A DNA stretch of 33,441 bases from positions 1 through 33,441 of IMG/VR virus record IMGVR_UViG_3300038701_000613; one strand, given 5' to 3'. Position numbers and translations under genes: made by a program. Positions 1-33,441 of this stretch are shown piece by piece; the stretch's first letter is position 1, and the number at the start of each line of letters is the position of its first letter. Below the pieces are notes generated by a model that worked only from the letters and a program-made list of their open reading frames with translations, was not told where the DNA came from and ran no database searches. The DNA comes from a virus.

Positions 1-1567
1 AGGCAACCCTTTGCGATATTATTCTACCACGCTCTTTTTCATTCTTTAACCTAGCCGCATTTAATTGACCTTCTAATTTGGCTAATTCTAGTTTGTCCTT
101 ATTACTTGTATCGTTTATACTATTCTCTAATCTTTTCTGTTCTACCTTCTTTTGTAATAGACTTTCTTGTAGTGTTAATAACTGATTCTGAAATTTTTCA
201 GCTTTGTCTAACGCTTCTAATCTTTCTTCATCTGTTAATTTTTTATCTCTAGCAATATTTAGTTCTTCCTCTGCTTGAAATCTAAGTTTTTCCCTACTTC
301 TTTCTAATGCTATTTCTATTTTCTCAATATCCTCAGTTAAAGCCTGTATTTCCGCACCCGTGTTTAATCCTCTTTTTATTTCCTTACCTATTTCATCGCC
401 TAGACTAGTCGCAGCCTCACTTGCTTTATCTATAAAATCAACTACACCAGTTTGAATTTGAAAAAAACTATCTGCGGCCTTTTTTCCGCTTTTAGCCATT
501 TGCTCAAATGCTTTATCCGCATCTTTCTGAGCCTGCTCCGCATCAATACCCTTTCCAATTATTGGTACATCCGCTAATACAGTTTTTATCTTCGAGCCTA
601 AAAAACTAAAAGTGGCTACAATAGTATCAAAAGTGTTTTCGAAAAATTTAGGGATAGCCGTTACCCTATTAACTAAATTCTGCTTAATTGTTTCCCATAA
701 ATCCTCTACTGCTTTTGTTGGGTTGTCAATTGCCTCACTTAGCGAATCAAATACGCTTAACGCCCGTTTTTGAACTATATTAATTATCGCCCCAAATGCA
801 GCTTTTAAAGGCTCTAACACCCTGTTAACCGTATCAATACCCTTTTGAGTAGATAAAAAAGCTGCAACCAAAGACCCTAAAGCAACTACTATAGCACCGA
901 TACCTGTACTAATTAAAGCAATTCTAAAAAACTTTAAAGATTTTGTGCTCATGGAAGTTGCAACGGCTTGCCCTTTTTGCGCTGCTGACATTCCTGCTAA
1001 AGCAGTTTTAACCGCACCTAGTTGCATTTGAACCATTTGTAATTGAGTACCATAACTACCCATAATAGGCAATAAACCGTTAACCGCTTGTCCGTAATTA
1101 CCAACGTTTCTCTGGTTTCTGCCTGTTGACCCTTCCAAGTTTTTTAACTTGCTATCTAGTTTTTGTATTGTTTTAAGCTGCTTGCCACCAACGGCCTCAT
1201 TCTCTCTCTGTTCTTTGCTTAAATCGTCGTAGGCTTTTTGCGCCTTTCTTAATTGTGCTCTAAGTTGGTTAATACTTCCACTAGCTTTTTCACTTGCGGT
1301 AGCACTATCAAAATACGCCTTTTGGCTTTGTCTTAAATCGCTGTTAACCTCCTTTAACTCTATATCCGTTTTCGCTAAAGCGTTATTTAAAAACTTACTG
1401 CGCTTGGCATAGTCTTGACTAGACTTGTCCAATCCTTTCAACTCTTTATTAAGAGCTTGTTTTTGCGCTTTTAACTCATTGGATTTTTGGGTTAATTGCG
1501 TTAAATCCTGCTCCAGCTTATCCGCCCCGTCAACTTGTATTCTAAAAAATGCTGTATTATTTGCCAT
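1..1567 (-). CDS. Tail tape measure protein, N-terminal part (runs off the window start)
   Basis: The ATG at 1567 follows the stop of the 793-aa tail gene after one base. The frame stays open to base 1 and continues, through the terminal repeat, into the frame ending at 32262, giving about 872 aa in total. The N-terminal 130 residues or so are a long polar coiled coil rich in K, Q, L and E. Near residues 190-260 there are hydrophobic segments rich in A, G, I and V, the usual layout of tape measure proteins, which set tail length and pass into the host membrane. Further charged helices follow, with many EKIE and ERLEALDKAEK-like stretches. It is the longest gene of the genome once joined and sits among tail genes. 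The role is inferred from size, composition and position. Confidence 0.85.
   Translation of the reverse strand, partial: MANNTAFFRIQVDGADKLEQDLTQLTQKSNELKAQKQALNKELKGLDKSSQDYAKRSKFLNNALAKTDIELKEVNSDLRQSQKAYFDSATASEKASGSINQLRAQLRKAQKAYDDLSKEQRENEAVGGKQLKTIQKLDSKLKNLEGSTGRNQRNVGNYGQAVNGLLPIMGSYGTQLQMVQMQLGAVKTALAGMSAAQKGQAVATSMSTKSLKFFRIALISTGIGAIVVALGSLVAAFLSTQKGIDTVNRVLEPLKAAFGAIINIVQKRALSVFDSLSEAIDNPTKAVEDLWETIKQNLVNRVTAIPKFFENTFDTIVATFSFLGSKIKTVLADVPIIGKGIDAEQAQKDADKAFEQMAKSGKKAADSFFQIQTGVVDFIDKASEAATSLGDEIGKEIKRGLNTGAEIQALTEDIEKIEIALERSREKLRFQAEEELNIARDKKLTDEERLEALDKAEKFQNQLLTLQESLLQKKVEQKRLENSINDTSNKDKLELAKLEGQLNAARLKNEKERGRIISQRVA
3..128. repeat. Terminal direct repeat (left copy); contig circularises
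   Basis: These 126 bases are identical to 33316-33441, the last bases of the window. Joining the copies gives a circle of about 33,313 bp, and the tape measure reading frame continues through the joint without a break. The length is close to a typical assembler k-mer (127), so the repeat is more likely an assembly overlap of a circular or circularly permuted genome than a true terminal repeat. Bases 1-2 do not match the corresponding bases at the other end. Confidence 0.9.
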
Positions 1568-1568
1568 G

Positions 1569-3950
1569 TTATTCGTAGTATAATGGTTCTAAATTTCCGC
1601 TTCCGTTTTCTATATCGTAAACAATTTCGTAACTCTCGTTTGATGTGCCCTCGTCAAATATGTAGTAAATAGGTTGAGGGTTATCGCCCGTTTGACCGCC
1701 TGCCGTGTTTTCGTTAATATTGGTTTTTTGCGTTGTATCTACATCAACGGCATCATAGTTTTTAAACCTTAATAGCCTTACTTTTACAGGGTCGAAACTC
1801 TCTATCTTATAATTACTTACCTCTTCTATGATGTAATATCCTTGTAGTTGAGGTATTGACCAATCAATATACACAGGCTTAGACAAGTCTAATGCTCTAA
1901 ACTTATACAAAGGCATCTTTAAATAAAGTTCAACCTTTCTTAAATCCTCGATATTGGCTATTGTCTTAGCGTAAAACCTACTAAACAAACCGTTAGAACC
2001 GTTAAAAGTCAATTGTTTTGAACTTTCGGTTGATACGTTACCAAAGCTTTCCATCATAGCCGATTCAACAACTAAAGGAGATACTGTTCGCCTTGCTGTG
2101 CCGTCCTCATTAAACTGCTGCTTAACCACTCCATAAAACGCCCTAATTTTATAATCTTGGTTAATATCGCTTGGCTCTTTTGTTTCATCCCATTCCCTAC
2201 GGATAACACTACTCACAATGTTAGCACCGTTTGGACTAATAACCTTTTGAATCGTTGGAGCAATCAACTTGGTTTCAATAACATCTACGCCCTGTTCGTA
2301 ATTATCCCCAAAATCATGCGTATATTCTCCGTAAGTCCTGTTGTTTATTTTCTGCCACTTAGCCAAATAACCGTCGCTAGAATCCTCTGCGTATTTAAAT
2401 TTTAATTCCTTTCTGTATTTACGCTTCGAATCAATATTTATTTTTTTACTAAGGTCTACAATGCTGGTAATATTTTCGGCTTGCCCTATATTTTGATAGT
2501 AGTTATCGCGCGTTTCTATCGTTACCTTTTTACTAAGGTAGTTAGTAGAAAAGTATAGGTTAAACATTGTTTTTAGATCCTGCAATATCTCAACACATGA
2601 TAGGTTTTCTCCTAGTTGGCCGTTGATTTGGTATTCTTGACCTAAATCAATTTCATTATCAATCTGTATTTTTATTGTAGAATCAGACCCATGATAATAC
2701 TGCCAATTATCTAAACTAGGTGCGTTCAAATGACTTTGACTGCCTGTAAATCCGCTTGCATCGTCGTTTATCCTCCACCATATAGTTAACTCATCACTAT
2801 TAGATAACCCTGTTTGCACAACAAAGTTACTAGGTGCGTTACCTGTGTTACTTTCAAAAAGTATCTCCCCATCTATACTTGTTGCGCTTACATTGTTTCT
2901 AACTACTAAAAAAGAAATGCTAGGAGGTTTTTTACTAATACCTTGAGCATCGAAATCCCCATAAAAACTTAAAGAACCTGTATCGTTTGCATCATAAAAA
3001 TAGGCATATCCACCAACCGAAAAATTAATTAAAAAAGTGCCGTTTCTTGGTGCTGTGTATGTTGATGTTGCAGGTGTCCAATTATTACCCACATCAAAGG
3101 TTTCATCATCAAAATAAGCATTGTACTTGCTTACGTTAGTTATACCTCCAACCCCATCATTACCTAAAGCGTATGCTGTTAAATAACTTCCAGTACTAGG
3201 TGTTACGTTTATTCTTGTGCTTTCTACCGTTTCATCATCATTAATAAACTTAAATGCAGGGTCTAACAATAACCCTCTAAAATCTGAATCGTTAGGTTCT
3301 AAATCGTCGCTATCAATCCATGAGCCATCTACTGTATATCCTATCTTTTCAAACATACGCTTTACTACGCTACGAGCGTACAGCATAGGTCTAAGGTATT
3401 TCGTATCGGTAGGACTAACTATATTACGCTCTATGTAAGGATAGAAAATGTCTACACTATCCGAATCTAATAAGTTAACCGCGTTTATTCTTGAGCTGCT
3501 AAACGTTTCCGTCGCCGTTACCGTGCCACTATTACTCTCTGCCACCCATGGCAATTGGTTTAAATAAACGTTACTAAGTTGCTCCACCCAATCCCCATTA
3601 CCACCCGTAAAAGTTGCTTTATAAGTATCGTTAACGGTATGCTCAAATATCCGTATAAAACCGTACTCGATTTGGTTACCATCAACTAAAATACGGCATT
3701 TGTTTTTGCTTAAAGCGTCTAAAGAATCTCCAGAAGTATTAACATAAGCAACGCCAAATAAAAGTTTATTGTTGTTTTGCGTTACAGGGACATCAAAGTC
3801 TAAAGAATATACCGCCTGTCTTTTCGTAAGGTTGTTAATGTCGCCAATACCTTTTGTAAGGCTTAAAGGGAAATCTTTAAAGTTTTCTAGTTGTAAATCG
3901 CCTAAATAAACGTCGTTATTATCAAGTATCTCTATTTTTATTTCGCGCAT
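1569..3950 (-). CDS. Tail protein, probable distal tail or baseplate component (793 aa)
   Basis: This is a large gene directly upstream of the tape measure gene, with a one-base gap. The N-terminus (about residues 1-120) reads as a beta-rich domain of the kind found in tail-tip or distal tail proteins. The middle is rich in S, T, N, G and aromatic residues, typical of beta-sandwich or receptor-contacting domains. The C-terminal 200 residues return to a K/Y-rich domain containing a YYIIEEV segment and end in a G/N/Q-rich tail. No catalytic motif is visible. The assignment to the tail tip rests on size, composition and its place between another tail protein and the tape measure gene. Specific family membership is not established. 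Confidence 0.6.
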   Translation of the reverse strand: MREIKIEILDNNDVYLGDLQLENFKDFPLSLTKGIGDINNLTKRQAVYSLDFDVPVTQNNNKLLFGVAYVNTSGDSLDALSKNKCRILVDGNQIEYGFIRIFEHTVNDTYKATFTGGNGDWVEQLSNVYLNQLPWVAESNSGTVTATETFSSSRINAVNLLDSDSVDIFYPYIERNIVSPTDTKYLRPMLYARSVVKRMFEKIGYTVDGSWIDSDDLEPNDSDFRGLLLDPAFKFINDDETVESTRINVTPSTGSYLTAYALGNDGVGGITNVSKYNAYFDDETFDVGNNWTPATSTYTAPRNGTFLINFSVGGYAYFYDANDTGSLSFYGDFDAQGISKKPPSISFLVVRNNVSATSIDGEILFESNTGNAPSNFVVQTGLSNSDELTIWWRINDDASGFTGSQSHLNAPSLDNWQYYHGSDSTIKIQIDNEIDLGQEYQINGQLGENLSCVEILQDLKTMFNLYFSTNYLSKKVTIETRDNYYQNIGQAENITSIVDLSKKINIDSKRKYRKELKFKYAEDSSDGYLAKWQKINNRTYGEYTHDFGDNYEQGVDVIETKLIAPTIQKVISPNGANIVSSVIRREWDETKEPSDINQDYKIRAFYGVVKQQFNEDGTARRTVSPLVVESAMMESFGNVSTESSKQLTFNGSNGLFSRFYAKTIANIEDLRKVELYLKMPLYKFRALDLSKPVYIDWSIPQLQGYYIIEEVSNYKIESFDPVKVRLLRFKNYDAVDVDTTQKTNINENTAGGQTGDNPQPIYYIFDEGTSNESYEIVYDIENGSGNLEPLYYE

Positions 3951-3959
3951 AGTATAAAT

Positions 3960-5120
3960 TTAATTATTTCCAAGCACATTATTAGAAAAAATTATAGGAA
4001 TAGAAATTTGATAGACGCCGTTTATATCTCGATAATATACTAATTTATCAGCATTTAATATAGCTGGGTATCGGTTACCATTTTGGTAAATGGCTACTTT
4101 TTTAGCGTAAAACATTTTACTCAGCCAATCTATTGTATTTTGACTAACAGTATCAGTGTATAATGTCCACTTCTCACTAATAACATTATCATAAACCCTA
4201 TTGCCATAGTCCTCAGTTGTAGGGTTTACAGGGGTAGACTTTTGATATATTCTTGTATCTGTGTTAAGTTCTTTTATTTGCTCCCCTTTAAAGTAGTAAT
4301 AATCCCAAGCGCCAAACTCATTAACCCACTCAAGTTTAATATAACCACAATTCGTCTCTCTATTGAACCTTATTACCTCGCTTCTAGCTGTATTAGGGCT
4401 AGATACATCTTGAACGTAACAAAGTATGTAACTTGTTGCGCTTGCAATAGTAACCCTAACGGTTTGAAAATAGCCCGTGTTAGTAGTTAAACCGTGCGAT
4501 CTTGTTGCAAGCGCTACCGTGTCCGTTCCTAACAAGCTATCTGAACTATCATATCTTTCAACAATAAGTTCTTGCTCATTCAATCCACTACCCCCCGCAA
4601 TAGTAGTTTCTGCAATACTTAAATACGCATAGTCATCCGTAAAAAGCACTTGAGTACGTGGTGCGCTTGTCATAAATTTAGTTGAACTACTACCGTTGCT
4701 GGTTGTCATTCTATAGTTATCAATGTCAAAATCATTGATGCTAAAAATAGGCTGCGTAATATTATAGCAAATATCAAAGCTGGAATCCGTTACCGCACTT
4801 TGTTCTGTGCCGTCGTCGTCTATTTCAATAAATCTAAACCTCAACAATGGAAAATTTAATAGTTGAGCCGTTGCATCGGTGTCGTCTGGCCATTCCGTAT
4901 CGTATAACTGTCTAAATAGAGTATAGTTTATTTCAAAAGTAAATGTATCGCTCGTACCTATATCTGGGTCATGCGTTGCTGTGTAAATGACAGGAGTGCC
5001 AACATTATCACTTAACACCTCCATACGTACTCTAGCAATATTAACCCTATCCGATACGGCTTGATAAACTCTTTTTCTACTTACTATCTCTTTTCCTAAT
5101 TTTGTGAATGTTAGTGCCAT
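3960..5120 (-). CDS. Probable tail or baseplate protein (386 aa)
   Basis: This protein is rich in S, T, D, Y and N and appears almost entirely beta. It has no signal peptide or membrane segment. A segment near residues 260-280 (CGYIKLEWVNEFGAWDYYYF) is aromatic and conserved-looking, which would suit a packed beta-sandwich in a tail or baseplate subunit. The start at 5120 lies one base after the stop of the gp10-like gene, and nine bases separate its stop from the 793-aa tail gene, so it is part of the tight tail operon. A function more exact than virion tail protein cannot be read from the sequence. Confidence 0.5.
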   Translation of the reverse strand: MALTFTKLGKEIVSRKRVYQAVSDRVNIARVRMEVLSDNVGTPVIYTATHDPDIGTSDTFTFEINYTLFRQLYDTEWPDDTDATAQLLNFPLLRFRFIEIDDDGTEQSAVTDSSFDICYNITQPIFSINDFDIDNYRMTTSNGSSSTKFMTSAPRTQVLFTDDYAYLSIAETTIAGGSGLNEQELIVERYDSSDSLLGTDTVALATRSHGLTTNTGYFQTVRVTIASATSYILCYVQDVSSPNTARSEVIRFNRETNCGYIKLEWVNEFGAWDYYYFKGEQIKELNTDTRIYQKSTPVNPTTEDYGNRVYDNVISEKWTLYTDTVSQNTIDWLSKMFYAKKVAIYQNGNRYPAILNADKLVYYRDINGVYQISIPIIFSNNVLGNN

Positions 5121-5121
5121 T

Positions 5122-5604
5122 TTATACGCTTATTTTTTTTGCTAAGTTGAATAATTCTGTATTTATTTCTTCGGATAATATTTCTATTAATTTACTATTT
5201 ATTTTAGCCGTGTTGTTTTCGGCAACAAATTGAATCCAATCTGTTCTTCTTCCGTTATTAGAATATTTATAACTCCCACTAGTTGGCGTTCCTTCTTGAA
5301 ATATCTTTTGTTGTATAGCGTACGCTGCATTTTTAATCTCCTTTTCACCACTTGCAATACCTTTAACTTCGACCCATTTTATAAGGTTGTTAATAGGTAC
5401 GTATCTACCTGCTTTCGTTCCAGTGTCTAAATACTTGCCATAATCTAAGCCCTCAAAAACTATCTCGTAGCCTGCCGTTGTTCTCTTTATTTCGTATTTA
5501 ATCGAATCCAATAAGTCGCCTGTTGCCACATGGTCTTGACCACGTAACTCATTAATAAATTCATCCTTTAAAAAGTCGGCTAATATTTCTAGTTGTTCTC
5601 TCAT
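5122..5604 (-). CDS. HK97 gp10-like head-tail or tail completion protein (160 aa)
   Basis: The N-terminus is a helix of the form LxxxLKDEFINELR followed by a VATGDLLDSIKYE segment. This 'tGxLrrSi' pattern, then a beta pair with GLDYGKYLDTGTK, is typical of the HK97 gp10 family, which includes minor tail and head-tail joining proteins. The size fits that family. The start codon overlaps the stop of the preceding 165-aa gene at 5604, indicating translational coupling, and the next tail gene follows with one base between. It probably acts in joining the head to the tail or in tail completion. Confidence 0.7.
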   Translation of the reverse strand: MREQLEILADFLKDEFINELRGQDHVATGDLLDSIKYEIKRTTAGYEIVFEGLDYGKYLDTGTKAGRYVPINNLIKWVEVKGIASGEKEIKNAAYAIQQKIFQEGTPTSGSYKYSNNGRRTDWIQFVAENNTAKINSKLIEILSEEINTELFNLAKKISV

Positions 5605-6101
5605 TAATAACTAAATGTACCTTTTGTGCATGAACTTGGCGCAACCACTGTTACATTCTCCATCAACTGCACTACTTTGTCATTGTGCATTTCGTAATAA
5701 CCGAAAAACCCGTTATTTGTAAATCCTTTTATATGATACCCTGTTGCGCTTTCGTGTATAAAATACCTTTGGCATTCGCCTAGATACTGTTCTGCAATCG
5801 TTTGTATTTCAGCTTGCTTAGTCTGTAATTCAACACTATTCTTTTTATCCGTTAAAGTGTATTTGTCATAGAAAAACACCTTAAAACTATACTCCTTTTT
5901 AATAGGTAGGTATTCTGAATCGTCGCCCTCTCTCGCTTGTAAATTAGTGAAGTCTGGTTGGCAATCAATTAATATACAAGGGTATTGCAGTCTAGGGTTG
6001 CCATTTAAGTCAAAAGGCTTTCCGTATATCACTTGGTTAACACTACTAAAAGCATCTGCCACCGTTTTAAATACCGTCCAAATTTCGTCTACTTGTGCCA
6101 T
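5604..6101 (-). CDS. Candidate tail terminator/completion protein (165 aa)
   Basis: This small mixed alpha/beta protein has an N-terminal helix, a YPCILID strand near residue 40, and a FKVFFYDKYTL strand near residues 73-83. The arrangement is like tail terminator proteins, which cap the tail tube. It begins one base after the stop of the -1 frame extension of the upstream gene and overlaps the start of the gp10-like gene. The tail terminator role is inferred from size and from the usual gp10/terminator pairing. Sequence similarity alone does not establish it. Confidence 0.45.
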   Translation of the reverse strand: MAQVDEIWTVFKTVADAFSSVNQVIYGKPFDLNGNPRLQYPCILIDCQPDFTNLQAREGDDSEYLPIKKEYSFKVFFYDKYTLTDKKNSVELQTKQAEIQTIAEQYLGECQRYFIHESATGYHIKGFTNNGFFGYYEMHNDKVVQLMENVTVVAPSSCTKGTFSY

Positions 6102-6102
6102 T

Positions 6103-6360
6103 TTATTGGTTGTTTACTATATTTAATTCAAATAATCTAAGTACGTCCATTGCTCGTTTTTCTTTTACTCTTTCCAATCCAACACCATATACTTGTAGTT
6201 TAGCGACTTCCATTTCAACGATAGCCCAAAAGTTATTTCGCTGAATAGCTTTAGCAATTTCTCCTTTACTATCATTTTGTTGGCTTTTAATAGATTGTGC
6301 GCTGACATCTTTTCCGTATAAAACTGGAAAAAACTTTTCCATTTGTCTACTAACTGAACA
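6103..6360 (-). CDS. Probable -1 frameshift extension of the 268-aa gene (85 aa)
   Basis: After the T9 run a -1 shift gives a continuous 289-aa fusion, in which codons 1-204 of the upstream frame are followed by CSVSRQMEKFF and so on to the stop at 6103. The extension has balanced composition, with a segment EVAKLQVYGVGLERVKEKRA that reads like a normal helical protein. It ends one base before the next start (6101). The only ATG codons in this frame upstream of the slip are at the very edge of the run, so independent initiation is unlikely to give the full domain. A homopolymer miscount in the assembly would also explain the pattern. Confidence 0.6.
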   Translation of the reverse strand, partial: CSVSRQMEKFFPVLYGKDVSAQSIKSQQNDSKGEIAKAIQRNNFWAIVEMEVAKLQVYGVGLERVKEKRAMDVLRLFELNIVNNQ

Positions 6361-6971
6361 AAAAAAAAGTAGCATGACCATGCAGTAAGGCTATCTAAAG
6401 AATAAAATTCTTTTGCCCGTCTGCTTATCGCTTCGTCGCTATTATCATTGTTATCAATATATAACACCGCCAATAATTGAACTAAACAATCAACAGTTGA
6501 CTGGTTAATATCCTTCTGTATTTGTTGGGTAAGCATATTAGATAACTTCCATTGATTAAAAGTACCCTCGCCAAACATTATAGCAGCACCCGAAATAGTT
6601 TGAGTATCTTTCACTAATTCGTACCTGCTTCCGTTTAGCTTAAATTCGCTAATCTTTGCGTATTGATTAGGTTGATAAATAAACTTCTTGCAATGATCGT
6701 ACAAAAACTCAATGGATAAATCCTGCGCCCCTTCAACCCTAACTAACTTTAATACCTCAATATCAATATCACTAAACAAGGCTATCCAGTTAATTTTGAA
6801 GTCAAGCAGTTTACTTTGCTTAACCTCTTTAGTATCATCCTCTAAATACGCTTTTAAATCAAAAGGTAACCCATCTAGGTATTTATAAGCTTTTTTCAAG
6901 GTGTTCAAATCCACCTCGTTAAATTCGCTTTTTAGCTTATGTTTTTTGTTGTTTATTTTTAGTTTTAGCAT
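6165..6971 (-). CDS. Possible tail assembly chaperone-like protein, zero-frame product (268 aa)
   Basis: The gene starts at 6971, overlapping the end of the glycosyltransferase-like gene by 7 bp. The first 204 codons look like an ordinary soluble, mostly helical protein. Codons 202-204 are three Phe codons forming a run of nine T on the coding strand. Beyond them two frames are open: this one to 6165 (64 more residues, K/L/F-rich) and the -1 frame to 6103. The -1 frame ends one base before the next gene, whereas this frame leaves a 63-bp gap, so the frameshifted product may be the main or an alternative form. Dual products made by -1 slippage are known for tail assembly chaperones (lambda G/GT type). 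This gene lies well upstream of the tape measure gene, so the chaperone role is only a suggestion. Confidence 0.5.
   Translation of the reverse strand: MLKLKINNKKHKLKSEFNEVDLNTLKKAYKYLDGLPFDLKAYLEDDTKEVKQSKLLDFKINWIALFSDIDIEVLKLVRVEGAQDLSIEFLYDHCKKFIYQPNQYAKISEFKLNGSRYELVKDTQTISGAAIMFGEGTFNQWKLSNMLTQQIQKDINQSTVDCLVQLLAVLYIDNNDNSDEAISRRAKEFYSLDSLTAWSCYFFFVQLVDKWKSFFQFYTEKMSAHNLLKANKMIVKEKLLKLFSEITFGLSLKWKSLNYKYMVLDWKE
6360..6368 (-). other. Slippery T9 run, candidate programmed -1 frameshift site
   Basis: On the coding strand the sequence is TAC TTT TTT TTT GTT. It satisfies the X XXY YYZ rule for simultaneous slippage, because a one-base retreat re-pairs both tRNAs perfectly. Both downstream frames are open for about 65-85 codons. 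Confidence 0.6.
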
Positions 6972-7867
6972 AGTATTGCTGCTCCTTTTTTAATTAATAC
7001 CATTGCTTGATGGCCAGATACTATGAATACGTCGCCTTGTGGCATATGCTTGCTCTTTCCTGTCCCTGCAATATGATATTCTTTGTTTAAATCTTCGGGG
7101 TATTTAAGGCTTTCAGCCATTTCTTTTTGCTCGTCGCTAGGCTCAAATATCTTACTAAGTTTATCCAAATCCCTTAGCACGTTTACTTTGTGTTTAGTAA
7201 ATAGCTTCCTATCTACTTCTTGTCCTATATCAACTATATCCTTTTTAGTAATGTTAACTGTATGCTTCACATCTACTAAAAACCCTCCTATACTTTCTAG
7301 GGAAACGCTATCAAACTCAATACCTTTAGCTTCCATGAATACTTGATTATTCCTGTCTAGCCCCTTATTTGCAACTCCTTGCCATCCTTTAAAGTTTACT
7401 TTATCTAGTACGCTTCTAGGAAAGAAACGACCAGCACCGTAAGACTTTATACCTGTATTATAGTGGCTTAACTTCTTGTTGTGCGTACCGTAGAAATATA
7501 AATCGGTAAAGCCTTGTACCTTTTTAGTGCCTTGCTCAATTAGATTGTAATAGTATTTAACTACGTTTTCATCAATGAAATCATCTGATCCTAGTATAAC
7601 AACTCCTTTAGGGTCAAAATCCTTACTAGCCTTTAGCATTGCATTATTCTTATTGCTTAAAGGTTTGTTCGGAGTTTCAATATATTTAAAACCAGCGCAA
7701 AGCTTTTTGCTTTTTTCTTTCTCGCTTCCTGCTACAACTACCCCGAAATCAAACTTCTTTTGTAATTTCCGAAGGTGCTTAAACATAACTTTTGTTAAGT
7801 CATGCCGTTGCCATATAGCTATAATAAAAACCAAATCCTTTTGCTGGCTTGTTAATATCTTTGACAT
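6965..7867 (-). CDS. GT-A fold glycosyltransferase-like protein (300 aa)
   Basis: The N-terminus carries a hydrophobic strand (DLVFIIAIWQR, residues 11-21) followed by a helix and a second strand (GVVVAGSE), as in family 2-type glycosyltransferases. VVILGSDDFID near residues 88-98 is placed like the DxD metal- and sugar-nucleotide-binding motif. A YGAGRFFPRSVL segment near residue 140 fits the acceptor half. The C-terminal 90 residues are charged and then end in a hydrophobic strand. The gene lies between the capsid terminator and the connector genes and overlaps the next gene by 7 bp. Its place inside the structural operon suggests it may modify a virion protein or the host surface; the substrate is unknown. 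Confidence 0.6.
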   Translation of the reverse strand: MSKILTSQQKDLVFIIAIWQRHDLTKVMFKHLRKLQKKFDFGVVVAGSEKEKSKKLCAGFKYIETPNKPLSNKNNAMLKASKDFDPKGVVILGSDDFIDENVVKYYYNLIEQGTKKVQGFTDLYFYGTHNKKLSHYNTGIKSYGAGRFFPRSVLDKVNFKGWQGVANKGLDRNNQVFMEAKGIEFDSVSLESIGGFLVDVKHTVNITKKDIVDIGQEVDRKLFTKHKVNVLRDLDKLSKIFEPSDEQKEMAESLKYPEDLNKEYHIAGTGKSKHMPQGDVFIVSGHQAMVLIKKGAAILC

Positions 7868-7894
7868 AAGTAATATTGATAATTTCTATAAATA

Positions 7895-7930
7895 TATAAA
7901 AAAAGGGCGATACATAGTACCACCCCTTTT
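7895..7930 (-). terminator. Rho-independent terminator after the capsid gene
   Basis: On the - strand, AAAAGGG and CCCTTTT pair around a second stem GGTAC/GTATC with a TAT loop, followed by a T run. It lies 23 bp past the capsid stop and would limit read-through into the glycosyltransferase-like gene. Confidence 0.8.
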
Positions 7931-7952
7931 CTATCCAAAACTCAACCCTTTA

Positions 7953-9230
7953 TTAAGTCGTTTCTAAACTTGCTTTATCAGTAGCAAATGTACCTTTAAC
8001 AAAAGCAGTTCTATCGTTGTTCTTCACATAACAAACACCTCTCCACTCAGCGCGGATAGTTTTGTAGTTCTTAACAAAGTTATCAGCGTTGTAACCGATT
8101 TCGATAGTAATACCTTGCTTAGTAAGTACGTTCGCTTTAGTAAAATCCCCAATCAAGTAAGTACCAGCAGTTACTACTGTACTTTCAATAATTGGAATGC
8201 CATCTAACATCAACATACCAGCGCTTTCTACAAGTCTATCAACATAACGCTTATCAGTAGAAGAAACCTTGATTAACTTTAACTTAGCCACATCAATAGG
8301 GTTCATCATAATAGCGTTAGGTACAGACTGGTCTGCAACCTTAATCTGAGTAGAAGCCGCTACTAATACGTCAATCTCATTTGCATTATCTACAAATCCT
8401 ACTAAATCAGAAGGTGCGCTAAAAGCCGTAGCAACCGTGTAAATACCGTTTAAGTTAGGAGAGTTACCATCACCGCTATAAATACCGCTTTCAACCGCTT
8501 TCAACAATTCTCTAGTAAGTTCGTTGTTAATTTCAGCAGCCATGTAGGAAACATCGTCTAACATCTCATCGGTAACAGTAATGTACGCAGTTGTTTTCTC
8601 AACTTTCTGAGAACCTACCGTTAAATCAAAATCAATTTGATTCTTAGCACCACCCTCAGCAGTTTGACCAGCAGAACCGTCTTTGTTAGCTTGATAAACC
8701 CACTCAACTAAGTTTGAACCGATTGAACCAGTAGATACTAGGTCAAAGATTCTTACTTGGCGAGAAGCAACCGCATTAAGTCCGGGCACTCTAAATGCTT
8801 GAGGTACTTGGCCAGAAGTTACGTTATTGTCGATAGACATATCCCCAGCAGCTTTAACTGTGAACTTTACGTTATCCTGTGCGCTAGAAGAATACTTCAA
8901 TTTACTCAATCCCTCTTGCTTGTCTGATAAAGACTTAACAAGTGCAGCAGAAAAAGATTCTTCTTTAATAGTATCAGCACTTTTCTTGTCAGCGATTTTC
9001 TTAGATTCCTTTTTCAACAAATCTTTCAAAGCATCGTACTGCTCTTTTCTTTGGTCTGCTAACTCAGACTTCAATGCAGCAATATCTTCCTTAGATGCTT
9101 TATTCTCAATCTTAGCAGTCAACTCCGCTTCTCTTTTCTCATTGTACTCATTGTAAAGTCCTGCCTGCTCGTTTGCAGAAAGTCCCTCTAATTCTACGCC
9201 TTTTTCGGCTAAAAATTCACTAAATTTCAT
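7953..9230 (-). CDS. Major capsid protein, HK97 family, with N-terminal scaffold region (425 aa)
   Basis: The first 110 residues or so are a charged coiled coil (K, E, A, L), matching the delta/scaffold domain that HK97-type capsid proteins lose on maturation. From about residue 130 comes the HK97 fold: a GQVPQAFRVPGL segment, a RQVRIFDLVSTGSI segment leading into the E-loop region, an ETTAYITVTDEMLDD-like helix start, and a C-terminal strand region (YLIGDFTKANVLTKQGITIE). Length is usual for the family. The protease gene ends 11 bp before this start, and a strong terminator follows, which suits a highly made structural protein. Confidence 0.93.
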   Translation of the reverse strand: MKFSEFLAEKGVELEGLSANEQAGLYNEYNEKREAELTAKIENKASKEDIAALKSELADQRKEQYDALKDLLKKESKKIADKKSADTIKEESFSAALVKSLSDKQEGLSKLKYSSSAQDNVKFTVKAAGDMSIDNNVTSGQVPQAFRVPGLNAVASRQVRIFDLVSTGSIGSNLVEWVYQANKDGSAGQTAEGGAKNQIDFDLTVGSQKVEKTTAYITVTDEMLDDVSYMAAEINNELTRELLKAVESGIYSGDGNSPNLNGIYTVATAFSAPSDLVGFVDNANEIDVLVAASTQIKVADQSVPNAIMMNPIDVAKLKLIKVSSTDKRYVDRLVESAGMLMLDGIPIIESTVVTAGTYLIGDFTKANVLTKQGITIEIGYNADNFVKNYKTIRAEWRGVCYVKNNDRTAFVKGTFATDKASLETT

Positions 9231-9241
9231 TGTGTTTAATT

Positions 9242-10099
9242 TTAAAGTTTACTAATCAATTCAAAATATGACGGCTTACGCTTTTGAGTGTCTTTGGACG
9301 GCTCACTGTTATAAGTGTCATCTAACTGTTTACAAATATTATAAATCTTTTCTATATCATCAATATTATCTATAAGGTTTTTTAATGACTCCTTTGCCTC
9401 GTTCTTGTTTTGGTTATCATCATAGATACCCGTTAACACGTTGCTACCCATTAGCACCGCGCTTGTTTCCCTTAATTTAGCCTCACTAACCACAAAGAAA
9501 TAACCTTGCTTTTCTGCCGCTTCTGGATTCCCTAACATTGGTAAAACCTTGTTAAATAGCTTAAATCCTTCTTCCTCCTCTCTATCGTCAACCGCTAAAT
9601 CTATCTTAACGTATTGCATACCTACACTATGTTGAGTAATTCTGCCGTTCTTATAATCCTCAAATATTACGGGATTTCTAGCCTTTTCTATTTTAACATC
9701 ATGTACTAACGCATAAGTGCTTCCCATTTTAGGCAATCCTAATTCCTCCCACATCAATTGCTTTTCTACGCTTGAAAGTATTTCCCCTACCTTTGCGGTG
9801 GTTTCAAATTTATGATCGTGCAAAAAGAATGGCTTTACCTCTTTAATAGACTTATTGAATATACCTTTAACATGAACGTCACTATGAGAATCTAACCAGT
9901 TGTATGTATTGGCCACAATCTTTCTATAAATTACATCCTCTTTGTCTTTGGGTAGTATTCCTTTTTCAGCGTTTTCCTCTGGCTTAATTATCTTAGGCTC
10001 AACAACACTAGCAATAGAATGCTTAACATTGTACTTTTTAAGCTTAATTATCTCGTCCTTTTGCTTAATAACACCCTTTATCTTATCCTTTCTTTCCAT
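9242..10099 (-). CDS. Prohead protease, HK97 gp4/S78-like (285 aa)
   Basis: The protease core is at about residues 65-170. H94-D95-H96 in PFFLHDHKF matches the usual histidine motif, and H157-S158-V159-G160 (QHSVGM) matches the catalytic serine motif of phage prohead proteases. The N-terminal 50 residues are K/E-rich and the C-terminal 100 residues are an acidic, N/K-rich tail that may act as scaffold. It lies between portal and capsid genes, the canonical order. It would cleave the capsid coiled-coil domain during maturation. The start overlaps the preceding 39-aa gene by 17 bp. Confidence 0.87.
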   Translation of the reverse strand: MERKDKIKGVIKQKDEIIKLKKYNVKHSIASVVEPKIIKPEENAEKGILPKDKEDVIYRKIVANTYNWLDSHSDVHVKGIFNKSIKEVKPFFLHDHKFETTAKVGEILSSVEKQLMWEELGLPKMGSTYALVHDVKIEKARNPVIFEDYKNGRITQHSVGMQYVKIDLAVDDREEEEGFKLFNKVLPMLGNPEAAEKQGYFFVVSEAKLRETSAVLMGSNVLTGIYDDNQNKNEAKESLKNLIDNIDDIEKIYNICKQLDDTYNSEPSKDTQKRKPSYFELISKL

Positions 10100-10202
10100 C
10101 TTTTATAATTAGTTTGCCCGTTTCAATAGCTTTCTTTTTAGCTTTTAACTTATCCTTAATAGCTTTTATCTTTTCCATGTATTCTTTTTCTTGTTCTAGC
10201 AT
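10083..10202 (-). CDS. Small lysine-rich helical protein (39 aa)
   Basis: A short frame between portal and protease genes starts at 10202, two bases after the portal stop codon, and ends inside the protease start region. The product is almost wholly helical and K/E-rich (EKIKAIKDKLKAKKKAIE). No family is recognised. Tight packing with both neighbours and absence of any other coding frame here support it as a real gene, perhaps a capsid assembly accessory protein. Confidence 0.5.
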   Translation of the reverse strand: MLEQEKEYMEKIKAIKDKLKAKKKAIETGKLIIKDGKKG

Positions 10203-10204
10203 AG

Positions 10205-11419
10205 TTATTTATTGTCTGTGCTTTGTTTTACGATTCCTAGTTCTAACATTAACGCCCTTATATCTTCGTCCGTCATGTTTTCGATAAATTTATTGGCTAT
10301 TAATGGAGATAATGAACCTAAAACATTTGCAACATTCCTATTAAGTGCTTCTATTTCATCTTTGTTTACTCTCAATTTGTAACTAGCCCCAGTTATAGAA
10401 TTATACGGTGCTAATATTTCTTTTTGCAATGATTCCTTTATTTTGTCAAATAGAGGTAATACGGCATCCGTATATAAAGACCTGTTAGCCTCTTCGTAGT
10501 TTGCGTGTGTCCTAGACTGATAATCATTAAACAATAATGATGGCACACCAAAGGCATTACATATTGATCGCACGTGGTTAAGTCGCATTTCAACTACTTT
10601 CAAGTCGTTTGCGCTCATTCCTATCTGCGTAAATTCAGAAGCTTTTTCCAGTATCTCTACTTTGTTAAACTTTTCAGCACCACCTGTAAGGGTGGCAAAT
10701 GCGCTTCTTATTTTTTCTATTACCTTATCTGTAAAACCTAAAATAGAAGCATCCCCTGTTGCACCTTTTGGACTAATAAATCCTGCAATACCTCTATTTT
10801 CTAAAAGTACTTTTTCTGCTGTGCTTCTGTTATTCTCAGATAATACGGTATTCCATACGGACTGCAACGGACTTATGTATTCTGTATGGTAGTCGTTTTC
10901 TAAGTTATGATTATCTATCAATATTAAATTCTCTGGCGACAATCTTTCAGACTTTGACCCGTTGTATAAGGTATAATATTCGGGCTTCTCAAAGTAACTG
11001 TATTTTTTTTGGCTAGGAAGAACCATTTTACTATTAAGTGTCCATAGTTCGCTAGGTAGCATTTCTATATCTTCCGACCTTTTGTAAATATACGCCCTAC
11101 CATACACTAGAATATTTTGTACTATCCTGTATATCTCTGCGTTGTAATCCCGCTTAATATTCCACTCACTAAAAAACCAACTATAAACCTCATCAGAAGT
11201 ATCTACTGGCTCACCGTTATTAGTTATGGTTAAGGGTAAAGAAGCTACGAGGCTCGCCAACCTATGAACGACGGCATATACGTCCTCGTTAGTCAACCAA
11301 CCTTTAGTTAGCAAATCTTCTTCGCTTATTTTCTTGTAAGTGGCATTTTCCGTTAAACTTATGAAGTTTAGATTCGTGCCGCTTTTTATAGAGTCAATTT
11401 TTGTCTGGAGTACATTCAC
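10205..11419 (-). CDS. Portal protein, HK97 family (404 aa)
   Basis: Family features are present: an early LTKGWLTNEDVYAVVHRLAS segment, a P-L-T-I strand, an IYRIVQNILVYGRAYIYK segment for the stem region, and a central VVEMRLNHVRSICNAFGVP helix with downstream LFNDYQSRTHANYEEANR. This is the usual pattern before the portal crown. It lies between TerL and protease genes. The 66-bp upstream gap is strongly AT-rich and may hold a promoter, although no exact consensus box is seen. It forms the ring at the capsid vertex through which DNA passes. Confidence 0.9.
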   Translation of the reverse strand: MNVLQTKIDSIKSGTNLNFISLTENATYKKISEEDLLTKGWLTNEDVYAVVHRLASLVASLPLTITNNGEPVDTSDEVYSWFFSEWNIKRDYNAEIYRIVQNILVYGRAYIYKRSEDIEMLPSELWTLNSKMVLPSQKKYSYFEKPEYYTLYNGSKSERLSPENLILIDNHNLENDYHTEYISPLQSVWNTVLSENNRSTAEKVLLENRGIAGFISPKGATGDASILGFTDKVIEKIRSAFATLTGGAEKFNKVEILEKASEFTQIGMSANDLKVVEMRLNHVRSICNAFGVPSLLFNDYQSRTHANYEEANRSLYTDAVLPLFDKIKESLQKEILAPYNSITGASYKLRVNKDEIEALNRNVANVLGSLSPLIANKFIENMTDEDIRALMLELGIVKQSTDNK

Positions 11420-11485
11420 AATATAAAGATATAAAAATTATCTATTTTAATTTGTGAATTTATAAATTTTGACTATAACATACAA

Positions 11486-12685
11486 CTATGCGTTACTTAG
11501 CTTGTAATATTTAAGAACGTATCTTATAGGGTCTATAATGTGGTTATAATTATCTATCGCGACTTCCCCTCGCTTATCCAACCACTTATAGTGATTTAAT
11601 TCCTTCACTAAATTAGAAGATTTGTAAACGCTTATTGTGTAGTCTTGTAGAGATCTAATGCCTACAACTACTTTATCTTTATGCAAGCATGGAATGGCAT
11701 TAAATCCAGCTTCCTGCATGGTCATTATCATTGATATATCTGCGTTATCGCAAATGATTAAATCATCTTTACTACAATATGCACCTACTAAATCAACTAT
11801 ATTTGTCGGTGTTAAGTTTGATTGATACACTAAATTTTGAGCGTAGAGCCTTTCATCTTTTATGGCTATCTTAGTTAAAGTAAAAGGATCTTTGTAACCC
11901 CAATCTATGCCGTATATTACTGTCAAATCTTCTGGCCACTCCTCTATTATTTCCCAATTCTCAAATATCACTCCCTCCTCTTTTTCTTTCCATGCACCTA
12001 AATAGTTTTCTTTGTACCATTCTGGGTTATTTTCTTTTACCTTTTTAGCTTTTTTTATAAAAGAATCTGAAAGGTTTTTAATATTGTCAAGGTAGGTAGT
12101 ATGTATCTGTTCAACTTCTGGGTGTCCGCTTATGGTTATTCTATGCCCGTCTACCTCTATTTGCTTTGGGTTGTTTTCTACCCATCTATTATAGATAAAA
12201 TGCTCTTTGCTACTAGGGTTTTGTATCCAAATAACTCTATTTTGTTTTAAGGTTGTACGTATGGAATCGTCTATTGTATCAAAGGTTTTTTCGTCTTGGA
12301 AATCTTCGCCCTCTTCTACTACAAAGGTAGTAACGCCTGCCAATGACTTTAAATTAGCTTTCTGGCTGTTGCTCGATGCTTTGATACCCCTAAACCAAAT
12401 AAAAGAGCCTGTACGCTTATTGTAAATATCTTTAGACGTTACATGGAAATGCTCTTCTACTCCTAGCCTTTCAATATGTTGTATAAATTCGGGGATGATA
12501 GAAGTTTCGGCTGAGGTCATTGTATAACGTGTGAATAATACCCCATGCCCTTTCTCATAAGTTAAGCGCAATAGAAAATCGGTAATACCAAACGACTTAC
12601 CCGAACCCCTGCCGCCTGTAATTAAAAAATATCGTTTATCGGAGTAGTATAGCGGCTTGTATTTCTCATTGATTTTTATTTCCAT
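11486..12685 (-). CDS. terL: Terminase large subunit, PBSX/Terminase_3 type (399 aa)
   Basis: The ATPase Walker A motif GGRGSGKS is at residues 24-31. Walker B with its catalytic Glu is at 118-128 (FVVEEGED). The C-terminal RNase H-like nuclease is marked by GIDWGYKDP (Asp261), LIICDNAD (Asp313) and IDPIRYVLKYY (Asp385), giving the three metal-binding acids. The length is normal. The protein packages DNA into the prohead with the portal. The start is one base after the stop of the ATP-grasp-like gene. The candidate small subunit lies 3.5 kb upstream, an unusually wide separation. Confidence 0.95.
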   Translation of the reverse strand: MEIKINEKYKPLYYSDKRYFLITGGRGSGKSFGITDFLLRLTYEKGHGVLFTRYTMTSAETSIIPEFIQHIERLGVEEHFHVTSKDIYNKRTGSFIWFRGIKASSNSQKANLKSLAGVTTFVVEEGEDFQDEKTFDTIDDSIRTTLKQNRVIWIQNPSSKEHFIYNRWVENNPKQIEVDGHRITISGHPEVEQIHTTYLDNIKNLSDSFIKKAKKVKENNPEWYKENYLGAWKEKEEGVIFENWEIIEEWPEDLTVIYGIDWGYKDPFTLTKIAIKDERLYAQNLVYQSNLTPTNIVDLVGAYCSKDDLIICDNADISMIMTMQEAGFNAIPCLHKDKVVVGIRSLQDYTISVYKSSNLVKELNHYKWLDKRGEVAIDNYNHIIDPIRYVLKYYKLSNA

Positions 12686-12686
12686 G

Positions 12687-13370
12687 TTAATACATATTAC
12701 TCAAGCAATCTGCATAACGATTATAAAGCCATTCAAAGTCTTTGTTATTGCATATCCTAAATATACCAAAATCATCTGTGCCCCCTGCCATGTTGTTAAC
12801 GTCAATAATATATGGCCTATCTGTTATCATTACGTCTAATTCACATAGTTGAACGTCAAAGCATTCACAAAACCTATTTATGCACTCAATCTGAACAGGT
12901 GTGAAAACATCTGTTACCTCATAGTATTTTGTTTCTTCTGACTTCCAACCGAAACGATCATTAACAGGCTTCTTTTTCTCTATAACAAACCTTGCTTCAT
13001 TAAACACAAAAACCCTATGTTCTAGGTAGTAATTACCTTTCTTAGTGTCCAGCATCATTTCGTAAACCCTATTAGGTTTAGGGGTTACTGGCTTAGCCCT
13101 TATAAAACCATCATGCTTTGCTTGTAAATTAGACTTATCTACGTACGGTAGTCGGTAGCTTATAGGGTTGACCTTTTGTGAATAACCGAACGCGGCAAAC
13201 ATACAATTCTGCACCTTTTCTTTACTAACGTCGTAACAACCTTTATTCCACTTAGTATTTATTGGCTGACCAAACGTGTCGAAGTTCCAATAGATAGAGC
13301 CTTCTGGCGCATAATCTAAAAAATGGCCTAACCTACTTTGTTTAGTTATTTCACATGGAGCACCTATCAT
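12687..13370 (-). CDS. ATP-grasp-like protein (227 aa)
   Basis: The C-terminal half carries a run that matches ATP-grasp ligases: YLEHRVFVF at residues 115-123, then CELDVMITDRPYIIDVNN at 176-193. Asp179, Asp190 and Asn192 occupy the positions of the metal-binding acid, acid and asparagine. The N-terminal half is shorter than in full RimK or carboxylate-amine ligases, so the protein may be a reduced or divergent member. It starts 4 bp inside the preceding membrane-protein gene and ends one base before TerL. A role in ligating amino acids to a protein or small molecule is possible but unproven. Its placement within the packaging operon is odd. Confidence 0.6.
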   Translation of the reverse strand: MIGAPCEITKQSRLGHFLDYAPEGSIYWNFDTFGQPINTKWNKGCYDVSKEKVQNCMFAAFGYSQKVNPISYRLPYVDKSNLQAKHDGFIRAKPVTPKPNRVYEMMLDTKKGNYYLEHRVFVFNEARFVIEKKKPVNDRFGWKSEETKYYEVTDVFTPVQIECINRFCECFDVQLCELDVMITDRPYIIDVNNMAGGTDDFGIFRICNNKDFEWLYNRYADCLSNMY

Positions 13371-13966
13371 TTCAACTTAACATTTCTAATCTTAATGTAG
13401 TAATTTTCTTGGCTTGGAATTTTGCCCCCGTGGTAAGGGTTATGTATGTACCCTATCCATGCGCGTTTTTTTAATGCGCATTTACCTTTTCTCCATTCGT
13501 TGGTCTTTTGATACCCGAAAAAAGATTTGTTTCTTTTTCTTTTGCGGTAAGTGTAATAGTAAATATTTGCCCATCCGTTAGTATTGCTAAAACCTAAACG
13601 CGATGAATCAAAGCGCGGAATAATATTAGACAATCCGAAAACCTTATTGATTTGCCCTTCATCTTGCTGCAATGCCTTTTCATCAATGTAGTATTCAAAT
13701 TCAATTTCCTTCTTGAAGAAGAATAATTTAATATTCAAGCCCCTTGCGTAGTGCTTCCCTTTCATTATCCAGTAAGTTCTATTACTTGGAATAAAAAGCC
13801 AATGATAAATTGGAGCTATTACCATGTATGAGAATAGAAAGCCAAAAGCAACTCCGAAAAAAGCGTATGTTATTACCGTTGTAATGTTGGTAGGTTCTGC
13901 ATAGGATAGAAATATCAACGCCCAACCTATGGCAATAATCGAATAGAATAGTAGTTTTTTGTTCAT
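13367..13966 (-). CDS. Membrane protein of unknown function (199 aa)
   Basis: Two hydrophobic segments lie at about residues 5-22 and 28-55, followed by a basic, aromatic soluble domain of about 140 residues rich in K, Y, R and N. The positive-inside pattern would leave the C-terminal domain in the cytoplasm. Both ends overlap neighbours: its ATG overlaps the stop of the 51-aa gene and its stop overlaps the start of the ATP-grasp-like gene. The three genes are therefore likely co-translated. No family is recognised. Confidence 0.55.
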   Translation of the reverse strand: MNKKLLFYSIIAIGWALIFLSYAEPTNITTVITYAFFGVAFGFLFSYMVIAPIYHWLFIPSNRTYWIMKGKHYARGLNIKLFFFKKEIEFEYYIDEKALQQDEGQINKVFGLSNIIPRFDSSRLGFSNTNGWANIYYYTYRKRKRNKSFFGYQKTNEWRKGKCALKKRAWIGYIHNPYHGGKIPSQENYYIKIRNVKLK

Positions 13967-14118
13967 GATTTTTTCTTTTCGTTTACTAATTTACTAACAA
14001 TTTGAGATCTACTTGACCATCCTTGTTTTTCTTTTACTGGATGGCCTTGCTCATTTACTTTAATGTAGGTGTTTATTCCGCTTTCTCGCTTTGTTTTTAA
14101 TTTCCAATTATCTTTCAT
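13963..14118 (-). CDS. Small basic protein (51 aa)
   Basis: The ATG at 14118 opens a short frame rich in K, N, S and Q, whose stop overlaps the next ATG. The segment QGWSSRSQIVSKLVNEKKK could be a short helix pair. Its start and leader are nearly identical to those of the 79-aa gene at 18800: 37 of 38 bases upstream match. This implies a shared control or recombination boundary. No family is recognised. Confidence 0.55.
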   Translation of the reverse strand: MKDNWKLKTKRESGINTYIKVNEQGHPVKEKQGWSSRSQIVSKLVNEKKKS

Positions 14119-14153
14119 AGTAACAAATTTGATATGGTTATTACACGGTTGTT
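14116..14153 (-). repeat. 38-bp leader repeat, copy 1
   Basis: Thirty-seven of 38 bases match 18798-18835. Each copy covers the start codon of a leftward gene and ends at a cassette-type AAC boundary. The segment upstream of each copy is unrelated: a TTTTACAAC element here and GCCACATAAC there. The shared part contains a sequence one mismatch from TAnnTTTG, so it may be a promoter. Confidence 0.85.
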
Positions 14154-14251
14154 GTAAAACATAGGCGGCTGTTCATCCGTACTTGAAGTCACAATCTGTG
14201 ACCACTGTTTCTGAATAAACGCTATACCTCACCGCCTACGAATTTTACAAC
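14151..14251. repeat. 101-bp imperfect palindrome, ORF-less cassette-like element
   Basis: The outer arms are GTTGTAAAA (14151-14159) and TTTTACAAC (14243-14251). The inner arms are TAGGCGG (14162-14168) and CCGCCTA (14232-14238). A third hairpin, GTCACA-ATC-TGTGAC, sits at 14188-14202. The ends match a 29-bp element at 19774-19802 that lacks the interior. No open frame of note is inside. It is bounded by GTT and AAC like the gene cassettes. Confidence 0.75.
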
Positions 14252-14291
14252 AAAGAATATAAGTAATGCAGTCGCTTGGGTCGCCTAAGCC

Positions 14292-14373
14292 AATTAACAC
14301 TCGTTGGGCTATACAGGTGCACCTGCCGAATGATACTGTATGAACTGCACTACTCATATTCAAAACGTTACCA
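14292..14373 (-). other. Degenerate attC-like segment after the 114-aa gene
   Basis: On the - strand it runs from a GGTAAC box, just past the gene's stop, to GTTAATT. Internal pairing comes from ATACAG/CTGTAT, with the perfect 12-bp palindrome CAGGTGCACCTG (14314-14325) in the loop. The start AACGTTTTGAATATG resembles the start of the attC-like site at 26073 (AACGTTGTGAATATG). The matching GTTACC box expected at the head of the cassette was not found. Confidence 0.45.
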
Positions 14374-14377
14374 AACA

Positions 14378-14722
14378 TTAAATAGGCTCGGTAAAACAAT
14401 CTTTAGTAATCACGTAATTATCATCTTCACATATCCACCAATCACCGCACCACTCATAAACAAGTACCTTTTTACCAGCATACTTTCTTATAAAATCTCC
14501 ATCATCTTCTATATTGTAGTGTTTATCTACACTATTAAGTAAAATGTTTTCTAAATCGGGACTTATCAAAACAAGTTTAGGTTTTCCTAAAACGTTCTCT
14601 AATTCAGAATAAGAAAAACGTTTGGTAACACTAAATAAACCCAATAAAAGAGTTTCTGCATCTCGTTCAGTTATCATACCTTCTTCAAGGTCTTGTGCTA
14701 TTTTTAAAATTTCTATTTTCAT
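14378..14722 (-). CDS. Hypothetical acidic protein, possible cassette gene (114 aa)
   Basis: The frame from 14722 encodes a soluble acidic protein. Its N-terminal helix (ILKIAQDLEEGMITERDAETLLLGLF) resembles a short helical domain, and a C-terminal beta segment has KKVLVYEWCGDWWICED. It lies alone between a 310-bp non-coding gap and attC-like sequence, with no overlap to other genes, unlike the tightly packed structural genes. Function is unknown. Accessory cargo is the best contextual reading. Confidence 0.55.
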   Translation of the reverse strand: MKIEILKIAQDLEEGMITERDAETLLLGLFSVTKRFSYSELENVLGKPKLVLISPDLENILLNSVDKHYNIEDDGDFIRKYAGKKVLVYEWCGDWWICEDDNYVITKDCFTEPI

Positions 14723-15032
14723 AATCTTTTACTGTATTTATTCTTAACGTTATGGTGCATTAAGAAATGTCAACTGTCCATAATATTTTCATATCTACTA
14801 TATCAATCCATTTTTCAGTTATAACACATTCACAATCTAAATGAGAATAAAAAGCTTTTGTAACTTAATAAGTTTACTTTTTAAACTCAGAGTCAATGTA
14901 TTTGTTTACAATTTCATTTTTTATACAAACCCTTATTAGTAACAGAAAAAACCCTTGCAAAGCTAACAAGGGCAACAATCATTATAAAAAAATCCGTTTG
15001 AAGTAAAAGAACGTCTGTGCTTTGATTCTAAT
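14723..15032 (-). pseudogene. Gap with decayed coding remnants and a terminator
   Basis: No intact gene is visible in these 310 bases. On the - strand an open stretch at about 14758-14877 ends in WTVDIS and stop but has no usable start. Another frame just upstream ends in YIDSEFKK and stop. Together they look like the frameshifted tail of a lost gene. A CTTAA...TTAAG inverted repeat with GCACCATAAC lies at 14743-14764, and the terminator of the phosphoesterase gene occupies 14945-14973. Confidence 0.35.
14945..14973 (-). terminator. Rho-independent terminator after the metallophosphoesterase gene
   Basis: On the - strand CCCTTG and CAAGGG pair around a 9-base loop, followed by TTTTTT. It lies about 60 bp beyond the stop at 15033. 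Confidence 0.8.
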
Positions 15033-16211
15033 TTACAAAAAATAATGAGTCAAACTGGCAACTTGCCCAAATTCTTTACTGTGTATTTTCCCCTCGATGG
15101 CTTTAGGGCTTACATAACCATTTTTATGATGATATGAATCTGTGCCGCTTGGCGAGCGAATGTACTCAACTGTTACGCTATTAAAGTCCTTTCCTGCTGG
15201 TGTCCATTTCTTTTGCTTGTGATGTAGGTGGTGCAAGTACCAATATCTAAACTTACTTTTACTCCACATTATCGGCTTTTCTTGTGCCATTAACAATGGT
15301 AGCTTATCAAAGCTAGCCCCGTCCCCATGAGTTAACCCTATTAAACTGCTACCGTACAAGAAGTATTTATAATGGTTAATTGATACGTCAAATGTAATAT
15401 TCGGGTGGTTGTGGTAGTAACAGTAAATCGAATCGGCTAACATAAAGCCGCTCATGTAGTCATGGTTGCTCGGGCAATGAACTATGTGAACATCAGCAAT
15501 ACCCACTAAAGTATTCACACAATCAATATAAAGGTTTCTAGCTTCTAAATAATTTTCGTACCAATTACCCTCTGTATCTTGAGGCGTTCCTTTAGTTGTG
15601 CTTCTTGTGGTGTTATCCGTATGTAACACATCGTTACCAATGACAAATAATACCTTGTCAATGTCATAGCCATTAGCTTTGTGTATAACACCTTGAAGCC
15701 CCTCCAACGCCCTTTCTTTAGCTTTTACTACATTATAACTACCGCCCTCTATTTCACTAGCGTATTTACCTAAGTGCAGGTCGGCAATATCAATAATAAG
15801 GCAATGAGGGTCTTTTATTTTATCCCTTTTTAACTTGGTAAAGGTAGGCGCGTACCCTTTGGCGAACTCTCTAAAGTCCTCCATCATTTTATCAAAGGTT
15901 ATAAGATTTTTAGTTCTTACCTGTGCGCTTATATTCTTATTTTTAAGCCAAACTATACCCGTATCTGGTAAATCCTCTAAGTTAAATTCTTCCGCTACCT
16001 TTTCCCTTATCTCTTCGTTGCTTTCGTTACTAGGATTGTAAGTTATATTCTTATTAATGTACTTGCGTATTCCTCTGGGGGTTATATCCACTTTCTTAGA
16101 AGTAATATACTTATGTATGTAGCTACTACTCTTACCGCTTTCAACCATTAACTTAATTTCCTCGTAGTATGGCTCTAAGCAACTTTTCGCACCCCTTTTA
16201 TTACTTTTCAT
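15033..16211 (-). CDS. Calcineurin-like metallophosphoesterase with N-terminal DNA-binding-like region (392 aa)
   Basis: All metal-site motifs of the family are visible: D144-L-H146 in IADLHLGK, G192-N-D194, N249-H-D251, H295-G-D297 and a C-terminal HHLHH cluster at 327-331. The N-terminal 55 residues have a repeated-helix, basic pattern that could be a helix-turn-helix. The start overlaps the small terminase candidate by 11 bp. Phages often carry such enzymes near terminase or recombination genes, where SbcD-like nuclease or nucleotide phosphodiesterase roles are proposed. The substrate here is not known. Confidence 0.82.
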   Translation of the reverse strand: MKSNKRGAKSCLEPYYEEIKLMVESGKSSSYIHKYITSKKVDITPRGIRKYINKNITYNPSNESNEEIREKVAEEFNLEDLPDTGIVWLKNKNISAQVRTKNLITFDKMMEDFREFAKGYAPTFTKLKRDKIKDPHCLIIDIADLHLGKYASEIEGGSYNVVKAKERALEGLQGVIHKANGYDIDKVLFVIGNDVLHTDNTTRSTTKGTPQDTEGNWYENYLEARNLYIDCVNTLVGIADVHIVHCPSNHDYMSGFMLADSIYCYYHNHPNITFDVSINHYKYFLYGSSLIGLTHGDGASFDKLPLLMAQEKPIMWSKSKFRYWYLHHLHHKQKKWTPAGKDFNSVTVEYIRSPSGTDSYHHKNGYVSPKAIEGKIHSKEFGQVASLTHYFL

Positions 16212-16605
16212 CGCTTTCTTTTTCGCTTTCCGCCCAATTTATAATTGGTATGCCCTTATCTTTACCGCTTACATTTAAATCAACATCTTTTAAATCCCTT
16301 TGACCTAGATGCTGCTTACCTAACCATATTAACATAGTAGCATTCCTATCCTTAATAGCCGTATTTAACTGCGCTTCACTAAGTTTCATTTTCATATTAC
16401 TCAGTCCATTTTTATAGGCACGACAAAACTCTGTCATTGTTTCTGGCTTATCATGGTCGTATTCCATGTATCTATCTATTGTTCTTGTGCTCACTTGGAA
16501 ATACTCCGCCATCGTTTCGTATGTAGCTTTAAAATAGCCCATTAACTTTACTTGATCTAGGTCAACGTTTTCTAGTGCTTTTGGTCTACCGCCTTTATTA
16601 GCCAT
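16201..16605 (-). CDS. Candidate terminase small subunit, HTH protein (134 aa)
   Basis: The N-terminus GGRPKAL leads into a helix-turn-helix at about residues 25-55 (TYETMAEYFQVSTRTIDRYME). A helical segment follows, ending in MLIWLGKQHLGQRD. Both the opening GRPK and the closing LGQRD pattern are seen in small terminase and related phage HTH proteins, which recognise packaging sites. It overlaps the phosphoesterase gene. The large subunit lies downstream on the same strand, separated by phosphoesterase, cassette-like and ATP-grasp-like genes. It could instead be a regulatory HTH protein. Confidence 0.65.
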   Translation of the reverse strand: MANKGGRPKALENVDLDQVKLMGYFKATYETMAEYFQVSTRTIDRYMEYDHDKPETMTEFCRAYKNGLSNMKMKLSEAQLNTAIKDRNATMLIWLGKQHLGQRDLKDVDLNVSGKDKGIPIINWAESEKESDEK

Positions 16606-16658
16606 ATTTATTGCTTTTTCATAAATATAAAAAAAATCTATTAGTAAGTTTTAGGAAC

Positions 16659-16696
16659 AAAAAAATAGGGCAACCGCTTTCAACTGGCTACCCTAT
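16659..16696 (-). terminator. Rho-independent terminator after the ParB-like gene
   Basis: On the - strand ATAGGGTAGCC pairs with GGTTGCCCTAT across a 10-base loop, with a T run after it. It ends the upstream transcript and separates the accessory block from the terminase block. Confidence 0.78.
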
Positions 16697-16731
16697 CCGT
16701 ATCTATGATATGACAAGCAGGAGCAAATATA

Positions 16732-17232
16732 TTACTTTAGTTTGAAAAGTATATTATTTTCCTCCAATAGTTTTTCTATTTCTTCTTGTTCTTTTCTATC
16801 GGTTGGCGTTATTACTATTTTCTTTACCTTTTCTATTACACTTTGTTCTTCGGGCTCTTGTCCAAATATCTCTTCTGGAGTAAAACCCCATTCGATACAT
16901 TGTAACGGGTCGAAGTGATTGGCTAGTAAATCCATGTCAAAATGACCTGTATTCTTGTTAAGCCTAATATTCAATTCCTTCTCTTCTTCTATGGTTTTAT
17001 CTACATAAACAACTGGAACTTTATCATACCCTAGATCCTTGCAGACGTCCAGCCTCCTGTGGCCTCCTATAATAACATTAAATCTTTCTTTGTTGCTATT
17101 CACTACAATAGGCTCAACTATTCCAAACTTATAAATACTAAACATGATTTGTTGGTATTCGTCTTTAGTGCATCCTCTAGGGTTGTACTCTGCATCTTTT
17201 AATGAGGTAACCTCTATCATTTTAATTTGCAT
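16732..17232 (-). CDS. ParB/Srx-fold protein (166 aa)
   Basis: The N-terminal 90 residues fit the ParB N-terminal fold: MIEVTSLKDAEYNPR with NPR at 17-19, a helix, then IVEPIVVNSN and IIGGHRRLDVCKDLGY with GGHRR at 56-60. The last is the counterpart of the GERRxxA CTP/phosphate-binding motif. The C-terminal half is acidic and helical, without the ParB DNA-binding HTH. Such single-domain phage proteins are often found with terminase or methylase genes, and some have nuclease or ATPase activity. The exact role here is unknown. Confidence 0.75.
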   Translation of the reverse strand: MQIKMIEVTSLKDAEYNPRGCTKDEYQQIMFSIYKFGIVEPIVVNSNKERFNVIIGGHRRLDVCKDLGYDKVPVVYVDKTIEEEKELNIRLNKNTGHFDMDLLANHFDPLQCIEWGFTPEEIFGQEPEEQSVIEKVKKIVITPTDRKEQEEIEKLLEENNILFKLK

Positions 17233-17265
17233 GATTAATCTGTTTTAGGATGTATTTTTTTGGTT

Positions 17266-17568
17266 TTATATCGGATAATAAGTTAAATCAAACGCAAAGA
17301 ATATTTCCCCTATCTTTTTATCTCTTTGCCAAACTTCTTTAACTATTTTACCTGCTTGGTTAGATTGCTTAATGTATATTCCTCTCCATTTTAGTTTCCC
17401 AATAGTTACTTCATCTTTTATTTTGGGTATAGCGTGTTCTTTAACTATTGATAACAACTTTCTGTTTTCATATTCTTCCTGCGACATGGCAATTTGATTA
17501 ATTGACTCTTGTAAAACATCAATTTCAAATTCTGGATAACCTGTAATAGTTATTTTTTTCGGTTTCAT
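17266..17568 (-). CDS. Hypothetical protein (100 aa)
   Basis: This small basic protein starts with a beta pair (KKITITGYPEFEIDVL), has a helix near residues 20-50, and a C-terminal beta region (KLKWRGIYIKQ, GEIFFAFDLTYY). It lies in a run of leftward small genes with short gaps. No family or catalytic motif is seen. Confidence 0.5.
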   Translation of the reverse strand: MKPKKITITGYPEFEIDVLQESINQIAMSQEEYENRKLLSIVKEHAIPKIKDEVTIGKLKWRGIYIKQSNQAGKIVKEVWQRDKKIGEIFFAFDLTYYPI

Positions 17569-17575
17569 ATTCTAT

Positions 17576-17974
17576 CTAATTTTTCAAATTAAACTTCATT
17601 GCATATGATAATAAAGGTGTTAAATCCAAGCCTCTCTCTTCTGCTTCTTGGAGGGTTATGACGCTAAAAAGTCCATTATCCTCTTGAAATTCAATGTCAT
17701 TACCAAAACAAATAGTCAACTCTACAGACCCTGTTGTATGTTTTCTAACTATAAAATACGGAAACACGTCTTTCAAGTCTTGTTCTTTTCGTTCTTGGTA
17801 GGGTTGCCAGTCGTAGCAGCCTATTTCCCAAGTAAAATAATTCCCTTTTTCATCAACACCCTCAAAATGTTTAATGCCGATACAAGTTATTTGTGCAAAC
17901 TCATTTTTATTCCATGCGTAAGACGTTATTTTATCCCCTACCTTAAACTTCTCGTTAAATTCTTCTGTTGTCAT
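17576..17974 (-). CDS. Hypothetical protein (132 aa)
   Basis: The N-terminus (FNEKFKVGDKITSYAW) resembles a small beta-barrel entry. The middle is aromatic (YFTWEIGCYDWQPYQ) and the C-terminus has a helix EAEERGLDLTPLLSYAMKF. It is soluble, with no signal peptide. It sits between the VRR-NUC and 100-aa genes on the same strand. Function is unknown. Confidence 0.5.
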   Translation of the reverse strand: MTTEEFNEKFKVGDKITSYAWNKNEFAQITCIGIKHFEGVDEKGNYFTWEIGCYDWQPYQERKEQDLKDVFPYFIVRKHTTGSVELTICFGNDIEFQEDNGLFSVITLQEAEERGLDLTPLLSYAMKFNLKN

Positions 17975-18014
17975 TTTATTTGTTTTTAGTGAAATTAATA
18001 TTATACTTTCATTT

Positions 18015-18389
18015 TTACAAGTAGAGTTTATCTATTGTTTTTTTAAAATCATCAAATGTGTATATTACTTCCGTGTAATATCCTACTTCGTCCAAGTCTT
18101 TAAGCCATTGTTTTTGCTCTTTGGTAGGGTAGTTTTTTTTACCACTTTCGTAAATTACTTTTAACTCTATTGCGCATCCATGATAATTTTTAGGCGGTGT
18201 AATTATAAACAAATCTGGAAATCCTTTAGTTCTTTTACCCCCTATGTAATTCATTTTCTTTTGCTCCCACATTGTGCGCTTACCTTCATTGGGCGAATGA
18301 ATCCATTTAAGCTTTGGATATGCTAGGAGCAGGTATTTAACGCAATTAGCTTGCAATATATCCTCTTTAGTGTAATATGATCTTTTCAT
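18015..18389 (-). CDS. VRR-NUC domain nuclease (124 aa)
   Basis: This is a compact PD-(D/E)XK nuclease of the VRR-NUC type. Gln13 lies in the first helix, HSPNEG is at 31-36, GFPDLFI has Asp59, and AIELKV has Glu75 and Lys77, giving the catalytic D-(E)xK set. The length is standard for the stand-alone phage form. It probably resolves branched DNA during replication or packaging. Its start overlaps the stop of the 54-aa zinc-binding-like gene by 4 bp. Confidence 0.87.
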   Translation of the reverse strand: MKRSYYTKEDILQANCVKYLLLAYPKLKWIHSPNEGKRTMWEQKKMNYIGGKRTKGFPDLFIITPPKNYHGCAIELKVIYESGKKNYPTKEQKQWLKDLDEVGYYTEVIYTFDDFKKTIDKLYL

Positions 18390-18550
18390 TTATGTTTTTG
18401 TTTTTCGTATTCGATGCAGGAACAAATGTAATCCCATTCACATACATTACACCTGCTGAACTCTACTTCTATCTCTTGACCACATTCAATACAGTTATTA
18501 GTTGTTTCTTTAGGGTCAAATATTAGCCGATATTGTCTAGGTGGTTCCAT
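18386..18550 (-). CDS. Small cysteine-rich, zinc-ribbon-like protein (54 aa)
   Basis: The frame from 18550 encodes CIEC at residues 20-23, CNVC at 34-37 and CSC at 43-45. Two CxxC pairs eleven residues apart are typical of a small zinc ribbon. The stop overlaps the ATG of the VRR-NUC gene as ATGA, so the two are probably translated together. It could help the nuclease bind DNA, but this is inferred only from coupling. Confidence 0.6.
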   Translation of the reverse strand: MEPPRQYRLIFDPKETTNNCIECGQEIEVEFSRCNVCEWDYICSCIEYEKQKHK

Positions 18551-18560
18551 ATTTAAGCCA

Positions 18561-18800
18561 TTAAAAAGGCAGGTTGCTTTCTTTAATACCTTTAACAGCC
18601 ATTAATTGACCGCCTATCTCTATTTTTCTATACTGGTTAGATGTTCTTATTCCTGTTGGTGTTTTGTTTTCCTTTCTAGCCATATTAGAAATAGTAAGAA
18701 TATCAATTTTGTTACTGCAAATATCGAGTATTGCCAATAACTGTTCTTGAGTTAGATTCTCATAATCCAGTATTTTCAGTATTTCCGTAAATTTCTCCAT
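18561..18800 (-). CDS. Hypothetical small helical protein (79 aa)
   Basis: The first 45 residues form leucine- and isoleucine-rich helices (EILKILDYENLTQEQLLAILD) and the remainder is polar with a TPTGIRTSNQYRKIEIGGQ segment. The start and leader (18798-18835) are nearly identical to those of the 51-aa gene at 14118. It stands at the downstream end of the 18.8-19.8 kb cassette array. No family is recognised. Confidence 0.55.
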   Translation of the reverse strand: MEKFTEILKILDYENLTQEQLLAILDICSNKIDILTISNMARKENKTPTGIRTSNQYRKIEIGGQLMAVKGIKESNLPF

Positions 18801-18835
18801 AGTAACAAAATTGATATGGTTATTACACGGTTGTT
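18798..18835 (-). repeat. 38-bp leader repeat, copy 2
   Basis: Thirty-seven of 38 bases match 14116-14153. It joins directly to the AAC end of the 75-aa gene cassette. The only mismatch is within the A/T run before the start codon. Confidence 0.85.
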
Positions 18836-18843
18836 ATGTGGCA

Positions 18844-19071
18844 TTACTTCCGTTTAGGTCGGTACTCTTTTATTATTTCAACAGGCTTATATTCGTATTC
18901 GGTTTTCAGAAAACCTGCTGTGATTATACTTATACGTTCGTCTGTACTTGCAAGTTCATTTACTCGGTTGTGCATTTCTTGTTCAGCATTTTCTTCAAAA
19001 AATTCCACTTGAGTACCACCACCACAATCTGGATAATCGTCAATTTCGTACACTAAAATATATTTTGCCAT
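18844..19071 (-). CDS. Cassette-type hypothetical protein (75 aa)
   Basis: The ATG at 19071 is preferred over a GTG further upstream, because the GTG lies inside the cassette boundary repeat. The protein has a short strand (KYILVYEID), an acidic middle and a C-terminal region rich in K, E, Y and P. The gene is enclosed by a perfect 10-bp inverted repeat: GTTATGTGGC at 18833-18842 and GCCACATAAC at 19082-19091. Such complementarity between the two ends is expected of an integrated integron cassette. Function is unknown. Confidence 0.6.
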   Translation of the reverse strand: MAKYILVYEIDDYPDCGGGTQVEFFEENAEQEMHNRVNELASTDERISIITAGFLKTEYEYKPVEIIKEYRPKRK

Positions 19072-19084
19072 AATTAAAAACGCC

Positions 19085-19215
19085 ACATAACACTGTACAT
19101 AGCAAATAGCCGTGTTCGTGGACTTTTTGAAACTATTTGCCTGTTATTAAATTTGTTTACTTTTTTCATTGTCTGTGCTTAATCTCGGCTACTTGCCATA
19201 TACTCAACGTTAGCC
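19085..19215 (-). other. attC-like recombination site, 131 bp
   Basis: Read on the - strand it opens with GGCTAAC, overlapping the stop of the 73-aa gene, and closes with GTTATGT. The internal arms at 19187-19203 and 19095-19111 are 17 bases each with 14 matching, giving a long imperfect stem. About 75 bases form the loop. Order, size and imperfect pairing match attC sites of integron cassettes, although the boxes do not fit RYYYAAC/GTTRRRY at every base. Confidence 0.6.
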
Positions 19216-19431
19216 ACAATTAATTTCTTTTAGGGTTTCATACACATTCATAAAGTTAATATCTCTTAATTGGCACTCTGGATAATTATATTTTAGTTGC
19301 TCAATAAAAGAAATCAACAGTTCCCCATTTGGGTGGCTAACAATAAATAAGCGGAATATAGCTTCTACACTATCTATTTCTTTTCCGTTTTCTTTGTAGT
19401 CTTGTAATATATTCATCAGTTCATCTTCCAT
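19210..19431 (-). CDS. Cassette-type hypothetical protein (73 aa)
   Basis: This small acidic helical protein (ELMNILQDYKENGKEIDSVE, later LLISFIEQLKYNYPE) has a leucine and isoleucine spacing that suggests a compact helical bundle. The stop codon lies inside the GGCTAAC box of the following attC-like site. Upstream, only 33 bases separate it from the preceding gene, and no complete attC is present there. It resembles small immunity-type proteins in size and charge, but no family is recognised. Confidence 0.55.
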   Translation of the reverse strand: MEDELMNILQDYKENGKEIDSVEAIFRLFIVSHPNGELLISFIEQLKYNYPECQLRDINFMNVYETLKEINCG

Positions 19432-19464
19432 AATACTCCGTTTATTAGTTTTCGTTGTGTGCCA

Positions 19465-19668
19465 TTAGTCCAGCACCTCAATAATCAATTTTGCTTTAAA
19501 TCGTTTCTTGCTTACAATCTTATCATCAGCACCAAATAACTTTTGCATACTGTCAGCATCTTCGTTCTTAACAGTTTCAAACATATTTTCAAGCCCTTGC
19601 ATAAGTTCTCGCATAAGCAAAAGTTTATTAGCCTGTTGTCCTTTTTGTATTTCAATTTCGTTTGTCAT
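19465..19668 (-). CDS. Cassette-type hypothetical helical protein (67 aa)
   Basis: The ATG at 19668 is preferred to the one at 19695, which lies in the boundary repeat and would add nine residues encoded by it. The protein is predicted helical, with LLLMRELMQGLENMFETVKN and a basic C-terminus KKRFKAKLIIEVLD. A perfect 10-bp inverted repeat encloses it: GTTGTGTGCC at 19454-19463 and GGCACACAAC at 19684-19693. Function is unknown. Confidence 0.6.
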   Translation of the reverse strand: MTNEIEIQKGQQANKLLLMRELMQGLENMFETVKNEDADSMQKLFGADDKIVSKKRFKAKLIIEVLD

Positions 19669-19686
19669 CTTTCTAAAATTAACGGC

Positions 19687-19782
19687 ACACAACATTGTAT
19701 ATAGTTAATGCACCAAGTTACGTTAGTGCTTAATTTAAGGTTTGTTGGTAGGCGCACTAACCATATACCTACCGTTGTAAAA
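19687..19782 (-). other. attC-like recombination site, 96 bp
   Basis: On the - strand it runs from TTTTACAAC to GTTGTGT. The arms GTATATGGTTAGTGCGCC and GGTGCATTAACTATATAC pair at 15 of 18 positions around a loop of about 36 bases. An additional GTTAGTGC/GCACTAAC pair and a GGTAGG/CCTACC pair lie within. This imperfect long hairpin between GTT/AAC boxes is the layout of attC. Confidence 0.6.
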
Positions 19783-19802
19783 CATTAAAACGATTTTACA
19801 AC
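19774..19802. repeat. 29-bp palindromic element, deletion form of the 14151-14251 element
   Basis: It consists of GTTGTAAAA, an 11-base spacer and TTTTACAAC. The ends and the outside flank toward 19820 match the 14.15-kb copy, which also has TTTTACAACAAAG followed by A/T-rich sequence. The 72-base hairpin interior is missing here. Confidence 0.7.
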
Positions 19803-19823
19803 AAAGGCTATAAATAATAAGGC

Positions 19824-20012
19824 TTAGGTTCGTGGTTCATTAGGCAAAGCCATCCACCAAGTTTCGTTCTCATTACTGTATTTAATCATTTTTGTGTCAA
19901 GTATGCTTATTGCCATACTCGATTGGCTTTCATTCATTATCCTGTAAACCAATATCTTTTCTCCATCAATTTCACAAGATGGCTTTCTGTCTTTTAATTT
20001 AATCCATTTCAT
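19824..20012 (-). CDS. Hypothetical protein, possible cassette gene (62 aa)
   Basis: This is a short protein with an N-terminal MKWIKLKDRKPSCEIDGEKI strand-loop and a C-terminal ETWWMALPNEP segment. The DRKP...G.KILVYRI pattern followed by WWMALP resembles the DUF551 type found in phages and accessory DNA, in which 'W..LP' closes the domain. That match is from memory and tentative. It is followed by the 29-bp palindromic element. Confidence 0.5.
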   Translation of the reverse strand: MKWIKLKDRKPSCEIDGEKILVYRIMNESQSSMAISILDTKMIKYSNENETWWMALPNEPRT

Positions 20013-20071
20013 AATTCAAAGTTTTGTGTTTCAAATCGCCTTACTATTCATAGCCAAACCGTTGTAGGTAA

Positions 20072-20344
20072 TTAAAGTGCCTTAACATAATCACCACATC
20101 TTAGGCATTTCTTCATAGCATAACCCTGTAAAGTACCTGCATTCATATATTGATGATGGCACTTTAACTGTTCGCTTCGCCCTACAACATTGTATAACTT
20201 TAATTGCTCTGTATGATATTCTTCAGCAATCATAACCATAGTGTCGGTGTAGTTATCTACAATGTCATTATCGTCTCTGCATTCATCAGGTAAAATATAC
20301 TTTACCATTTCACGCATATTGTCTATTAATCCTTGTTTTGTCAT
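20072..20344 (-). CDS. Hypothetical protein with C-terminal zinc-knuckle-like motif (90 aa)
   Basis: The first 60 residues are helical and acidic (DNMREMVKYILPDECRDDND). The end has H67-H68 and C81-L-R-C84 in KKCLRCGDYVKAL, a possible one-sided zinc site with Cys80. The stop is followed by CTACAACGGTTTGGCTATG, which resembles the start of Bacteroidetes intergenic cassette sequences, but no complete attC is seen. Function is unknown. Confidence 0.5.
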   Translation of the reverse strand: MTKQGLIDNMREMVKYILPDECRDDNDIVDNYTDTMVMIAEEYHTEQLKLYNVVGRSEQLKCHHQYMNAGTLQGYAMKKCLRCGDYVKAL

Positions 20345-20376
20345 AATTTATCGCAACTAAAAGTTATATTATTTCG

Positions 20377-20520
20377 TTAATCAATAACAAACCACCTACC
20401 GTCAATTCTTACCGATTTAACCTTTTTTTCTTTAACCCAGTTTTGAACTGCCGTAACAGTTACGCCTTTCTCCTTTGAATAAGTCTTAAAGGTTTTTAGT
20501 TTATCCGTATCTACTTTCAT
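20377..20520 (-). CDS. Small excisionase-like HTH protein (47 aa)
   Basis: The frame from 20520 encodes a basic protein: TFKTYSKEKGVTVTAVQNWVKEKKVKSVRIDGRWFVID. The pattern of helix, turn, TAVQNWVK recognition helix and a two-strand wing with a terminal WFVID is that of MerR/excisionase-type DNA-binding proteins. It resembles the 44-aa protein at 22631 in plan. It may regulate the leftward early genes. Confidence 0.65.
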   Translation of the reverse strand: MKVDTDKLKTFKTYSKEKGVTVTAVQNWVKEKKVKSVRIDGRWFVID

Positions 20521-20523
20521 GTT

Positions 20524-20709
20524 CTAGTTTTTAAATATTAATTTTCTAAGCGCTTCGACTTTTTGCCTACCCTTATTAGTATGCCCGTGCTTGTTGTTAA
20601 ACCGTTCAAGGATATTAGCACAAGTTTTGTGCTGCTTATAACCTCTTGCTGAGTTGATAACCCTGTAACACCATGCGAAGTCCTTTGATAATTCTGTTAT
20701 TTGATTCAT
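20524..20709 (-). CDS. Hypothetical basic helical protein (61 aa)
   Basis: It is a short basic protein with three probable helices (ITELSKDFAWCYRVIN, TCANILERFNN, KVEALRKLIF). It lies three bases upstream of the excisionase-like gene on the same strand. The charge suggests nucleic acid binding. No family is recognised. Confidence 0.5.
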   Translation of the reverse strand: MNQITELSKDFAWCYRVINSARGYKQHKTCANILERFNNKHGHTNKGRQKVEALRKLIFKN

Positions 20710-20713
20710 AGCT

Positions 20714-20851
20714 TTAATTTGCGTGAGTAATTTTGTCTAAAAAAAAGTCAATGGAGCAGGCGTATGTATAACAATACCCTTCATAATTAGTAGAGTGCAT
20801 AAATACACCGCCCTCCAACATTGTCCAGTCGCTTAATTCCTCTGGTTTCAT
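20714..20851 (-). CDS. Hypothetical small protein (45 aa)
   Basis: The ATG overlaps the stop of the exonuclease gene (ATGA at 20848-20851), which supports translation by coupling. The product is neutral, rich in Y, T and C, with EGYCYTYACSIDFFLDKI at its end. No family is recognised. Confidence 0.5.
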   Translation of the reverse strand: MKPEELSDWTMLEGGVFMHSTNYEGYCYTYACSIDFFLDKITHAN

Positions 20852-21675
20852 AGTTTATTAAGATAGTAATTTGGCAGGTCTAGTACAATACTTTGACCGC
20901 TTGCCTTATCCATGTAGCCTTTAGATTCTTTAAAAAGTTCATTTTGCTTAATTTCATTGAGCTTATCAATAACCTTTGACCACAAAGCGTCTATTGTTTC
21001 ACTATCGTAAGGCTCAAGGATTATACTATTATAACCTTTCTGCTTCTCACTTGCCAAATAATAGTATTTACTAACTGGCTTATTAAAATGATGCTCACAC
21101 GCCTTTATCTGCGTTACCGCTTGAATAGGATAATTAAGGTTAACGCAATCACGTAAAAAGTCATTGGGGTTTGCACTTCTACAAGTCTTAATGTCTAGCA
21201 CTATTAAACTATCCCCTGTATCAAATACAACATCTGGAAGGCTTTTTAATTTTGTTCCCGTAATTGGTTCAGTCCAAAATATAGGCGGCTCAAAAAAATG
21301 ATCGTACGCTTCTAACATATCTAGCCAAGCGGTTTGATTTTTTGCATTATCAACCATTATTAAAACCTCTTCCATTTCCTCAGCGGTTAACTGTATCTTA
21401 TCTTTATTAGCATCTAATACTTCCGCTTTCCATTCTTTATTAAGCTTGCTAGCAAATGATTTTGTAGGCTCTGGTCTTTGACTTTCGTCAAATACAAAAA
21501 TATCGTTTTCATTTTGTCCTGTTAAAACGTTTTCAAATGCGTTTCCTATTTCAAAGGCTTGTTTACGATCTCTACTTGGAGCGTATTCAAAATAATGCTT
21601 TAATGATTTAAACGCTTCTTTTAGCCTTGATGCGCTAATATGTTCTTTTTCTTGGTGGTACTCTTGTTTTGTCAT
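20848..21675 (-). CDS. RecE-like PD-(D/E)XK exonuclease (275 aa)
   Basis: The N-terminus has the ISASRLKEAFKS start and a GNAFENVL segment (residues 44-51), found in phage exonucleases of the RecE/DUF3799 type. The catalytic region is PDVV with Asp148 and LDIKT with Asp161 and Lys163; Gln185 and Tyr182 in the following helix complete motif IV. The C-terminus is helical. With the ERF protein encoded upstream it forms a two-component recombination system: 5'-end resection and strand annealing. A terminator lies between this gene and the 76-aa gene upstream. Confidence 0.82.
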   Translation of the reverse strand: MTKQEYHQEKEHISASRLKEAFKSLKHYFEYAPSRDRKQAFEIGNAFENVLTGQNENDIFVFDESQRPEPTKSFASKLNKEWKAEVLDANKDKIQLTAEEMEEVLIMVDNAKNQTAWLDMLEAYDHFFEPPIFWTEPITGTKLKSLPDVVFDTGDSLIVLDIKTCRSANPNDFLRDCVNLNYPIQAVTQIKACEHHFNKPVSKYYYLASEKQKGYNSIILEPYDSETIDALWSKVIDKLNEIKQNELFKESKGYMDKASGQSIVLDLPNYYLNKL

Positions 21676-21697
21676 AATGTTTGTTTTTTTGCTAATT

Positions 21698-21724
21698 TAA
21701 AAAAAGGGGCGAATCAACACCCCT
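21698..21724 (-). terminator. Rho-independent terminator before the exonuclease gene
   Basis: On the - strand AGGGG pairs with CCCCT around a 10-base loop and is followed by seven T. It lies between the 76-aa gene and the exonuclease gene, so it may set their relative expression. Confidence 0.72.
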
Positions 21725-21730
21725 AGTCAA

Positions 21731-21961
21731 TTAAGGGTTAAAGGGATTATCGTTTTTAGGCTTCCAATCATCAACCTTAACAAATGGCTTACCATCTTTG
21801 CTAATATTAACGTCTAAGTTTACCCAGTCGCCCTGCTCATTTTGTAGCCATTCTATTAATTCCTGCTTTTTAATTGAAATTTTACCTAACACCCATTCTG
21901 GAGCATTGGCATTTTTCTCTTTAAAAAATAATCCTTTCGGGAATCTGTTTTCTGTACTCAT
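21731..21961 (-). CDS. Small protein of the recombination module (76 aa)
   Basis: The composition is K, N and W-rich with a WVLGKISIKKQELIEWLQ segment and a C-terminal KVDDWKPKNDNPF tail. An acidic or F-ending disordered tail is common in ssDNA-binding proteins and their partners. The protein lies six bases beyond the ERF gene. Its role may be to assist recombination; no family is recognised with certainty. Confidence 0.55.
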   Translation of the reverse strand: MSTENRFPKGLFFKEKNANAPEWVLGKISIKKQELIEWLQNEQGDWVNLDVNISKDGKPFVKVDDWKPKNDNPFNP

Positions 21962-21967
21962 ATCTAT

Positions 21968-22525
21968 TTATTTAGTTGTTAAATCGTTTAATCTTTTTGT
22001 TAATTCCTTTCTGAATTGCTCAGTCATTTTAAAATTATCTAAAACCTTCTTAATGTCATTTGCGGTAAAATCTTTCATGGCCTTTTCCCATTGCTGGTAA
22101 GTAAGCGTACTTTTATTTTCATTCGATGCAGGTTTTTTAACTGGTTGCGATTTGGTCTGAGTTCCAGAAGCATCATTATCAACGTCGGTTACTATCCCTA
22201 GCATACTAGATAAAGCATATCTACGGTAGTAAGTAAAAGAAGAGCCAGCAACTTGAAATTCATTCATGCCTTTTAATGTTACGTTTATTGGAATTTCTGT
22301 AACACTATCTAACACCTCTCCAGATTCAATATGAAATAACATTGTTTTAATTGTGCTACCTGTAAGTAATTGGGTAAATCCTAAGCCGTGCTTTTTTAAT
22401 AGTGGGTTAATTACCTCAAAAATTTCTGGCAGACTAGCATAAGAGTAGCCATAACCTTTAGTGCCTTTGTGAACAACAGGACATTCTTGTTGAAAACCTG
22501 CTAATGCTTTGAATAGATTCTTCAT
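21968..22525 (-). CDS. erf: ERF-family single-strand annealing protein (185 aa)
   Basis: The ERF core is clear: YGYSYASLPEIFEVINPLLKKHGL near residues 25-48, then SSFTYYRRYALSSMLGIVTD near 95-114 and DNDAS. A flexible linker rich in S, K, P and T follows, then a helical C-terminal domain (residues 135-185) that would recruit partners. It is the first leftward gene of the genome, directly behind a promoter-like sequence. It anneals single strands in phage recombination, and a RecE-like exonuclease gene is downstream. Confidence 0.9.
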   Translation of the reverse strand: MKNLFKALAGFQQECPVVHKGTKGYGYSYASLPEIFEVINPLLKKHGLGFTQLLTGSTIKTMLFHIESGEVLDSVTEIPINVTLKGMNEFQVAGSSFTYYRRYALSSMLGIVTDVDNDASGTQTKSQPVKKPASNENKSTLTYQQWEKAMKDFTANDIKKVLDNFKMTEQFRKELTKRLNDLTTK

Positions 22526-22538
22526 AATGTTTTTTTTG

Positions 22539-22569
22539 CTAAGCTAATACATTAGTTTTAATCCTACAA
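22539..22569 (-). promoter_or_regulatory. Leftward early promoter candidate
   Basis: On the - strand TTG (22569-22567), 20 bases, then TAGCTTAG (22546-22539). This fits TTG-N17-23-TAnnTTTG with one mismatch and is 14 bp upstream of the ERF start. Confidence 0.5.
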
Positions 22570-22574
22570 GTTTT

Positions 22575-22614
22575 TAGTTGAATTTTTTAAATTGAATATT
22601 TTCAACTACATTTG
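22575..22614 (+). promoter_or_regulatory. Rightward early promoter -7 box with overlapping operator-like inverted repeat
   Basis: TAGTTGAA at 22575-22582 and TTCAACTA at 22601-22608 form a perfect 8-bp inverted repeat, 26 bp centre to centre. The right arm overlaps TACATTTG at 22607-22614, an exact TAnnTTTG box. The TTG candidates are poorly spaced (12 or 26 bp), so the promoter may be weak or activator-dependent. The next ATG is at 22631. Confidence 0.5.
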
Positions 22615-22630
22615 AAGAAAAATTTAAATT

Positions 22631-22765
22631 ATGGAAGGTTATATTACAGTAAAGCAGTACGCTAAAAAAGAAAACGTATCGCTTCAAAATGTGTACACCA
22701 AAATAATGCGTGGCACTATCGAATACGTAAAAATTGGAAATACTTACTTAATTAAAAATAAATAA
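22631..22765 (+). CDS. Small excisionase-like HTH protein (44 aa)
   Basis: This first gene of the rightward block has YITVKQYAKKENVSLQNVYTK as helix-turn-helix, then a wing of IEYVKIGNTYLIKNK. The plan is that of MerR/Xis-type proteins. It begins 17 bp after the TACATTTG box and ends one base before the replication gene. It could bind the inverted repeat just upstream and control both directions. This regulatory role is inferred. Confidence 0.65.
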   Translation: MEGYITVKQYAKKENVSLQNVYTKIMRGTIEYVKIGNTYLIKNK

Positions 22766-22766
22766 C

Positions 22767-23606
22767 ATGGCTAAAGAATTACCGTACTTTAAGTTCGAGC
22801 CCAACGAATGGGAAAACGGAAATATACAAATGCTAGGACATGAGGAGAAAGGCGTTTTTATTGATCTTTGTTCTATGTATTGGAGTAGATTAGGAGATTT
22901 ACCATACAAGTTAGCTTTACAAAAAATATGCGGTGGCAATGCGACCGCATTACAATCGCTATGCGATGAGAATATAATCGCAGTAGAAGGTGAATATATT
23001 CGCATCTATTTCCTAGACGAACAGTTAAATGAGTTTAAGAAGCTTAGAAAGAAAAATAGTGATAACGCCAAAAAACGCTGGCGGAAAGCTGCTGATAATC
23101 AAGAAGTTAATGCGACCGCATTGCGACCGCATTGCGACCGCAATGCCATAAGAGAAGAGAAGAGAAGAGAAGAAGAGATAAGAGAAGATAATACAAGTAA
23201 AAAAAACTCTACAAAAAAAAGAGAGTGTGAATTTAACAACGAGTACAACGCTCCATCTTTAAAAGTGGCCGACATGTTAGATATTACACCTAAAGAAGTT
23301 GAAGAAATACAAAACGATTTTGAAATATGGTTTAAAGCCTACGATAATAACGCAGGTAAGATGCAGGCGCAAAGGGAATGGAGTATGTTAACCGATAAGG
23401 AGCGCAAGAAATGTTTACAAGTTGTAGACGAATACACAACAAAAACACCTAAGAGATTTAGAAAAAAACCAGTAAACTACCTCATCGAAAAAATATTCAA
23501 TGACGAAATCATAAATAGAAACACTAAAAAACAATCAAAAAATGAGCAATTTAACGAAAAAGCAAAACGAAATTGGGAAACCTTTGGCACAGAATGGGAT
23601 TTCTAA
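22767..23606 (+). CDS. Replication protein with Lin1244/DUF1376-like N-terminus (279 aa)
   Basis: The first 100 residues match the plan of phage replication initiator N-domains: YFKFEPNEWENGNIQMLGHEEKG, then a winged-helix-like part, and the basic segment KKRWRKA. A highly charged R/E/K linker (about residues 125-155) follows; its codons form a purine-only stretch. The C-terminal 120 residues are helical (EIQNDFEIWFKAYDN) and may bind a helicase or partner. The centre of the gene holds four copies of a GCGACCGCATT-type iteron. It overlaps the next gene by 65 bp in another frame. It probably starts replication from its own coding sequence, as lambda O does. Confidence 0.75.
   Translation: MAKELPYFKFEPNEWENGNIQMLGHEEKGVFIDLCSMYWSRLGDLPYKLALQKICGGNATALQSLCDENIIAVEGEYIRIYFLDEQLNEFKKLRKKNSDNAKKRWRKAADNQEVNATALRPHCDRNAIREEKRREEEIREDNTSKKNSTKKRECEFNNEYNAPSLKVADMLDITPKEVEEIQNDFEIWFKAYDNNAGKMQAQREWSMLTDKERKKCLQVVDEYTTKTPKRFRKKPVNYLIEKIFNDEIINRNTKKQSKNEQFNEKAKRNWETFGTEWDF
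22938..23205. other. Candidate replication origin: iterons plus purine tract inside the initiator gene
   Basis: GCGACCGCATT occurs at 22941-22951 and three times head-to-tail at 23112-23122, 23123-23133 and 23134-23144; the last copy ends in AAT. The 11-bp period is one helical turn, so bound proteins would line up on one face. Directly after, 23151-23190 is almost purely A and G, followed by A/T-rich DNA. Iterons followed by an asymmetric AT/purine tract inside an initiator gene is the layout of the lambda origin. Confidence 0.65.
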
Positions 23607-24396
23607 CGTCATTAAAGCGCATTTAAGCAACAAACTACGTTCGATTAATGGTAATACCCAACAAGCAAAAAAAAGTTTCTTAGAAACGATTTATTACAGT
23701 TGTAAGTCTGTGGGAATTTCTAATATTCCAGATAAAAATGAGTTATCTATACTTTGGGAGTTCGTAAATAATCAATTTAAAGACTTCGCAATAGAGGAAA
23801 TAAAGTTGGCTTTTGACTATTACAATGCAGGTAAATTGTGCGAACCTAATTACCAGCACTACAATACTTTTAGTAGTAACTATCTAGGTGCTATTTTAAG
23901 GGAATACAGAAAGTTTAGGCGTAAAGAAGTGGCAAAGTATCAACGAGAAAAAGAGCAAGTGAATAAACCAAAAGAGCCTACCCAAGAGGAAAAGATGAAA
24001 GCTAGGAAGGAGTACGTAGATCATTATGTTAGGCCAAAGCTTGAACGCTTTAAAAAAACTGGTGCTTATACGATTGACAAACATAACGGCTTTACGCTTT
24101 TAGATGCGCTGAGTCGCTTTAAATTAATTACATGGAGTGAATACAACATCGATAACTATAAAATACTAGCATTGGAGGAAATTCAAAAAGAAATAGAATC
24201 TAAAAAAGGCGACTTTGGTAATAGATTTGAAGTAAGAAAACTTGTTAAAAAACTGGATTTGTATATTGATACAGGTAAGCAAGAAGAGGTTAAAAGCAAT
24301 ATTAGACTTATTACTGCTAATCTTATCCTAAAAGAATGGCTGAAAGAAAATGATTTTAGCGAATTTATACAGATATTACTAACTGAATATGATTAA
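23542..24396 (+). CDS. Replication-associated protein of unknown family (284 aa)
   Basis: The gene begins 65 bp before the end of the initiator gene, in another frame. The protein is basic. A helical segment FLETIYYSCKSVGISNIPDKNELSILWEFVNNQF near residues 45-80 is followed by a Y/N-rich region and YLGAILREYRKFRR. A charged linker KEPTQEEKMKARKEYVD and further helices end the protein. No Walker motif or nuclease set is visible, so it is not an obvious helicase. A helicase-loader or primosome role is possible from its place between the initiator and DnaA-like genes. Confidence 0.55.
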   Translation: MSNLTKKQNEIGKPLAQNGISNVIKAHLSNKLRSINGNTQQAKKSFLETIYYSCKSVGISNIPDKNELSILWEFVNNQFKDFAIEEIKLAFDYYNAGKLCEPNYQHYNTFSSNYLGAILREYRKFRRKEVAKYQREKEQVNKPKEPTQEEKMKARKEYVDHYVRPKLERFKKTGAYTIDKHNGFTLLDALSRFKLITWSEYNIDNYKILALEEIQKEIESKKGDFGNRFEVRKLVKKLDLYIDTGKQEEVKSNIRLITANLILKEWLKENDFSEFIQILLTEYD

Positions 24397-24457
24397 TCTT
24401 GTGAAATTATTCTATCTCAATATCAATGAGTTACGGATTTGGCTAACATTTTTTTGG

Positions 24458-24486
24458 TTGAATATTAGTAATTATCGTTTACTTTG
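24458..24486 (+). promoter_or_regulatory. Bacteroidetes-type promoter candidate
   Basis: TTG at 24458-24460, an 18-base spacer and TTACTTTG at 24479-24486, one mismatch from TAnnTTTG. It would drive the 62-aa and DnaA-like genes that start at 24515 and 24708. Confidence 0.5.
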
Positions 24487-24514
24487 TTGTAACTTAGCAA
24501 GAAAAACAAAAACA

Positions 24515-24703
24515 ATGAAAGAAGAAACAAAGCAAATGTTAAAAGCTAGAAGATTTGACGTGGTTAAAGATCATGTTAACGATTTGATTGAAATCAACAG
24601 AGCCTACGTTGATGAATTTAAAGGAGAAGGTAAAGCAATGGTAGAAGGTAAGCTTGTCGCCTACAAGAAAATAAAAGAATTTATTAAACTTTTAGAATCT
24701 TAA
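24515..24703 (+). CDS. Small helical protein (62 aa)
   Basis: The ATG at 24515 is chosen over an upstream ATG at 24389 that would overlap the previous gene and encode an atypical L/W/C-rich leader containing the promoter. The 62-residue product is a charged helical protein (KEETKQMLKARRFDVVKDHVNDLIEI, then KAMVEGKLVAYKKIKEFIK). It precedes the DnaA-like gene by four bases. Function is unknown. Confidence 0.6.
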   Translation: MKEETKQMLKARRFDVVKDHVNDLIEINRAYVDEFKGEGKAMVEGKLVAYKKIKEFIKLLES

Positions 24704-24707
24704 AACA

Positions 24708-25106
24708 ATGGTAATTAACAGTTATACAGTTATAAAAGCATTGCAAAAGCTACCCAATGAATTTAGCTTAAATATGCTCAGCAACATGATAAAAGAAGAA
24801 ATGCCAGTTAACGACTCTTGTGACAGTAAATTGGTAAGGCTTAAAGATGTTTGCGAACAAGTGGTTAAAGGTAGAATATTTACCCAAAAGCGAAATAGAT
24901 ACTTGTCATACGGTAGAATGGTATTTACCTATATAGCAAGGGAATATATAGGCCACAAGCCTACTAAGCTATCCGAATATATTGATCGCGATCATTCAAC
25001 CGTTATCTATTACGTTAAACAAATAAACCAAGCTTTGGAAGGCTATAACCCAGAACTATTAGAAATATACAACGAAGTGAAAAAAATATTAAACGAAATG
25101 ACATGA
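24708..25106 (+). CDS. DnaA domain IV-like DNA-binding protein (132 aa)
   Basis: Residues 60-130 resemble the C-terminal DNA-binding domain of DnaA: RYLSYGRMVFTYIAREYIG for the basic loop and helix, then RDHSTVIYYVKQI at 94-106, the counterpart of the DnaA signature helix (DHTTVxxAxxxI). The AAA+ ATPase domain is absent. Such free-standing domain IV proteins are known in phages and may bind DnaA-box-like sites or compete with host DnaA. The stop overlaps the next start (ATGA). Confidence 0.78.
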   Translation: MVINSYTVIKALQKLPNEFSLNMLSNMIKEEMPVNDSCDSKLVRLKDVCEQVVKGRIFTQKRNRYLSYGRMVFTYIAREYIGHKPTKLSEYIDRDHSTVIYYVKQINQALEGYNPELLEIYNEVKKILNEMT

Positions 25107-25387
25107 AGCACTATTACAAAACAACGGAAATGAGCATGAATGAATACCTACAAAGTATTTTACAAGGCCAAAAGCAGGAAGAAGTTATTCTTAAAATTTT
25201 TAAAGACTACAAGCAGAAGTTTACCGCGTGGGAGGTTAACAAGCTGCTAAACGACCACTACCCTATTACTAGCGTACGCAGGGCTATAACAAATCTAACT
25301 GATCAAGGTTACTTGAATAAGACTAAGATTGTAAAAATCGGGCGTTATGGTAAAGGCTGCCACGCTTGGGAAATCGTTGAGCGATGA
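25103..25387 (+). CDS. Winged-helix protein (94 aa)
   Basis: Residues 25-90 have the pattern of a winged helix: ILKIFKDYKQKFTAWEVNKLL, then TSVRRAITNLTDQGYLNKTKIV as recognition helix and wing, and GRYGKGCHAWEIV as a second wing. The start overlaps the DnaA-like gene and the stop overlaps a tiny membrane peptide frame. It may regulate the rightward block or replication. Confidence 0.65.
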   Translation: MKHYYKTTEMSMNEYLQSILQGQKQEEVILKIFKDYKQKFTAWEVNKLLNDHYPITSVRRAITNLTDQGYLNKTKIVKIGRYGKGCHAWEIVER

Positions 25388-25458
25388 AATCGTTTATTTA
25401 TGCAATAAAGTACGCTCTATTAATATTGTATATTGTAGTGCGTGAAAAGATAAGTTGA
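25384..25458 (+). CDS. Tiny membrane peptide (24 aa)
   Basis: ATG overlaps the stop of the winged-helix gene as ATGA. The product has a basic start, one hydrophobic stretch (YALLILYIVV) and a basic end. The coupling suggests translation, but such a short frame could be chance. Confidence 0.35.
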   Translation: MKSFIYAIKYALLILYIVVREKIS

Positions 25459-25533
25459 TATTAAAAATCTTTAAAACAGATACAAAGTTGTAAAGGTTTG
25501 TATAAGAATTGAAGCTGTGAAAAATTACACAAG

Positions 25534-25592
25534 TTGTAACGTTTAGTATATGAAGCGTTGAGGCACGAAATGATTTATATACCGTGTTATGC
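25534..25592 (+). other. attC-like site at the head of the rightward cassettes, 59 bp
   Basis: It runs from TTGTAAC to GTTATGC. GTATAT and ATATAC pair as stem around an unpaired middle. A related sequence, AAGTTGTAAAGGTTTGTATAAG, lies about 65 bp upstream (from 25485), like a second, incomplete copy. Confidence 0.45.
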
Positions 25593-25613
25593 GTGTTTTA
25601 AAATTATAAGATT

Positions 25614-26000
25614 ATGGACAAAGAAAGTAAATTAAGAAAAGAATTGCAATTTAACACACCAAGGGTTGTGTATTTATATATCCTAGGACTAGAAAGAAAG
25701 CTAGAAGGAATTGAAAATTTACAAAGGTTTGATGATGTAGGGACAGAAGTAGAAGGCAGTAGTGAGCGTATTTACGATATTGACGGTAGTTGTCTTGATG
25801 CCGATAAGGTTATGGAGATAATTAATGAAAAAATACTCCCTGATTATGTTGATAATAACTCTAGGCGACCAGATAAATTGGGTATTTATAGTGTAGTAAA
25901 CAGTGACGATGAAAACCAAACAAGCTATTTCAATGGTAAAATTTGGGAGATTGATGTTGATAATGGCGAAAAGCCTGTTAAAAAATGGTTAGAATGTTAA
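25614..26000 (+). CDS. Cassette-type hypothetical protein (128 aa)
   Basis: This acidic soluble protein has an N-terminal helix (KLRKELQFNTPRVVYLYILGLERKLEG) and a beta-rich C-terminal half with YFNGKIWEIDVDNG. The gene stands alone between non-coding segments and is bounded by a perfect 9-bp inverted repeat: GTTATGCGT at 25586-25594 and ACGCATAAC at 26067-26075. A GCCACTAA...TTAGTGGC hairpin follows the stop at about 26032-26056. No family is recognised. Confidence 0.6.
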   Translation: MDKESKLRKELQFNTPRVVYLYILGLERKLEGIENLQRFDDVGTEVEGSSERIYDIDGSCLDADKVMEIINEKILPDYVDNNSRRPDKLGIYSVVNSDDENQTSYFNGKIWEIDVDNGEKPVKKWLEC

Positions 26001-26066
26001 TTTAATGGCAAAAATGAGTAATCCTATAAATAGCCACTAATTAGCGTTTAGTGGCAAAATATAGTT

Positions 26067-26138
26067 ACGCATAACGTTGTGAATATGTGGCGGCTTGTGT
26101 TGCGCCTGCGGCAAGCTGACATATATTTGTTGTTAGCT
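26067..26138 (+). other. attC-like recombination site, 72 bp
   Basis: ACGCATAAC opens and GTTAGCT closes the site. Outer pairs are TAAC/GTTA, with unpaired spacers next. Two stems follow: ATATGT/ACATAT and GCTTG/CAAGC. The loop is GC-rich (14 bases). The size, the paired end boxes and the unpaired spacers match attC. Confidence 0.62.
26100..26129 (+). promoter_or_regulatory. Bacteroidetes consensus promoter inside the attC-like site
   Basis: TTG at 26100-26102, a spacer of 19 bases and TATATTTG at 26122-26129 match TTG-N17-23-TAnnTTTG exactly. The next gene downstream is the methyltransferase at 26182. Confidence 0.65.
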
Positions 26139-26181
26139 GACTGGTGCGGAAAATTTAGAACAAACTTAAATAAAAGAACGA

Positions 26182-27264
26182 ATGATAGTAAAAGAAAAAA
26201 TAGGGGGGCTTTTTTTTGATTTAATAAAGGGAGATACCTTGATTGAAAATGAGAGCATAAAAAATGATAGTGTTGATTTAATATTGACCGATTTACCTTA
26301 TGGAACTGTTGAAGGGATTGGAGGCAGCGACACCATACAACACGGAATGAAAGGGAAAACAGAATGGGATAGCGTTATTGATACTGATAAAATAATGCAA
26401 CTTGCTGACCGAATACTTAGAAAAAACGGTAAAATGGTTTTATTTGCACAACAGCCGTTTACAACTGAGTTGATAACCAAAGCAATACCTAATTTACCAT
26501 TTAATTATGCTATGATTTGGGTAAAAGACCACTTTGCAAACGCTTTAACTGCAAAAAAAGCCCCTTTAAATTACTACGAAGATGTGTTGATATTTACAAA
26601 GCGAAACCCTAAACACGACAACACAGGTGAGAACCCAGTTAGGGATTATTTAGTTGCAGAAAAGAAGAAAAGCGGGTTAACAAATAAGGATTTTAACTTA
26701 ATGTTTTCTGAATATACTGGAAAAATAGGCTGTGTGGATAGGAGTGTTATTGAACACTACTGGGGTAAAGCTCAGTTTACTTTTCCAACACAAGAAATAT
26801 ATGAAAACGTATTGCAAAAAACTGGCTATTTTAAAAAGCCATACAGCTACATAGAGGAATTAGGAAAGCCATACAGACAAATGATAAACGAAAGATTAGC
26901 GAAAAAGCACCCTGCAATATTTAACCTATGGCAAGGTAAAAAATACAAAAGTAATGTGCTTAATTATAAAAAGGATTACGAAGGGTTACACCCGACACAA
27001 AAGCCTGTATTGCTTTTGGAAGATTTGATTAAAACCTTTAGTAACGAAGGTGATTTAGTAGTTGATTTAACTATGGGAAGCGGAAGCACAGGAGTTGCAG
27101 CCCGAAACACTAACCGTAATTTTATTGGCATTGAAAAAGAAGAAAAGTATTTTAATATAGCAGTAAGCCGAATAAAAGGAGCTGAACCAAACCCCAACGG
27201 TTTTGAAAAAACCGAAGCGGGCGGGCTTTTTTCTTTTACGGATGACCCCGATAAACTTGATTAA
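26182..27264 (+). CDS. DNA adenine N6-methyltransferase, motif IV before motif I (beta type) (360 aa)
   Basis: The catalytic motif IV is at the N-terminus as DLPY (residues 37-40), in place of the common DPPY. HPTQKP (270-275) is the usual motif before motif I. Motif I, binding S-adenosylmethionine, is DLTMGSGSTG (295-304), and NFIGIEKEEKYF follows. The order IV then I is that of the beta class. No partner restriction gene is adjacent. The gene is enclosed by GTTAGCTG (26132-26139) and CAGCTAAC (27285-27292) and has a promoter within the upstream attC-like site, so it seems to be cassette cargo. It may protect phage DNA from host restriction. Confidence 0.9.
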   Translation: MIVKEKIGGLFFDLIKGDTLIENESIKNDSVDLILTDLPYGTVEGIGGSDTIQHGMKGKTEWDSVIDTDKIMQLADRILRKNGKMVLFAQQPFTTELITKAIPNLPFNYAMIWVKDHFANALTAKKAPLNYYEDVLIFTKRNPKHDNTGENPVRDYLVAEKKKSGLTNKDFNLMFSEYTGKIGCVDRSVIEHYWGKAQFTFPTQEIYENVLQKTGYFKKPYSYIEELGKPYRQMINERLAKKHPAIFNLWQGKKYKSNVLNYKKDYEGLHPTQKPVLLLEDLIKTFSNEGDLVVDLTMGSGSTGVAARNTNRNFIGIEKEEKYFNIAVSRIKGAEPNPNGFEKTEAGGLFSFTDDPDKLD

Positions 27265-27284
27265 GTGAACGAATGTAGCACTTG

Positions 27285-27341
27285 CAGCTAACACTGAAAT
27301 AAGTGCAGTGCGTCAGTATTGCATCTTATGAAATGTTAAAA
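27285..27341 (+). other. attC-like recombination site, 57 bp
   Basis: The segment runs from CAGCTAAC to GTTAAAA. ATAAG-TGCA pairs with TGCA-CTTAT, with one extra T bulged on the right arm. A single extrahelical base of this kind sets strand polarity in attC sites. It is the last site before the converging terminators. Confidence 0.55.
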
Positions 27342-27365
27342 GCCGTTTTAATGGCTTAATTTTTA
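27339..27365 (+). terminator. Weak terminator for the rightward block
   Basis: AAGCC and GGCTT pair around GTTTTAAT, followed by AATTTTT. It lies about 75 bp after the methyltransferase stop. Confidence 0.4.
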
Positions 27366-27366
27366 A

Positions 27367-27403
27367 ATAAAAACCCCTGCGCAAATGACCACGCAGGGGA
27401 AAA
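27367..27403 (-). terminator. Strong terminator at the end of the leftward transcript
   Basis: CCCCTGCG (27374-27381) and CGCAGGGG (27392-27399) form a perfect 8-bp stem with a 10-base loop. On the - strand TTTTT follows. It lies 23 bp beyond the last lysis gene and between the converging blocks. Confidence 0.85.
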
Positions 27404-27425
27404 CAAAAAACAAAGCCAAGAAAGG

Positions 27426-27626
27426 CTATGCAAAATATTCTAAAAGTAATTTAAACACGTCGTTTTCGATAGCTCCATAACCTAGTAGAAGCAATCCTAT
27501 TATAACAATAATTAGCTTAATTGTGTTGGTTTTTTGCTTGTTATCGGATATTTTACCTACAACATTACTAGCACCCTTAATTGTTTTAGGCGTAATTAAT
27601 GCGCCTATTTTTTTTATCCATTTCAT
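27426..27626 (-). CDS. Small membrane protein of the lysis group (66 aa)
   Basis: A basic N-terminus of about 35 residues precedes one hydrophobic segment (LIIVIIGLLLLGYGAI) near residues 38-53, then a short tail. It follows the peptidase gene after three bases and is the last gene of the leftward transcript. A spanin-like or second holin role is possible, but neither is shown by sequence. Confidence 0.55.
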   Translation of the reverse strand: MKWIKKIGALITPKTIKGASNVVGKISDNKQKTNTIKLIIVIIGLLLLGYGAIENDVFKLLLEYFA

Positions 27627-27629
27627 ATC

Positions 27630-28067
27630 TTACGGCTTAAAGATTAGTATTTTATTGTGCAATCTTGTTTCCATTAAATCAATATGAAGCCAAGTTCTAG
27701 TTACTTTTGCGCACTCCATTCTACGTAACCCCAATTGATAAAACTCTTTTTCGTTATTCATTATGTAGTCCTGCACCTCTAAAGGCTGGTAAGTATCTTT
27801 AAATTTCAAATCTAACGCTCTGCCAAATTTGTGTTGGCTATACCTTGCACCTATTTTGGTGTTTTGCGGCCTGTAACCACTTAGGTTAAATCCACCACCC
27901 CAATAACTATTATTAATCGTAACGCTTCCAAACTTGTTTCTTATCTCTTGCGCTACGTGAACGATTCTAGGGTTTACAAATATGCCCCAATCATATCCAA
28001 ATAATTCTTCTGGCAATACCTCAACATCTGAGAAGTTTCTAGTTATTTTTTTTGGTTGGTAGATCAT
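27630..28067 (-). CDS. M15-type peptidase, endolysin (145 aa)
   Basis: The zinc ligands of the M15 (D-Ala-D-Ala carboxypeptidase-like) fold are visible: S77-x-H79 with G82 and D86 in SQHKFGRALDLKF, and H128-x-D130 in WLHIDL. The preceding GGGFNLSGYRPQ segment is the usual active-site approach. It has no signal peptide, so release would depend on the holin encoded next to it. It would cut the peptide bridges of the wall. It overlaps the holin gene by 4 bp. Confidence 0.87.
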   Translation of the reverse strand: MIYQPKKITRNFSDVEVLPEELFGYDWGIFVNPRIVHVAQEIRNKFGSVTINNSYWGGGFNLSGYRPQNTKIGARYSQHKFGRALDLKFKDTYQPLEVQDYIMNNEKEFYQLGLRRMECAKVTRTWLHIDLMETRLHNKILIFKP

Positions 28068-28438
28068 GGCTTTAACTTATCGATTAATCCTTTAAATAAA
28101 TGCTTTCCTGTTATCTTATAGTAATTTTCATCAATGCTAACCATCTCAGTAAAAGATATGTAGCCAGCTGTTATTTTCATAGCTAAATCCAAATCGTATG
28201 CAATTTCAACCATGTGAGCAACTGCAATAGCAAATAAATACCAAGTGCTTTTCCATATTACATTTCTAAACTTTTTAGAGGTAAACTCTTTATTTTTGCT
28301 TGCCGCATATCCCCCGCTTATGGTGTCGGCCATTACTAAAACACCTACGATAATAAGATACTCATATATAGGGCTAAAATATACCGCTATCCATACAAAA
28401 ACAAATGCAATCTTTTTCAATAACCAATCTGCATTCAT
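28064..28438 (-). CDS. Phage holin (124 aa)
   Basis: Two to three hydrophobic segments are seen (about residues 8-37 and 68-82). VLVMADTISGGYAASKNKEFTSKKFRNVIWK in the middle is the mark of the phage_holin_4 family, where Asp and Gly in the D-x-x-S/T-G part and a basic loop follow the first hairpin. The gene overlaps both the peptidase and the DUF1353-like genes by 4 bp. It forms the membrane lesion that lets the peptidase through. Confidence 0.85.
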   Translation of the reverse strand: MNADWLLKKIAFVFVWIAVYFSPIYEYLIIVGVLVMADTISGGYAASKNKEFTSKKFRNVIWKSTWYLFAIAVAHMVEIAYDLDLAMKITAGYISFTEMVSIDENYYKITGKHLFKGLIDKLKP

Positions 28439-28872
28439 TTCAAAAAAGCTTTAGCAATTAAGTACATATTTTGCTCTTCCTCGCTTAACCCTCTAACATT
28501 ACCCGCTTTTTTATGCTTTAACCTATATTTAAAAATCCATGCGCTACGGATAGCTAAGTACCTTGTATGTGCTTTTAATTTTCTTGTGCCTGTTTTTACA
28601 AGCAGATACTTATAAATTAAATCAGATTCTTTACCACCAGCACCAGTACGCCACATATAATCGTGAATGAAGTTTGCCAGTCGTGGATGATATTCATCCG
28701 TTACAACCGTTGCACCGTCGTAACCTTTGTTTTGCCAGTATTTAGATTGCCATGCTTGAGCGAAAAGTAGACGGGCGGATATAGTTAACCTATTAGCCTC
28801 AATCTCCGTTTTAATGGCTGTAAAAACGTGTTGTGCTTCTAAATATCTGTATATCCCCCCGAAATAAATCAT
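28435..28872 (-). CDS. DUF1353-like protein of the lysis region (145 aa)
   Basis: PRLANFIHDYMWRTG near residues 63-77, followed by a helix ESDLIYKYLLV, resembles the ALHDYLY..R..AD..F..AL pattern of DUF1353 proteins, which are common beside phage endolysins. An aromatic N-terminus and a basic C-terminus flank it. The family call is from pattern only. The start overlaps the stop of the 52-aa gene as ATGA. Confidence 0.5.
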   Translation of the reverse strand: MIYFGGIYRYLEAQHVFTAIKTEIEANRLTISARLLFAQAWQSKYWQNKGYDGATVVTDEYHPRLANFIHDYMWRTGAGGKESDLIYKYLLVKTGTRKLKAHTRYLAIRSAWIFKYRLKHKKAGNVRGLSEEEQNMYLIAKAFLK

Positions 28873-29027
28873 TTCTCTTCTTTCTCTTCTTGTAGTTTCT
28901 CTAACTTTTTTAGTTTGCTTTGTAACCCTATTAAAGATTCATTAATTATAACCGTTTGGTTGAGGTCGAAAGAACCGTTTTTAGTTGCTACATTCAATAA
29001 TTCTGCTAATTTTTGTAGTTCTTGCAT
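28869..29027 (-). CDS. Small coiled-coil protein (52 aa)
   Basis: The ATG at 29027 is preceded by the A-rich leader TTAGCAAAAAAAACATT, shared with two early genes. The protein opens with MQELQKLAELLNVATKNGSF and ends in a coiled-coil segment LQSKLKKLEKLQEEKEEK. Its stop overlaps the next start. It may be a structural or lysis accessory protein. Confidence 0.62.
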   Translation of the reverse strand: MQELQKLAELLNVATKNGSFDLNQTVIINESLIGLQSKLKKLEKLQEEKEEK

Positions 29028-29053
29028 AATGTTTTTTTTGCTAATTTAATAAA

Positions 29054-29440
29054 TTAATTAAAATTTGAATCTGGAACATCAACACCGTTCACTTGAATAG
29101 TAATATTCGCAGGGTCAAAACCAAAGGTGTCGGCAATCATTTGCTTTTCAACTAGCATGAATTGCTCTAGGTTGTAAGTTCTTTTTAAATTGTCAGGCAC
29201 TTCATAGATAAAAGCCGTCAACCTTTTTCCATCAACCATCCCTTTGATACCTTGCAAATCATTATCAAAAGCATTTTGATTTCTGTAAAGCCTATAATCA
29301 GCTTCAACAACTCTTTTGCCTTGATAAACAATAGGTTTTGAAGACACCTTCCCGAAAACAAAAAGCGTGCTTAACTCTTCACCAATATCCGTTGATATTG
29401 TTTCGTTTTCTACCTTGTAACTGATTTTTTCTACTGCCAT
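29054..29440 (-). CDS. Hypothetical virion-region protein (128 aa)
   Basis: This soluble acidic alpha/beta protein lies directly after the fibre gene. Strand-like segments such as LSTLFVFGKVSSKPIVY and RLTAFIYEVPDN alternate with helices such as LEQFMLVEKQMIADTFG. It could be a fibre chaperone or a tail accessory protein. No family is recognised. Confidence 0.5.
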   Translation of the reverse strand: MAVEKISYKVENETISTDIGEELSTLFVFGKVSSKPIVYQGKRVVEADYRLYRNQNAFDNDLQGIKGMVDGKRLTAFIYEVPDNLKRTYNLEQFMLVEKQMIADTFGFDPANITIQVNGVDVPDSNFN

Positions 29441-29447
29441 TTTTTTA

Positions 29448-30893
29448 TTAAGTTAATGTTACTGTTTTAATAGTTCCCCCGTCGTTATAAGCTAAATAAA
29501 CTGTACCAGCGGAAGTATCTTTGTGAATCGAATATTCTTTATCATTCGGTAATTCTGTTGTTGTAGGTGCTGCTGTTGAACTTGTGTAGCCTAAATGTTT
29601 TAGGGAGTTTTGGAGCTCTAAATAACCCCCAATATAAGTATCTCCTTGTAGTGAAATGTCTTCTGAGGCTATTGCTGAATTGCCTCCAATATAAGCGCCT
29701 GTTTTAAAAAATAAATGTTGAGGTGTTGTGGTGTCCCATCCTAAAGCTAAAGAGTCTGCAATTGTATTCTCTAAAGTATTAAGAAAATTCGTATTGTCTC
29801 CTGTTCCAATAACAAAAGCCCCATCTGCCGAGCTTTCTAAGCCCATACCTAATGTTACGTTATTTGTGTTATTTGTTATGTTATTACTACCAAATGTAAA
29901 ATTCCTTAGACCGTTATTATCATTATTCCTACCAAATGAATACGAATCTCTTGAAGTTCCTGTATTATTTGAAAAACCAATTGCTAAATTTTCCCTTCCA
30001 GATATGGTATTAGTTTTTCCTATTGCGAATTGGGATTGATTATTTCCATTAATAGTATTGATTCCTCCTATTGCGAATTTATAAGAACCTGTACCATTTA
30101 TAGTATTATTATTACCAATAACACCATTTGTTGAATAATCTGAACCGCCTACTACTGAATTGGACTTACCTAAAACAAATGCTCCATCGTTAGCAACTAC
30201 AAAATAATCACTTGAATCAATATTGTTTCTAAGTCTTAAAACATATTTAGTAAAGTCATTTGAAGAGTTGTCCTGTGCTATTAATGAAGTTTTTGATTTG
30301 TAGCCAAATAGAGTTCCATCATTCTTAAAGTCCCAAAGCTTTACGTCGCTTGTGTCTGTGTTAAATAATTGCAATACAGAATCACTAGAGGTCGCATTTT
30401 CTCCTTGTAATATAGTTGTGTTACCTGTAAAGGTAAGCGTGTTACCTCCCATTGTTACAGTTCTAGCGCCTGTTAAAGTGTCGTCAGTATTATAGATATT
30501 TAATACTTCTGGAGCTAATAAAACCCAATCCGTTCCATCAAACTTTTTCCATTCACTTGCCGTTTTATCATAACATATACTACCCTCGCTTGGCGATATT
30601 TCATACCACAAAGTACCGTCGTACCTTACCCAATCGTCATAACCTGCATCATTCCATCCCGAATCAACTGCTCCATTACCTTCGTCAACCAATACGTAGA
30701 TATCGCCGTCCACAGTAGTTGGAGGTGCTGCATTGCCATCCACAAAGTTAATTGCTGCAGGTAGCACTTGGTTAGGCGTATAAGTGCTTTCGCCTTTCTC
30801 GTCGCGTAGCAATACTGACATATCCGATGCGTTGGTAAAGCCTTTCGGAGTATGCTTGTTATTCTCATCACTATTTTTATGAAGTAAAGGCAT
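29448..30893 (-). CDS. Tail fibre/receptor-binding protein with YadA-like repeats (481 aa)
   Basis: The N-terminal 130 residues form a G/D/W/Y-rich entry with repeated 'DGxxWYE' and 'FDGTDWVLL' segments. From about residue 245 to 370 the chain has repeats around AIG/FAIGKTNTISG, with N, G and S in fixed spacing, typical of trimeric beta-roll head domains of YadA-type adhesins. The C-terminus has KEYSIHKDTSAGTVYLAYNDGGTIK, a common closing motif in Bacteroidetes phage structural proteins. It probably binds the host surface. It follows a 158-aa protein by four bases. Confidence 0.75.
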   Translation of the reverse strand: MPLLHKNSDENNKHTPKGFTNASDMSVLLRDEKGESTYTPNQVLPAAINFVDGNAAPPTTVDGDIYVLVDEGNGAVDSGWNDAGYDDWVRYDGTLWYEISPSEGSICYDKTASEWKKFDGTDWVLLAPEVLNIYNTDDTLTGARTVTMGGNTLTFTGNTTILQGENATSSDSVLQLFNTDTSDVKLWDFKNDGTLFGYKSKTSLIAQDNSSNDFTKYVLRLRNNIDSSDYFVVANDGAFVLGKSNSVVGGSDYSTNGVIGNNNTINGTGSYKFAIGGINTINGNNQSQFAIGKTNTISGRENLAIGFSNNTGTSRDSYSFGRNNDNNGLRNFTFGSNNITNNTNNVTLGMGLESSADGAFVIGTGDNTNFLNTLENTIADSLALGWDTTTPQHLFFKTGAYIGGNSAIASEDISLQGDTYIGGYLELQNSLKHLGYTSSTAAPTTTELPNDKEYSIHKDTSAGTVYLAYNDGGTIKTVTLT

Positions 30894-30896
30894 ATT

Positions 30897-31373
30897 TTAA
30901 AGCGTTAGAAAGTCCCTCATATTTAAGCTTAGGCAAGTATTCTCCCAGTCAAAATCAGTATAATCTGCTTTATTATCTAGTAAATAAACCCCTAAATCAT
31001 ATAAGTAGGTATATTCACGCTCGGCAAATTCTTTTAACATCATTTGAACTCTTGCAGGACTATTATTAGAATAATCTGTACGGTTGTTCATTACCCCTTG
31101 GTTAGTGAGCTGACTTATAACGTCCTTTTTAATCGTTAAGTACGCTACGCCAAAGGATAAGGCATATTGAATATAAGTATCAACTAAAGTCTGTTGTATG
31201 GCAGGAAACGAACCTATGTTACTAATTAAGTCGTCGTAAAGGTCTTTTGTTAGTACAGGCTTCAAACGATACTCCTGCCAGTATTCAATATTTTCATTGA
31301 AGTATTCAACATCTATATTTGAATAAGGGGTTGCAATTTCTTTAGCTGCTGCACCTGTTATAATACTAGCCAT
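30897..31373 (-). CDS. Possible head-tail connector-like protein (158 aa)
   Basis: The protein is helical with IEYWQEYRLKPVLTKDLYDDL near residues 29-49, a long helix that includes DTYIQYALSFGVAYLTIKKDV, and an acidic C-terminus. This resembles the helical adaptor proteins found in Bacteroidetes phages (DUF6712 type), although the match is from memory. If so, its position after the tail tube gene is not canonical. The start overlaps the stop of the 52-aa gene upstream. Confidence 0.45.
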   Translation of the reverse strand: MASIITGAAAKEIATPYSNIDVEYFNENIEYWQEYRLKPVLTKDLYDDLISNIGSFPAIQQTLVDTYIQYALSFGVAYLTIKKDVISQLTNQGVMNNRTDYSNNSPARVQMMLKEFAEREYTYLYDLGVYLLDNKADYTDFDWENTCLSLNMRDFLTL

Positions 31374-31531
31374 TATACTATCTCGATTAAATTAGTTAGT
31401 CCTAAATCGTAAAGCTTCTTTAATTTAACTTGGCTAATCTTATGGCCTAGATAAAAAATACCCTCTTTACACATTACCGTTTTATCCTCTTTTCCTTTAA
31501 CTACTTGGTATTTAACTCTTTTGTATGCCAT
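31373..31531 (-). CDS. Small basic protein (52 aa)
   Basis: The ATG at 31531 is chosen because the longer frame from 31594 would begin inside the terminator hairpin. The protein is basic and beta-rich at first (YKRVKYQVVKGKEDKTVMC) with a C-terminal helix KLKKLYDLGLTNLIEIV. It overlaps the 158-aa gene by one base. No family is recognised. Confidence 0.55.
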   Translation of the reverse strand: MAYKRVKYQVVKGKEDKTVMCKEGIFYLGHKISQVKLKKLYDLGLTNLIEIV

Positions 31532-31543
31532 GTTTTTTTGTAT

Positions 31544-31580
31544 TAAAAAAGGGATAGGGGAAAATTCCCGTACCCCTTTT
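31544..31580 (-). terminator. Strong terminator after the candidate tail tube gene
   Basis: On the - strand AAAAGGGGTACGGGAA pairs with TTCCCCTATCCCTTTT with one mismatch and one G-T pair, followed by a T run. It begins about 20 bp after the gene's stop. Confidence 0.85.
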
Positions 31581-31601
31581 ATATTGTTAAACAATTAGTT
31601 A

Positions 31602-32192
31602 TTATACGTTTCCTAAGGCTACGCTTGTGCCTGTAGAACCATCTTCAACTGTAATAGTCGCTTCAACTTCTCTCATCGTTTCGGTAGCCGTAGCTGTGAA
31701 AGTTACGTTGTAACCAATTTGGCCACCTATTTCAGCCTCAGATACTTCGTTAACAACTAACATTGCGCCCGAATCCTTAGCTCCTAATTTGCTATCGTAA
31801 CCAAATGCGTAAGCCCTTTTGTTAGTTGCTCCTGCTTTGTTGTATGCCGAAACAATTAAGAAAAGTTTTTTGCCTTCCGTGTAGTCGTTCAACAGCTTTG
31901 CTTTAGTCTTTTCCATGTTAGGAATAAAAGCATTAAGCGTTCTTGTTACAGTTTTACCACCGTTTTCCCTAGTCATTTCAGAAGTTAAGTCTTTAGTCTG
32001 GAATCTTCCTTCCAACTCAACAAACTTCGACCCAGAATCAAGGGTAATAGCCGTAATAGTATGCTCTGTAGCATCTACAGTCGGCTCTCCATCTAACTCC
32101 TCTTCATAAACGAAGTAAATCTTATTTAATCCTGCATTTGCGCTTTCATCTGCACAAAGGATTGCTACATTATCTGTTACTGAACAACTCAT
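31602..32192 (-). CDS. Candidate major tail tube protein (196 aa)
   Basis: The sequence is beta-rich and acidic, with regular strand lengths (KFVELEGRFQTKD, KTVTRTLNAFIPN, KKLFLIVSAYN). The last 70 residues resemble an Ig-like finishing domain (NVTFTATATETMREVEATITV). It has its own consensus promoter and strong terminator, as expected of a protein needed in many copies. The size fits siphovirus tube proteins. It lies after the tape measure gene, whereas tube genes usually precede it. The role is inferred from context and composition. Confidence 0.6.
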   Translation of the reverse strand: MSCSVTDNVAILCADESANAGLNKIYFVYEEELDGEPTVDATEHTITAITLDSGSKFVELEGRFQTKDLTSEMTRENGGKTVTRTLNAFIPNMEKTKAKLLNDYTEGKKLFLIVSAYNKAGATNKRAYAFGYDSKLGAKDSGAMLVVNEVSEAEIGGQIGYNVTFTATATETMREVEATITVEDGSTGTSVALGNV

Positions 32193-32225
32193 AATAAATA
32201 TTTTCTATTAGTTTTTAATTATTAT

Positions 32226-32257
32226 CAAATATAAATAAAATTTATATTGAATTGCAA
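32226..32257 (-). promoter_or_regulatory. Bacteroidetes consensus promoter of the candidate tail tube gene
   Basis: On the - strand TTG (32257-32255), 21 bases and TATATTTG (32233-32226) match TTG-N17-23-TAnnTTTG exactly. It lies in the 69-bp gap between the tape measure stop and the tube gene start. Confidence 0.75.
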
Positions 32258-32261
32258 CAAG

Positions 32262-33441
32262 TTAGAAAGAATTTATATTCTCTATCTCTTTAACCCTATC
32301 GGACTGGCTTGTAGTTTCTTGAGAAACGTTAACAACTCTTATCTGTGCAAGGCTTTGAGTTACCCCCGAAATAATCTCATTGCTTAGCCCGTTGCTATCT
32401 AAACTTACATTGGTATTACCGCTTGTAAATCCACCGTTTGCAAACCCTCTAAGCGTTCTAACGCTAGGTTGTATTAATCTTTTGCGTTCTAGACTTTGTA
32501 CCTCTGGTTCGTTGATTAGCCTTTCGGGTACTACATATTCATTCTCATGCACTACACCTGCGACCTTGTAGCCTGTCGAATCTGGCGTTCCGTATCCATC
32601 GCCTGTAAAACCACCTTCGGCAAATTGTTGAGAGTTGATAACCGCTACTTGTCCAGCCGTTTGTACTGCTGTTGTGGCTATTGTGGCTATACCAGCAGGA
32701 GTTAAAGCACCTACACCCCCAAGCTGTGCAATTGTTTTAGTTATCGCCAAAGCACCTTGAATAACCGCCTGCAATGTGGCCGTACGCTTATCTCTTTTAA
32801 AAGCTTTGCGCTCTATCTCTTCGCTTCTCTTATCAAATTGCTCTTGAGTTATAGTTCCCTGCTCTAATTGAGCGTTAAGGCTTCTAAGTTCTATTTCCTT
32901 ACGTCTTTCAGCCCTAGCCTTTGTAACATCTAACAAAGTTCCTGCAACCTTTTCTGCACTTTGTATCGTTGCTTCTTGTACTTGTTTTCTTTCTTCTTCT
33001 TCTTTTTCTTTTTTCTCTTCCTCTTTTTCTTTTTTAATTTCCGCTTCTTCTTGGTCGAATTTTTGGTTAACTAATTGTAGTGCTTTTCGTTTTGCTTCTT
33101 CTCCTGCAACGCTTTGCTCTATCTCTTTTAATTTTGCGTTTCTTGCTATTTCTAATTTTTGTAATTCGACCTTTTGCTTATCCTCGATTCCTTTTAATAA
33201 CAACTCTTGTTCGAGATTAGCAATGTATTCATTTAGGTTTTCTTCTGCTTTTTTCTTTTCTTCTCTTGCTTTCTTTTCTTCGGCCTCTTGCTTTACTGCT
33301 GCCCTGTTTTCAATAGCAACCCTTTGCGATATTATTCTACCACGCTCTTTTTCATTCTTTAACCTAGCCGCATTTAATTGACCTTCTAATTTGGCTAATT
33401 CTAGTTTGTCCTTATTACTTGTATCGTTTATACTATTCTCT
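32262..33441 (-). CDS. Tail tape measure protein, C-terminal part (runs off the window end)
   Basis: The frame is open from the window end to 32262 and is the continuation of the frame that begins at 1567. The ATG at 33203 is internal, not the true start. This part starts with long E/K-rich coiled coils (KKEKEEEKKEKEEEERK near 33000), then an A/G/I/T-rich hydrophobic region (ALTPAGIATIATTAVQTAGQ). The last 120 residues form a soluble region with GGFTGDGYGTP and GFANGGFTSG, as in tape measure C-termini. Joined, the protein has about 872 residues. Confidence 0.85.
   Translation of the reverse strand, partial: ENSINDTSNKDKLELAKLEGQLNAARLKNEKERGRIISQRVAIENRAAVKQEAEEKKAREEKKKAEENLNEYIANLEQELLLKGIEDKQKVELQKLEIARNAKLKEIEQSVAGEEAKRKALQLVNQKFDQEEAEIKKEKEEEKKEKEEEERKQVQEATIQSAEKVAGTLLDVTKARAERRKEIELRSLNAQLEQGTITQEQFDKRSEEIERKAFKRDKRTATLQAVIQGALAITKTIAQLGGVGALTPAGIATIATTAVQTAGQVAVINSQQFAEGGFTGDGYGTPDSTGYKVAGVVHENEYVVPERLINEPEVQSLERKRLIQPSVRTLRGFANGGFTSGNTNVSLDSNGLSNEIISGVTQSLAQIRVVNVSQETTSQSDRVKEIENINSF
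33316..33441. repeat. Terminal direct repeat (right copy)
   Basis: Identical over 126 bases to 3-128. It lies inside the tape measure gene; the codon phase is the same in both copies. Confidence 0.9.

Follow-up and report, generated by a model that had tools for sequence, protein, structure and literature searches.

A large IntegronFinder survey recorded In0 elements from the Bacteroidetes and one complete integron, that of Salinibacter ruber (PMC9024848). In phages, clusters of attC sites without integrase (CALINs) that carry methyltransferase cassettes have been described (Qi et al. 2023, PMC9892861). The same study deals with the attC sites previously reported in Polaribacter phage P12002L, a cluster located in a virulent phage without integrase, one attC of which was recombined by IntI1 on the bottom strand only (PMC9892861). 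In that work, the phage sites were read as ordinary attC sites and their divergent directions were noted, but no link was made to a recombinase of the Bacteroidota. A further point of comparison is provided by the single tyrosine recombinases of the XerA/XerH type, which resolve dif-type double-stranded sites.

Here, we analysed a stretch of 33,441 nucleotides of viral DNA (IMG/VR record IMGVR_UViG_3300038701_000613, positions 1 to 33,441, hereafter the window). It likely contains integron-type cassette arrays without an integrase, an integron variant carried by a phage whose hosts are likely Bacteroidota bacteria; recombination itself is inferred. The resemblance to the IntI/attI/attC system is as follows: the arrays are made of mostly single-gene cassettes, the sites fold as R''-L''-loop-L'-R' with a GTT boundary, an attI-like site lies beside a tyrosine recombinase and complementary ends would meet in the circular cassette. 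The differences are that (i), the recombinase lacks the IntI insert, usually carries an extra N-terminal region and is co-directional with the cassettes and (ii), the core is not GTTRRRY and the arms, of 17-18 bp, contain two G.T wobbles and no extrahelical bases. The window satisfies the criteria for a phage CALIN (two or more attC-type sites, integrase absent), and our covariance model of the sites (R1) also matches the P12002L cluster; however, the sites found here form a separate family, the ORFs are inverted and one phage contig (L050) has its own recombinase. No description of such a system was found in the open-access literature that we searched (open-licence PMC papers only).

Cassettes and junctions of the window

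The R1 model identified three arrays in the window, with six sites at E below 1e-5, and a structural scan added one long-loop site. The features are as follows (coordinates, strand, description).

14116-14150, minus: leader copy 1 (AACCGTGTAATAACCATATCAAATTTGTTACTATG), putative attI-like end of array 1, part of a 38-bp repeat; also the 5' region and start codon of a 51-aa phage gene (14118-13963)
14151-14251, minus: ORF-less terminal cassette of 101 bp, ends GTTGTAAAA...TTTTACAAC, fold z -5.2
14237-14381, minus: attC-like hairpin site, R1 75.2 bits, E 1.8e-16
14378-14722, minus: cassette ORF of 114 aa that starts within the loop of the site upstream, no Pfam match; cassette ends GTTACCAAAC (about 14628) and GTTTGGTAAC (14371)
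14615-14763, minus: weaker attC-like hairpin site, R1 46.5 bits, E 2.7e-9
18798-18832, minus: leader copy 2, putative attI-like terminus of array 2; a 79-aa phage gene (18800-18561) starts here
18833-19091, minus: cassette, ends GTTATGTGGC and GCCACATAAC, inverted repeat I21; ORF 18844-19073 from ATG, alternative GTG start at 19086
19077-19223, minus: attC-like hairpin site, R1 114.9 bits, E 2e-26
19209-19341, minus: cassette with the 3' part of a 73-aa ORF (19431-19210), ends GTTAGCCAC and GTGGCTAAC
19327-19468, minus: weak attC-like hairpin site with an ORF start in its loop, R1 23 bits, E 0.002
19454-19693, minus: cassette with a 76-aa ORF, ends GTTGTGTGCC and GGCACACAAC, inverted repeat I23
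19679-19788, minus: attC-like hairpin site of the GGTAGGTATATGGTTAGTGCGCC family, R1 97.5 bits, E 4.7e-22
19774-19802, minus: ORF-less mini-cassette of 29 bp, GTTGTAAAATCG..TTTTACAAC
19802-20061, minus: hairpin site whose long loop encloses a 62-aa ORF (19824-20012), arms GGCTATGAATAGTAAGG and CCTTATTATTTATAGCC
20061-20188, minus: cassette with the 3' end of a 90-aa ORF, ends GTTGTAGG and CCTACAAC, read from the sequence
25526-25600, plus: attC-like hairpin site of the third array, R1 43.8 bits, E 1.3e-8
25586-26075, plus: cassette with a 128-aa ORF (25614-26000), ends GTTATGCGTG and ACGCATAAC
26061-26146, plus: attC-like hairpin site, R1 32.5 bits, E 8.5e-6
26132-27292, plus: cassette with a DNA N6/N4 methyltransferase gene (26182-27264; Pfam PF01555, E 9e-34), ends GTTAGCTG and CAGCTAAC

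On the minus strand, ATGTTTTACAAC ends at 14151 and continues into AACCGTGTAATAACC (14150-14136), the same ATGTTTTACAAC ends at 19774 and continues into GGTAGGTATATGG, and GCCACATAAC, which ends at 18833, is again followed by AACCGTGTAATAACC (18832-18818). The partner switch thus lies immediately after AAC (GTT on the opposite strand). A preliminary description of the sequence had claimed sharp junctions with breakpoints at AAC, and this held at all three positions. Its proposal that one palindromic element occurs at both 14.15 kb and 19.77 kb failed: these are two different units, a structured unit of 101 bp (14151-14251) and a mini-hairpin of 29 bp (19774-19802), which have only arms of ~12 nt in common. 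Nor is the breakpoint independent of the inverted repeats, as had been argued; they are two faces of one site. The units had not been recognised as gene cassettes.

Several features of individual cassettes deserve mention. The ends of the 19454-19693 cassette recur with other ORFs in four other contigs (L047, L049, L051 and L052). The ORF-less terminal cassette has GTGAGGTATAGCGTTTATT in common with the ORF-less last cassette of L050 (about 3240-3350); both are ~100 nt long, fold strongly and contain a common 19-nt motif, and could conceivably be a structured RNA or an att accessory element. The 29-bp mini-cassette may be compared with a 38-bp mini-cassette at the array start in L223, a Chryseobacterium plasmid. 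Whole ORFs lie inside hairpin loops (spans of 218-294 nt) in the window (19802-20061) and at L047 3655, L049 7869 and L050 10416 (reverse-strand index), and ORFs that start in the loop, with translation continuing across the 3' hairpin arm, are seen in L053, L061 and L049 as well as at 14615-14763 and 19327-19468 of the window. The latter site has cognate arms on both neighbours. A junction without a stem at 19454 was considered and is probably wrong, because a weak site is present there with an ORF starting in its loop. The third array (25526-27292, plus strand) lies outside the region covered by the preliminary description; methyltransferase cassettes are also found in P12002L.

The small cassette ORFs had no match in Pfam, an Rfam search gave 0 matches at the gathering score and no tRNA was found. 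Blastn of the 14-21 kb region against phages and plasmids returned only a short exonuclease match, and one hairpin searched against the same sequences gave no match.

Site architecture and the exchange point

Complementary ends bound each ORF on the minus strand (e.g. GTTGTGTGCC...GGCACACAAC and GTTATGTGGC...GCCACATAAC, repeats I23 and I21), and an imperfect hairpin lies between two units, consisting of AAC, a spacer of ~5 nt, an arm NNNTATGNNNAGT..., the loop, an arm ...ATTNNNTATANNN, 3 nt and GTT. The site between two cassettes has the order R''-L''-loop-L'-R', and covariation and the R1 model show that this architecture with AAC/GTT cores is met. In 24 aligned sites, 97.5% of 526 cells are paired and compensatory changes occur in 12 of the 18 arm pairs; the aligned sites were chosen partly for pairing, so that the clean background and the conserved wobbles weigh more. 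The structural scan found 41 sites in selected loci (a number that includes a few reverse-strand duplicates and near-identical copies); 372 kb of other viral DNA yielded none that has both cores.

A pattern derived from the window matched nine viral and two bacterial contigs. At eight loci, one hairpin is joined to differing upstream sequence, the right arm and 5' region being mostly kept while the ORF differs, and in several contigs the same hairpin and R' are followed by different ORFs ending TAATGGCACACAAC. The 12 copies of one hairpin family in viral contigs keep their own spacer and mostly their right arm (GTTGTGTGCC in 10), but their left arms are largely unrelated up to AAC. A match to GAGGTATAGCGTTTATT in L219 was dismissed as due to chance, since it lies in apparently coding sequence without R1 sites.

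The abrupt break holds generally. Arms on opposite sides of the hairpin are unrelated (3.16 of 9 matches over 80 sites, 3.08 for random arms), whereas the arms on either side of one ORF complement each other, with 20 of 32 pairs reaching at least 6 of 9 against 7% at random. Because the arms of one site are unlinked and those flanking one ORF are cognate, the exchange point must be the AAC/GTT core, and the cassette boundaries are thereby shown. The arm linkage also rules out the classic reading on the ORF strand, in which the stem would be part of the preceding cassette.

The arms pair over their full length of 17-18 bp without bulges, with G.T wobbles at two positions. At the second wobble, 71 of 76 sites have G.T and none has G.C; in the rest of the arms, G.T accounts for 21 of 1140. 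Extrahelical bases are not met: strand asymmetry arises from the wobbles instead, the wobble-bearing R1 strand being the more stable in 57 of 63 cases. This replacement of extrahelical bases by fixed G.T wobbles looks new. The GTTRRRY consensus is not met either, the R' boxes of the window being GTTGTAA, GTTGTGT, GTTATGT, GTTACCA, GTTAGCC, GTTATGC and GTTAGCT.

Evidence for a fixed point comes from two Chryseobacterium plasmids, NZ_CP094530.1 and NZ_CP041688.1 (L222 and L223), which have a common backbone and recombinase. They are 95.8% identical through the recombinase and attI and unrelated from the next base: the conserved tract ends ...ATATAAACAAGTT (...GTAAGACATATAAACAAGTT) and breaks exactly after ACAAGTT, 107 bp past the recombinase gene. 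One plasmid then continues with AGCGGTAAG into a VOC-family gene and the other with GGGAAAAATCGCCC into a palindromic mini-cassette followed by Crp/Fnr and RidA genes. An attI beside the recombinase, with cassette insertion at GTT, is met on this break, although it concerns a single plasmid pair and R1 detected sites in L223 only. The preliminary description had proposed site-specific recombination at a fixed point, to be refuted if homologues lost identity gradually; the opposite is seen in these plasmids, and the proposal is supported as the best reading, recombination itself being inferred.

Bacterial arrays, their recombinase and the phage layout

At E up to 1e-6, R1 gave matches in 105 of the 197 Bacteroidia genomes and, in a second phylum, that of a Neomarinimicrobiota MAG (G002), in 19 of 61; site counts are low, as scoring was restricted to the best candidates of each genome. 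In bacteria, the sites are arrayed on the 3' side of the gene for a tyrosine recombinase (about 350-590 aa at array loci) that resembles IntI without its insert. The 20 best-scoring recombinase loci were taken without regard to sites (the true IntI of G148 and one locus retrieved earlier being excluded): eight of them contain R1 sites, 15 in total, which without exception lie 3' of the gene and have R1 on the opposite strand, and in nine of the 12 loci without sites the contig stops within about 3 kb on the 3' side. Nineteen random 17-kb stretches (323 kb, mostly from the same genomes) contained 0 R1 sites. Co-location of sites and recombinase in bacteria is thus shown. In the host, the attI is located immediately past the 3' end of the recombinase gene (L088, L089, L091 and the Chryseobacterium plasmids), recombinase and cassettes are co-directional and the latter have the classic ORF-site order (e.g. 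L088 and L091).

The array recombinases score 193-211 bits with TIGR02249, below its cut-off of 265. They lack the IntI insert, as judged from VchIntIA, whose residues 186-246 correspond to 19 residues, and from an alignment of array recombinases with true IntI. The best PDB match of an array recombinase is XerA (5hxy, E 8.4e-49) and scores of 210-221 bits are reached with NF040815 (cut-off 220), recalling the XerA/XerH-type enzymes; however, the tree places array recombinases together with IntI against XerD (100/99), the place of IntI inside this group being unresolved. The usual extra N-terminal region (~90 aa with an LPGAxWxxxxxxWxLP-like pattern, in L088, L089, L091 and others) has no Pfam match. 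In L091, the first cassette beside the recombinase (8102-8872) encodes a nucleotidyltransferase-like protein, judged from its sequence only. The sole true IntI in the 197 Bacteroidia genomes (L076, 422 bits) belongs to G148, which is not R1-positive.

Viral and bacterial cassettes differ in layout: the ORF begins at the site in the former and ends at it in the latter. ORF and site strands are the same in 28 viral cases and opposite in one, against two and 26 in bacteria (Fisher 8e-13; orientation classes drawn from 76 sites, partly from phage-seeded searches). The viral exception and one of the bacterial ones appear to be the same sites, which are palindromic, viewed from the opposite strand. 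This inversion of phage ORFs relative to the site looks new. In P12002L, R1 found four sites around two methyltransferases of the published cassette cluster, all with the phage layout; that the published attC sites are these R1 sites is inferred from position. The array of the phage contig L050 runs up to the 5' region of a recombinase belonging to this group (267 aa), which lacks the extra N-terminal region, and 1900-8021 of this contig contains six R1 sites at E below 1e-7 and one long-loop site. L050 is possibly a self-sufficient phage platform.

Proposed mechanism, alternatives and significance

In our model, a cassette consists of a short stretch of DNA whose ends (GTT...AAC) are complementary, plus one imperfect hairpin site, and on circularisation its two ends and hairpin would make one attC-like cruciform. 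By analogy with integrons, an integron-type tyrosine recombinase would bind the folded strand, probably the one that forms the G.T wobbles, and cut the AAC/GTT core; the cassette would then be joined either to another site or to an attI-like end, which would allow insertion, excision and reordering. No recombinase of this group is encoded in the window; its cassettes therefore probably move in trans, and the enzyme may be supplied by the host or by a co-infecting phage, which is inferred.

The attI-like end in the window would be the leader, located upstream of two phage genes with one array each. The two leader copies (14116-14153 and 18798-18835) form a direct repeat of 38 bp with 97% identity and the sequence AACCGTGTAATAACCATATCAA[A/T]TTTGTTACTATG, which extends through the ATG of two different genes. 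With up to two mismatches, AACCGTGTAATAACC is expected 0.06 times in the window and found three times, two of them exact. In IMG/VR, 42 stretches match the 15-mer core; none extends past it, and we consider these matches as due to chance. Both arrays end R''-AAC and are then followed by the leader. Its function as an insertion target is inferred from this position and remains unproven because the window does not encode such a recombinase and the search for close phage relatives via the exonuclease, the terminase and the 79-aa gene yielded no homologue with an empty site. Alternatively, the leader may be a phage promoter or operator duplicated before two genes, with arrays beside it by chance or by selection for expression. 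It stops at the ATG of both genes and a similar sequence (GTAATAAC..AAATTTGTAAC) precedes the homologue of the 79-aa gene in a relative (L217), which speaks for this view, but two arrays end exactly at the leader and the P12002L array likewise ends AAC then AAC (GGGTAAC followed by AACGGATAAAAC), before a gene adjoining ninG. We lean slightly against the promoter reading, which in any case is compatible with our explanation of the cassettes. Over 25 nt, the leader before the 79-aa gene also shows 88% complementarity with an internal part of that gene, at a distance of 84 nt (18692-18825).

For the arrays themselves, it could be argued that the hairpins are passive terminators or mRNA-stability elements and that the mosaic results from ordinary homologous or illegitimate recombination at repeats. 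The hairpins indeed adjoin ORFs, fold strongly and sit in 5' regions in phages, and phage genomes are mosaic. Yet each ORF has cognate ends on its two sides whereas the arms of a single site show no linkage, the plasmid homologues break to the base at GTT, arrays are consistently 3' of a specific recombinase group and a site of the P12002L cluster is recombined by IntI1 (PMC9892861), all of which makes this explanation very unlikely; part of the mixing may still stem from old homologous recombination between conserved hairpins. We find it equally hard to accept that these are classic integrons, that is, ordinary attC sites moved by ordinary IntI and merely acquired by Bacteroidota and phages. 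The R-L-loop-L-R architecture, the G/TT-type boundary and the activity of IntI1 on the P12002L attC site (PMC9892861) fit this view, but only one of 197 Bacteroidia genomes has an IntI above the cut-off and it is not R1-positive, the array recombinases lack the IntI insert and the cores depart from GTTRRRY, with G.T wobbles in place of extrahelical bases. The reading that we prefer, an integron variant, must itself accommodate phage ORFs inverted relative to the bacterial layout, R' cores off GTTRRRY and recombinases without the insert that fall below the TIGR02249 cut-off.

A bolder version, toward which the balance tips modestly, is that Bacteroidota and Neomarinimicrobiota carry a widespread, separate class of integron defined by fixed-wobble sites and an insert-less, IntI-related recombinase. 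Phages would join it with a pool of inverted-ORF cassettes, read with the phage transcript when upstream of a phage gene, and some would have their own recombinase at the array end.

Integrons are considered nearly absent from the Bacteroidetes, whereas matching sites occur in more than half of the sampled Bacteroidia genomes, several of them in arrays beside one recombinase group. How an integron enzyme can work in the absence of the IntI insert could be tested with this system. If it is functional, it would constitute a large, overlooked route of gene transfer among Bacteroidota and between them and phages, and phages could use it to swap small accessory genes such as DNA methyltransferases, a use that is inferred. 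Phages and their hosts may thus have one overlooked gene-swapping system in common.
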